A stretch of DNA of 64,000 bases from Nocardia pseudovaccinii NBRC 100343. Its GTDB lineage: Bacteria; Actinomycetota; Actinomycetes; Mycobacteriales; Mycobacteriaceae. A program made the translations under genes and the position numbers. This document shows positions 1 through 64,000 of the stretch, one piece after another. Positions within the stretch are counted from its first letter, which is position 1. Each line of letters starts with the position of its first letter. The notes under the pieces were generated by a model that did not search any database, had not been told where the DNA came from, and was given only the letters and a program-made list of their open reading frames with translations. Location of the stretch: positions 1 to 64,000 of the forward strand of contig NZ_BDBY01000096.1 in NCBI RefSeq assembly GCF_001613225.1. The letters are read 5' to 3'.

Positions 1-6
1 ATCTGA

Positions 7-390
7 GCTGGGACGGACGTACCGGGCGATTCGACCCAGACCATCAACGCCCGCATCGCATTCGGCCACCGCATCGGCCAGCAGGTGCGTGTCCCGCTCA
101 GCGGTCATACCGGCGCGGTAAAGGCGGTGGCGTTCAGCCCGGACGGCTCGCGACTTGCCACCGCCAGCGACGACCGCACCGTGCGGCTATGGGACCCGGC
201 GACCGGGAAACCGGTCGGCGAACCACTGACCGGCTACACCGACACGGTGAACGTGGTGGCGTTCAGCCCGGATGGCACGCGACTTGCCACCGCCAGCGAT
301 GACCGCACCGTGCGGCTATGGGACCTGGCCACCAGGAAATCCGTCGGCGCCGTGCTCACTGCCCGCACCGATGTGATCAACTTGCCGTGA
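7..390 (+). pseudogene. WD40-repeat protein remnant
   Basis: An open frame begins directly after an in-frame TGA at 4-6 and ends with TGA at 388-390. It encodes two WD40 blades, each with the core FSPDG..LATASDD..VRLWD, followed by a short non-repeat tail. A GTG at 85 is the only plausible start, but no convincing ribosome binding site precedes it. Functional WD40 propellers need about seven blades, and actinobacterial STAND-ATPase WD40 proteins usually carry more, so two blades cannot form a propeller. I infer the decayed 3' end of a larger WD40 gene whose body lies left of the window or has been lost. An alternative is a short expressed fragment starting at 85. Confidence 0.6.
125..326 (+). 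repeat. Tandem WD40 DNA repeat, 129-nt period
   Basis: Two roughly 73-nt stretches, starting near 127 and 256, are almost identical at the DNA level, differing at only a few positions. The 129-nt period equals one 43-residue WD40 blade. Near identity of the nucleotides indicates recent internal duplication or gene conversion, as is typical of bacterial WD40 arrays. Confidence 0.75.
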
Positions 391-485
391 AACATTCACG
401 GTGTCGGCTGACAACCATGGGCTGTGCCAGGCGCACGGCGGCCCGGCGTACGCGGTCGAAATCAAGTGGTCCCGGCTCGACCCGG

Positions 486-1892
486 CTACCGGTAGCAGTA
501 GGAGTCGGAGGAGGCGTCGCCGCCCTGTAGGCGCACCTGGTGCACCCGCAGACCTCGAAAGTCCTCGTCGTGCGGGAAGAACGACTCGTCGATGCTCATT
601 CCGCCGTCGGGATCGGTGTGTATCACGGCCATCCAGGCGCCGACCCCGTCCGGGTAGAACTGGTCGTCCCACGCACCATAGAGCGAGTTGGTGAGGTAGA
701 CCCGCTGACCGTTACGGCTGATCTCGACCATCTGAGGACCGCCCGCAAGCGGCTGGTTCGGCGCGGCCGGGTGGGCGGTGCGGCCCACGATCCCGCCGAG
801 CCGCACGGAACCGGTCTGTCTCGGGTTGGCCGGATCGCGCACGTCGAACTGCTCGAGCTCCCCGGTACCCCAGCACGAGACGTAGAGGTATGCGTCGTCG
901 ACCGACAGGTCGATGTCGCTGACCAGCGGCGGCACCGCGCCGAACGGTTTCAGCGCCGGCGGCAGCAGGTCGGGATCAGCCGGCTCGGCCGGGATGGTGA
1001 TCACCTGGTCGACCGCCCACACTCCACCGTCGCGGTGCCAACGCCACACGGAGGCCGACAAATCCTCGGTCGAGATCACCACGCCGACGAAACCCCAGGT
1101 GGCGTCCGGATCGTGCGAAGGTCGCAGCTCGAGTGGCATCTGGTTGTGTTCCCCGAGATCGACCCGCTGCTGATGCCGACCGGCGGTGAGGTCCCAGAAG
1201 TGGATCGCGTGGCCGTACTCGTTGGCCAGCAGCAGATCTGGCTGCAGCCCGTCCTCGATCATGGCAGGGGTGCCCCACTCGCTGCTGATCAGCGTGTTCT
1301 GGTTGAGATGCCACCAGGCGTCGTAGGCGAGGTGCTGTGGCCCGCGGTCGGTCTCCCATTGCCGCAGCACATCGAACGTGTCGTGGTCGAGCAGCGCGAT
1401 CCCGCCCGGCCCGTCCGATCCGTCCGCCCCGCCGAGGCAGGTCATGAACACACCGTCCGGCCCGCAGTGCAGCGTGTGCGGGCGGGAGTAGCCGGCCTTG
1501 GCCGCGAGCTCGGAGCTGTCCACGATCTTGGACAGGGTGGGCCGGCCGGGGTCGGGCTGGGTGTCGAACACGTACAGGTGCGACGAGCGCAGACCCGGCA
1601 CGATCAGGTACCGCCGAGCCAGCCCCGCCATGCGATGGCCCTCGTGCTTCAGCGCGCTGCTGCAGGCGTTCCAGCCGAAATGATGCAGCTCGTTGCCCAG
1701 GTGGGGCACCTCGGTCCAGCCCACCACCCTGCCGTAGCTGGCCGAGCCCGGATCCACATCGACTACTGACAGCGCATCCGGCTTCTGTGCCGCCCGGTCG
1801 AACGCAACGACGTATGCGAGCCGCTCCGGTGCCGCGGCGGCCGCCTCCGCTGCACTCCGATAGAAGGTCGGGTCCATGTCCGAGTGATTCAT
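486..1892 (-). CDS. Selenium-binding protein / methanethiol oxidase family
   Basis: The 468-aa product matches the SELENBP1/SBP56 family along its whole length. It has the N-terminal HHFGWNACSSAL stretch, the LHCGPDGVFMTCLG block, SEWGTP, and a C-terminal propeller with DIDLSVDD and YVSCWGTGE. Characterised family members are copper-dependent methanethiol oxidases that convert methanethiol to H2S, H2O2 and formaldehyde. The Cys and His residues expected for metal binding are present, but I infer the activity from family only. The start is well set: AAGGAGG lies 8 nt upstream of the ATG. It stands alone, with 545 bp of apparently non-coding DNA upstream. Confidence 0.9.
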   Translation of the reverse strand: MNHSDMDPTFYRSAAEAAAAAPERLAYVVAFDRAAQKPDALSVVDVDPGSASYGRVVGWTEVPHLGNELHHFGWNACSSALKHEGHRMAGLARRYLIVPGLRSSHLYVFDTQPDPGRPTLSKIVDSSELAAKAGYSRPHTLHCGPDGVFMTCLGGADGSDGPGGIALLDHDTFDVLRQWETDRGPQHLAYDAWWHLNQNTLISSEWGTPAMIEDGLQPDLLLANEYGHAIHFWDLTAGRHQQRVDLGEHNQMPLELRPSHDPDATWGFVGVVISTEDLSASVWRWHRDGGVWAVDQVITIPAEPADPDLLPPALKPFGAVPPLVSDIDLSVDDAYLYVSCWGTGELEQFDVRDPANPRQTGSVRLGGIVGRTAHPAAPNQPLAGGPQMVEISRNGQRVYLTNSLYGAWDDQFYPDGVGAWMAVIHTDPDGGMSIDESFFPHDEDFRGLRVHQVRLQGGDASSDSYCYR

Positions 1893-2437
1893 TTCCAGCC
1901 TCCTTCATGTCGATAGGCGCAGACCCGCGCACCTCCCCCTCCGGCGGTTCCGACGTGGGCCCCACCCCGCCGGTCGCGTGCCGTAATAACGCAGGCAGAC
2001 AGTAATCAGTCTCGGCCTTTCGACATAGATCCACCAGCTACCACCAGTCAAGGGGCAAAGCGGGTGGTAAGACGCGGTCCCAGGAAGACCGGGTGGGCGA
2101 GTTCGTTCCGAGCAACACCACGCCCACCGTTCGGCCGCACTTGTCCTGCACAAGATCCGAATTCGCGACTCCTCGTAAACCGATCAGGTTCGGCCGCTGG
2201 GCTCGGAGATCCTCAGCAACATTCCCGCATGTGCGACGAAAGGGTGGCGTACCAGCGATTTACTGGAATATCTTCCACTCTCGCCCTATGCATCGTTAAC
2301 CGACTGTGCGTAAACTGTGACCAAGCTGAAATCAAAAAAAGTTGCCGTCACCCTCGCCTCGGGCGCGATAGCCGTTTGCGCACTTAGAAGCGCAGATTCA
2401 GAAAACAAGATCACTATAGTCACCAAAGGAGTTGGCC
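1893..2437. other. Non-coding stretch upstream of the SBP gene and the small + gene
   Basis: The 545 bp separate two divergent genes. The frames here are short and lack family features. The stretch becomes A-rich around 2320-2425 and carries TATAGT at 2415-2420 just before the ribosome binding site of the next gene, with no good -35 at the right spacing. It probably holds both promoters. Confidence 0.5.
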
Positions 2438-2647
2438 ATGCACACCAAGGTCGAAGAAGCACTACATCAGGATTTCGATCGCTGGACCGAACTGGTGGAC
2501 CGCGCCGCACACGCGGAGAACGAAGTCGACCGGGAGAAACCCGCCTTGGCTGCGACGGAGCTGGAAATGAAGTGGACCCGCACCGCCGCCGAGGACTGGC
2601 GAACACTGCACGACCACTGGTGCGAAGAAATGCGAACAAGTGTGTGA
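2438..2647 (+). CDS. Small helical hypothetical protein (69 aa)
   Basis: I do not recognise this protein. ATG at 2438 is preceded by AAAGGAG (2425-2431) with a 6-nt spacer, which is a strong initiation site; an upstream in-frame TTG at 2432 is less likely. The product is 69 residues, charged, rich in Glu, Trp and His, and predicted from composition to be almost entirely helical. There is no signal peptide or membrane segment. A single Cys sits in the C-terminal HDHWCEE. It stands alone between long non-coding stretches. The strong ribosome site is the main reason to accept it. Confidence 0.55.
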   Translation: MHTKVEEALHQDFDRWTELVDRAAHAENEVDREKPALAATELEMKWTRTAAEDWRTLHDHWCEEMRTSV

Positions 2648-2761
2648 AGTCTGAAATACGGTCAGCTTCGAGGCAGAGCGCCGAATCGAACTGAGCGGTC
2701 GCTACGAGCTCGAGCGGTCTCCCGTCCAATGGTGCGGGCGGGACCAGATCAGCCACACGCG

Positions 2762-3019
2762 TCAGGATCGAACCACAGGGCAGGCCGAACCCGATGGCTT
2801 TCCACGCGAGCGCCCCGCATTACCGCGTGAAACCGTCCCGATGTTCCACCCGGGAACGCTGCCGCTGCTCCTCTGACATTCGGCACCGATGATGCCGGGC
2901 GCCGTGGTCGGCGGCGCTGTGTGTCGCGCTACCGGCGACAGAGTGATCTTCACATCGCCGAAGCCGAAATCGTCTGGTGTATCGGTGGTTTCACTGAGTT
3001 CCCGCTCCCGGTTAGGCAT
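2762..3019 (-). CDS. Small hypothetical protein overlapping the gene upstream
   Basis: The ATG at 3019 overlaps the TAA stop of the 340-aa gene (3012-3014), an arrangement that suggests translational coupling. The first half of the 85-residue product looks protein-like, with DTPDDFGFGDVKITLSP followed by a Thr/Pro-rich patch. The second half is Gly/Ser/Arg-rich and less convincing. No homologue is recognised and no independent ribosome site is visible. The size, acidic first half and coupling to an unknown larger protein would suit an accessory or precursor peptide, but this is speculation. Confidence 0.3.
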   Translation of the reverse strand: MPNRERELSETTDTPDDFGFGDVKITLSPVARHTAPPTTAPGIIGAECQRSSGSVPGWNIGTVSRGNAGRSRGKPSGSACPVVRS

Positions 3020-4034
3020 CGGGTTTGTGCGAATCCTGCGCGGCCAGCTGCTGCCACACCACGTCCGCGGCGTGGAACACCTGGCAGTCGGAGTGCACAT
3101 GCAGGGTCGGCTCCAGATCGGTCCCGAGGGCTTCGAAGGCGCAAGCCTTGTACTCGACTTCGGTGAATTCCCCTGGCACGAAGAAGATCCCGGTGTGGGT
3201 GTCGGTGTCGACCGCGATCAGATACCGCAGGTACGAGCCGGTGACCGGCTCGAGGTTCTGCCCCGCCGCGATCCGCGACGCCAGCACCCGCCTGCAGGTG
3301 GCGTGCCGCTCGGTGAGCACGTATTCCTGCGCCCCGGTCAGATCGAAGTGATAGGTGCGCCTGCCGGGGCCCTCGACGCGGTCGTGATGGTCGGTCAGGA
3401 CCCACCCGTTGCCCGACCCCAGCTCCGTCGCCGTCCAACGCGCGTCACGACTGCGGTAGATCGCCGCGGCAAGCCACAACACGAGTGCGCAGTGGCGCGG
3501 GAAGCCTCCCTCGACCAGAACGCGTCGGCGCGCGCGTGCCAGCGCGCCGAACAACAACGCCGCACCGGCGAATCCGGCCGTGGCATCGGGGTCCACCGCG
3601 AGAATATCGGCCTGGTCGCGCGCCAGGATCCACTGCTCGGCGCCGGACGGTTCGGTGACGGCACAAGCCTCGGCGGTGACGAGCGCGGCGACCGTGTCAC
3701 ACAACGGCGCGGCGGGCGCGCTGGAGAGAATCTCATCGATGTCGGCAGGCACCTGCCGTATCCCCCACACCAGCGCGGCACGGTAGATCTGGCGCTGGGC
3801 GAGGGTGTCTGCGCCGGTGAGCTTACCGGCGAGGCTCCACACGAGCGCGGTGGCCTCGGCCGTAGAGCGTCCGGCGAGCGGGTCGTAGAAGGTAGCGACA
3901 GCCCGCTCGCGCAGCTGCCCGACCAGGTCGCCGCGGGCGGCGAAAGCGGCGGTGACGGATTCGGTCATGACGAGATGGCAGCTTCTTCCTAGTCGCATCG
4001 GAATCGTTTGTGTGGCTGCAGGTTTCGTGTTCAT
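3012..4034 (-). CDS. Hypothetical protein (up to 340 aa)
   Basis: This is a long, well-formed open frame whose family I do not recognise. The first about 200 residues are Ala/Leu-rich and helical. The last about 110 look alpha/beta, with RYLIAVDTDT, GIFFVPGEFTE and a C-terminal HVHSDCQVF block. No membrane segment or signal peptide is seen. The start is uncertain: the ATG at 4034 gives 340 aa, while the ATG at 3968 (MTESVTAAF) may be the true one, though neither has a good ribosome site. A small frame overlaps its stop on the same strand. It sits in a region with several decayed genes but shows no internal break itself. Confidence 0.6.
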   Translation of the reverse strand: MNTKPAATQTIPMRLGRSCHLVMTESVTAAFAARGDLVGQLRERAVATFYDPLAGRSTAEATALVWSLAGKLTGADTLAQRQIYRAALVWGIRQVPADIDEILSSAPAAPLCDTVAALVTAEACAVTEPSGAEQWILARDQADILAVDPDATAGFAGAALLFGALARARRRVLVEGGFPRHCALVLWLAAAIYRSRDARWTATELGSGNGWVLTDHHDRVEGPGRRTYHFDLTGAQEYVLTERHATCRRVLASRIAAGQNLEPVTGSYLRYLIAVDTDTHTGIFFVPGEFTEVEYKACAFEALGTDLEPTLHVHSDCQVFHAADVVWQQLAAQDSHKPDA

Positions 4035-4425
4035 CCAGGTCAGCCGGATCTGATTGCATGGTGATGCCCACAGCGGCCGGGGTACATATCAATCCAGGCG
4101 GCAACCATGATGGGCTAGCAGAATGCCCCAGCAGCCGAGTTTCGCGCCACAGCCCAGCCACCGATAAGCACCGCCCGCTGATCCGCACCCCCTGTCGCAA
4201 CTGCTTCTCCCCCAGCGCATTCCGTATGGAACTTACCCTGAAACATCCTCGCCGACGCGCGGCGTTGCCGTGACAGGTGATGGCGGCCGTGGCTTTGCCC
4301 CAGTCCTCGCCAGGTCTCGAAGCGGAACTGCGCGAAGGGATCTCGTGCTCGCATATCGACTCGACCCTTTTGCCAGGCCCGCGACATCGAGCTACCGGAT
4401 GGACGTGCTCATGGGAGGCGCCTGA
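4035..4425. other. Stretch without a supported gene
   Basis: The 391 bp lie between two unrelated minus-strand genes. A 90-codon minus-strand frame (4115-4387) is open but has arginine/glycine-rich composition and no ribosome site, so I do not call it. No repeat or hairpin stands out. Confidence 0.4.
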
Positions 4426-5172
4426 CTATCGTGAGTGGGGATAGGACGTGAGATTGCCAGGGCCCGAAGTACTTTCGGTCGAGGCTGCCTGCCACATTGC
4501 CTGGCCGATAGCGACCACGCCGCGGGCAGGCAGGGCGACGTCGCCTATGACCGGATTCGTGTCCAGGCGTGCGGGATGCCCGAGGTCGCGGTCGTCGAGC
4601 ACCGCCGTCGACTGCGCGATCAGGTACATCTGCTGGGGCATGAGGATTCCGACGTGGCCGCTCGGCATGACACCCGCCATGCTCACATGACCCATACCCA
4701 GTGCGGAGGCGATCATTTCCCGGGCACGCACCAGCGAACGCGACCGCCAGGTGGCAAGCGGCAGATGCCCTCCGACGGCGTTGAGCATATGCAGCGCCGC
4801 AGTCTCGTGTGCGGTCAGCGTCCAGTCCAGCGCGGGCTCGTCGACGGTGACTCGCAGCGATGCCGGTCCGGTCCACGCCACTCGAATCGTGGCGAAACCG
4901 GTGTAGTCACACGCGGGACCGTAGTAGCGGGGGCATGCGGTCTCGAGCCGGTCACCGTCGACGAAGATCGACCATCGGCCGTCGGGGTCGCGGTGCCAGA
5001 CGGTTTTGTATGGGCCGAAGTCGTTTTCGGGGAAGACGCGCAGGGCGAGGATGTGGCCGCTGTCGAAGGGAAGGCCGAAAACGCCCCAGCCCTTGACATA
5101 TTCATAGCCGGGCCAGGGCGCGTTGCCCCGGTGTTCCGGCAGGTCGGTCAACTGGGATGCCAGATCTAACAT
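4426..5172 (-). CDS. Hypothetical protein (248 aa)
   Basis: The start is firm: GGAGGTGA is followed by GTACC and the ATG at 5172. The frame is also open further upstream, but that part belongs to a broken DsrE gene. The 248-residue product is soluble-looking, with Trp/Tyr-rich motifs such as YEYVKGWGVFGLPF and ACPRYYGPACDYTGF, and a C-terminal MPSGHVGILMPQQMYLIAQ stretch. The first part reads like a beta-sandwich or lipocalin-like domain (WSIFVDGDRLE, IRVAWTGPASLRVTVDEP). I cannot name the family. Its ribosome site overlaps the stop of the DsrE remnant, so the two were probably co-transcribed. Confidence 0.65.
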   Translation of the reverse strand: MLDLASQLTDLPEHRGNAPWPGYEYVKGWGVFGLPFDSGHILALRVFPENDFGPYKTVWHRDPDGRWSIFVDGDRLETACPRYYGPACDYTGFATIRVAWTGPASLRVTVDEPALDWTLTAHETAALHMLNAVGGHLPLATWRSRSLVRAREMIASALGMGHVSMAGVMPSGHVGILMPQQMYLIAQSTAVLDDRDLGHPARLDTNPVIGDVALPARGVVAIGQAMWQAASTESTSGPGNLTSYPHSR

Positions 5173-5177
5173 GGTAC

Positions 5178-5534
5178 TCACCTCCGGCGCCGCGCGCCTG
5201 AGTAGCTGAATGTGGTGGCCGGGACGTCGCCGATCCACGGCCGCGTCGGGATGACGCGCCGCAGTCCCGCATCGCTCGGCGATAAAGCAGATCGGGCAGA
5301 CGAAGTAGCGCCCACCAGCAGCCTCGTAGCGCTTGCACAGCGCAGTAAGCGGCGGCCAACCGTCGCAGGCGACGCCGAGGGCGGTGCCTTCGAGCGCGCC
5401 GGAGGGCTTCCTTCGTCAGGAACATCAGGGTCTCGCGCCCGGTCTCGGCGGCACAGACTGCCACCAGGAACACGACGCAGACCCTTCTCCGGGCCCTCCA
5501 GGCCCGTGGTCGAACTGATCACGGCTTTCGACAT
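5178..5534 (-). pseudogene. DsrE-family gene broken by three frameshifts
   Basis: Reading the minus strand across frames reconstructs a DsrE-like protein. It begins MSKAVISSTTGLEGPEKGL at ATG 5534, with GAGG 7 nt upstream. It continues one frame on as FLVAVCAAETGRETLMFLTK (from about 5473), then in the third frame as ALEGTALGVACDGWPPLTAL and RYFVCPICFIAER, and returns to the first frame for PWIGDVPATTFSY near the end. All these blocks belong to one DsrE/sulfur-relay-like family in this order. The three shifts are in the same direction, each equivalent to one extra base. Either the gene is dead or the assembly carries errors. It directly precedes, and probably shared a transcript with, the 248-aa gene. 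Confidence 0.8.
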
Positions 5535-5630
5535 CGCGAAACCTCACTTCATGCACTGCCGCCGGACGACAGAACGGATCATGAAACGAACGCTAGGCGC
5601 GACGGCTGTGCATGTCGTCGGGTGTTCTCC

Positions 5631-7202
5631 CTACGAATCGGTCGCCAGCGTGTCCAGCAAGCCGTGTTCAACCGCGTAGAGGGTGGCGGTCGCTCGTGTC
5701 GACGATCCGGTCTTGATGTAGATGCGTTCGATGTGGGTGCCTGCCGTTTTCGGGGTGATGCCCAAAGTGCGTGCGACCTGCCGGGTCGAGGCGCCCCGCG
5801 CGATCAGCACGAGGACCTCGAGCTCGCGCGGTGTCAGACCGTCCGGGCCGCAGCGGCGGCGATGGCGCGGCTGTCCCGCTGCCTCGAGGACGGCGTCGAC
5901 CGCCGCCGCGTCGAGTCGACCGCGGCGCACCTCGGCACGCAGTTCGGTCAGAATCTGCTTGGGCGGCAAGGCATCTCGATACGGACGCGGCTCGGTCACG
6001 GCCCGATACGTATCGGCCGCCGCCAGCAGGCGGGCCGACATCGGGATCGACGGTCCGGTCAGCCCGCGATGGGCACCGGAGCCGTCGAGGCGCTCGTAGG
6101 CCAGGGCCGCGATAGCCCCGATGCGAGACAGCGCGGCCGGGCGGGCCAGCACCCGCTCGGTGTAGTACGAGTTCATCCGAAGCCGCTCGAGCTCGGTCAC
6201 GCTCAGCGCTCCCGGCTTGTCCAGAATGGTGGCCGGAACACCGTGTAATCCGATGTCGTGCAGCAACGCCGCGCGACGCACCAAGGTGATATCGGCTTCG
6301 GGGAACCCGGCGACGGCCGCAGCCCGACCGGCGAGATCGGCTACACCACGTGAATGCCCAGCCCGATAGGGCGAGCGCAGATCGGTGAAGTCGGCGATCA
6401 CCTCGAGTGCCGAATCCAGTTCTGCGCCGGTGAGATTCCGCCGCAGCGCCGGATCTGCGGCAATGAGCTCCGCATAGTCCGGCTCGACTTCCGCATCCGC
6501 CAGCAGGTCGCGGGCCGAGGCACAGAACGCGTCCACCACGGCCGGATCGAACTGCGTCCCACGCCGCGAGCGGGCGACGTCGATCGCGGCATCGATTCCA
6601 GCACTACGGTGCAGCACCTCGACGACGTCGGCGAGATGGAACAGCCGCATACCGAGCCCGATTCGCTCCCCGGCGACACCACCCGGCACGCCCTTACCGT
6701 CCCATCTCGCAAAGAACTGCCGCAGCGAGTCTCCGACAGCCGGGCCCAGCCCGAGCCGTTCCGCCATCGTCGACGTGGTGAGGCAGTGCGACATCAACCC
6801 CCGCTCGATATCGCGGCCGCCCTTCGCCGCGATCGTCACCGTTTTGCGCACCCGCTGCACGAACGGTCCCGAGGACCCCGCGTGCGACAGGAAGAAGACC
6901 GCCCCGCTCGCCCCACGCAAATCCAGGTTGTAGCTGTCCGCGCGAAAAGCGATGTCATCGCCGAACCACGCGGCCACCTCGGGTGCGTCGGCCACACAAC
7001 CGGTCCACGCCAAAACCGAGGTGTAGTACAGGTCGGACCGCTCCTCGGCGCTCAACCCGACTCGCTCGCCGAGCCGCGAAGCCAGCCGCCACGACCGCAG
7101 CACATGCGCCATCGGCTGGCCAAGGCCGAGATCCATCGCAAACGAGAACGCGGCCAGCAGCGCGGCCAGCGAAACACCCGAATCCCGAGCGTCACGCGTC
7201 AT
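5631..7202 (-). CDS. HD-domain phosphohydrolase-like regulator with LuxR HTH
   Basis: The 523-aa product has two HD-type regions and a C-terminal DNA-binding domain. The first region (about residues 20-215) carries a degenerate HD-GYP pattern (GLMSHC, RWDGKGVPGG, FHLADVVEVLHR). The second, around residue 313, has RRAALLHDIGLHGVP with an intact HD pair, then YERLDGSGAHRGL. The last 65 residues form a LuxR helix-turn-helix (LTPRELEVLVLIARG, TAGTHIERIYIKTG). This architecture is known in actinobacteria as a response-type transcription factor, probably sensing a nucleotide or small ligand. It starts at ATG 7202 and has no operon partner. Confidence 0.85.
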   Translation of the reverse strand: MTRDARDSGVSLAALLAAFSFAMDLGLGQPMAHVLRSWRLASRLGERVGLSAEERSDLYYTSVLAWTGCVADAPEVAAWFGDDIAFRADSYNLDLRGASGAVFFLSHAGSSGPFVQRVRKTVTIAAKGGRDIERGLMSHCLTTSTMAERLGLGPAVGDSLRQFFARWDGKGVPGGVAGERIGLGMRLFHLADVVEVLHRSAGIDAAIDVARSRRGTQFDPAVVDAFCASARDLLADAEVEPDYAELIAADPALRRNLTGAELDSALEVIADFTDLRSPYRAGHSRGVADLAGRAAAVAGFPEADITLVRRAALLHDIGLHGVPATILDKPGALSVTELERLRMNSYYTERVLARPAALSRIGAIAALAYERLDGSGAHRGLTGPSIPMSARLLAAADTYRAVTEPRPYRDALPPKQILTELRAEVRRGRLDAAAVDAVLEAAGQPRHRRRCGPDGLTPRELEVLVLIARGASTRQVARTLGITPKTAGTHIERIYIKTGSSTRATATLYAVEHGLLDTLATDS

Positions 7203-7349
7203 GCTGTGAGCATAGGCGCGTCCGTATTCGCAGCGGTTGATCCCTGGAAAGGATGCTCAACTGCAGCATCCGCCCTCGCCGGGCAGCGTCTACTTTTTTT
7301 CCGCCGGTTGAGCGCCGTGCGGACTTGCGGTCGGGCGATCGAATCGAGT

Positions 7350-7849
7350 TTAGTCCCAGCTCGCCACAGGCCCACCCATATCCTCACGGCTCAGGTCGAC
7401 CTTGACCCGCACCGAATGTTCGGGGACGCCCTTGGGAGTCGACGACCATTTGGTCAACAGCGTGGGATCGACGAGATCGCACGCATTGGTGATCGTGCTC
7501 ACGCATAGATCGTCGGCGCCGCGTTGCCCTGCGCCGACGTCTCCGCGGCGCCTCCGGACACGGTGCTACCGACCCCGCCGCGAACGCCGATGCAAAGCAC
7601 CACCACCAGCATGACGCCAGCAACGATCAGCCCGGTCTTGCTGCCACCGGTCGGCGCGGGTACGGCGGTGTCGGAGGCGCATCCGGGCAGACCGGCAGCC
7701 GAGCCTGCCGCGGCGCCGACGTTCAGGACGCCGATTTTGCGCACCAAAACCGCCAGCCGGGGTGACCTGCGCAGGGCCGTCCACGACGAGCGTCTCACCG
7801 CCAAGGACGCCGACACGGCACAGCGCACCGACCCGCCACCGAAAACCAT
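7350..7849 (-). pseudogene. Remnant of a small lipoprotein/secreted protein gene
   Basis: Two adjacent minus-strand frames look like pieces of one protein. The first (down to a TGA at 7499-7501) contains a single hydrophobic segment, TGLIVAGVMLVVVLCIGV, followed by a Gly/Ser/Ala linker. The second, starting with a GTG at 7502 that overlaps that stop, reads ITNACDLVDPTLLTKWSSTP and ends at TAA 7350-7352. The second block resembles the start of mature DUF3558-type actinobacterial lipoproteins, which are about 100 residues longer. I infer a frameshift near 7500 plus a truncated C-terminus. The family assignment is tentative. Confidence 0.4.
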
Positions 7850-8134
7850 TGACCGTCAGCGGTGTTCAGCGATCGTGAAGCGGTCCGGCGTTACCGGTAG
7901 CCTCGGAACGTCCCGCAATTCGACCGGGCGCGGAGTCGGCTGACTGCTCCTGATCACTTGTCCGACAGGGGCATCCGGCTAGAACGCAAGCCGCCATATG
8001 CCGATGAGCGTGAGCAGCGCGGCGATTACGATGGAAGCCCCCTTGACAGACTATCGTGCCATTGCTTTGTTTGGTGATAGTTTTTCTGTATCGTCGGATA
8101 GATCTCATACTCGCTACGCATGGAGGGAGATATC

Positions 8135-8635
8135 GTGTCAATGGCCGGAAGCGTCGCCGCTGCAAGGGTTTGCGGGGGAATTCTCGGTACACTCGCGTGC
8201 CTGGTCGGGATGAGCACCGCGCACGCCGATGATGAACCCGGCCCGTTACTGGTCGGCGACACAGCGTATTTCGCTATGGGCAGTTGGAACTGCTCGATCG
8301 GTGCGGACGGCACAGTGGGCTGCGACCTCGCCGCCCCGGCCCCGTCCATGAATGTGCTGTATGCCGGAATGCAGGTGCCGATGCCGAATGTGCCAGCCGT
8401 CATAATCGACTCGACCATGTGGCCGGCACATCCCCAGTGGAACTCCAACGGCAGTCACACTGTGCCAGGCGGAAATCCGCCGCTGCCGCGTATCACACCC
8501 GCGAATTACCACGACCCACAGTATTCGATCACATATGCCGGAGCGAATTGCCAAATCACCTATCAAGGTGCGGCGGTATGCACATCGATGGGGCACGGGT
8601 TCAGCCAATGGGGACCAGTGCCGCAAGGCTACTGA
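8135..8635 (+). CDS. Small Sec-secreted protein
   Basis: The start is probably GTG 8135, because GGAGGGAGA (8122-8130) is correctly spaced for it; ATG 8141 is an alternative. The product of about 167 residues opens with a signal peptide ending in STAHA before DDE. The mature part is about 135 residues with four Cys (SWNCSIG, VGCDLAA, NCQITY, AVCTSMG), which could form two disulfides, plus a HPQWNSNGSHTVPGG motif. It resembles small exported proteins common in Nocardia and Mycobacterium, with no known activity. TTGACA at 8043-8048 could serve as the -35 box. It converges on the esterase gene after 17 nt. Confidence 0.75.
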   Translation: MSMAGSVAAARVCGGILGTLACLVGMSTAHADDEPGPLLVGDTAYFAMGSWNCSIGADGTVGCDLAAPAPSMNVLYAGMQVPMPNVPAVIIDSTMWPAHPQWNSNGSHTVPGGNPPLPRITPANYHDPQYSITYAGANCQITYQGAAVCTSMGHGFSQWGPVPQGY

Positions 8636-8652
8636 TCCCCACGAATCACCGG

Positions 8653-9267
8653 CTACCGATACCAGACACCGGAATCCCAATCACCGTAGTCCCACACGTT
8701 GAAATCGTAGCGACCATGCGCACCCCCGAACAGATAGCCCCACCATCCTGCCGAGGTGTCGCAGATCTGGTCATCGTGGTTGCACACCGTCAGCACCGGG
8801 AAGTCGCCGAACCAGTCGTCGACACCGGCCAGCGGATAACCGACGATCCCACTCCCGGGAGTCGACGACAGGCCACCCCAACCAGGCCCTGGGGCTCGCT
8901 TGGGATCCGACAGGAGAATGGCGTTGGCATTGCCGACGTCCTGGTGGGCGGTGACCCAGGCGTGGACTATGCCCGCGCCCTCGCTGTGCCCGATCAGCCT
9001 GATGTGGTCATACGGACATTCGCTGCGATGCAGCCAGAACAAGCGGTCGAGTTCGTTCAGTCCCGACATCGGGTCGAGCGAATTGTAGCCGACAGGTTGA
9101 TCCACAAAGGGGATGAACACCGACGATGTGTTGTCGCCGAGGCCGCCGATGCCGATGGCCCAGTCGCCAATACAGTTGTCGGCGTGAGCCTTCGGCCCCA
9201 TCTCGTTTGTGAAGGAAAGGATGATTGCCAACAGTAATGCGGCGAAGAGCGCCGTTGCTCTACGCAT
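8653..9267 (-). CDS. Secreted cutinase/PE-PPE-like serine esterase
   Basis: The 204-residue product has an N-terminal signal peptide ending near KAHA and a compact alpha/beta-hydrolase fold. The nucleophile elbow GHSEGAG lies around residue 94. A plausible acid is in CNHDDQICD (about 165), and the catalytic His is in GGAHGRYDF (about 181). This order and size fit the cutinase/PE-PPE group of secreted lipid esterases found in mycolic-acid bacteria. The Cys pair flanking the Asp also fits that group. The start is ATG 9267, with a weak AAGAAG upstream. A short gene or remnant ends 11 nt upstream on the same strand. Confidence 0.75.
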   Translation of the reverse strand: MRRATALFAALLLAIILSFTNEMGPKAHADNCIGDWAIGIGGLGDNTSSVFIPFVDQPVGYNSLDPMSGLNELDRLFWLHRSECPYDHIRLIGHSEGAGIVHAWVTAHQDVGNANAILLSDPKRAPGPGWGGLSSTPGSGIVGYPLAGVDDWFGDFPVLTVCNHDDQICDTSAGWWGYLFGGAHGRYDFNVWDYGDWDSGVWYR

Positions 9268-9278
9268 GGTCGTACTTC

Positions 9279-9579
9279 TTAATTTATCGTGCCTCCGGGT
9301 CCAGCCCGGCTTGTGTCGGGAGTACCCAGAAGTTGCTCGCGTTCTTGCTTTCTGGCGAAATAGTTACGCAGTCCGTCGATATATTGTCCGTAACGCAATG
9401 TCGGAGGCAATGATCCCCAAAGGGGATCCGCCCACCCGGACGATCCACTCTTCGTTACCCGAGCTTCGCTGGTCGAACTTCGCAAGGCATGGCTGCGGGA
9501 AATGGTTGTCGCGGTAGACTTTTGGGATGCGGTATTCGCCGGAATCTCCGCTGTCCCCGTTGTCCGCCCGCTGCGGCAA
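9279..9579 (-). pseudogene. Possible frameshifted small gene
   Basis: Two overlapping minus-strand frames read as consecutive parts of one protein. One contains RIPKVYRDNHFPQPCLAKF and EEWIVRVGGSPLG; the other contains LRYGQYIDGLRNYFARKQE and ends GPGGTIN. Joining them near 9425 gives a continuous hydrophilic protein that stops 11 nt before the esterase start. I do not recognise it, and the joint could be coincidence. If real, it was the upstream partner of the esterase and has lost its frame. Confidence 0.3.
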
Positions 9580-10333
9580 CTGTCGCTCCCTGCTTTCTCT
9601 CCATTACGCGTGGATCATAGGTCTCAGCGAGTGCGCATCTCGGCACCATGGTCGAAACGGCCGACCATGGCTGGGATCACCCGGAATGGGCGCATCATGC
9701 CCAGGTCTTCAGGTTCGAGCGGCATGTCGAATCCACTGTGCGGCATCGGCATCGCGCATCTTTCATTGCTGCGGATGACGGCCACAGCCCTTGGTTTTGC
9801 CGGGTGCGATGACGATCAGTCGGCGGCGGTGCGGAATGTCGTCGGTGCGGACGCGATACGTACGAGCCAGCGTGTCCGGTGGCGTGAAGCGATCTCGCAC
9901 CTCTCGCGTACCGACCCGGAACTCCATGATGTTCGGATATGGAATGTTGTTGGTGGGATCCGGGTTTCCTCGATGGTCAGCGGCGCGAGCATCATCGACA
10001 CAACCGCAACAGGATTGGGCACTGAGCGTCCTGCGTAAACCGGTCGTCGACGAACCACTCGCGGCACGAATCTACGACGAGGTGCTCGAACATGCGAACG
10101 TTTACGAGATGAATCCGTGACGCCGCCGCCGTGCCAACGCATTCGATGCATTGACACGGCGGCTCTCGGAGCGACAGCTCGCCATACTGCGCCACTGGTA
10201 GCACGGAGGCTCTCGGCAGACTAAGAGATCACCTTGCCGAATTCGGGCATCTCACCATGAAGAGGTCCTTCGCGCCTTACAGATCATGACCTGGATACGA
10301 TCCGGTCCACGACAGCTCGCAACGAACCGCCCG
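9580..10333. other. Stretch without a supported gene
   Basis: About 750 bp with only mixed, overlapping frames. A plus-strand frame to 10038 and another to 10120 (ending VVDEPLAARIYDEVLEHANV) contain short protein-like fragments, but neither has a ribosome site or a recognisable family. The most likely reading is decayed coding DNA. Confidence 0.4.
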
Positions 10334-11236
10334 CTACCCCACGGCAGCGTGATACTGGTCGCGATGCTCGATCCACGGACGTTGCCGCTCTTCATCACTC
10401 ATTGCCAGCAACTCCCGCAACTTCGCCCACGCCACCTCATCAACCGGGGTATAAATCTGCATCCACGCATGCGGCAGCGCGGGCAAGCTCATACTCGTCA
10501 AGAACATCTCCAACTCCCCCACCGCCAAATTCCGGATCTGCTTCGTACGACTCGCCGGAACAGCAACGTCATTACGAGCCCACAAAGACGCGAAAGTCTC
10601 ACTCTCCGCGCACAACTCGGAGATGAACTCCTCCCAACTCAGATCACCGAGATTCTTCACATACGAACCACGCAAGTAACCGACCATGCGCCGCAAGTCA
10701 TCCCAATTATGGTGATAGGTGTTGCAGCACTCCGGAGTCAGGAACACCCGACGAGCCACATTCCGCTCCCCCTTCACAAAACCCGGACACAACACCTCAT
10801 ACGACTTATTGTGCGCCAACACGTCATAACGCGGGCTGAGCACCACACCCGGCAAAGGTTCCAGATGATCCAGAATCACCTGAAGCTCTTCTGGCAGCGC
10901 CGTACCCGCATGCGCGGTCGGCACTGTGGGTACATCCGCCAACCGATACAGATGCGCCTTCTCCGCAGCATCCAACGACAACGTCCGCGCAACCGAATTC
11001 AACACCTGCACACTGACATTGATGCTGCGCCCCTGCTCGAGCCACGTGTACCACGTCACGCCTATCCCCGCCAATTGCGCGACCTCCTCGCGACGTAGAC
11101 CTGGCGTTCGCCTACGAGGTCCCGGAGGAAGCCCCACGTCCTCCGGTGAGATCCTGGCGCGACGCGACTTCAGGAATGCCCCCAGCTCGGAACGTCGAGC
11201 CTTGCGCACCGCCTGCACATCAACAACATCGGTCAT
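10334..11236 (-). CDS. XRE-family regulator with MmyB-like ligand-binding domain
   Basis: The 300-residue product has an N-terminal helix-turn-helix (TPGLRREEVAQLAGIGVTWY, with WYTWLEQGR), followed by an MmyB-like ligand-binding domain (LSPRYDVLAHN, YHHNWDDLRRMVGYLRGSY, DLSWEEFISEL). This is a common actinobacterial family, often linked to short-chain dehydrogenases or transporters. I chose ATG 11236 (MTDVVDVQ) over the in-frame ATG 11254, since GGGACGA precedes it, although the site is moderate. A 31-bp motif 30 nt upstream also occurs in front of the MFS gene at 36860, which suggests autoregulation and control of that transporter. Confidence 0.85.
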   Translation of the reverse strand: MTDVVDVQAVRKARRSELGAFLKSRRARISPEDVGLPPGPRRRTPGLRREEVAQLAGIGVTWYTWLEQGRSINVSVQVLNSVARTLSLDAAEKAHLYRLADVPTVPTAHAGTALPEELQVILDHLEPLPGVVLSPRYDVLAHNKSYEVLCPGFVKGERNVARRVFLTPECCNTYHHNWDDLRRMVGYLRGSYVKNLGDLSWEEFISELCAESETFASLWARNDVAVPASRTKQIRNLAVGELEMFLTSMSLPALPHAWMQIYTPVDEVAWAKLRELLAMSDEERQRPWIEHRDQYHAAVG

Positions 11237-11265
11237 GTAATGATCGTCCCGCACTTCACTAGCGG

Positions 11266-11296
11266 TATCCAGGTGCCACCAGTACCAGTATCAGCG
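11266..11296. promoter_or_regulatory. Probable operator shared with the MFS gene
   Basis: The 31-bp element is TATCCAGGTG, a variable triplet, then CCAGTACCAGT and a loosely conserved tail. The two blocks (10/10 and 11/11) and their spacing are identical to 36788-36818, 25 kb away. It lies just upstream of the XRE/MmyB-like regulator gene. CCAGTACCAGT is itself a direct repeat. A weaker relative (TCCAGGTGCC) sits near 19993. Confidence 0.6.
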
Positions 11297-11391
11297 AGCC
11301 ACCGAACCGAGGGACCGGAATGCGTGCAGCAAAGCGATATCGACGGCCTTGGCCAGGCCTTGCCGCGGACGGCGCGAATCGTGCAGCCGGG

Positions 11392-11862
11392 CTACAGGTT
11401 TCCGCGATGGCGGCGAAACGGCTCGAGGGCCTCGTCGCCGAGGTGAGGGCCCGAGACGGTGACGTCCGCGTCGCTGGCGCCGATGACGTCGGCGCACCGG
11501 AGGGCGAATCGCGGGTGTCCGCCGATAATTGCGGTGAAATCGGGTTCCGCGGCGGCGAAGACGACCCGCGTGATGCCGGTCCATACAATCGCCGCGCTGC
11601 ACATGGGGCATGGCTCGCCACTGGCGTAGATCGTGGCGCCGACCAGGTCGGCGGAGCGTCCGGTCTCGGTCGCCCCCATGATGGCGGTGAGTTCGGCGTG
11701 GGCGGTGACCATGCCGGACTCGGCAACCCGATTGCGTCCCGCGGCGATGACCGTGCCGTCGGCGGTCGCGATGACGGCACCGAACGGGCGGTTGCCGCGC
11801 CGCCCCGCCTCCTCGGCGAGCGAGATCGCTTGCCGCAGAAGGTCATTGTCGGCACTGGTCAT
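11392..11862 (-). CDS. Nucleoside/guanine deaminase-like protein (CDA superfamily)
   Basis: The 156-residue product carries the zinc signature of the cytidine deaminase superfamily: TAHAELTAI around residue 57 (zinc His and catalytic Glu) and EPCPMC around 86-89 (two zinc Cys). It also has the RPFGAVI substrate-side motif typical of guanine/tRNA-adenosine-type deaminases. Length and motifs fit a guanine deaminase or general nucleoside deaminase acting in purine salvage. The start is ATG 11862, with GAGGGA 4 nt upstream. It is divergent from the LysR gene, whose normal form might have regulated it. The exact substrate cannot be told from sequence. Confidence 0.85.
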   Translation of the reverse strand: MTSADNDLLRQAISLAEEAGRRGNRPFGAVIATADGTVIAAGRNRVAESGMVTAHAELTAIMGATETGRSADLVGATIYASGEPCPMCSAAIVWTGITRVVFAAAEPDFTAIIGGHPRFALRCADVIGASDADVTVSGPHLGDEALEPFRRHRGNL

Positions 11863-12027
11863 CGTGTCCCTCGATTCCGGTGATTTCGCGAGGCAGTCGG
11901 CGGCGCGCGGTGTAGATCGTCGGCGGTTTCCGCTGACTGTGTGCTCGAATCCATGATGCCGAACAGCGGCAATAGTGTCTGAGTTATAGATTCCATCGCG
12001 ACAATTGATCGAGCCTATAGTGGGGCG

Positions 12028-12501
12028 ATGGAGGTGCGCCACATCAGGTACCTGCTCGCGGTCGCCGACCACGGGAACTTCACCCGCGCGGCCCAATCGC
12101 TGCACATCTCGCAGCCGACGCTGTCGCAGCAGATCAAACAGCTCGAGCGTGCGCTGGGCGTGGTGCTCTTGGACCGATCCGGCCGCACGGTGCGGCTGAC
12201 CGACGTAGGCGAGGCGTATGCGCACCACGCGCGGCTGGCCCTGCGGGATCTCGGCACCGCTGAACGCGCGGTGCACGATGTGCAGGACCTGACTCGCGGA
12301 CAGCTGCGGGCGGCCATCACCCCGACCTTCACCGCGTATCTCATCGGACCGCTCGTGCACCGGTTCCGTTCCGCACACCCCGGTATCACCCTCACCGTCG
12401 GGCTGTTGCGACGGAACACCGCGTACCACTCGGCTGCCGCCCGCGCGTTCACGGCGATCGTTCACGATGTCGCGGAGGAGCACCGCCGCCATGCCCATTG
12501 A
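12028..12501 (+). pseudogene. LysR-family regulator with effector domain deleted in frame
   Basis: The N-terminal 65 residues form an intact LysR helix-turn-helix ([37 protein letters not shown]), closest in style to CynR. The linker and first strand of the effector domain follow ([30 protein letters not shown]). The text then jumps directly to [14 protein letters not shown], which is the usual C-terminal end of CynR-like proteins. The product is 157 aa instead of about 300, so some 140 residues of the ligand-binding domain are missing without loss of frame. It may still bind DNA but cannot sense an effector normally. Its stop overlaps the next ATG (TGATG). Confidence 0.75.
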
Positions 12502-13409
12502 TGGAATCAATGATGGCGATGGAATACAAGTATTGGACGCTATATAACCAGGTCGTGCACGCTGATTTCGTCAGCCCCGAGGCCGGGCACCCGCCCAGCA
12601 CGGCGGCGCACCGAAAGGAGGTGCCGGGCCTACAGGTCGGCACCTCGGCCATCCCCGTGGTCGGCCGCCATCCGCTACTGGTGTCCTCTCAGGCGCAGAC
12701 CGCCCAAGCCGCGACGCATGGGCGCTATCATCTGGGCTTGGCCGTCGGTTCGACACTGGCCGCCGGTGCGTTCGGCACAGCCTTCGATCGGCCCATTACC
12801 CGCTTGCGTGAGTTCCTCACCGCGCTAAGGGAATTGCTCGACACGGGCACCGCCGACTTCCACGGCGAATTGCTGACGGTCACACCACCGCTGCCGACCG
12901 CGGTTCCTGGGGCAGAACCACGCGTACCGGTATTGGTGGCCGCGATGGGACCGCAAGCACTACGCGTCACCGGGGAACTCGCCGACGGCACCCTGCCGTA
13001 TCTGGCGGGCCCGAAGACCTTGAGCAACCACATCGTGCCGGTGATCACGCAAACCTCGGAAACCGCACCACGCATCGTCGCCTTCGTCCCGGCAGTCGTC
13101 ACCGCCGACGTCGAGGGCACCCGTGCGACGGCGGTGCGACAGCTGGCGTTCTACGAGCAGGTGCCGTCCTATCGCCGGGTCATCGAACTCGAAGGTGCCT
13201 CGCGGGCAGCGGAACTGGCGCTCATCGGCGACGAGCAGACCGTCGCCGACGGAATCCAGCGTTACTACGACGCGGGCGCCACCGAGGTCGTACTGACCAC
13301 CACGGATCTGGCCGGTCCGGACGATCAGCACCGCACCTGGGCGCTGGCCGGGGCACTCGCGTCCGACCGGGACGGCTCCTCGGCGGCTGCAGTCCTGCCC
13401 CCCGTGTAG
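12501..13409 (+). pseudogene. N-terminally truncated luciferase-like F420 oxidoreductase
   Basis: From about residue 40 the product reads as an LLM-class F420-dependent oxidoreductase of the TIGR03564-like group (EVPGLQVGTSAIPVVGRHPL, THGRYHLGLAVG, VPVLVAAMGPQALRVTGELA, GDEQTVADGIQRYYDAGATE). The usual first 50 residues, including the first beta strand and part of the F420 site, are missing. They are replaced by an unrelated Met/Tyr/Trp-rich stretch from AT-richer DNA (12501-12560). The ATG overlaps the LysR stop and no ribosome site is visible. It is probably non-functional, although most of the barrel remains. Confidence 0.65.
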
Positions 13410-13774
13410 CACCACGCGCACCCGCGCACGGCGAGGAACTGCGGAGCGTCGGTCGACCCGCACAACACGATTCCCAGCCACCGGCGCGGCTCGCACCGGT
13501 CTTTGCTCAGTGGTGTGGCGGCCACGCGTGCCGAGACAGATCGGGCGGGGTTCAGCTCGCGAAAGCCGCGTGCCAATTCGACGGTCGCCGCACTGAGTTG
13601 ATCGGCGCTTCCGATCTGCACCTCAAAACTCTCCAGTCCACACCTTTGTGAATCACCCGGACGCCGTCGTCGGGACGATGAGTAGTGTTGCGCACTCTCA
13701 CCTGGAGGCGAATCCCTACGACAGCAGTCAGCGGCATGAGACATGGATGTTACACACTGAGCAACTCCACACAG
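13410..13774. other. Stretch without a supported gene
   Basis: A minus-strand frame is open through much of this stretch and includes FEVQIGSADQLSAATVELAR, which looks protein-like. It lacks a good start and runs into the end of the oxidoreductase gene. I regard it as a possible remnant only. No repeats are seen. Confidence 0.35.
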
Positions 13775-14059
13775 TCATCGCCGTGTCGGCGCTTCTTGCA
13801 CTCTGGACTCATGAAGGAGGACAGCTTCACGAGCTTCGCCTGGCTGCGGAATCTCCTGGTAGAGCGTGGAACCAACATTCTGAACAAGGTATGTTCGCTT
13901 CGCCCATTCATATGCGTAGAGCGCTCTCTGCAGCCATCGTGAGGGACAATCTTGAAAGTAATCACTAAAGCAATCACTTGGGTGGGGATCGTCCATCATC
14001 AGTGCTTCCATAGCCGCATGAAACCCGGCTCTGTCGATATCTATGTCGTGAGAATTCAT
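13775..14059 (-). CDS. Small hypothetical protein (94 aa)
   Basis: ATG 14059 is preceded by AAGGA with a 6-nt spacer, a credible initiation site. The 94-residue product is acidic at the N-terminus (MNSHDIDIDRAGFHAAMEAL) and has an aromatic, Cys-containing middle (SDCFSDYFQDCPSRW). It ends in a helical, charged tail. No family is recognised and no signal peptide is seen. Base composition is less GC-rich than neighbouring genes, which fits recent acquisition. It precedes a frameshifted gene on the same strand, which lies upstream. Confidence 0.5.
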   Translation of the reverse strand: MNSHDIDIDRAGFHAAMEALMMDDPHPSDCFSDYFQDCPSRWLQRALYAYEWAKRTYLVQNVGSTLYQEIPQPGEAREAVLLHESRVQEAPTRR

Positions 14060-14158
14060 GATCAATCCTTGGTTTGAATTAGGGTGAGACACCTCCGGCG
14101 ATGGCAGCAATAGCAAGAGACAGCAACATACGGATCGCATTTACCTATCTGCTAGGAG

Positions 14159-14573
14159 CTACGCCAGCAACCCGCGGTCCAGTTGCGCAAGCCAGAGGAC
14201 TGGATCGACGCGTTCGCCGTTCAGCGTCCGGGGGTGCGCGAACCGGCGAATGGTAGCGAAGGTCTCGTCGCGACAGTCCTGTTCGCAGAGGATCGGATCG
14301 CCAGTCGTACGCATCAGGAGACACGGCGGAAATAGATTGCGCGGCGGCTTGGGCCCGCATGGCGGGCGAGCGGTCCAGCCACACCGGATCACCCTTCGGA
14401 TCCCTGGTCAGCTGCTGCCAGGTGAACACCTTGCCCGCGGTCATCTCCCGAGCCGCGCGCAGGACCTCCTCGGCCGTCGGATAGTTCGGCATCCCCGCTT
14501 CGTCAGCAGAACCACACTTGCCCCAGTCCGTCGGCGAATCCGATAGCGAGTCCATAAGGGCTGGCTCGGCCAT
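14159..14573 (-). pseudogene. Hypothetical gene with one frameshift
   Basis: ATG 14573 has GGAAGGA 7 nt upstream. The first frame runs through LTRDPKGDPVWLDRSPAMRA and SAVSPDAYDWRSDPL. Near 14286 the protein-like text passes to another frame and continues CEQDCRDETFATIRRFAHPR then VDPVLWLAQLDRGLLA, ending at a stop at 14159. The change equals one extra base. Without it the gene would encode about 138 residues of unknown function. It is divergent from the XRE-TetR regulator, with a palindrome between them, so it was probably that regulator's target. The alternative is a sequencing error, in which case the gene is intact. Confidence 0.6.
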
Positions 14574-14595
14574 CGCGCATCCTTCCGGTTCCTGC

Positions 14596-14611
14596 TTAAT
14601 GTGAACATTAA
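14596..14611. promoter_or_regulatory. Palindromic operator candidate
   Basis: TTAATGT, GA, ACATTAA forms a perfect 7-bp inverted repeat in otherwise GC-rich DNA. It lies between the divergent frameshifted gene and the XRE-TetR regulator. It is the obvious candidate binding site for one of that regulator's two HTH domains. Confidence 0.5.
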
Positions 14612-14719
14612 CCGTACGTTCGATAGGTAGCTGTTCAGATGGTGACTATCGTCACTGCACTTCGAAAGGATGTCAAGACACCAGCTGGTACTTCTGCAAT
14701 CCGATAGAAAAGGTGATGT

Positions 14720-15658
14720 ATGGTGTTCAGCATGCCTGAACATGAGAGCGCACGTACAGGTTCGGGCGACACCGGTGCGGGTCATCTGGTGCGCCGGGCT
14801 CGAACGGCGGCTGGAGTCTCGCTGCGCGAACTGGCGCGCCTCATCGGCGTCAGCGCCGGGACCCTCAGTGCCGTCGAGAACGGCAAGACACCACTGACCG
14901 TAGACCGGCTCGACCGGATCGCTGCCGAACTCGGCGTCTCCACCGTCGACATTCTCGCCACCCGGCTACCATCAGCCGCCGACGCTACCGGCTCATCCCC
15001 CGCCCGGTCGGCCGGTGATGGGCAAACATGGCGCACTTTTGAACCCCTGGTACTCGATCCTGTTCTCGACGCGGCGATCGCGGCATTCATGCAAACCGGT
15101 TACCACGGCGCGACGATGAGGAGCATCGCGGCCACCGCCGGCATGAGCGTCGCCGGCGTCTACCACTACTACCCGAGTAAACAAGACCTCCTCGTCGCCA
15201 TATTCGACCTCGGAATGTCCGAACTGCTTTGGCGAATCCCAGCGGCCCGCGACGACGGTGTCACCGCCGTAGAACGATTCGCCAAGATGGTCGAAGCCCT
15301 CGCGCTGTTCCACGCGTACCGTGGTGACCTCGCGTTCATCGGCGCCAGCGAAATGCGCAGCTTCGACGAACCCAACCGCTCCCGAGTCGCTGCTCAGCGC
15401 GTAGACATTCAGCGAATGATCGACGACGAAGTTGCCGCTGGCATCCGGGCAGGCGAGTTCACCACCCGCTACCCACGCGAAGCCGCCCGCGCTGTCGCCA
15501 CCATGTGCACCTCCCTGCCGCAGTGGTTCCGCCCTGTCGGCCCCATCTCTCGACAACAAATCGCCGTCGAATACGCGCAATTCGCCGTCGACATCATGCG
15601 CGGACGCAACCCGAGCCCGCATAGCCCAGGCTTCTTCCGAGAGAGTGTGTCGCGATGA
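14720..15658 (+). CDS. Double-HTH regulator: XRE domain fused to TetR
   Basis: The 312-aa product starts at ATG 14720 behind AAAGGTGA. Residues of about 20-80 form an XRE/Cro helix-turn-helix (LVRRARTAAGVSLRELARLI, VSAGTLSAVENGKTPL). After a Ser/Ala linker comes a full TetR N-terminal DNA-binding domain (AAFMQTGYHGATMRSIAATA, VAGVYHYYPSKQDLLVAIF) and a TetR-type helical ligand domain. Regulators of this composite type occur in Nocardia and Rhodococcus, usually near lipid or xenobiotic catabolism genes; that context is absent here. It may repress itself and the divergent gene through the palindrome at 14596-14611. Confidence 0.85.
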   Translation: MVFSMPEHESARTGSGDTGAGHLVRRARTAAGVSLRELARLIGVSAGTLSAVENGKTPLTVDRLDRIAAELGVSTVDILATRLPSAADATGSSPARSAGDGQTWRTFEPLVLDPVLDAAIAAFMQTGYHGATMRSIAATAGMSVAGVYHYYPSKQDLLVAIFDLGMSELLWRIPAARDDGVTAVERFAKMVEALALFHAYRGDLAFIGASEMRSFDEPNRSRVAAQRVDIQRMIDDEVAAGIRAGEFTTRYPREAARAVATMCTSLPQWFRPVGPISRQQIAVEYAQFAVDIMRGRNPSPHSPGFFRESVSR

Positions 15659-16258
15659 CAACGGTGGATCTCGACCTCTGCCCGGTAGCCGAACCTGACT
15701 GTTAGGCAATTGATTTCAGAAACACTCTACGGGGTTGACGCAGTGCACACTGTGACGCAGCCAAGGAGCATGGCATCGATCTGGTCGGCCGGGCGACGTG
15801 CCGCTGAATCACATCGTCAAGGTCCTAGACGCCGCCACGGCGACACTTACCCGAACATGGCATGGGCCCAAAGCGGCGTTCGCACCGTCGCCGAGTACTA
15901 CGACGGCGAGGGCGACACGCAGATCCGTTGCGACACCGGCCTTCTTGGCGAGGAGCGGCCTTCTCACGCCGATCGACGGCAGCAGTGAACCGCTGCAGCA
16001 TCCGCCGCTCGGCCGCCCGCCGCCGTCCCGAAACGGACCAGAATCGCCGCCGAACATCGTGAACGAGCCGGCCGCAACGCCGAGTCCGAATGGCGGCGAG
16101 ACTCGGCCATCCGTCGCGACGACAAGGCAGGGTTGTCGCGGCGCGCGATCGAAGGCAAGCACAACACCGGATGGTGCACCGTCGCATCGACTGACGAACT
16201 GCGCCGCCGCCGCAACAAGCCAGACCTCGGTTGACCGCCATCACCAGATCGGATCAGC
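15659..16258. other. Degenerate coding remnant
   Basis: About 600 bp without an intact gene. On the plus strand one frame encodes VRTVAEYYDGEGDTQIRCDT, stops at 15986-15988, then in the same frame continues AEHRERAGRNAESEWRRDSA and KHNTGWCTVASTDELRRRR to a stop at 16231. An alternative frame near 15795 gives PGDVPLNHIVKVLDAATATL. The text is hydrophilic and coherent, so it is probably one gene broken by a stop and a frameshift. It may be of plasmid or phage origin, but I cannot name the family. Confidence 0.4.
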
Positions 16259-17116
16259 ATGACCAGCTCACCCGAACCGTTCAGCACAGGCCTGTTCGCC
16301 GGAACCGCATGGCACTACGCACGCTACCGACCGAGCTATCCACAACCGTTCCTCGATGATCTCGTCGAGCGGTTTCATCTCGACCGCACCGGGCGACTGC
16401 TCGATCTGGGCTGCGGCACCGGCCAACTCACCATCCCGCTGGCACCCCACGTCGCTGAAGCAGTCGGCATCGATCCCGAACCCGAGATGCTCGCCGAGGC
16501 CGCCGAGCAAGCACAGGCCGCTGGACTCGCCAATGCGACCTGGGCACAGGGCAGCTCAACCGACCTTCCAGGTGAGTTCGGGCAATTCCGGCTGGTCACC
16601 ATGGGCCGCTCGTTCCACTGGATGGACCGCGAACAAGTCCTCACCGCTCTCGATAGCATGGTCGACGGCGACGGCGCCATCGTGCTCGCCAACGACAGTT
16701 GCCTGGTCCGACCGATCACACCATGGCAACAAACCGTCGAAGATATCCAACGTCGTTTCGTACCAGCGGAGTTGATGCCGCCGCCACTACCCGGCCGCCT
16801 CAACGCCTCCACCGACCACCAGCCGCATGAGCAGATACTGGCTCGATCACCGTTCCGGCAAGTCGATCGTCTGGTCTACGAATTCGATCGTCCCTGGACC
16901 ATCGAACAGGTTATCGGCTACCTCTACTCGACCTCGCTGCCGCTTCGTCGGCTACTCGGAAACCGCCGCACCGCGTTCGAACAAGAAGTCACCGACAGAC
17001 TGCAAACCCTCGAACCGAACGAACCGCTCATCGAGCCGGTCACGCTGGAAGTCCTGATCGGCACCAAACGACAGGCACGAGTACCGCTCCCGCACGGAAT
17101 GAGCAACGATACGTAA
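16259..17116 (+). CDS. SAM-dependent class I methyltransferase
   Basis: The 285-aa product has a classical Rossmann methyltransferase core: motif I LLDLGCGTGQLT (about residues 43-54), an acidic residue after VGIDPEPEML, and the post-core motif GRSFHWMDREQVL, where a HWM/HWF pattern is typical of the ubiquinone/menaquinone-like methyltransferase group. The N-terminal AGTAWHYARYRPSYP stretch is characteristic of a common actinobacterial family of unknown substrate. No operon partner is present, and the ribosome site is weak (GGATC). Intact length and motifs suggest a functional enzyme. Confidence 0.85.
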   Translation: MTSSPEPFSTGLFAGTAWHYARYRPSYPQPFLDDLVERFHLDRTGRLLDLGCGTGQLTIPLAPHVAEAVGIDPEPEMLAEAAEQAQAAGLANATWAQGSSTDLPGEFGQFRLVTMGRSFHWMDREQVLTALDSMVDGDGAIVLANDSCLVRPITPWQQTVEDIQRRFVPAELMPPPLPGRLNASTDHQPHEQILARSPFRQVDRLVYEFDRPWTIEQVIGYLYSTSLPLRRLLGNRRTAFEQEVTDRLQTLEPNEPLIEPVTLEVLIGTKRQARVPLPHGMSNDT

Positions 17117-17166
17117 AGCTGGGGACTGCTGCCCGAACTGACCGGCACATCGCAGTGGGTGCTTTT

Positions 17167-17355
17167 TCAGTCGCCAGCGGCGATGGTCAGCGCGAAGGGT
17201 TCCATACCGCGGTTGCGAATGATCGAGGGCACCAACAACATCAGGGACTCGGTGCTGCGAGCGGTGGTGATGTCGCCGAGGTCTTCGGTCCAGTCCTCGG
17301 TCCAGCCCAGGTCGGTCAGAAGGCCGTGCGCTACATCAATCAGAATCGTGCACAT
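17167..17355 (-). CDS. Short hypothetical protein or fragment (62 aa)
   Basis: A 62-codon minus-strand frame has good codon character and a regular protein text (VAHGLLTDLGWTEDWTEDLG, ESLMLLVPSIIRNRGMEPF). It lacks a clear ribosome site. Upstream, another frame carries LRTVRAELQTLIDVHDSD, which may be the preceding part of the same protein after a frameshift. I take it as a likely fragment of a larger lost gene. Confidence 0.3.
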   Translation of the reverse strand: MCTILIDVAHGLLTDLGWTEDWTEDLGDITTARSTESLMLLVPSIIRNRGMEPFALTIAAGD

Positions 17356-17537
17356 CGATCAAAGTCTGCAGCTCCGCTCGAACGGTTCTGAGCCCTGCAA
17401 GATCCTGCGGCGCCTCGAGCTATCGGCTGGGCCGCATCACGGCTGCGTATCACTGGGTGATACGCAGCGGTTGGCCTCGAACCGGCGGGTGGTCATCGTA
17501 AGGACATGGCGCACAACGACTTCCGGGAGGCACCGCC

Positions 17538-17966
17538 ATGTCTATTCGAATGATCCGCAAACTGGCCACCGTGGCGGCGCTGGGGTTGCTCGGTGCAACC
17601 TTGCCGACCGGCACCGCGCACGCCGACGAGTTCTCCTTCACCTGGGACGAACTCCGCAGCGGCGACTGCCGAATGTACAGCGCGACCTGGACGGTGCGTT
17701 CCAACGGCACCGCCCACTTCGACGCAAACCTCATCTCCACCACCGGCGACGACGCCTGGCTCATGCATGCCGAACTGTTCGATCGAGACGACCTCTACCT
17801 CGCCAATCTCGTAGTCGCGGACCAGCCTGCCGACCCCGGCGATCGTGGCAAATTCGTGGTGAATCTGCCCTTCGCACATCGCGGCACCCACTGGATCACC
17901 GACGGGAAATTCGACAGCGCACTTTTCCCGCTGATCGATTCCATGAAGCTCCGCTCCCACTGCTGA
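17538..17966 (+). CDS. Small Sec-secreted protein (142 aa)
   Basis: GGGAGG lies 7 nt before ATG 17538. A signal peptide of about 30 residues ends in GTAHA before DEF. The mature domain of about 112 residues starts FSFTWDELRSGDCRMYSATW and ends in a Cys (KLRSHC), so Cys near its start and end could form a single disulfide. The text looks like an all-beta domain. It resembles small exported proteins of unknown role found across Streptomyces and Nocardia. It stands alone. Confidence 0.75.
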   Translation: MSIRMIRKLATVAALGLLGATLPTGTAHADEFSFTWDELRSGDCRMYSATWTVRSNGTAHFDANLISTTGDDAWLMHAELFDRDDLYLANLVVADQPADPGDRGKFVVNLPFAHRGTHWITDGKFDSALFPLIDSMKLRSHC

Positions 17967-18283
17967 TGACAATCCTGCCGGGGTGAGTGCGTTGGGACTC
18001 GATCTATGCGGTCTCGGGTCGACGGGGGCCGGTACTCCTCGATCGGGGTAGCCCGGATTCGTGCTCGTCATCCGCATTCGCCTGCGGGTACTTGACGAAA
18101 ATGGCTATCCCAGAACACGTGGCGACCACCGCGCCGCCGCTGGTTACCGCGAGGGTTATCGGGGCTGAATCCTTCTGACACTCTTCCTGGGTGGGTGTGG
18201 GCTACCACAATCGAACCGCCGTATCGGCTACGGTTCACGTCGCACCAACCTGCGTGATCCCTCATGTCGAGAGGTGAAGTCTG
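17967..18283. other. Upstream stretch of the TAP-like gene; no supported gene
   Basis: A roughly 65-codon minus-strand open stretch ending at 18004 holds a hydrophobic segment (ITLAVTSGGAVVATCSGIAI) but has no start codon. It may be a remnant of a membrane protein. The rest probably holds the promoter of the peptidase gene. Confidence 0.35.
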
Positions 18284-19840
18284 TTGTCGGTGAACCTGTT
18301 CTGGCGTTCGATGTCTGTAGCGGCGGTGTCCCTGCTGATGGCTGTCCCGGCGCACAGCCAGGCGGGCCCGGTGGACGACGCGCACCCGATAGGGTTGGAC
18401 CGGTTCTATCACCAGCGGCTCGAGTGGAAACCTTGCGGCGTCGAGAATGTCGACAAGGCTGGTGGCGAGTGCGCGGATGTACTGGTGCCGCTCGACTACG
18501 ACAATCCCGGCGATCGAACGATGACCGTGGCGATTTCGCGGGTGAAGGCCGGCGATCCGGTGCGGCGACGGGGAATTCTGCTGTCCAATCCGGGCGGCCC
18601 TGGTGCGGAGGGGCTGGACAGTCTGGATCTGCTCGGTGATGTGCTCTCGCCGGAGGTCTTGGCGAGTTACGACCTGATCGGCATGGATCCGCGCGGGGTC
18701 GGCGAATCCGGTCGGAGTCCGCGGTGTGGGTGGCCGGTAGGCGAGATGATTCGGTCGGCGGGTCTGGATCCGCTGGGTTTCGTGCACGACACCGTTCAGT
18801 CCGCGGGGATGGCCGCGACCTGCCTGATTCGTGATCCGAACAAGCTGAGGCAGTTCACCACTCGCAACACCGCGCGTGACATAGACATTGTGCGAGGCGC
18901 CCTGGGTGAGGAGAAGGTCAACTTCTACGGCGTGTCCTATGGCACCTACCTCGGTGCCGTGTTCACGCAGATGTTCCCCGAGAGGAGTGACCGCGTCGTG
19001 CTCGATAGCTCGATCGACCCGGACCGGTATTGGGAGGGCTTGGTTCAGGATTGGGGTCCAGCAGATGAGATCGCGCTGGACGACTGGGCGGGCTGGGTTT
19101 CCGGTCGGGATGGCGAGTTCCGGCTCGGTGCGACTCCGCAGCAGGTGCGAGCGAAGATCGAGGAGCTCGTTCGAATCGCCGCACGCCAACCCATTGTCAT
19201 CGATGGGTTTGCCATCGACGATCACTGGCTTCCGTTCGTCCTACACGGATTGCTGATGAACTTCCGGCTGAACGAAGCGATGGCCGCCACCGTGCGGGAG
19301 ATCGCCGACGCTGCGGGCGGTCCGCCCACTACATCGCGAACACCCCGGCTTCGCGCCATCGTGGAGGCGCTGCGCGACAACGAGAACTCGGTGCTGGCGC
19401 AGATCGCCTGCGGCGATGTCGGGGCACCGATTGATCCGACCTGGTACTGGCGCAACATCGAAGAGACCCGCGCCACGCAGCCGGTGTTCGGCGCGCTGGC
19501 GAACAACATGCAGCCGTGCGCCTTCTGGCCTCGACCGGTCGAGCCTCCGACTGTCATCCGGAATTCGGTGCCCGCGCTCATCTTGCAGGCGACGGGAGAT
19601 CCCCGAACTCCTTATGCCCATGGCGTCCGATTGCATCAGGACATGTCCGAGTCACGGATGGTGACGCTGCAGGATGTCCGTATCCACATGACATTCCGGC
19701 CCGAACTGAGCAACTGCGTGAACGACGCGATCAACACATACTTCAGCGTGGGGACCATGCCGGATACAGACATCACCTGCTACGCGGATGCAGAAGCCGC
19801 AGACCGGACTCGCGCCGTCTCCCTGCCGGGCACCACCTGA
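18284..19840 (+). CDS. Secreted alpha/beta hydrolase, TAP-like peptidase
   Basis: The 518-residue product is of the tripeptidyl-aminopeptidase/SlpD-like family: N-terminal signal peptide, ILLSNPGGPGAEG oxyanion region, YDLIGMDPRGVGES, nucleophile elbow YGVSYGTYLG (Ser near 217), Asp in TGDPRTP (about 439) and His in DVRIHMTF (about 468). The usual C-terminal TAP domain is present. The start is TTG 18284, since GAGGTGAAG is correctly spaced for it and no ATG fits. Such enzymes cleave short peptides or esters outside the cell. It stands alone and converges on the hemerythrin gene. Confidence 0.85.
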   Translation: MSVNLFWRSMSVAAVSLLMAVPAHSQAGPVDDAHPIGLDRFYHQRLEWKPCGVENVDKAGGECADVLVPLDYDNPGDRTMTVAISRVKAGDPVRRRGILLSNPGGPGAEGLDSLDLLGDVLSPEVLASYDLIGMDPRGVGESGRSPRCGWPVGEMIRSAGLDPLGFVHDTVQSAGMAATCLIRDPNKLRQFTTRNTARDIDIVRGALGEEKVNFYGVSYGTYLGAVFTQMFPERSDRVVLDSSIDPDRYWEGLVQDWGPADEIALDDWAGWVSGRDGEFRLGATPQQVRAKIEELVRIAARQPIVIDGFAIDDHWLPFVLHGLLMNFRLNEAMAATVREIADAAGGPPTTSRTPRLRAIVEALRDNENSVLAQIACGDVGAPIDPTWYWRNIEETRATQPVFGALANNMQPCAFWPRPVEPPTVIRNSVPALILQATGDPRTPYAHGVRLHQDMSESRMVTLQDVRIHMTFRPELSNCVNDAINTYFSVGTMPDTDITCYADAEAADRTRAVSLPGTT

Positions 19841-20013
19841 ACCGTCGAGCTGGGCGAATGGTCTGATCGGTGCTCACCGTTTTTGGCTGTTTTCCAGCCG
19901 CTCACGTCCTGCAGACGGCCCGGGTGATCAGAAATCTTCGTGCCTGGCGCGATGCTCTGTCGGACAGCGATCATCCCGGACCCGCCAGCGGTGTCCAGGT
20001 GCCGGTAATAGCT

Positions 20014-20568
20014 TCAGTGCGAGCGCATGTCGCGAAGGACGTCCCGTGCTCGGTCGAATACGGCCAGCGGTGGGCTCATCACGAGGTTGGCCAGACCGGT
20101 CTCGCCCGCATGAGGGTGCGGGCGGGTCGGGGCGAGTCTCTCGGCGGCGCGCACCATGCCGGCCCAGCGTTCGAGTTGGTTGACCGAGAACTGTTTGAGC
20201 AGGAAGGGGAATTCCTCGGTCTCCTCGTGTGCGGCATGTGCGGAGACCTTATCGGCGAATGCGGCGAGCTTCGCATCGAAATCCGGATGGTCGACACCCA
20301 TGTCGTACAGGTCGGCCAGTGCGTGCTTCACCGCGTTTTCCTCGGCCAATCTCGGGCCGATGATGTCATCGGCGCCGAAAGCCGCGCGCCGCGCCACCGC
20401 ATGCACGACCTCCTCCTCGGCGGTTTCGTGTACCGCGAGTAGGCGCACCAACTCGGTGAACAGTTCCCGCTTATCGTCCTGGCCCGATCTCAGCTTCTCG
20501 AGCAGGCGCCGGATCTGCTCATGCTGGTCGGTCAGCAGATCGATCACATTCTGATCCAGCTTTCCCAT
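20014..20568 (-). CDS. Hemerythrin-domain protein
   Basis: The 184-aa product contains an HHE four-helix domain with the expected metal ligands: DQHEQIRRLLEKL, LLAVHETAEEEVVHAV, LADLYDMGVDHPDF, and AHAAHEETEEFPFL. Such proteins bind a di-iron centre and are linked to oxygen, NO or oxidative-stress sensing. The start is taken as ATG 20568 (MGKLDQN) because GAGGTG lies 4 nt upstream; an in-frame ATG at 20580 precedes it without a site. The protein is cytoplasmic and monocistronic, divergent from the decarboxylase gene. Confidence 0.85.
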   Translation of the reverse strand: MGKLDQNVIDLLTDQHEQIRRLLEKLRSGQDDKRELFTELVRLLAVHETAEEEVVHAVARRAAFGADDIIGPRLAEENAVKHALADLYDMGVDHPDFDAKLAAFADKVSAHAAHEETEEFPFLLKQFSVNQLERWAGMVRAAERLAPTRPHPHAGETGLANLVMSPPLAVFDRARDVLRDMRSH

Positions 20569-20688
20569 CGTGCACCTCATTTCTGCGGCGGAGTACTACA
20601 CATCTTCCTCCGAAGGCCGACCAGCGCGCCACGGGCAAACTCGCCACCGAGTTCGTTTGCTACCTGCGCCCCTGGGTAGATCGGCACT

Positions 20689-22149
20689 ATGGACCATGCC
20701 GGAGCCCCATTACTCGATGCCCTGGTCGAATACCGTGAGCTGGGCCGATACGGTTTCACCCCGCCCGGCCACCGACAGGGCCGCGGCGCGGACGAACGCG
20801 TGCGACGCATCCTCGGCGCCGAGACATTCGGTTCGGATGTTCTCGGCAACAGCGGACTCGACGACCGCCGGGCAAGCGGTGGCTACCTGGCGCGTGCCGA
20901 GGAGTTGATGGCCGACGCGGTCGGCGCCGACTACGCCTTCTTCTCGACCTGCGGTAGCTCGCTGTCGGTCAAGGCGGCGATGATGGCCGTCGCGGGAGGT
21001 TCACCGGGGCTGCTGGTGGCGCGCGACAGCCACAAGTCGATCGTCGCCGGTTTGATCTTCTCCGGTGTACAGCCGCGCTGGATATCCCCGCGATGGGATG
21101 CGGCGCGGCACCTGTCCCATCCGCCGTCGCCCGAGCAGATCCGCGAGACCTGGGAGCGCTATCCGGATGCGTCGGGGGCCTTGATCGTCAGCCCGAGTCC
21201 GTACGGAACGTGCGCCGATATCCGGGGTATCGCCGAGGTGTGCCATGAGCGCGGCAAGCCGCTCATCGTGGATGAGGCGTGGGGCGCGCATCTGCCGTTC
21301 CACGACGAATTGCCTACGTGGGCAATGGATGCGGGCGCGGATGTCTGTGTGGTCAGTGTGCACAAGATGGGCAGCGGATTCGAGCAGGGTTCGGTCTTCC
21401 ATCTGCAGGGCGACCTGGTCGAACGCGAACGTCTATCGGCATGCGCCGATCTGTTGATGACCACCAGCCCGAATGTCATGGTGTACGCCGCATTGGACGG
21501 GTGGCGACGTCAGATGGTCGAGCACGGTAGCGAATTGCTCGGCGCCGCACTGAAATTGGCCGGACAACTACGCGCCGATATCGAGGACATTCCGGGATTG
21601 CACGTACTGGAGGACGAGTTGCTCGGCGCCGAGGCCTCGCACGACCTGGACCGGATGCAGGTCCTCATCGATGTCGACGAGCTCGGGCTGTCCGGCTATC
21701 AGTGCGCCGACTGGCTTCGGGAGAACGCGCGCATCGATGTCGGACTGAGCGATCACCGCCGGATCATGGCGACACTGTCGATGGCCGATGACGAGTCGAC
21801 CACCAGGCGGCTGCTCGATGCGCTGCTGTCGCTGAGCGCGGCGGCCCCGGAAATCCCCGCGCCGGAAGCGATTCGACTTCCCGATCCGCAAGACCTCGAA
21901 CTCGAAACCACGATGCTCCCCCGCGACGCGTTCTTCGGCGCCGTCGATACGGTCGAGATGAAGGCCGGTGCCGGGCGGATTGTCGCCGAGCAGCTCACGC
22001 CGTATCCGCCCGGCATACCGGTCGCGGTTCCCGGGGAGCGGCTGAACGAGGCGGTTCTCGATTACCTGGTCACGGGGGTTCGTGCCGGAATGGTGGTGCC
22101 GGATGCCGCCGACAGTTCGATGCGGACGATCCGGGTGGTCGCGGACTGA
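20689..22149 (+). CDS. Orn/Lys/Arg-type PLP decarboxylase
   Basis: The 486-residue product is a fold-type I PLP enzyme of the Orn/Lys/Arg decarboxylase major-domain family. It has the GRYGFTPPGHRQGRG substrate-side motif, FFSTCGSSLSVKAAMMAV, LIVDEAWGAHLPFH (Asp for the PLP ring nitrogen), and SVHKMGSGFEQGSVF with the Schiff-base Lys near residue 225. The C-terminal domain is short, as in the SpeA/LdcC-related actinobacterial group. It should decarboxylate a basic amino acid to a diamine; which one cannot be told. No strong ribosome site is visible. It is divergent from the hemerythrin gene. Confidence 0.85.
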   Translation: MDHAGAPLLDALVEYRELGRYGFTPPGHRQGRGADERVRRILGAETFGSDVLGNSGLDDRRASGGYLARAEELMADAVGADYAFFSTCGSSLSVKAAMMAVAGGSPGLLVARDSHKSIVAGLIFSGVQPRWISPRWDAARHLSHPPSPEQIRETWERYPDASGALIVSPSPYGTCADIRGIAEVCHERGKPLIVDEAWGAHLPFHDELPTWAMDAGADVCVVSVHKMGSGFEQGSVFHLQGDLVERERLSACADLLMTTSPNVMVYAALDGWRRQMVEHGSELLGAALKLAGQLRADIEDIPGLHVLEDELLGAEASHDLDRMQVLIDVDELGLSGYQCADWLRENARIDVGLSDHRRIMATLSMADDESTTRRLLDALLSLSAAAPEIPAPEAIRLPDPQDLELETTMLPRDAFFGAVDTVEMKAGAGRIVAEQLTPYPPGIPVAVPGERLNEAVLDYLVTGVRAGMVVPDAADSSMRTIRVVAD

Positions 22150-22158
22150 CGCGCCGAA

Positions 22159-23625
22159 TCAACTCGGCTCCGTCCGGCGGAACAGCGTCAACGTCGCGGG
22201 GCGGCTGGTGAAGGAGAAGTCGTTGCCGCGGTGCTCGACCTCGCCGTCGGTGGCCAGCGCGACCGGGCCACCGTCGACGTGCACGGTCAGCCGGTCGGCG
22301 CGGCGGTTGACGTAGGTCGCGGAGCGGTCGAGAGTGCCGGTGAGGGTGGCCCAGATCAGGCGGGTTCGGGAAAACGGCAGGTCCGCGCGCAGATATCGGA
22401 TATCCAGGGTGCCGTGACGCAGTGCGGGACGCGACATGGGGATCTGGTGGGCGGGGCGGTAGTGGCCGTTGCCGACGAACAGCATCCAGATGGCGGTGCG
22501 GGTGCCGTCGATGGTCGTCGGTAGCGGCTGGGCCCGAAACAGCACACGTACCATGGCTATTCCCGCGGCGGGCCATTTGCCCAGGCGCGGCTCCCAGTGT
22601 TCGCGGATGCGGACGAAGTCGGGATAGCCGCCCAGGCTTGCGGTATTGACGAAGGTTCGCGGCGCGAGTCCGTCGGATCGCACCTCGGCGGTATCGGTGC
22701 GGACCGCGTCGCCGGATTCCAGTGCGGCCAGGGTGTGCTCGGGGCGCTCGACCCCGGTGTCGCGGGCGAAATGGTTGAGGGTGCCACCGGCGAATACCGC
22801 CAGAGGCAGCCGGTGCTCGACCGCGACGGCCGCGACGGCCGAAACTGTTCCGTCGCCGCCGAATACGCCGAGGGCGGCGATATCGTGGCGGCGGGCGCGT
22901 TCGTCGAGCTGGGCGGTGAGGTCATCGGTCACCGCCAGAACTTCAGCGGCTGGCAGGTTTTCGTGTAGTAACTGCAGTTGCTCCGAGCCGCCGCTGCCCG
23001 AATCCGTATTGATGACGAGCAGCAGCCCGAATCCGTTGTGCATAGCGGTGATTCGTTCACGCGGACCCAGCTCGGCGGGCTCATCGTCGCGCTGCGCCCA
23101 CCAACGCCGGGTACCGAGGGCGATCGCACTGCCGAGTGCCGCGCCCGCGATCACATCGGAGGGCCAATGCACGCCGATATGCACGCGTGAATAGCCGACG
23201 GCCGCCGCTATCGGCGCGACGACGACCGCGGCGGCCGGGGATTCGAGGGCGACGCCGGTTGCGAAGGCCGCAGCGGAGGCTGAGTGGCCGGAGGGGAATG
23301 AGGAGGACACCGGCGGTTTCACCAGCCGTCGCACGAAGGGCACCGACTCGTCCGGCGGTCGGCGGCGTGGGAACAGCGGCTTCGCAATGCCGTTTGCCAC
23401 CGAACTGGCCAATGCGACCGACAGGAGCCCGCGCACAGCCGCCCGTCGCGGTACTCGGCCACCCATCGACATCAGCGCCGCCACGACCAGCCACAGGCGA
23501 CTGTGGTCGGCGCTCACACTCAATGTCCGCAGGAACCGATCGGCAGGGGTCGGCCGCACCCGCGCACTGCGCGCCACCAGCCACGCGTCCACGTGACGCG
23601 AGAGCTTCGGTGACTGCTTGCGCAT
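22159..23625 (-). CDS. PAP2 phosphatase-diacylglycerol kinase fusion
   Basis: The N-terminal 200 residues are a PAP2-type membrane phosphatase (KPLFPRRRPPDES, SSFPSGHSASAAAF, SRVHIGVHWPSDV), with the catalytic His residues and several transmembrane segments. The C-terminal 290 residues are a diacylglycerol/sphingosine-kinase-like domain (FGVFGGDGTVSAVA-type motif near residue 257, AGGTLNHFARD). Fusions like this are widespread in actinobacteria and are thought to recycle undecaprenyl or phosphatidyl lipids. I use ATG 23625 (MRKQSPK); the frame is open to ATG 23661. It converges on the decarboxylase with a 9-bp gap. Confidence 0.85.
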   Translation of the reverse strand: MRKQSPKLSRHVDAWLVARSARVRPTPADRFLRTLSVSADHSRLWLVVAALMSMGGRVPRRAAVRGLLSVALASSVANGIAKPLFPRRRPPDESVPFVRRLVKPPVSSSFPSGHSASAAAFATGVALESPAAAVVVAPIAAAVGYSRVHIGVHWPSDVIAGAALGSAIALGTRRWWAQRDDEPAELGPRERITAMHNGFGLLLVINTDSGSGGSEQLQLLHENLPAAEVLAVTDDLTAQLDERARRHDIAALGVFGGDGTVSAVAAVAVEHRLPLAVFAGGTLNHFARDTGVERPEHTLAALESGDAVRTDTAEVRSDGLAPRTFVNTASLGGYPDFVRIREHWEPRLGKWPAAGIAMVRVLFRAQPLPTTIDGTRTAIWMLFVGNGHYRPAHQIPMSRPALRHGTLDIRYLRADLPFSRTRLIWATLTGTLDRSATYVNRRADRLTVHVDGGPVALATDGEVEHRGNDFSFTSRPATLTLFRRTEPS

Positions 23626-23721
23626 GCCCACAAGGCTATCCGGCCAGGCGCGGTCAGCCACGGCAGTTCAGGCCGCAACCCTCGCTTCAGGCCGTTGAAC
23701 TGGGATAACACCGATCAGCCC

Positions 23722-23727
23722 TTGACA
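23722..23727 (+). promoter_or_regulatory. -35 box for the BVMO operon
   Basis: A consensus TTGACA lies 17 nt before AATCAT (23745-23750), a weak -10 that is buried inside the palindrome at 23743-23777. A repressor bound there would block RNA polymerase. Confidence 0.45.
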
Positions 23728-23742
23728 CACACCAACCATAAA

Positions 23743-23777
23743 GGAATCATCTGATTCCATTGGAATCGGATGATTCC
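23743..23777. promoter_or_regulatory. 35-bp palindromic operator
   Basis: GGAATCATCTGATTCCA, a central T, then TGGAATCGGATGATTCC form an inverted repeat with 17-bp arms and one mismatch. Each arm itself contains a smaller inverted pair (GGAATC..GATTCC), so four half-sites are present, as in operators that bind two TetR dimers. It lies 33 nt before the BVMO start and overlaps the likely promoter. The TetR gene at the end of the same operon is the probable ligand-controlled repressor. Confidence 0.75.
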
Positions 23778-23809
23778 AATGAGTGCGGGACTCGCTCGGA
23801 GGAGTGCAG

Positions 23810-25285
23810 ATGGATCAGCCGACCACGCGACCCGACCATGTACCGATCGTTGTAATAGGTGCCGGGTTCGCGGGTATCGGATTGGCGGTGAAGCTGCGCG
23901 AGGCCGGTTTCCACGACTTCGTCATCCTCGAACGCGGCACCGACCTCGGTGGCACCTGGAGCGCCAACACCTACCCCGGCTGTGCGTGCGACGTGCCTTC
24001 GATGCTGTATTCGTATTCCTTCGCCCCGAACCCGAATTGGTCCCGCCGCTACGGCACGCAGCCGGAGATCCTCGACTACTTGCGCGGAGTGGCGAACAAA
24101 TACGATGTGCCGCAACATATTCGGTACGGCACAGAGGTGCTCGACGCCGCGTGGGACGAAGCCGCCGGACAGTGGCGCATCCGTACCGGGCAGGGGTCAT
24201 TGACCGCCGACGTGCTGGTTTCGGCGATCGGTCCGTTCAGCGAGGCACAGATCCCCCGCCTCCCCGGTATCCCGAACTTCACCGGCACTCAGTTCCATTC
24301 CCTGCACTGGGATCACGACCACGATCTGACCGGTGAGCGGGTTGCGGTGATCGGCACCGGCGCGTCCGCGGTGCAGTTCATTCCGGAGATCCAGCCCATG
24401 GTGCAACGGCTCACGGTTTTCCAGCGTTCCGCGCCGTGGATCGTCCCGCGCATGGATTGGGCGACCAGCACGGTCGAGCGCACACTCTTGCGTCGGATGC
24501 CGTTGCTGGGCAAGACGATCCGCGCCGCGTACTTCACCGGCATCGAGGGATTCGGGCTGGTCGGGTTCGTGGACAAGCGGTTCCGTCATCCGTTCGAGGC
24601 GCTGGGCCGATTGCAGCTGCGCCGCCAGGTTCCCGATCCGCGACTGCGCCGAAAGCTGACGCCCGACTACATGATCGGCTGCAAACGCGCGATCTTCTCC
24701 GACGCCTACTACCCCGCGCTGTCCAAGCCCAATGTCGAGGTGGAGACCGCCGGGATCGCCGAGGTCCGGCCACGATCGATCGTCACCGTGGACGGCACCG
24801 AACACGAGGTCGACACGATCATCTGGGGCACCGGTTTCGGTGTGCCGCCACGGATATTCGAGGCCATCCACGACACCGGGGGACGCACACTCGCACAGCT
24901 GTATCGCGAGCGCCCGCGCAGCTATCTGGGCACCACCGTCACCGGATTTCCGAACTTCTTCACCACCCTCGGCCCGTTCGGCGCGGCCGGGAACCAGTCG
25001 GCGATCTTCATGATCGAGGCCCAGATCCGCTACATCGTGGACGCGGTAAAACATGTGCGCGACAACGAACTTCGCCGTATCGAGGTACGACCGCAGGTGC
25101 AGCGGGACTTCGTCGAGGAGATGGAGCGGCGCAGCCGCGACACGGTATGGGTGACCGGTGGCTGTCGCAGCTACTATCAGACCGCCGACGGCCATCACAA
25201 TGCCGGGCTGTATCCGAATTGGAGCTTCGAATACGCCAAGCGCACCATGCGATTCGATTCCGACGCCTACCTGATCGAGGCATGA
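23810..25285 (+). CDS. Flavin monooxygenase, Baeyer-Villiger type
   Basis: The 491-aa product has the FAD Rossmann motif near the N-terminus (IVVIGAGFAGIGLAVKL) and the BVMO fingerprint FTGTQFHSLHWDHD (about residue 157), where the FxGxxxHxxxW pattern is complete. The NADPH-binding Rossmann motif VIGTGASAVQFIPEI follows, near 182. GTNVSAP-like and W-rich C-terminal blocks complete the fold. It should insert oxygen next to a ketone, using NADPH and O2. I chose ATG 23810 because GGAGGAG is 5 nt upstream. The gene overlaps the following SDR by ATGA. Substrate is unknown; the adjacent SDR and carboxylic acid reductase suggest alcohol/aldehyde/ketone conversion. Confidence 0.9.
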   Translation: MDQPTTRPDHVPIVVIGAGFAGIGLAVKLREAGFHDFVILERGTDLGGTWSANTYPGCACDVPSMLYSYSFAPNPNWSRRYGTQPEILDYLRGVANKYDVPQHIRYGTEVLDAAWDEAAGQWRIRTGQGSLTADVLVSAIGPFSEAQIPRLPGIPNFTGTQFHSLHWDHDHDLTGERVAVIGTGASAVQFIPEIQPMVQRLTVFQRSAPWIVPRMDWATSTVERTLLRRMPLLGKTIRAAYFTGIEGFGLVGFVDKRFRHPFEALGRLQLRRQVPDPRLRRKLTPDYMIGCKRAIFSDAYYPALSKPNVEVETAGIAEVRPRSIVTVDGTEHEVDTIIWGTGFGVPPRIFEAIHDTGGRTLAQLYRERPRSYLGTTVTGFPNFFTTLGPFGAAGNQSAIFMIEAQIRYIVDAVKHVRDNELRRIEVRPQVQRDFVEEMERRSRDTVWVTGGCRSYYQTADGHHNAGLYPNWSFEYAKRTMRFDSDAYLIEA

Positions 25286-26169
25286 TGAACCTGCTGCGGC
25301 TGCTGCCGACCAATGACACCTTCGATGTGGCCGACAAGGTGGTGGTGATCACCGGCGCCGGACGCGGCATCGGTGCGGAACTGGCGCAAATCCTGCACCG
25401 CCGCCGCGCGCGGGTCGTCATGCTCGATCTCGACGAGGACAAGGTACGCACCGCCGCGGCCCGATTGGGGTCACGCGCGGTTCCACTGCGCGCCGATGTC
25501 GCCGACCGCGACAGCATGGTCGCCGCCACGGCGACGGTACGTGACCGCTTCGGCCGGATCGATCTCGTGGTCGCCAATGCCGGTATCACCCCGGTACCCG
25601 CCACCCTGCGCACGATGGACCCCGCAGATTTCGATCGGGTCATCGGAGTCAATCTGACCGGTGTCTTCAACACTGTTCGACCGGCCCTCGACGATATCGT
25701 CGCCTCCGGCGGCCACGTCGTCGTGGTCTCCTCATGCGCGGCGTTCGCGCCCGGCATGGGCGGCTCCCCGTACATGATCAGCAAGGCCGGGGTCGAACAG
25801 CTCGGCCGCGCGTTGCGGGTCGAACTCGCCGCATCCGGGGCCACCGCCGGAGTCGCCTATTTCGGCATCGTCGAGACCGCCATGACCCACCACACGCTCG
25901 ACGACGACGAATTCGGCCGCGCGGCCGATGCCATGCTGCCCTGGCCGCTCAACCAGCGCATCAGCGCCGCCCAGGCCGCACTGGCCGTCGCCGACGGCAT
26001 CGCCCATCGCGCCCCGCGCATCATCGCACCCCGCGTCTGGGAGCCCTATGCCCTGCTGCGCGGTGCCGTCAACGTGCTGATGGACCGGTACCTCAGCACC
26101 GACGAACAGCTGCGGGTCCTGCTCCGCAAGCTGGAACAACGCCCGCGCAGCGAGTCCAACCGCGCATGA
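25282..26169 (+). CDS. Short-chain dehydrogenase/reductase
   Basis: The 295-residue product has the cofactor motif VVITGAGRGIGAELA, an acidic VVMLDLDED after beta-2 suggesting NAD preference, NAGI, VVVVSSCAAF and the catalytic YMISK (about residue 164). It starts at ATG 25282, overlapping the BVMO stop by 4 nt; a second ATG follows at once. The C-terminal extension of about 40 residues (WEPYALLRGAVNVLMDRYL) resembles that of SDRs commonly paired with BVMOs, which oxidise an alcohol to the ketone the BVMO uses. Confidence 0.9.
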   Translation: MMNLLRLLPTNDTFDVADKVVVITGAGRGIGAELAQILHRRRARVVMLDLDEDKVRTAAARLGSRAVPLRADVADRDSMVAATATVRDRFGRIDLVVANAGITPVPATLRTMDPADFDRVIGVNLTGVFNTVRPALDDIVASGGHVVVVSSCAAFAPGMGGSPYMISKAGVEQLGRALRVELAASGATAGVAYFGIVETAMTHHTLDDDEFGRAADAMLPWPLNQRISAAQAALAVADGIAHRAPRIIAPRVWEPYALLRGAVNVLMDRYLSTDEQLRVLLRKLEQRPRSESNRA

Positions 26170-26181
26170 CATGATCCAACC

Positions 26182-26805
26182 GTGACTTCGTCTGCCACCA
26201 CCTGGCGCGGCAGCACCATGGCCAGCCGCGCCGCCGAGCGCCGCGAACAACTCGTGCGCGCCGGCTACGCGCTGCTCGGCGGCGAGGGCGCGGCGGCGAC
26301 CACCATGCGGGCGGTGTGCCGTGCAGCGGGCCTGAGCCTGCGCTACTTCTACGAGAACTTCGCCGATCGCGAAGCCCTGCTCATCGAGGTCTACGACCAG
26401 ACCGCACACGGGCTCATCGACGCCGTCACCACGCGGCTGGCCGACGCACCCGACGACGAAACCGCCCGTACCCGTGCGGCTTTCGACGCGGCGGCGCAGT
26501 ATTTCGCGGACGATCCGCGCCGCGGCCGGATCATGTTCCGCGAAACCCTCGCCGATGACACCCTGCGGGCACGCGGCGCCGACGCACTCCCCGCCTTCGT
26601 CACGCTCGTCGCCGCGCAACTGGCACCGGTGCAGGCCGCGCGCTTCGCTACCGCACCGGGCCGGATTCCGCTGCCGGTCAGTGCGATATCCGGCGCACTC
26701 GTCGCACTGTTCCTCGATTGGCTCGACGGCGATGTCGAGGCCAATCGCGACGCGGTGGTCGACTACGCCACTCGACTCACCATTACCGTTCTCGAGCTCA
26801 CCTGA
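26182..26805 (+). CDS. TetR-family regulator
   Basis: The product of about 207 residues has a TetR N-terminal domain (RREQLVRAGYALLGGEGAAA, TMRAVCRAAGLSLRYFYENF), followed by a helical ligand domain (MFRETLADDTLRARGADALP). GTG 26182 is the annotated start; ATG 26218 (MASRAAERR) is also possible. It is 12 nt after the SDR, so it belongs to the same operon. The unusually clear 35-bp palindrome upstream of the operon is the likely operator, giving simple autorepression. It ends one base before the end of the convergent CAR gene. Confidence 0.85.
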   Translation: MTSSATTWRGSTMASRAAERREQLVRAGYALLGGEGAAATTMRAVCRAAGLSLRYFYENFADREALLIEVYDQTAHGLIDAVTTRLADAPDDETARTRAAFDAAAQYFADDPRRGRIMFRETLADDTLRARGADALPAFVTLVAAQLAPVQAARFATAPGRIPLPVSAISGALVALFLDWLDGDVEANRDAVVDYATRLTITVLELT

Positions 26806-29800
26806 CTACAGCAGTCCACGCAACCGCAGATCGCTGACGTACTTGTCGATGAGCGCGCGAGTCAGATGCGGAATATCATGCTCGACACCGACTTTCGCGC
26901 CTTGCACGGCAGCGGTGAAACCCTTTGCCGGAATGACGGCGCCACGGACCGGCCGACCGGGTCGGCTGTAGGCGTGCAGCAGCGGTAGCAGCGAGGCCTG
27001 GCGCTGTTTCTCGGGAAGGCCGCGCAGCGCGGTCTCGAATCGGCGCAACCATTCCTGATAGTCGTCGATCCGCCGGATCGGGTGGCCGGATTCGATGAGC
27101 CAGTCGACGAATTCGTCGAGGGAGATGCCGTCGTCATGCGGATTCAGGACGTCGAAGCTGTGGAAATCTGTGCGCGCCGCGACGCCGACGGCGGTGATCG
27201 CCTCGGCGGTGAAATCGACGGGCAGACCGTCGTAGTGGGCACGTCGGCGCTTGCCGTCGTCATCGGTCTCGTAGAACGAATACGGGGCGATGCCAGTGGC
27301 CACCAGACTGAGCAGCAGCCGGGTGAACATATCCGGAACGTTGAGCTGGCCAGCGTATCGACTGTGCGCCAGGATCATATCGGATCGGAAGACGGCGACC
27401 GGAAGTCCGCACAGGTCGTGCGCTTCCCGCAGCAGGACCTCTCCCGCCCATTTGCTGTTGCCGTAGCCGTTGGCGTAGCTGTCGTCGATGGCACGCGTGG
27501 GGCTGATTTCGCGGATGTCGCCGTCCTCCTCGAAGGACGATGGCTGAATCCGGTCGGCGACGGCCACGGTGGACAAATACGTGACGGGCTTGATTCGCGT
27601 GGTGATTGCCAGGCGGATGAGTTCCGCGGTACCGACGACATTGGGGCCGAACAGCTGGTCGTAGGGCAGGACATGGTTGACCAGCGCGGCGGGATGCACG
27701 ATCAGATCGACGGTGTCGGCCAGCCGATGCCAGGTCGCATCGTCCAGGCCGAGATTCGGCTCGCCGATATCACCGGGCAGCACTTCGAGGCGGCGGGCCG
27801 CCAGCTCGCGGTAGTGCCGCAGCAGGTCCGGATCACCGCTGTCGAAGGCATCGTCGAGCCGTTTCCGCGCTGCCGCGGCGTCTTTGCCGCGGATGATGCA
27901 GACGAGCGTGCCGTCCGTCTTCTCGAGTCGCTCGAGCCATTCCAGGCACAGGAAGCGGCCGAGGTAGCCGTTGGCACCGGTCAGCAGCACCGTCTGTGTC
28001 TCGGTCGTGTGCGGGAGAGTCGTCGCGGCGGACAGTGTTTGCGCGTCGATGAACTTGTCCAGTGTCAATTCATCGGCACGCGCGACGCCGCCGTGGGTAT
28101 GGACCGCGGCGAAGGTAGGCCGGATCGCGCCGGACCCCTGTGCCGCCTCGACATACTCCGCCAACTCGCGCAATCCGTTGGCCGGGCTGACGATAACGCC
28201 CACCGGTACCTCGACGGCGAAGATATCGCGCAGTAGATTCGAAAATGACAGCGCGGAGAGGGAATCGCCGCCGAGATCGGTGAAATGCGCGTCCGGTCGC
28301 AGATCGGTTGTCGCACAACCGAGCAATGCCTGTGCGGCTCGGCTCACGGTTTCCAGAACCGGCAGGTCGGCGGCTTCGCGACGCAGTGCGAGCAGTTCGT
28401 TCGCCTGCCCTTCGGCCAGTTCGGTGTACAGCTGCTGCAGCCGCCGGCCGTAGCGCTCGATCAGCTTGGGACGCAACAACTTGCCGATACCGGAGAGCAG
28501 ACCGTTTTCGGTGGTGAAACGTTCGGTTTCGATGAGGAAATCGCGCGGGATCTCGTACGACTGGAGATCGGCCTCGTTGGCGATGCGCTGCAGTGAATCA
28601 CTCAGTGCCGCTTTTGGATCGGCGCTGCGAAGCGTCTCGTCGGTCGGGACGATCACCGCGAGCAGGTAGGCGCGCTCACTGCTGCCGTATACGAAGATCT
28701 GCTCGAGCAGCGGGCTGCTGGCATATACGGCTTCCAGGTGTGCGACCGCGACGAATTCGCCTTGGGAAAGCTTCAGCACATTATTGCGACGGTCGAGGTA
28801 GACGAGTTCATCTGCTCCGAGTTCGGCCACGACGTCACCGGTCCGGTAGAACCCGTCCGCGTCGAAGATTTCCGCGGTGACCTCGGGACGCTTGTAGTAC
28901 CCGGGAATCATGGTGCTGGTCTTCAGCAGCAGCTCACCGCGCGGATGCGGCTGGTCGGTACCGAAATATCCCAGCTCCGGCACGTCCACCAGCTTGTAGT
29001 CGAGCACAGGTGGACGGTGGATCACATTGTCGACCATGATGGCGCCGCCCGCCTCGGTCGAACCGTAGCCATCGTGCAGGTCCATATCGATGACCGATTC
29101 CATGAATGTCTTCATTTCGGCGGCCAGTGGCGCACTGCCGACGATGGGCGATAGGAATCGGCCGCCCAGGAAGTCCTCGCGCAGTTCGGTTTTCACCGCA
29201 CGGTCGAGTTCAGCGCGATCGATGCCCGGTTCGGCGCGACGCTCCATTTCGCTCTGATAGCGCTGGAAGACCATATCGCACACGCGTGGCACGAAGAACA
29301 TCTCGGTCGGCCGGACGAGGCCGATATCCTCGAAAAGCGTCGATATATCGCTCTTGGCCGTGAAATACGCGGTGCCGCCGCGGGCCAGCACGCCGTAGAG
29401 CGACATGCGTCCGGCCATATGGCTCATCGGCATATAGTTCAGGCCGATTCCCCCGACCTCCGGCTGGGCCAACCACATCGCGGTTACCAACCGGCTGGTG
29501 TACATCGCGCCCTTGGGGGTTCCGGTGCTGCCGGAGGTGTAGATCAGCAGCTCCAGAGCGTCGTCGTCGGGTACGAACAGCGGTGCGGGCGGCAGGGTAC
29601 GGCCGCGTTCGAGTACCGACTCCAGCGATTCCACCACTATCGGAGTGTTCGCCAGGCGGTCGCGGGCGGATTCGAATGCGTCGCGCTGATCATCGTCCTC
29701 GGGGTGGTAATCGAAGACCACGAGACGTTCCGGCGTCGGGCCCGCGAGGACGCATTCCACTGCGGTAGTGAGGTTTTCGGGGGTCGCGGCGAGGATGCGT

Positions 29801-30285
29801 GGTTCGGTCTCGGCAATGATCGCCGACACTTGCTTCGGTGCCGCACCTGCCTGCAGCGGCACGGCGACCGCGCCGAGATACAGACAGGCCAGATCGAGCG
29901 TGGTGTAGTCGCCGCTGGTGAAGCCGAGTGTCGCGATGAAGTCGCCCGCTTTGATGGGGTTGTCGGGATTGTGATGCCAGGCTGCGGCGATCGCACCGAC
30001 GCGCGCCCACAATTCGCCGTAAGTGATGGTGGCGAATTCGGGCTGCGGTCGCAGCGTGCGCCGCCCGGACTCGTCCGCGGTGGGTTCGAGGACCCGGTGC
30101 CCGAGCGCGGGGCGATCGGCATAGGCCGCCGCGACCGTCGCCACGATCTGTGATGGCCGCATTCCGGGTTCTCGGATCGCGGCGAAAGTCTCCGGTTTCG
30201 GTCGCGCGTTGCGAATGTCCGGATAGGTGGCATACAGGTCGGCGATGCGATTCATGACCTGTTCCATCCGCGTATCAATAATCAT
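26806..30285 (-). CDS. car: Carboxylic acid reductase
   Basis: The 1159-residue protein has the full CAR architecture: an adenylation domain ([14 protein letters not shown] near residue 250, [18 protein letters not shown]), a phosphopantetheine carrier site ([13 protein letters not shown], Ser near 674) and an NADPH-dependent reductase domain ([18 protein letters not shown] near 767, [14 protein letters not shown] near 943). It reduces a carboxylic acid to the aldehyde using ATP and NADPH, and needs a phosphopantetheinyl transferase, which is not in this window. AAGGAGG is 6 nt upstream of ATG 30285. It converges on the BVMO-SDR-TetR operon. Length matches Nocardia CARs (about 1170 aa). Confidence 0.95.
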
Positions 30286-30360
30286 GGCCAGCCTCCTTCG
30301 ATCGCATGTCGACCGTCGGTTGTTCTGTTCAGATTGAAGACGCCTGTATCCAGTAACACG

Positions 30361-30373
30361 TTAGCCTGGCTAA
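30361..30373. promoter_or_regulatory. Inverted repeat upstream of the CAR gene
   Basis: TTAGCC, T, GGCTAA is a perfect 6-bp inverted repeat in the 166 bp between the divergent CAR and deformylase genes, 76 nt before the CAR start. It may be an operator for CAR expression. It does not resemble the BVMO-operon palindrome, so a different regulator would act. Confidence 0.4.
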
Positions 30374-30451
30374 ATATTCCAGGGCGGCCCATATTCGACA
30401 ACGGGCCTGGCCATATCATTGCGCCGCGCGGCGCTTTGCGATGCTGAAACC

Positions 30452-31075
30452 ATGACGATCCCGCTTCCCGATCTCGTCGAGACGCTGCTCGGTGGTCCAC
30501 TCTCCATTGTCAGCGCGGGCGATCCGGTGCTGCGCACGCCCGCGGCGCGCTACGACGGACAGCTGACGCAGGCTCAATTGGACCGCTTGGTGTGGGCTAT
30601 GCGGGAGACGATGCGTGCCGCGCCCGGTGTCGGACTGGCTGCCCCACAGGTCGGGATACCGCTGCGGCTGGCCGTGCTGGAGGATCCGGCCGAAGTGACC
30701 GACGAGGTGCGCGCGGTTCGCGAGCGAGTCCCGCTACCGTTCCGAGTTCTGGTCAACCCGACCTACGAACCCATCGGCGACGCCCACGCGGCATTCTTCG
30801 AGGGCTGCCTGAGCGTTCCGGGCTGGCAGGCCGTCGTCGCGCGCCACGCCCGCGTGCGCCTACGCGGCCAGGACGAACGCGGCCGCGAGTTGGACGAGGA
30901 AGTCTCCGGCTGGCCCGCCCGCATCGTCCAGCACGAAACCGACCACCTCGACGGCACCCTCTACATCGATCGCGCCATCACCCGCTCCCTGACCTCCGCC
31001 CAGAACCTGAACGACCGCTGGCCCCAACCAACCCCTTCGGCCGCGGCCGAGGCCATGGGCTTCGACTTGCCCTGA
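30452..31075 (+). CDS. def: Peptide deformylase
   Basis: All three catalytic motifs are present: GVGLAAPQVG (about residue 59), EGCLSVPG with the metal Cys (about 117) and QHETDHLDG with two metal His and the catalytic Glu (about 160). The enzyme removes the formyl group from nascent proteins. The 207-residue length fits actinobacterial PDF. I chose ATG 30452 (MTIPLPDL); an earlier TTG at 30419 lacks support. No strong ribosome site is visible. A hairpin follows 11 nt after the stop. Whether this is the only def gene cannot be judged. Confidence 0.92.
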   Translation: MTIPLPDLVETLLGGPLSIVSAGDPVLRTPAARYDGQLTQAQLDRLVWAMRETMRAAPGVGLAAPQVGIPLRLAVLEDPAEVTDEVRAVRERVPLPFRVLVNPTYEPIGDAHAAFFEGCLSVPGWQAVVARHARVRLRGQDERGRELDEEVSGWPARIVQHETDHLDGTLYIDRAITRSLTSAQNLNDRWPQPTPSAAAEAMGFDLP

Positions 31076-31086
31076 GCTCGCGCCTC

Positions 31087-31109
31087 CTCGACGAGCTCAT
31101 TTCGTCGAG
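31087..31109 (+). terminator. Hairpin terminator after def
   Basis: CTCGACGA, a 7-nt loop, TCGTCGAG forms a perfect 8-bp stem 11 nt beyond the def stop. There is no U-tract, as is usual for actinobacterial hairpin terminators. Confidence 0.5.
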
Positions 31110-31196
31110 CGCGACGTGCAATTCGCGCACCAGGGCGTCGCAACCATGTGCGGCGTCGGTGTCGTCGAGCCACGGCCGATGGAAGCATCGTTCGCC

Positions 31197-31712
31197 CTAT
31201 GCTCGAGGCTGCGCGGGCCGATAATCGAGCCAAAGCTTGGTCGCTGGAACCGCGACGAGGATGAGCGTGATAATCGCTGGTGTCTGGACGACAAGCGTGG
31301 CCAGTATCGAAGGACCGACTTTCACTCGGACCGTGCTGTCATCTCCGAAACCGGCAATTGCCATATACGCGAGCATGATCCAGCCGACCGAAATGTTGGT
31401 GATGCACGCTGCCAGCACAAGCGACCGGCCCTGAGGCCTTCTGCGGAACAGCTGGACCGCGCCCACGGCCAGCAGGACTCCGACAGCAAGCCCGAAGAGA
31501 CCGATGAGGGCGATCGTCGGCTTGAACCAAGTTGGCCACTCGCCGTCGAGGTCGGCATCGGCTGGAGTCGATCCGATGATCAAGACCGCGAGAATGACTC
31601 CGAACAGATGTGATGCGGCACCGAGGCAGGCCGATACACCTGCTGTGAGAGCAGTGAAGCCCCGGGGCGGATTGCCGGAAAGCTGTTGAGGTGTTGCCGA
31701 ATCAAGTTTCAT
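31197..31712 (-). CDS. Four-helix membrane protein
   Basis: The 171-aa product has four hydrophobic segments (around ASHLFGVILAVLIIG, TIALIGLFGLAVGVLLAVGA, LVLAACITNISVGWIMLAYM, ILATLVVQTPAIITLILVAV). An acidic loop follows the first segment, and the C-terminus is short and basic. No family is recognised. I chose ATG 31712 (MKLDSATP), with GAGGGGGG just upstream at very short spacing. It is divergent from the ECF sigma gene, with about 105 bp between them, so the sigma factor could control it; no promoter repeat confirms this. Confidence 0.7.
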   Translation of the reverse strand: MKLDSATPQQLSGNPPRGFTALTAGVSACLGAASHLFGVILAVLIIGSTPADADLDGEWPTWFKPTIALIGLFGLAVGVLLAVGAVQLFRRRPQGRSLVLAACITNISVGWIMLAYMAIAGFGDDSTVRVKVGPSILATLVVQTPAIITLILVAVPATKLWLDYRPAQPRA

Positions 31713-31817
31713 ACCCCCCTCAACCCCGGGAGGGCGCAAAGGGTTGTGCCGATTTCGAACCCAACCTTTTCGTGCACATTTCTGTTGTAGTCGAGTAGGA
31801 CACGGAAGGCGGTTCAG

Positions 31818-32483
31818 ATGAGCACCACAGACGATGGCGGCTGGGTTCGTGACGTTGCGCTCATCGCGCTACTGGGCGCGGTGCTGCAGGACTGTGCGCG
31901 AGAACCGCTGTCATTGCTCGCGAGCGCTCCCCAGACGTCGGTGATTCGGATCGGGCGGGGCGGCGCTGATTCGGCGCGGCCGTTCGATGAACTGCTCATC
32001 GAGGCATACGAATCGACCAAGGACATGCTGTTGGCTTCGGTGACAAAACAGGTCGGGAGCCGCACCGACGCGGAAGATATCGTCCAGACCGCGTTCATGC
32101 GCGTCTACGCCGCGCGTCCCGATATCTCCGACGCCGAGGAATTGCGCCGCTACATCTGGACCGCCGCAAAGAATCTGACCCGCGACACGTGGCGGCGAGC
32201 CGCGAACGAACGCGACCGTGTCGATCCCGACGGCGAAACCCGGATCGCCCAGCTGGCAGACAGTGCCGGACTCGCCTTCGACGATGTGATCGCGTTGCGG
32301 CACACACTGATCGCCGCGTTGAACGCCGTGCCCGCCCGCGAGCGCCAAGCAGTAGTCGTGCGCGCCTTCGAGGGAAACACCTATGCCGAAACAGCCGCGA
32401 TCATGGGCGTGGGAGACGGGACCGTGAAGGCCTACGTGCACGCGGCGCTCAAACGGCTCCGGGCGAACATCGAAGCAGCTTGA
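31818..32483 (+). CDS. ECF-type RNA polymerase sigma factor
   Basis: The 221-residue product has sigma region 2 (FDELLIEAYESTKDMLLASV, RTDAEDIVQTAFMRVYAARP, IWTAAKNLTRDTWRRAANE) and region 4 (RERQAVVVRAFEGNTYAETA, GDGTVKAYVHAALKRLR). An unusual N-terminal extension of about 60 residues precedes region 2. No anti-sigma gene is adjacent in the same direction. The gene converges on the trypsin/STAND gene with a 27-bp gap, and is divergent from a four-helix membrane protein that could serve as, or be controlled with, an anti-sigma partner. That link is inference. Confidence 0.85.
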   Translation: MSTTDDGGWVRDVALIALLGAVLQDCAREPLSLLASAPQTSVIRIGRGGADSARPFDELLIEAYESTKDMLLASVTKQVGSRTDAEDIVQTAFMRVYAARPDISDAEELRRYIWTAAKNLTRDTWRRAANERDRVDPDGETRIAQLADSAGLAFDDVIALRHTLIAALNAVPARERQAVVVRAFEGNTYAETAAIMGVGDGTVKAYVHAALKRLRANIEAA

Positions 32484-32510
32484 TACACAAGCGAATTCAA
32501 CGCTCGCGCA

Positions 32511-35500
32511 TCAGCCACACGGCGGCTTGCTGTCGACGCCGCGCGGAAGCTTGTCGCGTTCGGCATCGGTGTAATCGCGATTGCTGATCGCGCACAGCCG
32601 TTCCTGAATATTGTTGCGGTCGAGGTTGATCCGGATCGGACCCTGGTCGGACAGACCGATCAGCGTCGTTCCGATCAGCTTCCAAACCATGGTGGACCCG
32701 GGCACGGTGAACTTCGTGCTGGTCCCTGTGCGCGTGTCCCACGCTTCGACTTCGGATTTTTTGCCGAGCACGACAAGACCATCCGCTGACCATCCAGCGA
32801 CAACGGAGTCGGGCGGTACCGGCGGTATGTCCAACTTCGCGGCCTCGCCAGTGGCGGTGTTCCAGCGGAACAACGAACCCGAGTCGTCCTGGACCAGCGC
32901 ATCGGCCTGCCCAGGATTCATATGGACACTCACCACACGTCTACCCTGCGGAACGAACGAGCGAACCAGCGCGCCGCTCTCGAGATTCCACACCTGCAGC
33001 GACGCGGTGGCGACGTTGACAACAACAGAGTCTGGCGACGCGTAACCGACGAGGGTCGACGCTTTCGCGGAAGTCCGCAAATCCTCGAGGTTCTCGCTGA
33101 GCGGGACCTGACCGCCGATCTGTCGACCGTCGCCGATGCGCCAGCGCGTGATGGCTCCCGCGAACAATGCGGCCACTTCGTCGTCGTCGCGAATGGCGAA
33201 GGTTATGAAGGATAGATCTGCCGGATCCAAACCCGGGGGCGTCGGGAGTTGTAAGCGAGCTATCTCGTCGAAGGCAGGCATGAGCACAACGGCGGCTTTC
33301 GAAGAGCCGGTGAACATCAGGGCATGGCGCCCGTCGGGAGTGAAAGCCAGCATCGCGTGTGGCCAGACCCGAAGGGTGAAACCGGGCAGGCTGTAGAGAA
33401 GCCGCACCGAATTCAGGTCGATGACCTCGAACGTCTCACCGCGATCGCTCGCGGCATAACGGCCGTCGGGACTCCACAGGGACGTGACATAGTCGGGCGC
33501 GATCTCAGGCCAATCAGGGTTGAACTCTGCTGCCGCCCGGTATCGCTCGATGCCGCCACCCGTCGCATAGATCAACTGCGGACCGGCCGAGGTGAGGTGT
33601 ACCGCGGGGGCGGCCTCGTTGGAGCTGCGTCGAACCTGGACCTGATACACGAGTCCAGTCGCAAGGTGAACAAGCTTTGCGATCCCGAACGCATCCCTGC
33701 TTTCGCCGGAATATTCGATCGCGAATTGTCCTGTCCTGTCGAGCTGGAGCGATTGACAGGTGCCGAGCCGCACCCCGCGAAGCTGCGCGCCGTCAGCGCC
33801 GCGGATGATCAGGGTCTTCGCGTCATCGGCGCATTCTGTGGTCAGGCCGTCGGGTGTGACGTCGCGCCCTCGCCATTCACCAACTGGCCGACCGCTTCTC
33901 AGGTCGTAAATGACATGGTGTTCCTTGAAATCGACGTCCGTCTCCGAAAGCCACACGGTTTGATTCCCGGAGTCGACCCGTGCGACCGTCCGTGTCGCCA
34001 TGCCATCGGCAGGAATGTCCTGAAGCCGTCGAGGCTGTCCGGACAGGTCATATCTTTCGACCACATCGGGATCGCCGAAATAGGTGCCATAGTCTCGCTT
34101 CGGATCGACAGAAATGAACAACTGTCTGCCATCCTCGGAGAACCTTGCGACGAGCGCCTTACTTCCCACAACATCCGCACCGGCGGGCCGAACAGAGACG
34201 GGACCGGATCGAGTCGGCACGTCCCACAGCGCGATGCCGCCACGATTGTCCAGGACCGCCAGTTTGCCGCCATCAGGGCTCAGGCGCACGCCGATGACAC
34301 TCGGCCCCGTGGCCACCCGCCACGGCGACGGCGGTCCGGTGAGAAATCCCGTCCAGACCGTGACATTGCCGTTCGATTCGGCAGTTGCCAAGACCGACGT
34401 ATCGGCGCTGAAGTCCGCTGTCGTCACATTGGACCAAAGGTCGTTGTACGCGGCCTCCAATGAGCCGAGCCGAACCTGCTCGAGCAGCTGACCCGCTCGA
34501 ACGTCCGCATTGTCCGGAGCGAATCTTCCTGCGGCTTGCGCGAATTGGAGAGCCCTGGACGGATCGGTGTTACCGAGCACTTCGGATTGCTGAGCGAGGT
34601 TGATTCCCGCTTGCTCCCGCAATTGGGCCGTCCGGGCCTGGCTGGTCCGATAGGCGACGACTGCGGCGCTGGAGGCGACCAGGGCGAGTACGGCGACCAC
34701 CGCGGTGACGGTCCACAATCGCCGCACCTCGCGTCGGCGGAGGCGGCGGGACGCGGCGATGTACAGCCGGTGCGCTGCAGGGATTTCAGGTTTGCGCTTG
34801 TCGACCCATTCGAGCGCATCCTCCAGCGTCTTGCCGTGCAACAGCGCGCCGTTGTCGTGCGCTGACAGCTCCCACTTCTGGCGGTCCTGCTCCAATCGCT
34901 GTTGCCAGGCACGGAAGTCGCGGTCGTCCTGCAGCCAGCCGCGCAGCCGCGACCAGTTGTCGATGAGGGCCTGGTGCGCCAGTTCTACGATGTCGGTTCC
35001 CTGCGCGTCCCGGCCGACGACGACCAGCCGGTCACGCGCCAATCGTCCAGCGACACTGCGCAGTTCGGGGAAATCACCCATCGACACCACGGACCGGACG
35101 AAACCCGCTCCGCTGGACGCGGGTGCGGCGAGCAGCTTCAGTAGGCGCCGCACGTCGAATTCCTCGACCGGATCGGTGAACTGGGCCAGCACCTGCTCAG
35201 CGCGGTCGGTGAAGAAACCCGTTGCGCGGCCGACTTTTTCGTAATCATCGATGGTCAGAGACGCGCTGCCGCGCCGATCCCACAGTTGCGTCAGAGTCGA
35301 CTCGAGCAGTGGCAGCGCACCCGGCTCGCCCACCGTGTCGTCGATTAGACGCTCGACCAGCGCGGGCTGCAGATCGACGCCAGGCGCACGGGTCGCGGGC
35401 CGCTGGATGGCGTCGCGGAGCTGGTCACGGCCCATCGGCGCCAGCGCCACCGTCGCCCCGTCGAGAAAGCTGGCGAGTTCCGCGTCGATCAGGTTGTTCA

Positions 35501-36668
35501 GCGCATCCCACCGCAACGTGAGCAGAATTCTGATGTGCCCCTCGGTATCGGCGCGGGTGAGCTCCATCAGCCATTGCAGTACCGCACGTGCCCGCTCCGG
35601 GGCGGTCGCGGCCAGATCCTCGAATTGATCCGCGAAGAGCACCAAGCCCTCCGGCGGCACGCGCTCGAGCAGTCGCGCCACCGAGTCGTCGTCGGTACCC
35701 GACTCCCGCGCCGCCTGTTCCGCCAGCAGTGTCGAGAGCGCGCCGTCGTCCGGAAAATCGAATCGTGGCGCCACCGCTCGGACGACCGGCGTGGCCGCCT
35801 CGCCCGGCGACACCTCGCCAGCGAGCCGGAAGGTCGCGATCTGCCTCCCCTGCGCCCGGAGCCGGGGAATCACCCCGGCTCGGATGAGCGACGATTTGCC
35901 GGTGCCCGACGGTCCGGCCACCGCGACGAGCGGTCGCTGCCGCAGTGCTGCCGACACCCGCTCGATGTCGTCGTCTCGACCGTAGAAGTAGTCCGCGTGT
36001 TCCTCGTCGAACGGCTCCAGCCCACGGTAGGGATTGGGGACGAATGAGGGGTCGATACCGAGCACGTCGGCAATCGGGATCATGAACGCCGTCCCGGTGT
36101 ACCCACGCGGGTCGGCAACCGCCGCCATCCCCACTACCGCGTCTGTTCCGCTGTCCCACACCGGCGCACCGCTGAACCCCCGCGTGATCGGCTGACCGCC
36201 GACCCGCTGCAACTGCAGCCAGCCGGTGCCCTGCCGTTCCCGGAACTCACCCGACGCCCAGACGCCATCGGGCAACTCCGCCGGAAAGCCGAACATCCGG
36301 AACTCGCGCCCCCACGGGTCATTGGCACGCCAAAACGGCGGCGGCGCAACCGAATCGCTGATGGCGTCGTCCAGCTCCAGGATCGCGATATCTCCCCGGC
36401 CGTCCTCGGCGATCGGTGACCACCGGCGCACCCGCGCGCGCTGCGGCCCGGCCGATGACAGCAACGGAAAGTCGACCGCCACAACCGAGTCCGGCGGCCG
36501 CAGGTCATTCGGATCGGCGCCGGTCGCGTACGCGACCACGTGCGCGCACGTCGCGACGATGTTCGGGCCCACCAGGTACCCCGCGCCGACGACCTGACCC
36601 GTGGTCGTGCGGATCCGCACATGCGCCGAGCCGAATCGAGCGACAGCGCTCGAACCACCTGCAGTCAT
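32511..36668 (-). CDS. Trypsin-like protease / nSTAND ATPase / WD40 protein
   Basis: The 1385-residue protein combines four parts. A trypsin-like domain has His in VATCAHVVAY (about 43), Asp in GRGDIAILELD (about 91) and Ser in TRGFSGAPVW (about 165). A conserved NPYRGLEPFDEEHADYFYGR linker leads to a STAND NTPase with Walker A VAGPSGTGKSSLIRAG (about 258) and Walker B VLFADQFEDL (about 344). A transmembrane-like helix lies near 659 (VTAVVAVLALVASSAAVVAY), followed by a degenerate beta-propeller to the C-terminus. Such nSTAND1 proteins are proposed conflict or stress sensors in which ATP-driven assembly triggers an effector, here the protease. ATG 36668 (MTAGGSSA) has AGAGGGGG upstream. Confidence 0.88.
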   Translation of the reverse strand: MTAGGSSAVARFGSAHVRIRTTTGQVVGAGYLVGPNIVATCAHVVAYATGADPNDLRPPDSVVAVDFPLLSSAGPQRARVRRWSPIAEDGRGDIAILELDDAISDSVAPPPFWRANDPWGREFRMFGFPAELPDGVWASGEFRERQGTGWLQLQRVGGQPITRGFSGAPVWDSGTDAVVGMAAVADPRGYTGTAFMIPIADVLGIDPSFVPNPYRGLEPFDEEHADYFYGRDDDIERVSAALRQRPLVAVAGPSGTGKSSLIRAGVIPRLRAQGRQIATFRLAGEVSPGEAATPVVRAVAPRFDFPDDGALSTLLAEQAARESGTDDDSVARLLERVPPEGLVLFADQFEDLAATAPERARAVLQWLMELTRADTEGHIRILLTLRWDALNNLIDAELASFLDGATVALAPMGRDQLRDAIQRPATRAPGVDLQPALVERLIDDTVGEPGALPLLESTLTQLWDRRGSASLTIDDYEKVGRATGFFTDRAEQVLAQFTDPVEEFDVRRLLKLLAAPASSGAGFVRSVVSMGDFPELRSVAGRLARDRLVVVGRDAQGTDIVELAHQALIDNWSRLRGWLQDDRDFRAWQQRLEQDRQKWELSAHDNGALLHGKTLEDALEWVDKRKPEIPAAHRLYIAASRRLRRREVRRLWTVTAVVAVLALVASSAAVVAYRTSQARTAQLREQAGINLAQQSEVLGNTDPSRALQFAQAAGRFAPDNADVRAGQLLEQVRLGSLEAAYNDLWSNVTTADFSADTSVLATAESNGNVTVWTGFLTGPPSPWRVATGPSVIGVRLSPDGGKLAVLDNRGGIALWDVPTRSGPVSVRPAGADVVGSKALVARFSEDGRQLFISVDPKRDYGTYFGDPDVVERYDLSGQPRRLQDIPADGMATRTVARVDSGNQTVWLSETDVDFKEHHVIYDLRSGRPVGEWRGRDVTPDGLTTECADDAKTLIIRGADGAQLRGVRLGTCQSLQLDRTGQFAIEYSGESRDAFGIAKLVHLATGLVYQVQVRRSSNEAAPAVHLTSAGPQLIYATGGGIERYRAAAEFNPDWPEIAPDYVTSLWSPDGRYAASDRGETFEVIDLNSVRLLYSLPGFTLRVWPHAMLAFTPDGRHALMFTGSSKAAVVLMPAFDEIARLQLPTPPGLDPADLSFITFAIRDDDEVAALFAGAITRWRIGDGRQIGGQVPLSENLEDLRTSAKASTLVGYASPDSVVVNVATASLQVWNLESGALVRSFVPQGRRVVSVHMNPGQADALVQDDSGSLFRWNTATGEAAKLDIPPVPPDSVVAGWSADGLVVLGKKSEVEAWDTRTGTSTKFTVPGSTMVWKLIGTTLIGLSDQGPIRINLDRNNIQERLCAISNRDYTDAERDKLPRGVDSKPPCG

Positions 36669-36787
36669 GGTCCCCCTCTCTGTGCCCGAACGAACATATC
36701 CCGGCACACCAGAGCTCGAGATCGAAAGCGATATCGTCGGTGTATATCTCGCCGCGCTTCGACGGCCTCTCAGCGGCCGCCGGTCGC

Positions 36788-36818
36788 TATCCAGGTGTTG
36801 CCAGTACCAGTGTTATCG
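36788..36818. promoter_or_regulatory. Probable operator of the MFS gene
   Basis: It matches 11266-11296 in both blocks, TATCCAGGTG and CCAGTACCAGT, with the same spacing. It lies 41 nt before the MFS start, at promoter distance, and may be bound by the XRE/MmyB regulator encoded at 10334-11236. TACTGG downstream forms an inverted partner for CCAGTA within it. Confidence 0.6.
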
Positions 36819-36859
36819 GACTCCTGTTACTGGTGTCGGATCGGTTGCAAGCTCATGAG

Positions 36860-38311
36860 ATGACTCAGACCTTGCAGCCGGGCAACGCTGCGGCCACGTC
36901 GGCCGTTGCGGGATCGGCAATTCAACCCGTCGCGTTCGGTGCGCGGCGTACCATCGCGGTGCTCGCGGTGTTGCTCACCGGGCAGTTCATGGCGGTACTC
37001 GATGCCTCGATCGTGAATGTCGCCATTCCTTCTATTCGTACTTCGTTGCATACCAGTGGATCCGCGCTGCAGTTGATCGTCGCGGGGTATGTGATCGCCT
37101 ATGCCGTGCTGCTCGTGACCGGTGCACGATTGGGTGATCGGTTCACTCAGCGCCATACCTTCATCACCGGGCTCGCGGTGTTCACCGTTGCCTCGCTGGC
37201 CTGCGGGCTGGCATGGAATGAGTTCTCGCTCATCGTATTCCGGTTCCTGCAGGGCGCGGGGGCCGCGGCGATGATTCCGCAGATCATGACCATGATCCAG
37301 CGGAATTTCACCGGCAACGCCAGGGCCAAGGCGCTCAGCGCGTACTCGGCGATCATTTCCGGCGGTATGGTCGTCGGTCAGGTGGCGGGCGGTTTGATCG
37401 TCAATGCCGACCTTTTCGGGAGTAGCTGGCGCGGCGTATTCCTGGTGAATGTGCCGATCGGTGCGGCGCTTCTGCTGATTGCGCCGCGGGTATTGCCCAC
37501 TGCCACCGCGCGATTCGATCGGAAACTCGATCTCGCCGGTCTGACCATGCTCACCGTCTCGGTGCTGCTGCTCGTGTTGCCGCTGGTGCTGGGGCATGAG
37601 CAGGACTGGCCGGTGTGGACATGGATCATGTTGGGTGCCAGCGTGATCGGTGTCGGAATGTTCGTGGCCATCGAGCGGGCGGTCGCGGCACGCGACGGTG
37701 AACCGCTGTTCGCGCAGCGGGTGCTGAAGTCGCCGGGGCTTGCGCTCACCGCGGGCACGCTGTTCACGATCATGGCGACCTTCGGTGGCTGGATGTTCGT
37801 CATGGCGATCCACCTGCAGAGCACCCTCGGCTATACCGCACTACACGCGGGTCTGCTGTTCATCCCGATGGGCGTGACCTTCGCGCTGGCCAGTTTGAAC
37901 TGGGAGCGCATTCCACATCGCCTGCACGCCATCATGATTCCGTTCGGTCTGATGGTCGGCGCGGCCACCATGGTGGCGCTGGGCATGATGCTGCGCGACG
38001 GCGCCGACTTCGGTCCGCTGCCGCTGGTCGTCTTCGGGATCCAGGGCATCGGTTTCGGCCTGGCCTTCAGCCCGCTGATGACCCGCACCCTGGCCAGGAT
38101 TCCGATGGCCCTCGCGGCCGATGCCAGCGGCATTCTGGTGACCAGTGTGCAGCTCGGCATCGTGGTCGGGATCGCCTGCTTCGGGTCGGTATTCCTCGGC
38201 CTCGCGGGCAGTACGGTGCTCTCGGCCGCACATGCGTTGGGCGGCACCGCCATTGCGGAGGGTGTCACGGTATTGGTTGCCGCGGCGCTGTCTGCGCGCG
38301 CAGTGCGGTAA
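36860..38311 (+). CDS. MFS drug transporter, DHA2-like
   Basis: The 483-residue protein has about 14 hydrophobic segments and the family motifs of DHA2 drug/H+ antiporters: FMAVLDASIVNVAIPSIRTS (motif D1), VTGARLGDRFTQRHTFITG (motif A) and GVFLVNVPIGAALLLIAPR. It should export a drug-like compound. ATG 36860 has no clear ribosome site, so initiation may be leaderless or weak; the long upstream open frame is a shadow of the protease gene. A shared operator lies upstream and a strong hairpin follows the stop. Confidence 0.85.
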   Translation: MTQTLQPGNAAATSAVAGSAIQPVAFGARRTIAVLAVLLTGQFMAVLDASIVNVAIPSIRTSLHTSGSALQLIVAGYVIAYAVLLVTGARLGDRFTQRHTFITGLAVFTVASLACGLAWNEFSLIVFRFLQGAGAAAMIPQIMTMIQRNFTGNARAKALSAYSAIISGGMVVGQVAGGLIVNADLFGSSWRGVFLVNVPIGAALLLIAPRVLPTATARFDRKLDLAGLTMLTVSVLLLVLPLVLGHEQDWPVWTWIMLGASVIGVGMFVAIERAVAARDGEPLFAQRVLKSPGLALTAGTLFTIMATFGGWMFVMAIHLQSTLGYTALHAGLLFIPMGVTFALASLNWERIPHRLHAIMIPFGLMVGAATMVALGMMLRDGADFGPLPLVVFGIQGIGFGLAFSPLMTRTLARIPMALAADASGILVTSVQLGIVVGIACFGSVFLGLAGSTVLSAAHALGGTAIAEGVTVLVAAALSARAVR

Positions 38312-38319
38312 GGGCAACC

Positions 38320-38353
38320 GATCCCGGATTCGCTCGAAAGCGAATCCGGGATC
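38320..38353 (+). terminator. Strong hairpin terminator after the MFS gene
   Basis: GATCCCGGATTCGCT, loop CGAA, AGCGAATCCGGGATC is a perfect 15-bp stem with a 4-nt loop, 8 nt after the MFS stop. It lacks a U-tract but is the strongest hairpin seen in the window. Confidence 0.75.
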
Positions 38354-38444
38354 ACCGCCAGCTCGCGATCGTCGGTGGTCCGGGTTCGGATCATCGCGAC
38401 GCAAATCATGGCGGTGGCGGTCAAGTTTGACGATCGTCGTACCA

Positions 38445-39512
38445 ATGAGCGGAAATGTCTTCGCGGTGGGCATCGAATTGGATGGCGAGGGATATCACCC
38501 GGCCGCGTGGCGGCGGGCCACACATGCGCCCGATCAGTTGCTCACCGGCAATACACTGCGCAAACGGGTGAGCGCGGCCGAGAATGCCGGTTTCACCCTC
38601 GCCACCTTCGACGATTCGATCCTGCCACCTACGGGGCATCCGGCGGGGCGGATAGACGGGGTCACGCGGGCTTCGTACGTCGCGGCGACAACCAGCACCA
38701 TCGGGCTGGTCGCCACGGTCGCGACCACTTACGCGGAGCCGTTCCACACATCGTCACAACTTGCCACGCTCGACTACGCCTCGCGTGGGCGCGGCGGGTG
38801 GATCGCCACGACCGACCCCGCGGCCGCCACCGCCTGGGGACGACCGCCGCGCACAGTGGAAGCGGAACTCGCACGCGAACAACGGGATTCGATCGAGGTC
38901 GCGCGTCGGTTATGGGATTCGTGGGAAGACGACGCCGTGGTACGCGACTACGCGGCGAGCCGATTCCTGGACCGAGACAAGCTGCACTACATCGACTTCA
39001 GCGGTGAGACGTTCTCGGTGAAGGGTCCGACGATCGTGCCGCGGCCGCCGCAGGGGCAGGTGGTCGTCTTCGCACATGACACCGATGCTGCCGACGTCAT
39101 CCTGGTCACCGGAACCGACCTCGCTCAGACCCTCGCCGCCGCGGACCACGCGCGAGCCACCGGTGCACTGGTGTTCGCGGAACTCGATGTCACCCTGGAC
39201 ATTCCGCACGCAACGGCCGCCGAACGCCTCGCCGACCTGGGCAAGTACGCGGCCACGAACCGCATCGAGCGCCTGACGTTCTCGGGCTCCCCGACCGAAC
39301 TCGTGCGCCTCATCACCGAACTCGCTCACCATGTCGACGGCGTACGCCTGCATCCCGCCGTTATCGACGAAGACCTCCCCGCGCTGGCGCGCTACATCCT
39401 GCCCGCTCTATTCCGCGCCGGTATCGCGCACCGCCCGGTGCCGGGTTCGACCCTGCGCGCCAATCTCGGCCTGGCACGGCCGATCAACCGTTATGCGAAG
39501 GATCAGCACTGA
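38445..39512 (+). CDS. Luciferase-like monooxygenase-family protein
   Basis: The 355-residue product has the LLM alpha/beta-barrel pattern typical of alkanesulfonate/NtaA relatives: VFAVGIELDGEGYHPAAWRR, RVSAAENAGFTLATFDDSIL, STIGLVATVATTYAEPFHTS, QLATLDYASRGRGGW. The middle and C-terminal halves are divergent (VVVFAHDTDAADVILVTGTD), so cofactor binding may be altered. ATG 38445 lacks a visible ribosome site. The stop overlaps the next ATG (TGATG), so it is translationally coupled to the NtaA-like monooxygenase and may be its partner or a diverged paralogue. Confidence 0.8.
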   Translation: MSGNVFAVGIELDGEGYHPAAWRRATHAPDQLLTGNTLRKRVSAAENAGFTLATFDDSILPPTGHPAGRIDGVTRASYVAATTSTIGLVATVATTYAEPFHTSSQLATLDYASRGRGGWIATTDPAAATAWGRPPRTVEAELAREQRDSIEVARRLWDSWEDDAVVRDYAASRFLDRDKLHYIDFSGETFSVKGPTIVPRPPQGQVVVFAHDTDAADVILVTGTDLAQTLAAADHARATGALVFAELDVTLDIPHATAAERLADLGKYAATNRIERLTFSGSPTELVRLITELAHHVDGVRLHPAVIDEDLPALARYILPALFRAGIAHRPVPGSTLRANLGLARPINRYAKDQH

Positions 39513-40876
39513 TGTCCGAGGTTCCTTTCCCCGACGCTCGGGTTCATTTCGGCGTCTTCTTCCAGGGCGTCAATCACAGCACCATCTGGTCGGATTCGAG
39601 CAGCGGCTCGCAGATCGACTTCGAAACCTTTCGGCATATCGTCACCACGGCCGAGCGCGGACTCTTCGACGCATTCTTCCTCGGTGAGGGCCTGCGCTTG
39701 CGCGAGCAGAACGGAAAGCTGCTCGATACCGATATCGCCGGGCGTCCCGACGCCATTGCCCAGTTGGCGGCGCTGGCCGGGATCACCAGCCGGATCGGTC
39801 TGGTCGCCACCCAGAACACCACCTACAACGAACCCGCCGATCTCGCCCGCCGACTCGCGGGCCTGGATCTGCTGTCCGGCGGCCGTGCGGGCTGGAACGC
39901 GGTCACCACCGACAATGCCTGGACCGGTGCGAATTTCCGGCGCGGCGGCTTCCTCGACCACGGGCAGCGCTACGAGCGCGCGGGTGAATTCATTCGGACG
40001 GCACGCGAGATCTGGGATGCCTGGGCCGACAATGCGATCGCGACCTCGCGCCACGATACCGATTGGGCCGCACCGGATTCGGTGCGGCCGGTGGCCCGCG
40101 ACAACGAGCACTTCCAAGTCTCGATCACGCCGACCCTGCCGCGTAGCGCCCAGGGCCATCCGGTGATCTTCCAGGCCGGTGATTCACCGGCGGGCCGCGA
40201 CTTCGCAGCGGCCCATGCGGAGGTCATCTTCTCCAGGCACGGAACACATTTCGACGCCGCGCTCGCATTCGCGAACGATATTCGGGCACGCCTGGAACGG
40301 GCGGGCCGACCGGCCGATGACATCAAGATCCTGCCCGGCACCCAGATCGTATTGGCGGAGCGGGAATCCGAGGTCGAGGAGAAGGCGCGCTGGGTGCTGG
40401 AGGGCCAATTCACCGGACAGACCGCGCTTTCCCTGGTCGGGCAGGTATGGGGTCGTGATCTGTCGGATCTCGATCCGGACGGTCCGCTGCCCGCGGACGA
40501 CCCACAGCCCCGAGTGATTTCGGGCGAGCGCGGCGCACAGCGCGACGGTCAGGATCCGGTGGCGATCGCCCGACAATGGCGGGCGCTGGCCGAAGCCAAG
40601 AATCTGTCGCTGCGCCAGGTCGCCATCGAGACCTCGCGGCGGTCCGGATTCGCCGGGACACCGAGCCAGGTCGCCGACGAACTCACCCGCTGGGTCCGCC
40701 ACGGCGCGACCCACGGGTTCAATATCTCGCCGTATTTGGTGCCGACCGGACTCGACGAGATCGTCGACTGGCTGATTCCGGAATTGCAGGAGCGCGGGTC
40801 CTATCGCACCGCCTACACAGGCGCCACCCTGCGCGAACATCTCGGTCTGCGACCGCCGCTGACCAGGCGCGGATAA
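39512..40876 (+). CDS. NtaA/SnaA/DszA-type FMN monooxygenase
   Basis: The 454-residue product matches the NtaA/SnaA/DszA group of FMNH2-dependent monooxygenases. The diagnostic blocks are [80 protein letters not shown] and [14 protein letters not shown]. Known members oxidise nitrilotriacetate, dibenzothiophene sulfone or pristinamycin precursors. A flavin reductase is needed and none is adjacent. It forms an operon with the LLM gene upstream and is followed 101 nt later by the GMC oxidoreductase. Substrate unknown. Confidence 0.88.
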
Positions 40877-40938
40877 TCCGGTCCGATCCGCGAAACATCC
40901 GGTTTGTCAGGAAACCGAACCCGAGGCCGCGTCTTGCT

Positions 40939-40955
40939 CGTATGTTTGCCATACG
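40939..40955. promoter_or_regulatory. Inverted repeat upstream of the GMC gene
   Basis: CGTATG, TTTGC, CATACG is a perfect 6-bp inverted repeat, 22 nt before the GTG start at 40978. It lies between the monooxygenase stop and the GMC gene and could be an operator separating expression of the two. Confidence 0.4.
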
Positions 40956-40977
40956 CAGTGCAGATCGGAGTGGGACA

Positions 40978-42576
40978 GTGCAAGCAGGGGTTACCGCGGA
41001 TTATGTGATCGTCGGCTCCGGATCGGCCGGCGCGGTCCTGGCCAACCGGCTCAGCGACGATCCGGATGTGTCGGTGGTGGTGCTGGAAGCCGGACCGCCG
41101 GATAAGAACAAGTTCGCTCACATTCCGGCGGCATTCGCGAAGCTGTTCCGCTCCGAGATGGATTGGGACTACCTCACCGAACCGCAGCCCGAGCTGAAGA
41201 ATCGGCAGATCTACTGGCCGCGCGGCAAAATGTTCGGCGGATCGTCGTCGATGAACGCGATGATGTGGGTGCGCGGATTCCGTGCCGACTACGACGAGTG
41301 GGCATTGCTGGCCGGGGACGAGTGGGGGTTCTCGGCGGCGGTCGAGCAGTTCCGCAAGATCGAGTCCGTCGAGAACGCCCAGTATCCGGATGAGGGCGCG
41401 ACCGGGCCGCTGCATATTTCGCGGCAGCGCAGTCCGCGCGCTTTGACCGCGGCGTATTTGGCCGCGGCCGAGGAATCCGGATTCCTTGTGGAGCCACCGA
41501 ACCGGCCGCAGCCGGAGGGATTCAGCGAGACCATGGTCACCCAGCGCGGCGGCAGGCGGTGGAGTACGGCCGACGGGTATCTGAAGCCCGCGATGCGCCG
41601 TGCGAATCTCACCGTCTATACCGAGGCGCTCGCGTCGCGGATCATCTTCGAGACCTCGCCGACCGGACAGCCACGCGCGACCGGTGTGGAGTACCGCAAG
41701 GACGGCGTCACACAGACTGTGTCCGCCAGGCGCGAGGTGTTGCTCTGCGGTGGTGCGATCAATAGTCCGCAGCTGCTCATGCTCTCGGGAATCGGCGATG
41801 AGGACGAGCTGGCGCGCCATCACATTCCGCTTGTGCACAATGCGCCCGAGGTGGGCGCCAATCTGCAGGACCACCTGGTCGCGGCGCTCGGCTACGGCGT
41901 CGAATCCGATTCGCTGTTCACGGCGGAGAAGCCTCGTCAGCTGCTCGACTACCTGATCCGGCACCGCGGCATGCTCACCTCCAATGTCGGTGAGGCCTAC
42001 GGTTTCATCCGCAGCAGGTCCGATCTCGAATTGCCCGATCTGGAGCTGATTTTCGCGCCAGCGCCGTTCTTCTACGAGGGTCTCGTGGATCCGACCGAGC
42101 ACGGGGTCGTGCTGGCGACGGTGCTGTTGCGGCCGCACAGCCGCGGCCGGATCTCGCTGGGTTCCGGTGATCCCACCGCCAAGCCGGTCATCGACCCACG
42201 CTATCTCTCCGATAGCGGTGGCGCGGACCGGGCCGCGATCATGTCTGGTTTACGCGTGTGCGCCGAACTGGCCGCGGCTCCGGCTCTGAAGGCGGCACTC
42301 GGGCCGCTGATCTACCCTCCGCAGGCTCCGGCCGAGCTCGAGGCCGCGATGGAATTGACACTGAACGGCTACTCGCACACCCTGTATCACCCGGTCGGCA
42401 CCTGCCGGATGGGTACCGATGCGGGCAGTGTCGTCACGCCGCGACTGGAAGTGCGTGGGGTGCAAGGACTCCGCGTCGCGGACGCGTCGGTGATGCCGTT
42501 GCTTATCCGCGGGCACACGCATGCGCCGAGTGTGTTCATCGGTGAGCAAGCGGCGAAGTTCATCCAGCATGGTTAG
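40978..42576 (+). CDS. GMC-family FAD oxidoreductase (choline-dehydrogenase-like)
   Basis: The 532-residue protein has the GMC dinucleotide motif [20 protein letters not shown], the GMC signature 1 region [19 protein letters not shown], signature 2 [16 protein letters not shown], and C-terminal catalytic histidines in [10 protein letters not shown] and [16 protein letters not shown] (HxxP-like). It oxidises an alcohol to an aldehyde or ketone with FAD. I chose GTG 40978 because GGAGTGGGACA fits it; the in-frame ATG 40942 lies within the inverted repeat. The substrate is unknown. Confidence 0.88.
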
Positions 42577-43154
42577 CGTGCTGCCGTAGGCATAGGGTTT
42601 CGATACACCACCATTGGGCTTGTTGCCGGTCGGGCCCGCGGGACTCTCCGCGGCGGCGGAATATGCCGGGCGGCAAGGGAATCCGTGGTCCCCGGGTTCG
42701 TGCCACAGATCGGGCTCGAAATGGCATGCAATGCAATATCGCATTGCATGCTTGCGTGCATAACGTGCTGTGCCGCACCGAATGTCAAAGCGCCCGCCTG
42801 ACCGATTGGTGTTGTGCCGCAGTGGCTCGCCTCGTCGAGGCGAGTCTTCTGGTCTCCGTCGCAAGTGGTGCGGCAGCGCCGCGCAGGACAATTACACCCA
42901 GCAGGTCAGCGGCGTCCGGCGGCGCGCCGACATCCGGGAGCGCAGCGGCACCGAGCAGCACGACAACACTGGCCAGCACAACAACACCCAGCAGGGCGAT
43001 GACACCCGGCAGTAAAACAACCTCCAGCCGCACATCGACACCCGATAGCGCAGTGGCATCCAGCAGCGCAATGGGACCCGGCAGCGCCAATGGGACCCGG
43101 CAGCGCCGCGGCACCCGGCAGCACGGCAGGCTCGATCGCGGGCACGGGGCGAGG
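42577..43154. other. Intergenic stretch with degenerate repeats
   Basis: No supported gene. From about 42890 to 43130 the plus strand is a degenerate tandem array built on ACCCGGCAG/ACCCAGCAG with spacers of 9-12 nt, best conserved at 43074-43125. It opens several frames on both strands: Thr/Ser-rich on plus, Ala/Val/Leu-rich on minus. None has a start with a ribosome site, and the openness is a product of the repeat. It precedes the end of the DoxX gene and may have been part of a repetitive membrane or cell-wall protein. Confidence 0.5.
42724..42751. promoter_or_regulatory. 11-bp palindrome
   Basis: GCATGCAATGC, spacer AATATC, GCATTGCATGC form a perfect inverted repeat, with an AT-rich core unlike its surroundings. 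The core ATGCAAT..ATTGCAT is typical of MarR- or PadR-type operators. No gene starts next to it, so it may be left over from a lost gene or act on a short transcript. Confidence 0.5.
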
Positions 43155-43502
43155 TCAGGCGTAGGCGAATAGGGCCAGGGAGGCTGCGGACAGCAGTAGG
43201 TAGGGCATGGGATAGGCGATGTCGGCGTACAGCTTGGCTCGGACAATGGTGATTTCCGCGCCGAGGAAGTAGAGGACCAGGCAGAGGGCGGCGGTGAGCC
43301 CGAGTGGCGGGTATGCCAGGCCGATCAGGAGGCCGAGGCCGCCGAGGGCTTTCAGGATGGCCAACGGGTTGAGGGTCCATTGTGGGAGGCCGTAGCCGAG
43401 CATCGTCTCGCGCACTTGGTCCGCCTTGACGATATCGAAGCCGGTGGCGCCGAATGCGGCTACGGCGGCGAGGATGGTGACGACGACATATGCGACAGAC
43501 AT
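43155..43502 (-). CDS. DoxX-like membrane protein
   Basis: The 115-residue product has four hydrophobic helices (MSVAYVVVTILAAVAAFGAT, ILKALGGLGLLIGLAYPPLG, TAALCLVLYFLGAE, MPYLLLSAASLALFAYA) and the KALGGLGLL/YPPLG pattern of the DoxX/DUF4267-like family. GGAGGG lies about 10 nt before ATG 43502. It is divergent from an ECF41-like sigma gene. Proteins of this type are frequent neighbours and probable targets of ECF41-type sigma factors, so that sigma factor probably drives it. Confidence 0.85.
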   Translation of the reverse strand: MSVAYVVVTILAAVAAFGATGFDIVKADQVRETMLGYGLPQWTLNPLAILKALGGLGLLIGLAYPPLGLTAALCLVLYFLGAEITIVRAKLYADIAYPMPYLLLSAASLALFAYA

Positions 43503-43605
43503 GGGAACTACCCTCCGGTCAGCTGGGTTCTGCGGGTCTGCGATCGTGGGCGGGACACCTGATCGCCTTATCCACGTGACGGATGCCGAACCCGAAAGGT
43601 GACCG

Positions 43606-44490
43606 ATGCACGCACAGGAATTGTTGGCGCGACGATTCCAGACGCACCGCGATCACCTGCACGCGGTCGCCTACCGGATGCTCGGATCGGCCGTTGAAGC
43701 CGAGGACGCGGTGCAGGAGGCCTGGCTGCGGCTGGACCGCTCCGACACCAGCGAGGTCGAGAATCTTGCCGGGTGGTTGACCACGGTGGTCTCCCGGATC
43801 TGTCTCGATATGCTGCGCTCGCGGGCCGCCCGGCGCGAGGATCCGATCGATCGGATCGCCGAACTCGGCGACGCCGCCTACGACCGAGATCCGGAAAGCG
43901 AAGCGGTGCTGATCGATTCGGTCGGGCGCGCGCTACTGGTGGTGCTGGATACGCTCGGTCCCGATGAGCGGGTGGCGTTCGTGCTGCACGATATGTTCGC
44001 CGTTCCCTTCGATCAGATCGCGCCGATCGTCGGGCGCACCAGCGTCGCCACCAAGAAGCTCGCCAGCCGGGCCCGCGGGCGGGCGCACGGCGATGCGAGC
44101 GCTTCCACCGCCGAACTCGCGCAGCAGCGGCATGTCGTGGATGCCTTCCTCGCCGCCGCTCGCAGTGGTGATCTCGACGGCTTGCTCGCGGTCCTCGCGC
44201 CCGATGTGGTGCGTACGGCCGATCCGGCCGCACTGCCCTCGGGTATGGCACCGGTCGCGCGGGGTGCGCAGGCGGTGGCCCGCGAGACCGTCATCCTGCG
44301 CCGCCGCTCTCAGGTCGCCACGCTCGCGCTGGTCGACGGCGCGGTCGGCATCATTGTCGCGCCGCGCGGCAAACTGCTACTCGCGCTTGCGGTTACGGTC
44401 CAGGACGACCGGATCGCGGGCTACGAGGTGATCGCCGATCCGGCCCGCCTGCGGCACGTGGAGATCGCCATCCTTCCCGAATTGCCTTGA
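43606..44490 (+). CDS. ECF41/SigJ-type sigma factor with SnoaL-like domain
   Basis: The 294-residue product has sigma region 2 (HRDHLHAVAYRMLGSAVEAE, DAVQEAWLRL, WLTTVVSRICLDMLRSRAAR), region 4 (LGPDERVAFVLHDMFAVPFD, RTSVATKKLASRARGRAHG), and a C-terminal SnoaL-like domain (VVDAFLAAARSGDLDGLLAV onward). In the ECF41 group this domain replaces a separate anti-sigma factor and tunes activity. The start at ATG 43606 has GAAAGGTGA upstream. It is divergent from DoxX. I looked for the TGTCACA/CGTC promoter in the gap and found no convincing copy. Confidence 0.88.
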   Translation: MHAQELLARRFQTHRDHLHAVAYRMLGSAVEAEDAVQEAWLRLDRSDTSEVENLAGWLTTVVSRICLDMLRSRAARREDPIDRIAELGDAAYDRDPESEAVLIDSVGRALLVVLDTLGPDERVAFVLHDMFAVPFDQIAPIVGRTSVATKKLASRARGRAHGDASASTAELAQQRHVVDAFLAAARSGDLDGLLAVLAPDVVRTADPAALPSGMAPVARGAQAVARETVILRRRSQVATLALVDGAVGIIVAPRGKLLLALAVTVQDDRIAGYEVIADPARLRHVEIAILPELP

Positions 44491-44545
44491 GCCAGGGCAA
44501 ATTCAGGCGTCGCGCAGCACACCGCCACGCAGCTGACGAAGGCGA

Positions 44546-44618
44546 CTTCAGCCGCAGACGACACCCAGGGACGCCGACCAACCAACTTCGAATACTCGGC
44601 GCGCGCGCCGCCACGCGT
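44546..44618 (-). pseudogene. Decayed second copy of the ilvD 3' end
   Basis: About 73 bp align with the ilvD end at 44739-44809, about 193 bp away on the same strand. Both contain CTTCAG.CGCAGAC, GGACGCCGA and CCAACTTCGAATA in the same order. Translated on the minus strand the copy gives ARAEYSKLVG, where ilvD gives [10 protein letters not shown]; a one-base deletion then shifts the frame. It is the remnant of a second dihydroxy-acid dehydratase gene or a partial duplication. Confidence 0.75.
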
Positions 44619-44739
44619 CGCAAAGATTCCGAGACCTCGGTACGACAGATGGGCTTATCGTGCAGGCGAGCCGAATGGTCGCTTACCGAATGCGTCCGAA
44701 CCACCATGTGACTCATCCAGCCAACGGACGACTCCTGCT

Positions 44740-46446
44740 TCAGTCGCAGACCGCACCGAAGGACGCCGAGCCGACCAACTTCGAATATTTGGCGAGCACG
44801 CCGCGCGTGTAGCGCGACGGCAGCGGTTTCCAGCCTTCGCGGCGGCGGTCGAGTTCTTCGGGGGCGACGAGAAGGTCGAGAGTGCCTGCGGCGACGTCGA
44901 GGCGGATCTGGTCGCCGTCGTGGACGAACGCGATCGGCCCGGCATCGACCGCCTCCGGAGCGACATGGCCGACGCAGAGACCGGTGGTGCCGCCGGAGAA
45001 GCGGCCATCGGTGAGCAGCAGCACGTCCTTGCCGAGGCCCGCACCCTTGATGGCCGCGGTGATCGCGAGCATCTCGCGCATGCCGGGACCGCCCTTGGGG
45101 CCCTCATAGCGGATGACCACCACATCGCCCGCGGTGATCGTGCCGTCCTCGAGCGCGTCCATCGCCGCCCGCTCGCGATCGAAAACCCGTGCCGTACCGG
45201 TGAATACGTCGGAATCGAAGCCTGCCGACTTGACCACCGCGCCGCCGGGCGCGAGCGATCCGGCGAGGATGGTGATGCCACCGGTCGGGTGGATCGGAGA
45301 TGCCATGGCCCGCACCACTTTTCCATCGGGATCCGGCGGGACGATGGTGGCGAGGTTCTCCGCGACCGTGCGCCCAGTGACGGTCAGGCAGTCGCCGTGT
45401 AGCAGTCCGGCATCGAGCAGTGCCTTCATCATTACCGGCACGCCGCCGATCCGGTCGACATCGGTCATCACATGCCGCCCGAAGGGCTTTACATCGGCGA
45501 GGTGCGGCACCTTGCGGCCGATGCGCGCGAAGTCCGCGAGTGCCAGATCGACTTTCGCGTCGTGGGCGATCGCCAGCAGATGCAGTACGGCATTGGTGGA
45601 GCCGCCGAACGCCATGACCACCGCGATCGCGTTCTCGAAGGCCTCCTTGGTGAGGATGTCGGCCGTCGTGATTCCCCGCCGCAGCAATTCCACCACCGCC
45701 TCACCGCTGCGCCGCGCGTAGCCGTCGCGCCGCCGATCGGTCGCGGGCGGTGCCGCGCTGCCGGGCAGCGACATACCCAATGCCTCGGCCGCGCTCGCCA
45801 TGGTGTTGGCCGTGTACATGCCGCCGCAGGCGCCCTCACCCGGACAGATGGCGCGCTCGATGGCGTCCACGTCCTCGCGACTCATCAAACCGCGCGAGCA
45901 GGCGCCGACCGCCTCGAACGCATCGATGATCGTCACTTCGCGCTCGCTGCCATCGCTGAGTTTCGCGATTCCGGGCAGGATCGAGCCCGCGTACAGGAAC
46001 ACACTCGCCAGGTTCAGCCGCGCCGCCGCCATCAGCATGCCGGGCAAGGATTTATCGCATCCGGCCAGCAGCACCGAACCGTCGAGCCGCTCGGCCTGCA
46101 TGACGGTTTCCACGCTGTCGGCGATCACCTCCCGCGATACCAGGGAGAAATGCATGCCCTCATGTCCCATGGAGATGCCGTCGGAGACCGAAATGGTCCC
46201 GAATTCCATCGGATACCCGCCGCCCGCGAACACCCCCTCCTTGCACGCCTTGGCGAGCCGGTCCAGCGACAGATTGCACGGCGTGATCTCGTTCCACGAG
46301 GAGGCCACCCCGATCTGCGACTTCCCCCAGTCGCCGTCGTCCATGCCCACCGCCCGCAACATGCCGCGCGCGGCCGTCTTCTCCAGACCATCGGTGACAT
46401 CGCGACTACGCGGCTTGATATCGGGACCGTTCGGATCATTGACCAT
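44740..46446 (-). CDS. ilvD: Dihydroxy-acid dehydratase
   Basis: The 568-aa product is an IlvD enzyme of branched-chain amino-acid biosynthesis, converting 2,3-dihydroxy-3-methylbutanoate to the 2-oxo acid using an iron-sulfur cluster. The cluster cysteines are in [19 protein letters not shown] and [11 protein letters not shown]. Further family blocks are [19 protein letters not shown] and [18 protein letters not shown] chose ATG 46446 (MVNDPNGPD); an upstream in-frame ATG at 46476 has no support. It stands alone, 57 nt from the MarR gene end. Whether a second ilvD exists elsewhere is unknown. Confidence 0.95.
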
Positions 46447-46503
46447 GGCCACATCATTCCCCGCCCGCATCGCCACCGCTGCCGACCACGCCGAGCAGGG
46501 TGA

Positions 46504-46923
46504 TTATCCGTGCGTGCCGATTCGCTGGAGCAGGTCGAGCAGGGTCGCGCGTTCGCCCGCGGACAATGCGGCGAAGGATTCGGTCAATACCTCGTTCGCG
46601 ACCCGATGACCAGCGCGCAGGGCCTGCTCGCCCGCGACGGTCAACCGGTGTTCGATGGCGCGACCGCGACCGGGGGTGCGTTCGATGAGACCGCGTGTCA
46701 CAAGCCGGTTCGCGAGGGTGCCGAAGGCCTGCTCGCTCTGGAATGTCTCCTCGGCCAAGGCACGCGCGGTGGAACCGGGATTGCGGTCGATGGCGCGCAA
46801 GGCGTCCCACTGGGCGAGGGTGGTTCCTACGGTCGCGAGCCGATTGTCCAACGCACGGTGGTGGCGGTACTGCGCCTGTTTGACGGCGCGTCCCAGGGCT
46901 TGCAGATCACCAGGCATGGACAT
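46504..46923 (-). CDS. MarR-family regulator
   Basis: The product of about 139 residues has the MarR winged-helix core (RHHRALDNRLATVGTTLAQW, GSTARALAEETFQSEQAFGT, LVTRGLIERTPGRGRAIEHR). ATG 46923 is preferred because the frame upstream runs across the divergent promoter; the mRNA leader would be very short. It is divergent from an alpha/beta hydrolase, and a 34-bp imperfect palindrome fills the space between them, a classic MarR self-repression layout. Confidence 0.85.
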   Translation of the reverse strand: MSMPGDLQALGRAVKQAQYRHHRALDNRLATVGTTLAQWDALRAIDRNPGSTARALAEETFQSEQAFGTLANRLVTRGLIERTPGRGRAIEHRLTVAGEQALRAGHRVANEVLTESFAALSAGERATLLDLLQRIGTHG

Positions 46924-46936
46924 GACCCTAGCAGTA

Positions 46937-46970
46937 TGACTAAGCTTGTTTATATCAACATGTTTAGTCA
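46937..46970. promoter_or_regulatory. MarR operator between divergent genes
   Basis: TGACTAAGCTTGTT, TATATC, AACATGTTTAGTCA form an inverted repeat with 12 of 14 arm bases matching. It is AT-rich, ends 20 nt before the hydrolase ATG and begins 13 nt before the MarR ATG, so it can control both. Confidence 0.7.
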
Positions 46971-46990
46971 CTGGATCGGGGAGCTCGACG

Positions 46991-47752
46991 ATGACCGCAC
47001 ACACCCAGCCGCAACCGCCCCTCACCATCGCCGAATCAGGCAGCGGCCCAACAGTTCTCGTCCTACACGGCGGCGCGGGGCCCGCCTCGGTGGCCGGTAT
47101 CGCCGAGCACCTGTCCCGCTCGTCTCATGTCATTGCACCGACCCATCCGGGTTGGAATGGCACACCGTTGACATTCGACAGCATCGGCGATCTTTCACGC
47201 GCCTACCTGGACCTGCTCCACGATCGCGATCTGCAGGACGTTCTCGTCGTCGGCTCCTCGATCGGCGGCTGGATTGCCGCCGAAATGGCCGTCCATGATC
47301 ACGACCGCCGCATCGGCGGACTCGTGCTGATCGATGCGACCGGCGTATGGTTCGACGACGAACCGATCACCGACTTCTTCGCTCTCGACGCCCGCGGCGT
47401 GGCCGAGCACTCGTACCACGACCCCGCGCGCTTCTACCAAGATCCCGCTGGTATTCCCGCCGCAGAATCGGCCATGCGCCAAGGGAATATGGCCGCACTA
47501 CGGACTTATGCGGCCGACCCGTACATGCACAATCCCCGACTACTCCCCCGACTCACCGCCGTCACCACCCCCACCCTGCTGCTCTGGGGTGAAAGCGATC
47601 GCATCGTCACTCCGGCCTACGGCGCGGCCTATGCCGCCGCCTTCGCCGACGCCCGCTTCGAAATCATCCGTGCGGCAGGGCATTTGCCCCAATTGGAACA
47701 GCCGGAGGCCACATTCGACCACATCGACGGATTCCTCCGGTCAGTGCGGTAG
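46991..47752 (+). CDS. Alpha/beta hydrolase
   Basis: The 253-residue product has the hydrolase motifs VLVLHGGAGPASVAGIAEHL (oxyanion region), the nucleophile elbow VVGSSIGGWIAAEM, the acid in LLLWGESDRIV and the His in AAGHLPQLEQPE. GGGGAGC precedes ATG 46991 at good spacing. The divergent MarR gene and shared operator suggest induction by a small aromatic or lipophilic compound, possibly the substrate. No signal peptide. The exact reaction is unknown. Confidence 0.85.
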   Translation: MTAHTQPQPPLTIAESGSGPTVLVLHGGAGPASVAGIAEHLSRSSHVIAPTHPGWNGTPLTFDSIGDLSRAYLDLLHDRDLQDVLVVGSSIGGWIAAEMAVHDHDRRIGGLVLIDATGVWFDDEPITDFFALDARGVAEHSYHDPARFYQDPAGIPAAESAMRQGNMAALRTYAADPYMHNPRLLPRLTAVTTPTLLLWGESDRIVTPAYGAAYAAAFADARFEIIRAAGHLPQLEQPEATFDHIDGFLRSVR

Positions 47753-47760
47753 CGGATCGG

Positions 47761-48125
47761 TCACACGCGTCGACTCGACGCGCCGAGGCGAAGCCTGCTG
47801 GTTACGAAGACGAGCAGCGCTATGAGTTGGATGGCAGCAGTAACGCTGACGCGGTCAGGGACCGAGTACAGAGCAGTGCCTGAGGCGCGGTTCCGACGAA
47901 GGCGGCAAGACCCGAACCGGCGGCGAAAACACCATAGACGGTGTGCCGGGTCGGTGCGCGGGGACCAAATCGGCAACCGTCGCGCGGAATGCGATTCCTG
48001 GACGCCCAGCACCGCACCCCACAGCAATGCACCAACAATGGCGGGAATCGCATTGTCCTGAAAGGCGAGTGGCAGGGTGAGGGCCGAGAGTAGGGGGACG
48101 GCGGCCGAGCGGCGTACGGACGGAC
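47761..48125 (-). pseudogene. MFS transporter C-terminal remnant with frameshifts
   Basis: The text of an MFS C-terminal domain is spread over three frames. AFQDNAIPAIVGALLWGAVL and GVQES are in the first, FRATVADLVPAHRPGT in the second, and HTVYGVFAAGSGLAAFVG in the third. LYSVPDRVSVTAAIQLIALL then appears back in the first frame, ending LLVFVTSR. The order matches an actinobacterial MFS exporter. The shifts each equal loss of one base. About 110 of some 400 residues remain, and the N-terminal part is replaced by the next gene. Confidence 0.8.
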
Positions 48126-48755
48126 TCAGCGCGGCGGCTGGTTCCAGGGCGGGTACTGGTGCGGCCCTTGGCCGCCGGGGCCTCCAGGCGCGGGCGGCGT
48201 CCGCGCCGCCGCAGCGGCGACCACCGTCGCGAGGGTGGCGGCGAATGCCGCGATCGCGCACGGGATGGACAACCAGAAGGCGTCCTCGAAGAGGAATTCG
48301 AACTGTGCGGCACTGAGCATCGCTTCCACCATGCCGGACAAGAGCATGCCCGCAGCCACCGCCGCGAGCGCGCGCAGCACCGGATATCGCGCGCCCATCC
48401 CCGCGAGCGCGCAGATACCGGTCAGGATCGCGAGCAGGATCATCAGCACGAACAGGATGTCGGACCAGAGGAAACGCGAACTCGAGGAGAACGCGTTGGC
48501 CACCCGCAAGACGATGGCGAGCAACGCGGCGACCAGCAGCAGACCGCCCGCAACCCGCTCCATCGCGCCGCCGCTCGGCGGGCGGCTCGGCGGACTGTAA
48601 CCGGGCGCGGACGGCACCAGATACGGCACGCCGGGCGGCGGCGCGCCGTAGGGATGCGGCTGACTGTGCTGCGGGTTCACTTGACCCCCATACGGATTCG
48701 CCTGGCCCGGCAACCCGTACCCACCCGGCTGACCCGGCGGCATCGGATTCACCAT
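48126..48755 (-). CDS. Proline-rich four-helix membrane protein
   Basis: The product of about 209 residues begins with a Pro/Gly/Tyr/Gln-rich cytoplasmic tail (residues 1 to about 60). Four hydrophobic helices follow (AGGLLLVAALLAIVLRVANA, ILFVLMILLAILTGICALAG, LRALAAVAAGMLLSGMVEAM, IPCAIAAFAATLATVVAAAA), and the C-terminus is short and Pro-rich. Low-complexity N-tails of this kind are common in actinobacterial membrane proteins. GGAGGAG lies 8 nt before ATG 48755. No enzymatic motif is seen. Confidence 0.75.
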   Translation of the reverse strand: MVNPMPPGQPGGYGLPGQANPYGGQVNPQHSQPHPYGAPPPGVPYLVPSAPGYSPPSRPPSGGAMERVAGGLLLVAALLAIVLRVANAFSSSSRFLWSDILFVLMILLAILTGICALAGMGARYPVLRALAAVAAGMLLSGMVEAMLSAAQFEFLFEDAFWLSIPCAIAAFAATLATVVAAAAARTPPAPGGPGGQGPHQYPPWNQPPR

Positions 48756-49129
48756 CGTCAACACTCCTCCCCGGCCGTCCCGGCCGCACAACTCGAACCG
48801 CTACGACAAAGGACTCTAGTGACTCTGGCCCCGCAGCGCCCCATGGCGTCGACATCGACAAGCGTCCCAGAGTCCACAGCAGTTTCAGCGGCGGCGCGGT
48901 ATCCGGGCGTCTTTGTGCCTGGGGGCGCCGGGCAAGCCGTGCAGGTTGCAGCCGGTGGTGACGCCTCCTCAGAACCGGGTCGGGTAATGTGGCCCTCCGC
49001 CAGTAGGTTGAAACCGCGAACAGAGCAACGAAGCCGGTAGCCCGATCAGGGCAGCCTTCGGAGCCGAAGGCCAACGGCCAGTAGGCCCGCGTCCGATCGG
49101 TGAGCGGACCGCTCACCAAACGACTCCCG
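48756..49129. other. Stretch without a supported gene
   Basis: About 370 bp. A minus-strand frame reads through, with fragments such as RAYWPLAFGSEGCPDRATGF, but has no start, ribosome site or recognisable family. No strong hairpin or repeat is seen. Confidence 0.4.
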
Positions 49130-49603
49130 TTATCCCCGGACGCTTGCGAAACCCATGGGCGGCGTGGGCGACGGACCCGTGCGCAGTACCGGGCGGAAGT
49201 CGGGAAGTGCGGGGAGCACATCGGCGTTGCGGGCGGCGTAGCAGCGCACGCGCGGGAGTGCGCGGGTGACCTCGGCTCGCTCCACCGGTTCGGCGTCGAT
49301 GAAACCGATGGTGTCCAGTTCCAGGCCGAGGGTGTGCGCGATCCGCAATAGCGACGCCGATTTGCGGCCCCAGCCGATCTCGATGGCCGAGAACATGTCG
49401 TAGAGACCGTGGCGGTAGAGCTTTTTGAGGGTGAGGTCGCGGTCGCTGCGGCTGGCTACGGCGTGCCAGATGCCGCGCTCGCTGAGCTTCAGCAGCGTGC
49501 GCAGGGCGGCGGGACGTGGTGCGCTGCTGGTCGCGTCGCAGACGACACCATCCCAGAGGGTGTTGTCCAGTTCCCAGACAAGACATCTCAGAGCCGGTGC
49601 CAT
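49130..49603 (-). CDS. FkbH-like HAD protein with altered nucleophile
   Basis: The 157-residue product matches the HAD subdomain of FkbH/HAD-IIIC proteins (LRCLVWELDNTLWDGVV, GIWHAVASRSDRDLTLKKLY, TIGFIDAEPVERAEVTRALP). FkbH proteins load glyceryl units onto acyl carriers in polyketide pathways; short stand-alone HAD-IIIC proteins also exist. Motif I should read DxDNT, but here the first residue is Glu (codon GAA, residue 11), so the phospho-aspartate nucleophile is missing. The gene lies 165 bp downstream of the lipid-type operon on the same strand and may belong to it. A four-codon leader frame (49613-49627) with a strong ribosome site precedes it. Confidence 0.7.
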   Translation of the reverse strand: MAPALRCLVWELDNTLWDGVVCDATSSAPRPAALRTLLKLSERGIWHAVASRSDRDLTLKKLYRHGLYDMFSAIEIGWGRKSASLLRIAHTLGLELDTIGFIDAEPVERAEVTRALPRVRCYAARNADVLPALPDFRPVLRTGPSPTPPMGFASVRG

Positions 49604-49768
49604 CGCCTGCCCCTATCGGTTGGTCATCGCTGCCTCTCCTGCCGTGTCGTCGGCAGATGGGCTACTGCGAAAACCATCCAGCGAACGGCACGTACCGGAC
49701 AAGCCCCCGCTTTCTCGGGAGCCGTGCGGCCGAGGTGATACTACCGGCACTGCCCGTGCATGCTCCTG

Positions 49769-50545
49769 TCAAAGGCCGTAGTAGCGGCGAACGAGCCGTT
49801 CGTAGACCCGAGCGGGCGTGAATCGCCGGGTCCAGAACGAGAGCCGAACGTCACTGCCGCACAGGTAGGTTTGACGCGGTTCGGGTGCTTCCAGGATTGT
49901 CCGCACCTTCCTGGCTACCACCTCCGCGGATTGTCCGTGCTCCAGATATCCGGTGACGCGCGACAGCACCGAAGTCCGATCCGGCGTATATGCCTCGATC
50001 GGATCGGCAACGCGCGCAGCCGAATCGATGATCGGGGTAACCGTCCACCCCGGCGCGAGGACCGAGACGTGGATGCCGAAGCCCGCGGTCTCCATCCGCA
50101 TCGCCTCACCGAGACGTTCGACGGCCGCCTTGGTGGCCGAATACCAGCCGCCATAGGGCTCGGCGATCGCGCCCGCACCGGAGCTCACCACGATCACCTG
50201 GCCGTGGCCCTGCGCACGCATGATCGGCAGCACTTCGCGCAGCACGCGGTGAGTGCCGATCACGTTGGTGTCGATAAGTGCGGCGGCCTCGTCCGGATCG
50301 GTCTCCTCCACCGAACCGACAATGCCGTAGGCGGCGAAGGTGACCACCGCATCGATGCGGCCGTGCCGCGCGTGCATGGATTTCACCCAACTCCGCACCG
50401 CTTCGGTATCGCGGACGTCGACCGCGCGCACGCCATCCCGCGCGAACTTGTCGCTGCCCTCGACCGTATAGCCGACGCGCGCAAGGTATTCGACGGTCGC
50501 CGCGCCCATGCCGTGGGCGGCCCCGGTCACCAGGACAACGGTCAC
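49769..50545 (-). CDS. Short-chain dehydrogenase/reductase
   Basis: The 258-aa product has the cofactor motif VTVVLVTGAAHGMGAATVEY, the sequence FAAYG in place of the canonical NNAG, VIVVSSGAGAIAEPYGGW and the catalytic YSATK (about residue 138). It starts at GTG 50545, overlapping the stop of the lipid kinase by 4 nt. The C-terminal tail (FWTRRFTPARVYERLVRRYY) is basic and amphipathic and could contact membrane. As the last gene of the operon it is a candidate ketoreductase for the product of the alpha-oxoamine synthase. Confidence 0.88.
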   Translation of the reverse strand: MTVVLVTGAAHGMGAATVEYLARVGYTVEGSDKFARDGVRAVDVRDTEAVRSWVKSMHARHGRIDAVVTFAAYGIVGSVEETDPDEAAALIDTNVIGTHRVLREVLPIMRAQGHGQVIVVSSGAGAIAEPYGGWYSATKAAVERLGEAMRMETAGFGIHVSVLAPGWTVTPIIDSAARVADPIEAYTPDRTSVLSRVTGYLEHGQSAEVVARKVRTILEAPEPRQTYLCGSDVRLSFWTRRFTPARVYERLVRRYYGL

Positions 50546-51474
50546 AGCGCACACACCCGCAATATGCGCGGCAGCACTTCTAGTCGGGCCGATTCCACAA
50601 TCGTGATCTCGCCATCCAGTTCGAGTGGTGCGGGTGCGGCGGGCCGCAGTTCCACCGCGGTGTCGCGACGGCAGGTGGCCAGCGCCGAACCCCGGAACTT
50701 GCCGCGGTAAAGACCTGCGATGAGCCCCAGAATCCGCGCCCGCCCGGCGGCTTTCCAGATATTCACGTCGAACATGCCGTCCGCACGGGTGACCGGTGTG
50801 TCGTAGTACATGCCACCGGCGAAGTGCACGCTCTTGAGCACACCCACATTCGTGATCGGTGCGGCGTGCACCCAGTCGGATCCGCGCAGTTGGACTGCCA
50901 GCGGCTTGTGGGTGGCGATATTGCTCAGCGCGGTGGCGATAATGGCCGCCTCGACATTGCGGGATTTCAGCCAGCCGATCAGCCCGCGCGCGTGGTTGAA
51001 CGAATGATTACCCGCCGCAACGAGTCCCATACTCGCATTGAGCAGGAAGTATCGGACTGTTCGGGTGCCGTCCGGAAGCAGCATGGTGGCCTTGCCGACG
51101 TCGACGAGCTCGGGTGTGCCGAGCCGGACCGGGATATCGGCGATGCTCGATCGCCCCGGTTTGTGGAAGTCGTTGGAACTGCCGAGACCGATCGCGCCGA
51201 GTGCGACCGATTCCGCGCCCTGTCGCGGTCGGTCGGTCGCCGGATCCATAATCGCATTGAGGACCAGATTGACCATGCCGTCGCCGCCCGCCGCTACGAT
51301 CACCTCGGGTGGATCCGACTCGAGGCTCGCTTGGACCAGTTTCGTGGCTTGTTCTGCGTCACTGGGCATTTCGACGGTGAGATCGGTATTCCGTTCGCGT
51401 AGCACGCCTTCTACCGGACGCCACCGCTGCAGCGCGGTCCCGGCATTGGACTGTGGATTCAGGACGACGAGCAT
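50542..51474 (-). CDS. Diacylglycerol/sphingosine-kinase-like lipid kinase
   Basis: The 310-residue product is a DAGK-catalytic-domain protein: MLVVLNPQSNAGTALQRW, PEVIVAAGGDGMVNLVLNAI (nucleotide-binding GGDG) and LGAIGLGSSNDFHKPGRSSI (in place of the usual GTGND), with a late SVHFAGGMYYDTPVTRADG block. Such enzymes phosphorylate diacylglycerol, sphingoid bases or related lipids. ATG 51474 has AGGAGA upstream and overlaps the preceding HAD gene by 16 nt. In an operon with an alpha-oxoamine synthase, a sphingosine-kinase-like role is attractive but unproven. Confidence 0.88.
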   Translation of the reverse strand: MLVVLNPQSNAGTALQRWRPVEGVLRERNTDLTVEMPSDAEQATKLVQASLESDPPEVIVAAGGDGMVNLVLNAIMDPATDRPRQGAESVALGAIGLGSSNDFHKPGRSSIADIPVRLGTPELVDVGKATMLLPDGTRTVRYFLLNASMGLVAAGNHSFNHARGLIGWLKSRNVEAAIIATALSNIATHKPLAVQLRGSDWVHAAPITNVGVLKSVHFAGGMYYDTPVTRADGMFDVNIWKAAGRARILGLIAGLYRGKFRGSALATCRRDTAVELRPAAPAPLELDGEITIVESARLEVLPRILRVCAL

Positions 51475-52181
51475 GATTTCTCCTCGATACCCAGCCACTC
51501 GCGCAGCCGAGGCCAGTCCCCCGTACTTACAAGGCCCGAATATTTCTGCGGAACAGCAGATTCCGGCACGTTCACGAGGAATACGGGGATCCCCAGAAGT
51601 GCCGCCGGTGCGTCGTTGGCGGCGTCGTTGCCGATCATCACGCACTCCCCCGGTTCCGCGCCGAGCCGGTCGAGCAGTTCGCGGTAGAACTCGATACGTG
51701 GTTTCGAGCGGCGCATGTTCTCGCCGCTGGTGCGGAAGGTGAACACGGACGGGTCGTAGCCGCCCCAGCCGAGCCGGGTGCTGACAGTGCTGTCCGGCCA
51801 CAGCGGATTGGTCGCAACGACCTGTACCGTGCCCGATTCCTGGAGCCGGGTCACCGTATCCAGTGCCCGAGGCTCCAGCGGAAAGCAACCGCGCAGACGC
51901 GGAAAACCCGTCTCCGCCAGGCTCTTCAGTTGACTCGCCACCGCATCAGGTGCGACCCGCAGCCGCTCGGCGAGCAGTCGGACCATCAGGTCGGTGTTGG
52001 TGTGCTCGGTGTCGTTGGCTCGAACCTGCTTCAGCACGCCGGGCAGGACGCGCAGAAAACGATGCGGTGAGGTCAACTCGCGAAATGCCTGCGCGGCAGC
52101 CAGCGGCATCAGCGCCTTGAACCGGCGCCGATGCAACCGCACCAAGGTGCCGTCCAGGTCCCACAGCACTGTGCGCTTCAT
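51459..52181 (-). CDS. HAD-superfamily phosphatase
   Basis: The 240-residue product carries HAD motif I VLWDLDGTLV with both aspartates intact (residues 8 and 10), motif II in VVATNPLWPDS, and motif IV IGNDAANDAPAALLGIPVFL. A helical cap lies between motifs I and II. It probably dephosphorylates a small molecule or lipid intermediate. Its start overlaps the previous gene by ATGA. An enzyme removing phosphate next to several kinases suggests sequential phosphorylation and dephosphorylation in one pathway. Confidence 0.85.
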   Translation of the reverse strand: MKRTVLWDLDGTLVRLHRRRFKALMPLAAAQAFRELTSPHRFLRVLPGVLKQVRANDTEHTNTDLMVRLLAERLRVAPDAVASQLKSLAETGFPRLRGCFPLEPRALDTVTRLQESGTVQVVATNPLWPDSTVSTRLGWGGYDPSVFTFRTSGENMRRSKPRIEFYRELLDRLGAEPGECVMIGNDAANDAPAALLGIPVFLVNVPESAVPQKYSGLVSTGDWPRLREWLGIEEKSCSSS

Positions 52182-53581
52182 TCCTGGCTGTCCAGTACCG
52201 CTTGGAGATCGGCGCGGGTCAGGCCCAGCTGGGCCGCGTATTCGTCGATGCCGGGACGTCCGGTCGCAGCGGTACCGATTCCGGCCCGGCTCGCCAGCTC
52301 CGAACCATAGGCGGTACCGAGATCGAAGACGGTCTTGGCCAGCGCCGCCGGAAAGAGCCAGCGGCCGAGGTCGCGCTGGAAAACCCGAGTCAGCCGGTAG
52401 GGGGCGGAGATTCGCGCACCGAGATCGGATAGCGGCGCTGGGTCGCGCAGCGAACTCATCTTGCGCGCTTCGTCACCGGGCACCAGCAGCAGATCCGACC
52501 ACAGGCGGCCGAAGCGGTCACGCTTTTCGCTCGCGACGGCGGCCATATTGAATTCGGTGTAGGCCTTTTCGATGCGCGAGGTGTGGGTGGAGCGGCTGCG
52601 CAGCAGCGCATGGATATCGGCGGTTTTGCGCGCGGTGTCGTAGCGGGTGAAGCGGTTGATCTTCGGTGCGATCCAGTTGATCAAGGCCGCGAACTCCGGT
52701 TCGGGCACGAGCCGATCGGCCAGCGAAAGAGCGTGGTACATCAGGCTTTCGCTGCCCGTCTTGGCGATCTCACCGGCCAGCAGGTCGTAGTCGAGGCCAT
52801 CGGCGTAGCGGGCCAGGTTCCAGATGTCGGCGAGTTCGCGTACACCGGTCTTGTAGTAGGGCAGGTGGATGCCGAGGTGGTGCAGGTTGTCCTCGTGCGA
52901 CATCGCCCAGGCGGGCACACCGTAGAAGTCGATGCGCCGCACGCGCTTCCAGATCGCGGCGTAGTCGACGATGTACGGAGCCAACGGCGTGATCAGCCCC
53001 CAGTGCGTGCCGACGACGAGGGATCCGTCGCGGGAGACGAACGACGGCAGGTGGTGTGAGCGTTCGGCGCGGACCTTCGGGGCCTTGCCCAGCAGTTCGG
53101 AGGTGGCGAAAAGTCCCAGCTCCCGGTAGATCTCGATAACGGTGTCGACCTGATCGAGTTCGACGAGGATATCCAGGTCGTTCATCCGCTTGTAGCGCGG
53201 GTCGTGGTAGATCTCCGCTGAGAACAACATGCCCTTGAGCACCACGCAGCGCACGCCGCGTTCGTCGAAGCGGCGCAACAGTTCCCTGGCACCGGCCAGG
53301 CGCCGATCGTTCACGGCGGCAATGTGATCGGTCACGCTCGCGAAATGTGCTCGCACCAGCTCGGGAACGAGGTCGTAAAGCTGCTCGGACTCCAACCGAC
53401 GGTGCACCAGTGGGACGGTCGCATTGAGCTCGGCGAGTTCGAAAACCTCTGCCCAGTCGGTGATCTCGTGGGCGAGTTTCGCCAACGCGGCGCGTTCGTG
53501 CCGACTCGGGTCGGCAAGTGCCGCGTGCACGAGCAGGCGTTCGGAAGCCGTTCCGCCCGCGGCGATTTCGGTTCCGGTCAT
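52178..53581 (-). CDS. Nucleotidyltransferase-family protein (NTP_transf_5 type)
   Basis: The 467-aa product fits the uncharacterised nucleotidyltransferase family found in natural-product and surface-polysaccharide operons. It has an all-helical N-terminus, FDERGVRCVVLKGMLFSAEI, and RYKRMNDLDILVELDQVDTV, where NDLDI supplies the metal aspartates, followed by VVGTHWGLITPLAPY. The substrate is unknown; family members are thought to transfer a nucleotide to a sugar, lipid or protein. The start at ATG 53581 is one base after the previous stop. Confidence 0.75.
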   Translation of the reverse strand: MTGTEIAAGGTASERLLVHAALADPSRHERAALAKLAHEITDWAEVFELAELNATVPLVHRRLESEQLYDLVPELVRAHFASVTDHIAAVNDRRLAGARELLRRFDERGVRCVVLKGMLFSAEIYHDPRYKRMNDLDILVELDQVDTVIEIYRELGLFATSELLGKAPKVRAERSHHLPSFVSRDGSLVVGTHWGLITPLAPYIVDYAAIWKRVRRIDFYGVPAWAMSHEDNLHHLGIHLPYYKTGVRELADIWNLARYADGLDYDLLAGEIAKTGSESLMYHALSLADRLVPEPEFAALINWIAPKINRFTRYDTARKTADIHALLRSRSTHTSRIEKAYTEFNMAAVASEKRDRFGRLWSDLLLVPGDEARKMSSLRDPAPLSDLGARISAPYRLTRVFQRDLGRWLFPAALAKTVFDLGTAYGSELASRAGIGTAATGRPGIDEYAAQLGLTRADLQAVLDSQE

Positions 53582-53582
53582 A

Positions 53583-54905
53583 TCAGCGGATCCCTTCTTC
53601 GGTCGGACCGATTTGCTCGGGATGGAAGGCGAAGCGGCGGGCCACGGCCGAAATCTTCGCCAGCGCGAAATCCAGCTGGTCGCGACTGAGCGTGGCCATC
53701 ATGCTGACCCGCAGCCGCTGCTGTTCGCGTGGGACGGCCGGGAATTCGACGCCGTTGACGAACACGCCCTCGGCGTGCAGCGCCGCGACAACCTCGGCGA
53801 CGGCGAGGCGCTGCGGCACCAAGATCGGGATGATCGCGGTCTGCGGATCGACCGCGAAGCCCATTCGACGCAGTTCGCGCACGAAGTAGTCGACATTGTC
53901 GTGCAATTGGCGGATCCGCTCCGGATGCTCATCGATGAAATCGATGGCGGCGAGTACCGAGGCGACGACCGCCGGGGCCAGCGAGGCCGAGAACATGTAC
54001 GAGCGCGCGAAGAACCGCAGCGTGTCCACCAGATCCTTCGACCCGGCCACGAAACCGCCGGTGGTGGCGAACACCTTCGAGAAGGTGCCCATGTACAGCT
54101 CGACCGATCCGGCCCCCATGCCGAAATGTTCGGCAGTGCCGTGGCCGTGCGCGCCGAGCACACCGGTACCGTGCGCGTCGTCGATGGTCAGCCAGGCTCC
54201 GAAGGAATCGCACAGCGCCCGAATCTCCGGCAGCGGCGCGATATCGCCGTCCATCGAATACACGCCCTCGACGGCGACCACGATATTCGCGCCTGGATTG
54301 CGCCAGCGGATCTGCATGAGCCGGTGCCGTAGATGCCGAAGATCGTTGTGCTCGAAGGCCATCGAGCGGACCCGGCCGAGTTGGATGCCGTCATAGAGGC
54401 TGGCATGGCTCTGCTCGTCGTAGAGCAGGATGTCGCCCTTGCGCAGCAGACCGGTCACCCAGCCCACATTGGCGGCGTAGCCGGAGGAGAACACCAGCGC
54501 GGATTCGCAGCCCTTGGTCTCGGCGAGGCGTTCCTCCAGCCGCCGGTGCACCGAAGTGGTGCCGTTCAGCAGTGGCGGTCCGCCATGGCCGACACCGAAT
54601 TCGCGCACGGCCCGGACGGCGGCTTCGACGATCTCCGGTTCGTTGCCGAGGCCGAGGTAGTTGTTCGACCCCAACATGATCAGTTCGCGGACCGCGTCGC
54701 CGCCGGGATCGCGGACCTGTACGACCGGACCCGCGGGCCCGGTGATCTCACGGAGGACGAATCCGGTGCCGCGTGCGTTCGCGACATAGGGCCGGAATTC
54801 CTCGAAGCGCTGTTCGAAGGTGTGCGCGGCGGGATCCAGGTAATGCTCGAGGCTGAAGTTCTCGCCGTGCGCGGTCTCGTGCGGTGCGGCTGCGGTGGAT
54901 GTCAT
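53583..54905 (-). CDS. Alpha-oxoamine synthase (AONS/SPT/KBL family)
   Basis: The 440-residue PLP enzyme has LIMLGSNNYLGLGNEPEI, GHGGPPLLNGTTSVHRRLEE, YDEQSHASLYDGIQLG, TIDDAHGTGVLGAHGHG and the Schiff-base Lys in GTFSKVFATTGGFVAGS (about residue 276). Members condense an acyl thioester with glycine, serine or alanine with loss of CO2 (KBL, SPT, BioF). The biotin genes expected for BioF are absent, and the operon instead provides an acyl carrier protein and fatty acyl-AMP ligase, as in bacterial serine-palmitoyltransferase systems. It overlaps the preceding gene by ATGA. Confidence 0.9.
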   Translation of the reverse strand: MTSTAAAPHETAHGENFSLEHYLDPAAHTFEQRFEEFRPYVANARGTGFVLREITGPAGPVVQVRDPGGDAVRELIMLGSNNYLGLGNEPEIVEAAVRAVREFGVGHGGPPLLNGTTSVHRRLEERLAETKGCESALVFSSGYAANVGWVTGLLRKGDILLYDEQSHASLYDGIQLGRVRSMAFEHNDLRHLRHRLMQIRWRNPGANIVVAVEGVYSMDGDIAPLPEIRALCDSFGAWLTIDDAHGTGVLGAHGHGTAEHFGMGAGSVELYMGTFSKVFATTGGFVAGSKDLVDTLRFFARSYMFSASLAPAVVASVLAAIDFIDEHPERIRQLHDNVDYFVRELRRMGFAVDPQTAIIPILVPQRLAVAEVVAALHAEGVFVNGVEFPAVPREQQRLRVSMMATLSRDQLDFALAKISAVARRFAFHPEQIGPTEEGIR

Positions 54906-57625
54906 GAGCTGTGTTCCTGAACGATGGTTGCGGTTCCGGCCTTGCCGTCGAGAATCAGCACATCCCCGCTGGCGACCAGCCGGGTGACGCCCGCAACGCC
55001 GACGACGGTGGGAATGCCGAGTTCACGGCCGATAATGGCGGTATGGGAGAGCGGGCTGCCCTTCTCGCTGACCAATCCACCGGCGGCCACCATCAGGAAG
55101 ACCCAACCGGGATCGGTACTGGCTGCGACGAGGATCTGACCGTCGACCACCACATCCGGTTCCGGAGTGGCCAACACCAGTGCCGGAGCTTCGACTCGGC
55201 CCGGCGCGCAACCGATTCCGTGTAGCACACTGCCGGAATCGCCGTTGGGAGCCGGATGGTCGAAGCCCGGATCGTTGAAACCGACGGCCGCGATTCCAGC
55301 CGTGACGATCCGCGACGGCAGTTGCTCGACGCGCCACCGCTCGTGATCGCTCTTACGTCTGACGACCGTCCGCGCCGCATCGGTATCGACAGCGGTCCCC
55401 CGGGTAAGGGCCGCGATCTCCTCGTAGGTGAGCCAGAAGATATCGCGCGGATCCTCGAGCAGTCCAGCCGCGTGCATCTGCCTGCCGTATTCCCGGAATA
55501 CCCGTTTGACCAGGCCGAAGGAACGGCTGCGACCCAGCCGCATATTCTCGCGCTGTTTCACATGCTCGCGCGCCCGCCCGAGTGCGAACCGGAACGCCAA
55601 CCGTTGCGGAAGCTTTCCACGGAACAGCCTCGCCGCGGTGCGCTCCGCGTCGCGGCGGATCTGCTTTTCGCGCGCCGCCATGTCGTCGATGTTCTGACCG
55701 CCACGCAGGTAGTTGCGCAGCATAGGAACCAGTCGCTCCGGATGCTCGCCCAGCGGATCGGTTTCCAGCTTCAGCTCGTCCACGGTACGGTCGCCGAACA
55801 GGGCGATATGGCGCAGGCATGCACCGCGGAAATCGGCGAATTCGGGCTGTGCCAGGGCTTTCCACACTTCGTGCGGTTCCAGTGGCCCCTCGAACAGCTC
55901 ACGCAGCGCGGCATCCGCCCGGACCGTCGCGGTCAGCGCGAGCGCCGAGCGGACCGGGTCGACACTGTCGACACCTTCTTCGCCGCAGAACAATTCATTG
56001 CGCAAAGTGATGGCGGATGGCTCGGTGAGGCCTTCGCGTTCCAGCAGCAGACCCACGACGTGGAACATCTGCTGGGCCAGAAAGTCATTGAAGATCTGCA
56101 CCGCGTAGGCGGGGACGAGTTCGTGCAGGCAGCGTTCCATCCATTCGAGTAGTGCTTCCGGATCCCGTTCCCGCTCCGGTGTTTCCGGGTCGAGCCGGTG
56201 GTCCAGATCGACGGTGAAGGCCTGGAGTTCGGCGAAGAACGCGCGCAGCCGCCGCGGTAGCCGCAGCCAGCCAACGGTGATGATGGCAGCGATACGCAAG
56301 CGCAGCAGATACATCTTCGCCCGCGCCAGCCCCTGTTTCGGCGCGGCCGGGCGCTGGTAGCGATTCTCGATATTGAGTGCCGCCTCCCAGCCTTCGATGG
56401 CGAACTCCATACCCGGGATCTGCAGGAACAGCCGGTACCAGTTGCTGATGTTGTAGTAGATGCGCCCGTGCGCGGTACCGACCAAATAGGGGTACAGGCT
56501 CGCGGCATTGCGGTCGACGATGGCGTCGGTTGCGCCGAAATCCTTGTGACAGGCCCGGAACACCTGCTCATAGGCGTTCCGCAGGATCGAAAAGGTCAGC
56601 GGGCTGGAAAGACCGGGATAGGACTCGGCGACGTTCACATTGTCGAAAATGGTTTCGCGGGCACCGGTCGCGGTGATCGGGCGGGCCTGGAGCAGGTACA
56701 GCGCGCCCTCGGCGTCATAGGCCCATTCGACATCCTGTGGCGCGTCGAAGGTATCGGCCAATCCCGTTGCGGTATCGACGAGTTCGACTACCTGTGCGTC
56801 GGTGAGTGCCTGGCCGGTTACGGCGGTGATCTGCTCGATGACGGTGCCGGAACCATCGGCCGCAACCGCGACCCGGCTCTGCTTCTCGGCCACCGAACGG
56901 GAAACGATCGTGCGCGCGGCGGCATCGACGAAGTAGGTATCGCACTCCACGGTTCCGGCGACGACACCTTCGCCCAGGCCGAGGGCCGCCGAGACGACGG
57001 CCTCGCCCGGGTCGCCGGTCTGCGGGTTGCAGCTGAAGGCGACACCGGAGACCGCACTGTCGATCAGCACCTGGACCAGGACGGCACAGTCGATCTCGGT
57101 ATTGTCCAGTCCACGATGTCCTCGGTAGAAAAGTGACCGCTCCGAGTAGGCCGAGGCGAGCACTTCCAGCACCGCCGCCGATACGTCCGCCGGGGCGACA
57201 TTCAGCAGGGTATCGAGTTGGCCCGCGAAGGAGTCCGTCGCCGAATCCTCGCCGCTCACCGAGGAACGCACAGCCAGGCGAACACCGGATTGTGCTGTGC
57301 GCTCGGCGATTTCGCGAATCTCCGCGCTCAGCTCGGTGTTGATATCCGCTGGGATCGGCTGAGCACGGATAACCGTGCGGATCTCCCCCGACACCGCCCG
57401 CAACGACGCCGGATCGGAGTGATCGAGCGAATCCAGCGCGTCGGCGATGGATCCGCGGATCGGTTCGAGGATGCGCGCACACGCGGCGGCACTCAGCACC
57501 ACGAACGGTGGCACCCGATATCCGGCCGCTACGAGCCTACCGAGATTCGCGGCCTTGGCGCCCACTTGCGGCGCCATCGTCGCATCGGCGGCGAGTGCGG
57601 TATCGCTGACGGTTGTTCCGTTCAT
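54902..57625 (-). CDS. PEP-synthase/rifampin-phosphotransferase-like enzyme
   Basis: The 907-residue product has an N-terminal ATP-grasp PPDK domain (VRLAVRSSVSGEDSATDSFA near residue 125, DVEWAYDAEGALYLLQARPI), a long helical middle and a C-terminal phosphohistidine domain (GSPLSHTAIIGRELGIPTVV, His near 860). The PEP/pyruvate barrel of true PEP synthase is missing. This is the layout of rifampin phosphotransferase, which passes the beta-phosphate of ATP through the His to a small-molecule hydroxyl. I infer phosphorylation of a pathway intermediate. ATG 57625 overlaps the P450 stop by 4 nt. Confidence 0.85.
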   Translation of the reverse strand: MNGTTVSDTALAADATMAPQVGAKAANLGRLVAAGYRVPPFVVLSAAACARILEPIRGSIADALDSLDHSDPASLRAVSGEIRTVIRAQPIPADINTELSAEIREIAERTAQSGVRLAVRSSVSGEDSATDSFAGQLDTLLNVAPADVSAAVLEVLASAYSERSLFYRGHRGLDNTEIDCAVLVQVLIDSAVSGVAFSCNPQTGDPGEAVVSAALGLGEGVVAGTVECDTYFVDAAARTIVSRSVAEKQSRVAVAADGSGTVIEQITAVTGQALTDAQVVELVDTATGLADTFDAPQDVEWAYDAEGALYLLQARPITATGARETIFDNVNVAESYPGLSSPLTFSILRNAYEQVFRACHKDFGATDAIVDRNAASLYPYLVGTAHGRIYYNISNWYRLFLQIPGMEFAIEGWEAALNIENRYQRPAAPKQGLARAKMYLLRLRIAAIITVGWLRLPRRLRAFFAELQAFTVDLDHRLDPETPERERDPEALLEWMERCLHELVPAYAVQIFNDFLAQQMFHVVGLLLEREGLTEPSAITLRNELFCGEEGVDSVDPVRSALALTATVRADAALRELFEGPLEPHEVWKALAQPEFADFRGACLRHIALFGDRTVDELKLETDPLGEHPERLVPMLRNYLRGGQNIDDMAAREKQIRRDAERTAARLFRGKLPQRLAFRFALGRAREHVKQRENMRLGRSRSFGLVKRVFREYGRQMHAAGLLEDPRDIFWLTYEEIAALTRGTAVDTDAARTVVRRKSDHERWRVEQLPSRIVTAGIAAVGFNDPGFDHPAPNGDSGSVLHGIGCAPGRVEAPALVLATPEPDVVVDGQILVAASTDPGWVFLMVAAGGLVSEKGSPLSHTAIIGRELGIPTVVGVAGVTRLVASGDVLILDGKAGTATIVQEHSS

Positions 57626-59025
57626 TGCGCGGCCTCCTGCATGGTCGTCGCCGACGGCACCGCGGACCCACGCCGGGTGAGCCGCACGAGTACCGGATCG
57701 GGGGTATTGGAGATCTCCGGGTTCTCCCGCACCCGCATCCCGTTGACGAGTTCGATGTCGTAGCGCGCCAACAGCATTGCGATGCCCACCCGCACCTCCA
57801 TCAGCGCCATGTGCTGGCCGACGCACAGATGCGCGCCCCAGCCGAACGGGAAGTAGCGGTACGGCGGGCGCGCCTTGGTCTGCTCCTTGGTGAACCGCTC
57901 CGGATCGAACGTCAGTGGTGAATCCCAGAATTCGGGGAAGCGATGGTTCACGAACGGGCTGATCACCACGATCGCGCCCGGTTGCAGATCGAAGCGGTCG
58001 AAAGAGTCCGGTTCGACGGCGGTGCGGCTGAATGCCCACGCGGGTGGGTGCAGACGCATGGCCTCGTCGATCGCGCGCCCGGTCAGCTCCAGTGCGGGCA
58101 GGGCCCGGTCGAGACCATCGGTCAGCGCGAGTGCGATGTCGATCTCGTCGCGTACCCGCGCGAGCACGGCCGGGTTGTGGGCCAGTTCGTAGATGGTCCA
58201 CGCCATCGCGCCGCCGGTGGTCTCGTGTCCGGCCAGCAGGAAGGTGAGCACCTCGTGACGCAGTTGCGCGTCATCCATGGCGTGCCCGGCATCATCGCGG
58301 GCCGCGAGCAATCGGGCCAGCAGGGACGTCGCTTCGGCATCGGCGTCTCGATGACGCTGGATGACGCTGTCCACCACGCGATGTAGTCGTTCGCGAACCC
58401 CCTGGAAGCGGCGATTGGCCGGGGTCGGCACATTCGGCGGGACTTGGATGGGCGCGGCCATATGCCGCATCACCCACGAAACACCCTCGCGCACATCGTC
58501 TTCGATCTGGGGCAGGACACCGTCGATATCGGAGCCCATGACCGCGCGGCACACCACATCGGCCGCGAAACCCATCACCTCGGGAACCAGGTCGAAGGCC
58601 GTGCCCGTCGCGGCGTAGGCATCGAGGCGATCGAGCATCCGCTGTCCGCATTCGACCATGAGCGGAATCTCGGTGTCGACGTGACGGCGGGAGAATGCGG
58701 GTTTGATCAAGGCGCGCTGACGTTTCCAGAGTTCGCCGCCGCTGGTCAGGAGTCCGGGGCCGAGCAAGTAGTTCAGGCTCTGATAGCTGATCCCCTTCTC
58801 GTACTTGGCCGCATCGGTGACCAGCACCTGATTGATGTGCTCCGGGTCGACGAGCAGATGCATCTGCTGATGCACCAGCCGCAGCCGGACGCTCCCGCCA
58901 TGAGCGACGGCCTGCTCGTAGAACAGCGCGAGCGGGTCGGCGCGGTAATCCGGATACGCACCCAGTGGATGTCGCAGCGCAGGACCGCCGAGCCTGCGGC
59001 CGTGGAACTTCGGCTGCACACTCAT
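57622..59025 (-). CDS. Cytochrome P450
   Basis: The 467-aa product has the I-helix AGHETTGGAM (about residue 265), ExxR in IDEAMRLHPPAWAF (about 322) and the heme-Cys loop FPFGWGAHLCVGQHMAL (Cys near 401). The overall style (FNHRFPEFWDSPLTFDPERF-like blocks, length over 460) resembles fatty-acid or lipid hydroxylases of the CYP4/CYP102 type rather than the roughly 400-aa macrolide type. No redox partner is adjacent. It probably hydroxylates the acyl chain or sphingoid-like product. It overlaps both neighbours by ATGA. Confidence 0.9.
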   Translation of the reverse strand: MSVQPKFHGRRLGGPALRHPLGAYPDYRADPLALFYEQAVAHGGSVRLRLVHQQMHLLVDPEHINQVLVTDAAKYEKGISYQSLNYLLGPGLLTSGGELWKRQRALIKPAFSRRHVDTEIPLMVECGQRMLDRLDAYAATGTAFDLVPEVMGFAADVVCRAVMGSDIDGVLPQIEDDVREGVSWVMRHMAAPIQVPPNVPTPANRRFQGVRERLHRVVDSVIQRHRDADAEATSLLARLLAARDDAGHAMDDAQLRHEVLTFLLAGHETTGGAMAWTIYELAHNPAVLARVRDEIDIALALTDGLDRALPALELTGRAIDEAMRLHPPAWAFSRTAVEPDSFDRFDLQPGAIVVISPFVNHRFPEFWDSPLTFDPERFTKEQTKARPPYRYFPFGWGAHLCVGQHMALMEVRVGIAMLLARYDIELVNGMRVRENPEISNTPDPVLVRLTRRGSAVPSATTMQEAAQ

Positions 59026-60737
59026 GCCGCGCCTCCGGCACCGACCAGATCGTCCTGGGCCAGGAAAAGCCGCCTGGCCTCGGCGCGCTGCACCTTGCCG
59101 CTGGTGGTCTTCGGAATGCTGCGCGGCGGCACCACCCGGACCCCGGCGGGCAGCACACCGGTGCGCTTGCTCACCGCGACCCGCACCGCTCGGCGCAACG
59201 CATCGTGTTCGGTCGCCTCCGCACCGGATTCGACAATGAGATGCAGTTCCTCCGAGAGCCCTCGGGTATCGGCATGACCGACGGCCGCGACACCACCGAG
59301 GCGCACACCCGCGACTTCCTGTGCGGCGAGCTCGAAATCGGTGGGCAGGTAGTTCGCGCCGCGGATGATGATCAGGTCCTTATGCCTGCCGGTGATGCGC
59401 AGCCTGCCGTCGCGCAGGTAGCCGATATCGCCGGTGTCCCACCAGCCGTCCCGAGTGGCGGCCGCGGTCTCTTCGGGCAGCCGGAAGTAACCGATGGTCA
59501 TCGATGGGCCGCGGAATTGGATGCGGCCGACCACGTCCGAACCGCACACCGCGCCGTCCTCGTCGACGATGCGTACCTCGGTACCGGGCAGCGGTGCGCC
59601 GCAGTCGACGATGTGCATCACATCGAGGTCGCCTTCCGGAATGTCCAGGGCCACACCATTTTCGGTGAGCGCCCGGCGCGACACCGAGTCGTAGGCGATC
59701 GGCGCGTGCGGGCGATTCACGGTGACCGCGAGGGATGCCTCGGCCATGCCGTAGCAGGGCACCAACGCATCCTTCGGCAGTCCCCAGGCCGCGAACCGGT
59801 CGACGAAACTCTGCACGGTCGGCGGATGGATCGGCTCCGCGCCGCAGAACAGGAACCGCCAGCTCGACAGATCGATGCCGTCGAGTTCGGCGTCGGTAAC
59901 CCGGGCGGCAGCGTATCCGTATGCGAAATTCGGTGCCGCCGTGAATGTTCCGCGATACCGGCTGACCGTACGCAGCCAATCCCCCGGACTGCGCAGGAAT
60001 CGGCTCGGCGGCATGAGCACCGCGTCGATGCCACGGAATACCGGCGTCAGGAATCCGCCGATCAGCCCCATATCGTGGTGCAGCGGCAGCCAGCCGACCC
60101 AGGTGTCGCCCGCGCCCATCGCGGCAGCCTGTGCGATCTGTTCGCAGTTGGCGGCCAGATTCGCGTGGGTGATCTGCACACCTTTCGGTGTTCCCGTCGA
60201 ACCGGAGGTCGCCTGGATGAATGCCAGATCTCCCGGTTCGGGAAGTCTGGGCGCCAGCGTCGGCGCGTCCGGCGAACAGGCCCAGGCGTGCAGCACATCG
60301 CCATCGATGGCGGCCACGGTGTCCGGCAGTGCTCCCCCTGCGAGCACCGACCGCGTCGCGACGACCGCCGCGGGTTCCAGATAGCCGAGCAGCCGAGTGA
60401 ATTTGTCGCGGAAGATATCCGCCGAACCGAACCCGCCCGGCGTCGCCACCGCGGTCGGCACCGCGCCGAGTACCAGCGCACCGAAGAACGCCGTGACGAA
60501 CTCCGGAGAGGTGGGCAGACACAGCATCACCCGATCTCCCGGCTCGACCCCCTCCGCGGCCAGCGCGGCCGCGGTGCGTCCCGCAGCGGCCGCGAGATCG
60601 TCGTGTCGCCAGGCGATTTCACCATCGGCATCGCCGCGCTCCGGAACGAAAATCGTGGACGGTGCCGATGCACCACGCTCGGCGTCGGCCAGTAGCGCAT
60701 GCACGATCGTCGGATGCTGGGGAACCAATTCAGTCAC
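59022..60737 (-). CDS. Fatty acyl-AMP ligase (FAAL-type)
   Basis: The 571-residue adenylating enzyme has [20 protein letters not shown] (about residue 176), PLHHDMGLIGGFLTPVFRGI, NFAYGYAAARV, PCYGMAEASLAVTV and GRHKDLIIIRGANYLPTDFE. The PLHHDMGLIG block and AEASLAV are typical of FAALs, which pass the acyl adenylate to an acyl carrier protein rather than CoA. The acyl carrier protein gene lies directly upstream with a GTGA overlap, which strongly suggests pairing. It starts at GTG 60737. Confidence 0.9.
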   Translation of the reverse strand: MTELVPQHPTIVHALLADAERGASAPSTIFVPERGDADGEIAWRHDDLAAAAGRTAAALAAEGVEPGDRVMLCLPTSPEFVTAFFGALVLGAVPTAVATPGGFGSADIFRDKFTRLLGYLEPAAVVATRSVLAGGALPDTVAAIDGDVLHAWACSPDAPTLAPRLPEPGDLAFIQATSGSTGTPKGVQITHANLAANCEQIAQAAAMGAGDTWVGWLPLHHDMGLIGGFLTPVFRGIDAVLMPPSRFLRSPGDWLRTVSRYRGTFTAAPNFAYGYAAARVTDAELDGIDLSSWRFLFCGAEPIHPPTVQSFVDRFAAWGLPKDALVPCYGMAEASLAVTVNRPHAPIAYDSVSRRALTENGVALDIPEGDLDVMHIVDCGAPLPGTEVRIVDEDGAVCGSDVVGRIQFRGPSMTIGYFRLPEETAAATRDGWWDTGDIGYLRDGRLRITGRHKDLIIIRGANYLPTDFELAAQEVAGVRLGGVAAVGHADTRGLSEELHLIVESGAEATEHDALRRAVRVAVSKRTGVLPAGVRVVPPRSIPKTTSGKVQRAEARRLFLAQDDLVGAGGAA

Positions 60738-60988
60738 TGCTCACCCCGCACGTACCGCACGATCTCGCCGACCGTATTCAACTGTGCCGCAGCGTCTTCC
60801 GGTATGACGATGCCGAATGACTGCTCCAGCTGAATGGTCAGCTCGATCGCGGTCGGCGAATCCAGTCCGTAGTCGATCAATTGCGCGGACGCGTCGATCT
60901 CGTCCGCCGAAACCCACAGCACCTCACCGACAATGGCGCGCACCCGCGCCTCGATCTCGGTCGCCGGGGTACCTGCCTGTGTACTCAC
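60734..60988 (-). CDS. Acyl carrier protein
   Basis: The 84-aa protein has the phosphopantetheine site LIDYGLDSPTAIELTIQLEQ with Ser near residue 40, in place of the usual DSL. It is acidic and helical, as for stand-alone acyl carrier proteins. It starts at GTG 60988 and overlaps both neighbours by 4 nt. Placed between a kinase-like protein and the FAAL, it should carry the acyl chain to the alpha-oxoamine synthase. The phosphopantetheinyl transferase must come from elsewhere in the genome. Confidence 0.9.
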   Translation of the reverse strand: MSTQAGTPATEIEARVRAIVGEVLWVSADEIDASAQLIDYGLDSPTAIELTIQLEQSFGIVIPEDAAAQLNTVGEIVRYVRGEQ

Positions 60989-61824
60989 CCGAGTAACTTC
61001 CCTTCCGTCACGCAGGCGCGGACCGACTCCTCGAGATCGACGCCGTCGCCGGTATCGATGCGGTGGAATCCCACTTCGGGGAAGGCCGCCGCGAGGGTGT
61101 CGCGCACCTGTAGATATCCGTCACGCAGGGCTGCGAGCCGCTCTGCTGTTTCATGGGCCTCCTTCGGCCCGCTCCCCGAACGTTCCGCACACCGTGCCGC
61201 GGCCTGTTCCGGCGGTGCGTCCAGCCAGAGCACCGCGTCGGGCAGTGTCGTGCGAAAGCGGTCGGCGAAGCCGGGGACGGATTCGGTCACATCCCGGCGC
61301 ACCAGATCCGCGATCTCCGACAGCAGCTCCCAGATATCCGGGGAACTGCCCAGACGCGTGGATTCCGACCGTTGCCAAGCGAGGATGTCGTCGAAGGTGC
61401 CCGGACGGTGGCGCTCCAGCACGGCCGCGATCTCCTCGGCGCGATCGTGACCGTTCCATTCCGGGCGGGCCAGCGCGACATACAACGGGCCGTACACCAG
61501 CAATTCGATCAGCGGATGCCGTTCGAATACCAGCACATCCGGTGACCAGGTGCTCAGGAAGTGCCGCTCCACCGGACCGAACAGCGTCATCTGCAGATAC
61601 ATCGCGGTGGCCTTCATTTCCAGGCTGCCGATTCCATCGCATCCGACGCTGAATGCCTTGAGCTGCTGGGATAGGTCCGTCAGCGGCACATTGCGGGTGT
61701 TGTGGAAGTCCGGGCAGGTCATCGAGGCGAAAGAACCAGTGCCCGGCGCCAATTCGCGCAGCCGTGCCATGACCGAGGACTTGCCCGCACCGTCGATGCC
61801 GACAATCGCGACGCGACGGGTCAC
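60985..61824 (-). CDS. Thymidylate-kinase-like P-loop protein
   Basis: The 279-residue product has Walker A VAIVGIDGAGKSSVMARLRE (residues 5-24), an FERHPLIELLVYGPLY lid-side block, LWLDAPPEQAAARCAERSG and RLAALRDGYLQVRDTLAAAF. These match the thymidylate kinase fold, but the protein is longer than true Tmk (about 210 aa) and lacks the DR(Y/F)xxS motif. I infer a kinase acting on a nucleotide, sugar or lipid-head intermediate. GTG 61824, with GGAGGAC upstream, overlaps the preceding stop. It pairs with a second P-loop kinase fused to the next protein. Confidence 0.8.
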   Translation of the reverse strand: MTRRVAIVGIDGAGKSSVMARLRELAPGTGSFASMTCPDFHNTRNVPLTDLSQQLKAFSVGCDGIGSLEMKATAMYLQMTLFGPVERHFLSTWSPDVLVFERHPLIELLVYGPLYVALARPEWNGHDRAEEIAAVLERHRPGTFDDILAWQRSESTRLGSSPDIWELLSEIADLVRRDVTESVPGFADRFRTTLPDAVLWLDAPPEQAAARCAERSGSGPKEAHETAERLAALRDGYLQVRDTLAAAFPEVGFHRIDTGDGVDLEESVRACVTEGKLLG

Positions 61825-64000
61825 CGGTCGTCCTCCCGCAGTTGGGCGAGCACAGCCTTCGTGATGTCGGCTGGTGTGTCGGTGCCGTCCAAGCGGATCC
61901 AGCCGAACTCCTCCGACAGAGCCTCCAGCGCATCGTGACTGCGCCGCTGGAAGGCCAGGAAGGTCTCCTCGTCGCCGTAGCCGCTCTCGTAGTCGCTGCG
62001 CAACTGCTTGCGCCCCAACGCATCCTGCGGACTGACGGCTAGGTAGAAGGTGCGATCGGGTTCCGGGAAACCCGAAGCCAGCTTGCGCAGCACCGCCGGA
62101 TCGCCGCCGTGTGCGACCTCGGTGGCGAAGTATTTGTACCAGTATGCATTTGCCAGCAGGATGTCCGGGCCGCGTTCGGCGGCGAGGTCGAAGGACAGCT
62201 GCATGGCGTGGAACAGGAAGTGCGCGCGACTCAGCGGGGACAGCAGTTTCAGGTAGCCGTAGATCTCGGACGGACTGCGCCACGGCAGCTTCGAGGAGAC
62301 CTTCGGATCCAGGAATGCGTCCCAAATGGTCACGGCGGCAACGCTTTGGCCCTGCGCCTCGAATTCCGCGGCGATGCGGGCCACCTGGGTGGTCTTACCC
62401 GATCCGTCGGCACCGGCGATGCAGATCAGGCGTTTGCGTGCGGTCAGTGGTTCATCCGTTCTGGCGGCCGCCGGGCTTGGGTGCTCCGGGGGCGGTTGCT
62501 TGGGTTCGGCGGGGCGCAATGGCACTGCAGGTTTCGGCAAGGCGGGCTCATCCGGCTCACTGATCGGCAGCTCGTCGGGGACCCGCCGCTTGTCGGGGAC
62601 CGGGCGCTCGTCAGGGACCAGGCACTCCTCAGGGACCAGGCACTCCTCAGGGACCAGGCGCAGACGTTCCCGCGACCGCTCGGGATCTGCGACGACATCG
62701 AGTCCGTGCCTGTTGCCGGAACCGGACGGCGACGCAACCGGCTCGGACGAGACCGCGTTCTCCAGCACGCTGATGACACCCGCCCCGCCATCGACCCGGA
62801 TCCGCTGACCCGAGCGGACCGCGGTCGTCGCACCCGCGACATTCAGCACCGCCGGTATGCCGTATTCGCGTCCGATGACGGCCGCGTGCGAGAGCATCCC
62901 GCCCACCTCGGTCACCACGGCGGAAACCAGCCCGAGCGCGGGCGTCCACCCTGGATCGGTGAATCGAGTCACGAGGATGTCGCCCTCGCGCAGCTGGTCG
63001 ATGTCGGCCAGTGAAGTGATCACCCGAGCGGTGCCCTCCGCAATACCTGGACTGCAACCCAGCCCGGTCAGATCGCCGTCGCCGATCTCGCGAACCGCGC
63101 CCACGGTGACACCACCACCCAGCTCATGCGGTGGCACCAGATCCCGGTAGCCCGCGTAAACCGCACGGCGATAAGCGATCTGCGGTGCGAGCGTCGAGAT
63201 ATCCACCCGCCCGGCCGCGAGATCACACAGCTCGTGGATCGACAACTGGAACACATCATCGGCCTGCTCGAGCGTGCCCGCCGCAGCCAGGCGCACCCCG
63301 GCCTCCACGACATACGCGCGCACAATGGCATAGCACTGCGAGGAAAACTCCCGCATGCGTTCGCGCGCAACGAGGTACCGGCGCATCCGCTCGATCTGCT
63401 TATCCAATGCCTTGGCGTGTTTCACCCGCGCCAGCGGCTTGGCCCGCACCCGCACGCGCACCGCGGCGAGTTCGTTTTCGTAGCGTTTGCGCTGATCCAC
63501 CAGCGTCACATCGGGATCCGCGGGCGCGGTGCCGTGTTCGAGCATGACCGCGATCATCGAGCGCACCCGCTCGGGCGCCTCCGACCAGCGCGGGCTGGTG
63601 AGATCCAGTTCCGCGTCGGCGTGGAATCCTTGCTCGTCGAGGAAGGCATCGAGTGCCTTCGTCCATTCGGAACTGTCCAGGCCGTGATCGCCTGCCACCC
63701 GGTGCAATTCGACGATGCCGCGCTGCAGCTGCATATGGCTGATATCGGCGAGCCCGCCCATCAGATCGATGGCCGAGGTCGTCCCGTCGGTCGCGGCGTC
63801 CACCTTGTCGAGCAGTTGCTTGAAGTCGGTCTGGACGCTGGAGTTGTTATAGATGGTGGTGAAGTAGGTGCGCTCGGTGGCGGCGTGGAAGGTGAGCAGG
63901 CAGTCCGCCAGATCCGCGACGAAGGTGGCCTCATCGGTGTGCGGCAGTTCGCGTACACGCTCGCGCCACACCGCGTATTTCGCGGGCCACTGCGCCGCGA
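61821..64000 (-). CDS. PEP-mobile-domain / thymidylate-kinase-like fusion (partial)
   Basis: The frame is open to the right edge, so the start and probably an ATP-grasp domain lie outside. The visible 725 residues hold a helical region, then the phosphohistidine domain (VTEVGGMLSHAAVIGREYGI, with the His in LSHA). A Pro/Glu/Arg-rich linker with six-residue repeats of the LVPEEC/VPDERP type follows, then a thymidylate-kinase-like domain (LICIAGADGSGKTTQVARIA, WDAFLDPKVSSKLPWRSPSE). It is a relative of the 907-aa phosphotransferase, but carries an extra kinase. The fusion suggests that the two phosphoryl transfers act in sequence. Confidence 0.8.
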   Translation of the reverse strand, partial: AAQWPAKYAVWRERVRELPHTDEATFVADLADCLLTFHAATERTYFTTIYNNSSVQTDFKQLLDKVDAATDGTTSAIDLMGGLADISHMQLQRGIVELHRVAGDHGLDSSEWTKALDAFLDEQGFHADAELDLTSPRWSEAPERVRSMIAVMLEHGTAPADPDVTLVDQRKRYENELAAVRVRVRAKPLARVKHAKALDKQIERMRRYLVARERMREFSSQCYAIVRAYVVEAGVRLAAAGTLEQADDVFQLSIHELCDLAAGRVDISTLAPQIAYRRAVYAGYRDLVPPHELGGGVTVGAVREIGDGDLTGLGCSPGIAEGTARVITSLADIDQLREGDILVTRFTDPGWTPALGLVSAVVTEVGGMLSHAAVIGREYGIPAVLNVAGATTAVRSGQRIRVDGGAGVISVLENAVSSEPVASPSGSGNRHGLDVVADPERSRERLRLVPEECLVPEECLVPDERPVPDKRRVPDELPISEPDEPALPKPAVPLRPAEPKQPPPEHPSPAAARTDEPLTARKRLICIAGADGSGKTTQVARIAAEFEAQGQSVAAVTIWDAFLDPKVSSKLPWRSPSEIYGYLKLLSPLSRAHFLFHAMQLSFDLAAERGPDILLANAYWYKYFATEVAHGGDPAVLRKLASGFPEPDRTFYLAVSPQDALGRKQLRSDYESGYGDEETFLAFQRRSHDALEALSEEFGWIRLDGTDTPADITKAVLAQLREDDR
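62576..62660 (-). repeat. 18-bp minisatellite within the fusion gene linker
   Basis: About 4.7 tandem units of 18 bp. Two full units are identical (CAGGGACCAGGCACTCCT at 62612-62629 and 62630-62647), two more to the left are degenerate, and one on the right is partial. In frame they encode the VPEEC-like hexapeptide repeats that join the phosphohistidine and kinase domains. A unit length divisible by three lets copy number vary without frame loss. Confidence 0.85.

Follow-up and report, generated by a model that had tools for sequence, protein, structure and literature searches.

A Baeyer-Villiger monooxygenase operon with a predicted TetR operator and an adjoining, convergent carboxylic acid reductase gene in Nocardia pseudovaccinii

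In the window analysed here, a stretch of 64,000 nucleotides from the 9.94 Mb genome of Nocardia pseudovaccinii NBRC 100343, the genes for a Baeyer-Villiger monooxygenase (BVMO), a short-chain dehydrogenase/reductase (SDR) and a TetR-family regulator form one tight unit on the plus strand, and the gene for a carboxylic acid reductase (CAR) constitutes a separate unit outside this operon. We consider it likely that these are two independent units which touch at their 3' ends, namely a TetR-repressed BVMO-SDR-TetR operon and a separately controlled CAR gene. On sequence, they look like ordinary neighbours rather than components of one pathway, and the tempting grouping of enzymes would be mostly a matter of neighbouring genes. 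The new and useful detail is a predicted operator together with its tie to the TetR family, so that a small group of TetR proteins accompanying BVMO-SDR pairs now has a defined candidate operator open to direct testing.

Gene layout and encoded enzymes

All four genes of the initial annotation were recovered as ORFs in the places it had given them, with families matching by Pfam and NCBIfam (Table 1). Their description as lying end to end holds for adjacency; orientation had been left unstated, and with CAR on the minus strand the TetR and CAR genes stand tail to tail. The first four bases of the SDR gene are also the last four of the BVMO gene, the TetR gene follows on the plus strand after a gap of 12 nt, and the TetR stop codon TGA (26803-26805) directly abuts the CAR stop (26806-26808, minus strand), the two stop codons being contiguous at the 26805/26806 boundary as had been reported. 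This zero-base spacing recurs in all three relatives that have an adjacent, intact CAR gene. Because CAR lies on the minus strand, stop-to-stop with TetR, it cannot share a transcription unit with BVMO-SDR-TetR, and it was rejected as an operon member.

Table 1. Genes and predicted control elements at the BVMO-CAR locus
Feature	Coordinates	Strand	Basis
Promoter-like TTGACA-17-AATCAT	23722..23750	+	Consensus scan, 10/12 matches
Predicted operator site 1, GGAATCATCTGATTCC	23743..23758	.	Exact match; conserved in relatives
Predicted operator site 2, GGAATCGGATGATTCC, 19 bp from site 1	23762..23777	.	Exact match; conserved
BVMO-type flavin monooxygenase, 491 aa	23810..25285	+	Pfam Pyr_redox_3, FMO-like
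SDR, 295 aa	25282..26169	+	NCBIfam NF004526 above cut-off; TGAGRGIG and YMISK
TetR-family regulator, 207 aa	26182..26805	+	Pfam TetR_N; operator co-occurs with TetR family
Carboxylic acid reductase (CAR), 1159 aa	26806..30285	-	NF041592 equivalog; convergent with TetR
Palindrome TTAGCC-T-GGCTAA upstream of CAR	30361..30373	.	Sequence; unlike BVMO operator
Peptide deformylase, gene beyond CAR	30452..31075	+	

Type I Baeyer-Villiger monooxygenases are characterized by two Rossmann GxGxx(G/A) motifs and the fingerprint FxGxxxHxxxW(D/P). The BVMO contains both Rossmann motifs (GAGFAG at residue 17 and GTGASA at residue 182), the fingerprint FTGTQFHSLHWD at residue 157 and the motif GGTWSANTYPGCACD at residue 47, and on these motifs it is predicted to be a type I enzyme. 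The solved structures that it matches best are those of steroid, cyclohexanone and phenylacetone monooxygenases, and it reached the cut-off of none of the curated NCBIfam models. The SDR scored 319.4 bits against NCBIfam NF004526 (PRK05872 subfamily; cut-off 276) and conforms to the classical SDR motifs, TGxxxGxG and YxxxK, with TGAGRGIG at residue 24 and YMISK at residue 164. A conversion of alcohol to ketone to ester by SDR and BVMO, as initially proposed, is consistent with these families and motifs. The pairing is not obligate, since one related operon (G046) is without the SDR.

The CAR protein scored 1988.1 bits against NCBIfam NF041592 (cut-off 1300) and unites adenylation (PF00501), PP-binding (PF00550) and thioester-reductase (PF07993) domains of Pfam in a single chain, with the expected motifs found, including the phosphopantetheine attachment serine within LGGDS at residue 671. 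It is the sole full-length match of its kind in the source genome, and is most likely a complete, independent enzyme. The phosphopantetheinyl transferase family gave three matches in the source genome, by means of which CAR could be activated; one of these lies in a 214-aa ORF adjoining what we take, by eye, to be a truB-like ORF.

Elsewhere in the window, the G+C content of positions 8001-12000 is 0.610, relative to 0.633-0.667 in the other 4-kb steps, and this segment is possibly acquired DNA. An Orn/Lys/Arg decarboxylase is encoded at 20689-22149 (plus strand), with 486 aa compared to 695-756 positions in the matched NCBIfam models, followed at 22159-23661 (minus strand) by a PAP2 phosphatase domain fused to a diacylglycerol-kinase domain (Pfam). 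A protein of 1398 aa, encoded at 32511-36707 (minus strand), combines trypsin-like peptidase and nSTAND1 NTPase domains with weak beta-propeller matches; STAND proteins can serve in signalling or defence.

A predicted tandem operator and its association with a TetR family

Two exact GGAATC-N4-GATTCC palindromes, 19 bp apart, occupy positions 23743-23777, with the predicted -10 element AATCAT located inside site 1 and TTGACA placed 17 nt ahead of it. The promoter scan returned two sites in this region relative to an average of 1.6 in shuffles, and is not significant taken alone. A simple terminator scan (two sites, versus 4.3 in shuffles) read site 1 as a minus-strand terminator-like hairpin; a role for site 1 as the terminator of a minus-strand gene was rejected, as the BVMO operon, and no minus-strand gene, lies on that side. 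The TetR protein passed only the general TetR_N model (PF00440; 32.2 bits, cut-off 24) in the Pfam and NCBIfam scan.

The upstream regions of the ten closest loci (the window and L073-L081), defined as those in Nocardia that have a TetR gene together with the BVMOs most similar to that of the window, were read by eye. The BVMOs of these loci form one clade in a phylogenetic tree (100/99), and the locus is also present on contigs of N. vinacea (BVMO identity 96%) and N. anaemiae (95%). The tandem operator was present upstream of the BVMO gene in all ten, with both GAATCN4GATTC cores intact in eight and one mismatch in site 1 in the other two. The -35 element is TTGACA in seven of these loci and TTGACT in three, separated from the -10 element by 17 nt in eight and by 18 nt in two. 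In every case the first two bases at the centre of site 1 are AT, which is what a -10 element at this position would demand, and the centre of site 2 is variable.

Searches of 150 Nocardia genomes, permitting up to 2 mismatches, retrieved the tandem from 11, in one place each and every time beside a TetR gene of this family; the reversed control pattern gave no hit among the matches listed. Ten of the 11 tandem sites precede BVMO-(SDR)-TetR, and the eleventh (G026, 2 mismatches) is separated by 66 nt from the point at which a TetR homologue (45% identity) starts to align. In an order-wide sample of 397 genomes, which comprised few Nocardia and evidently neither of the two Hoyosella considered below, the tandem was found solely in the window's own genome, and it is thus rare outside the source lineage. 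Three single palindromes, none in tandem, occur elsewhere in the source genome, located by eye inside a beta-lactamase-like ORF, approximately 78 nt before a PKS-like ORF and where a sigma-factor-like ORF begins; on inspection of the ORF listings by eye, they were rejected as a clear regulon.

The association extends to 41 more distant TetR homologues with loci at hand, for which 180 nt upstream were read (L091 was left out). Homologues with the LSPRYFYE-type segment had the GAATCN4GATTC core within this distance in 17 of 24 cases, the remaining seven having either nothing (six) or a broken site (L205), and the core was found in none of the 17 homologues with other segments. Of the 17 LSPRYFYE homologues that have a core, 16 also have a second site 19 bp on, which in 13 of these 16 is degraded (3 mismatches, with a right half of GATGTC). 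The predicted operator appears to track this TetR family; as the loci are related and drawn from those at hand, with counts that are neither independent nor complete, the tie is a strong association and not proof of binding.

In the TetR homologues of L137 and L145, GGAAAC-N4-GTTTCC replaces GGAATC-N4-GATTCC upstream, and the operator may possibly have shifted along with the recognition segment of TetR. The Nocardia TetR homologues of L168 and L186-L203 (42-48% identity) have one intact core, in most cases accompanied by a second site that is degraded; several of these genes are divergent from a conserved ORF, that of L168 being a SnoaL-like match below the cut-off. No prior report of the operon described here was found among the titles and abstract beginnings listed from the openly licensed literature, and GGAATC occurs within primer sequences in the available part of one article (PMC6099782).

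The carboxylic acid reductase gene in related genomes

The layout is not conserved in relatives, where the initial annotation had sought its confirmation. In the 15-20 kb read at each of the ten closest loci, four (G000, G116, G120 and G044) have an intact CAR gene next to TetR, one (G134) has a remnant and the other five (G046, G111, G016, G079 and G093) have no CAR. Separation of CAR from the operon in close relatives, which the same annotation had named as refuting its grouping, is therefore what was found, and neither a shared strand nor a layout kept across the ten loci supports a single operon that includes CAR. The remnant in G134 (BVMO 90% identical) is without about residues 86-551 and 999-1113 of CAR; its weak N-terminal piece has two stops, and its open frame still encodes the carrier domain together with a portion of the reductase. 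The BVMO, SDR and TetR of G134 aligned over almost their full length, with the operator retained, and more generally the operator and TetR persist at loci where CAR has been lost. The four adjacent CARs form one clade (100/100); this clade, taken with the single BVMO clade, would fit a single joining event with later decay. CAR was found in 122 of 148 Nocardia genomes (E <= 1e-200), and beside BVMO-SDR-TetR in at least four among the matches listed.

No GGAATCN4GATTCC-like site was found upstream of CAR with up to 2 mismatches, and a CAR operator of the BVMO type was rejected. One operator match with 2 mismatches lies inside the CAR gene (29617-29632); such matches are expected by chance. The idea that CAR shares its regulation or pathway with SDR-BVMO is not supported, given its opposite strand, the lack of an operator copy (up to 2 mismatches) upstream of it and its patchy presence in the closest loci. 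The palindrome TTAGCC-T-GGCTAA upstream of CAR is intact in two of the three relatives with an adjacent CAR and has one arm changed in the third, and could be a candidate site of another regulator.

In at least seven further genomes (G106, G049, G133, G094, G060, G053 and G037), CAR was located 5-46 kb from a BVMO paralogue (68-70% identical), as judged by eye among the matches listed. A rough estimate, with copy numbers and distances from the listings and an estimated 1.1 listed BVMOs per genome, predicts about 2.3 genomes in all with a distance of at most 50 kb between CAR and a BVMO; the excess may reflect one old arrangement in related genomes. The paralogue clusters of four genomes were opened (L206-L210), with CAR 5-19 kb from BVMO-SDR, and a selection of their ORFs was scanned, comprising at most 10 of the 14 listed for L206 besides the CAR, BVMO and SDR frames. 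A PF10118 hydrolase was encoded in three of the four (G106, G049 and G094) and was not among the ORFs scanned of G133, and TetR genes occurred near the BVMO paralogue in G106, G049 and G133. BVMO is preceded by a Fer2 reductase gene in G106, and in G094 by one for an aldehyde dehydrogenase; in two of the paralogue clusters scanned (L101 and L210), an aldehyde dehydrogenase, with a reaction opposite to that of CAR, stands just before BVMO, and G106 has an aldehyde dehydrogenase gene just upstream of CAR on the same strand. Beta-oxidation genes lie between BVMO and CAR in G094, in which a same-strand carboxylesterase gene also overlaps the CAR start by four bases. Such gene content suggests a common lipid/ketone catabolic neighbourhood rather than a fixed module, with a loose link between CAR and BVMO being possible.

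Proposed control, alternatives and known systems

We propose that BVMO, SDR and TetR would be transcribed from one promoter, with its -10 element within the first of the two 16-bp palindromes. TetR, encoded by the last gene of the operon, would bind the palindromes, block RNA polymerase and hence repress its own operon, until released by a ligand that is probably a ketone or a substrate derived from lipids. The SDR would then interconvert a secondary alcohol and a ketone, into which the BVMO would insert oxygen to yield an ester or lactone; knowledge of these protein families is what suggests the repression, the ligand, the substrates and the direction of the reactions. The CAR unit would have joined BVMO-SDR-TetR in one Nocardia lineage and decayed in one of its members. 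If TetR does bind as predicted, TetR and its operator could be used as a sensor for the ligand, and BVMO, SDR and CAR are still usable as single biocatalysts.

An alternative is that the genes are kept together as one module, in which the ester made from an alcohol by SDR and BVMO would be hydrolysed by an esterase, with CAR then converting the released acid to an aldehyde. Such a module would account for the exact adjacency of CAR in four genomes, for its proximity to a BVMO paralogue in at least seven more (by eye, relative to about 2.3 expected) and for the carboxylesterase gene that overlaps the start of CAR in G094. However, CAR is on the opposite strand with no common operator, is absent from five and a remnant in one of the ten closest loci, and is accompanied by an operon without a hydrolase in the window, whilst the aldehyde dehydrogenase before BVMO in L101 and L210 would run the CAR reaction in reverse; we regard the module as unlikely, and a three-enzyme BVMO-SDR-CAR cascade as unsupported. 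Regulation of CAR by TetR, instead of or besides that of BVMO-SDR, is scarcely credible, for adjacency speaks in its favour but an operator-like site (up to 2 mismatches) is lacking upstream of CAR, and the operator and TetR are kept where CAR has been lost.

Convergent transcription might also couple the two units: when the operon is strongly expressed, antisense transcription would run into CAR and lower its expression, and vice versa. Both the zero-base spacing, in the window and in all three relatives with an adjacent intact CAR, and the lack of a terminator-like site at the TetR/CAR junction in the simple scan are consistent with such coupling. Nevertheless, densely packed genomes not infrequently have convergent genes with zero spacing, simple terminator scans perform poorly on high-GC bacteria, and we hold this alternative to be very unlikely. 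Its extension to a switch with CAR and BVMO-SDR as opposed arms, in which the TetR ligand would induce ketone oxidation and transcription across the zero-spaced junction would simultaneously hold CAR down, is highly improbable; if true, it would mean that one family of compounds is either oxidized or reduced, but not both at once. Two independently controlled units remain our preferred interpretation.

Features of both units are shared with known systems. The pdc cluster of Caenibius tardaugens, like its counterpart Saro_3708/3709 (PMC12239570), has a BVMO gene next to that of a TetR-like regulator, as here, and differs in having an extra luciferase-like monooxygenase and a second regulator. 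That cluster acts on progesterone (PMC12239570), and no such claim is possible for the BVMO operon of the window. Two Hoyosella loci have in common with the window the BVMO-SDR pair, the TetR family and the tandem operator, and CAR was not found beside either of these operons. In one (L143), the tandem lies between a 47% identical TetR and a divergent PF10118 hydrolase-Fer2 reductase-BVMO-SDR operon; the other (L127) shows the tandem and TetR along with a comparable first ORF, BVMO and SDR, its first two ORFs lying outside the Pfam scan. The divergent TetR and the hydrolase and reductase in front (by Pfam for L143 alone) set the Hoyosella operons apart from that of the window. The EthA-EthR system of mycobacteria, as far as the consulted sources describe it, similarly places a BVMO gene under an adjacent repressor of the same broad type, EthR being a TetR protein, and differs from the present operon, in which TetR is encoded last, the SDR lies between and the operator consists of two short palindromes. 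The best solved relative of the CAR protein is 5msc, a carboxylic acid reductase that we take to be from Nocardia iowensis, which matches it over residues 1-1158 with 1898.9 bits.
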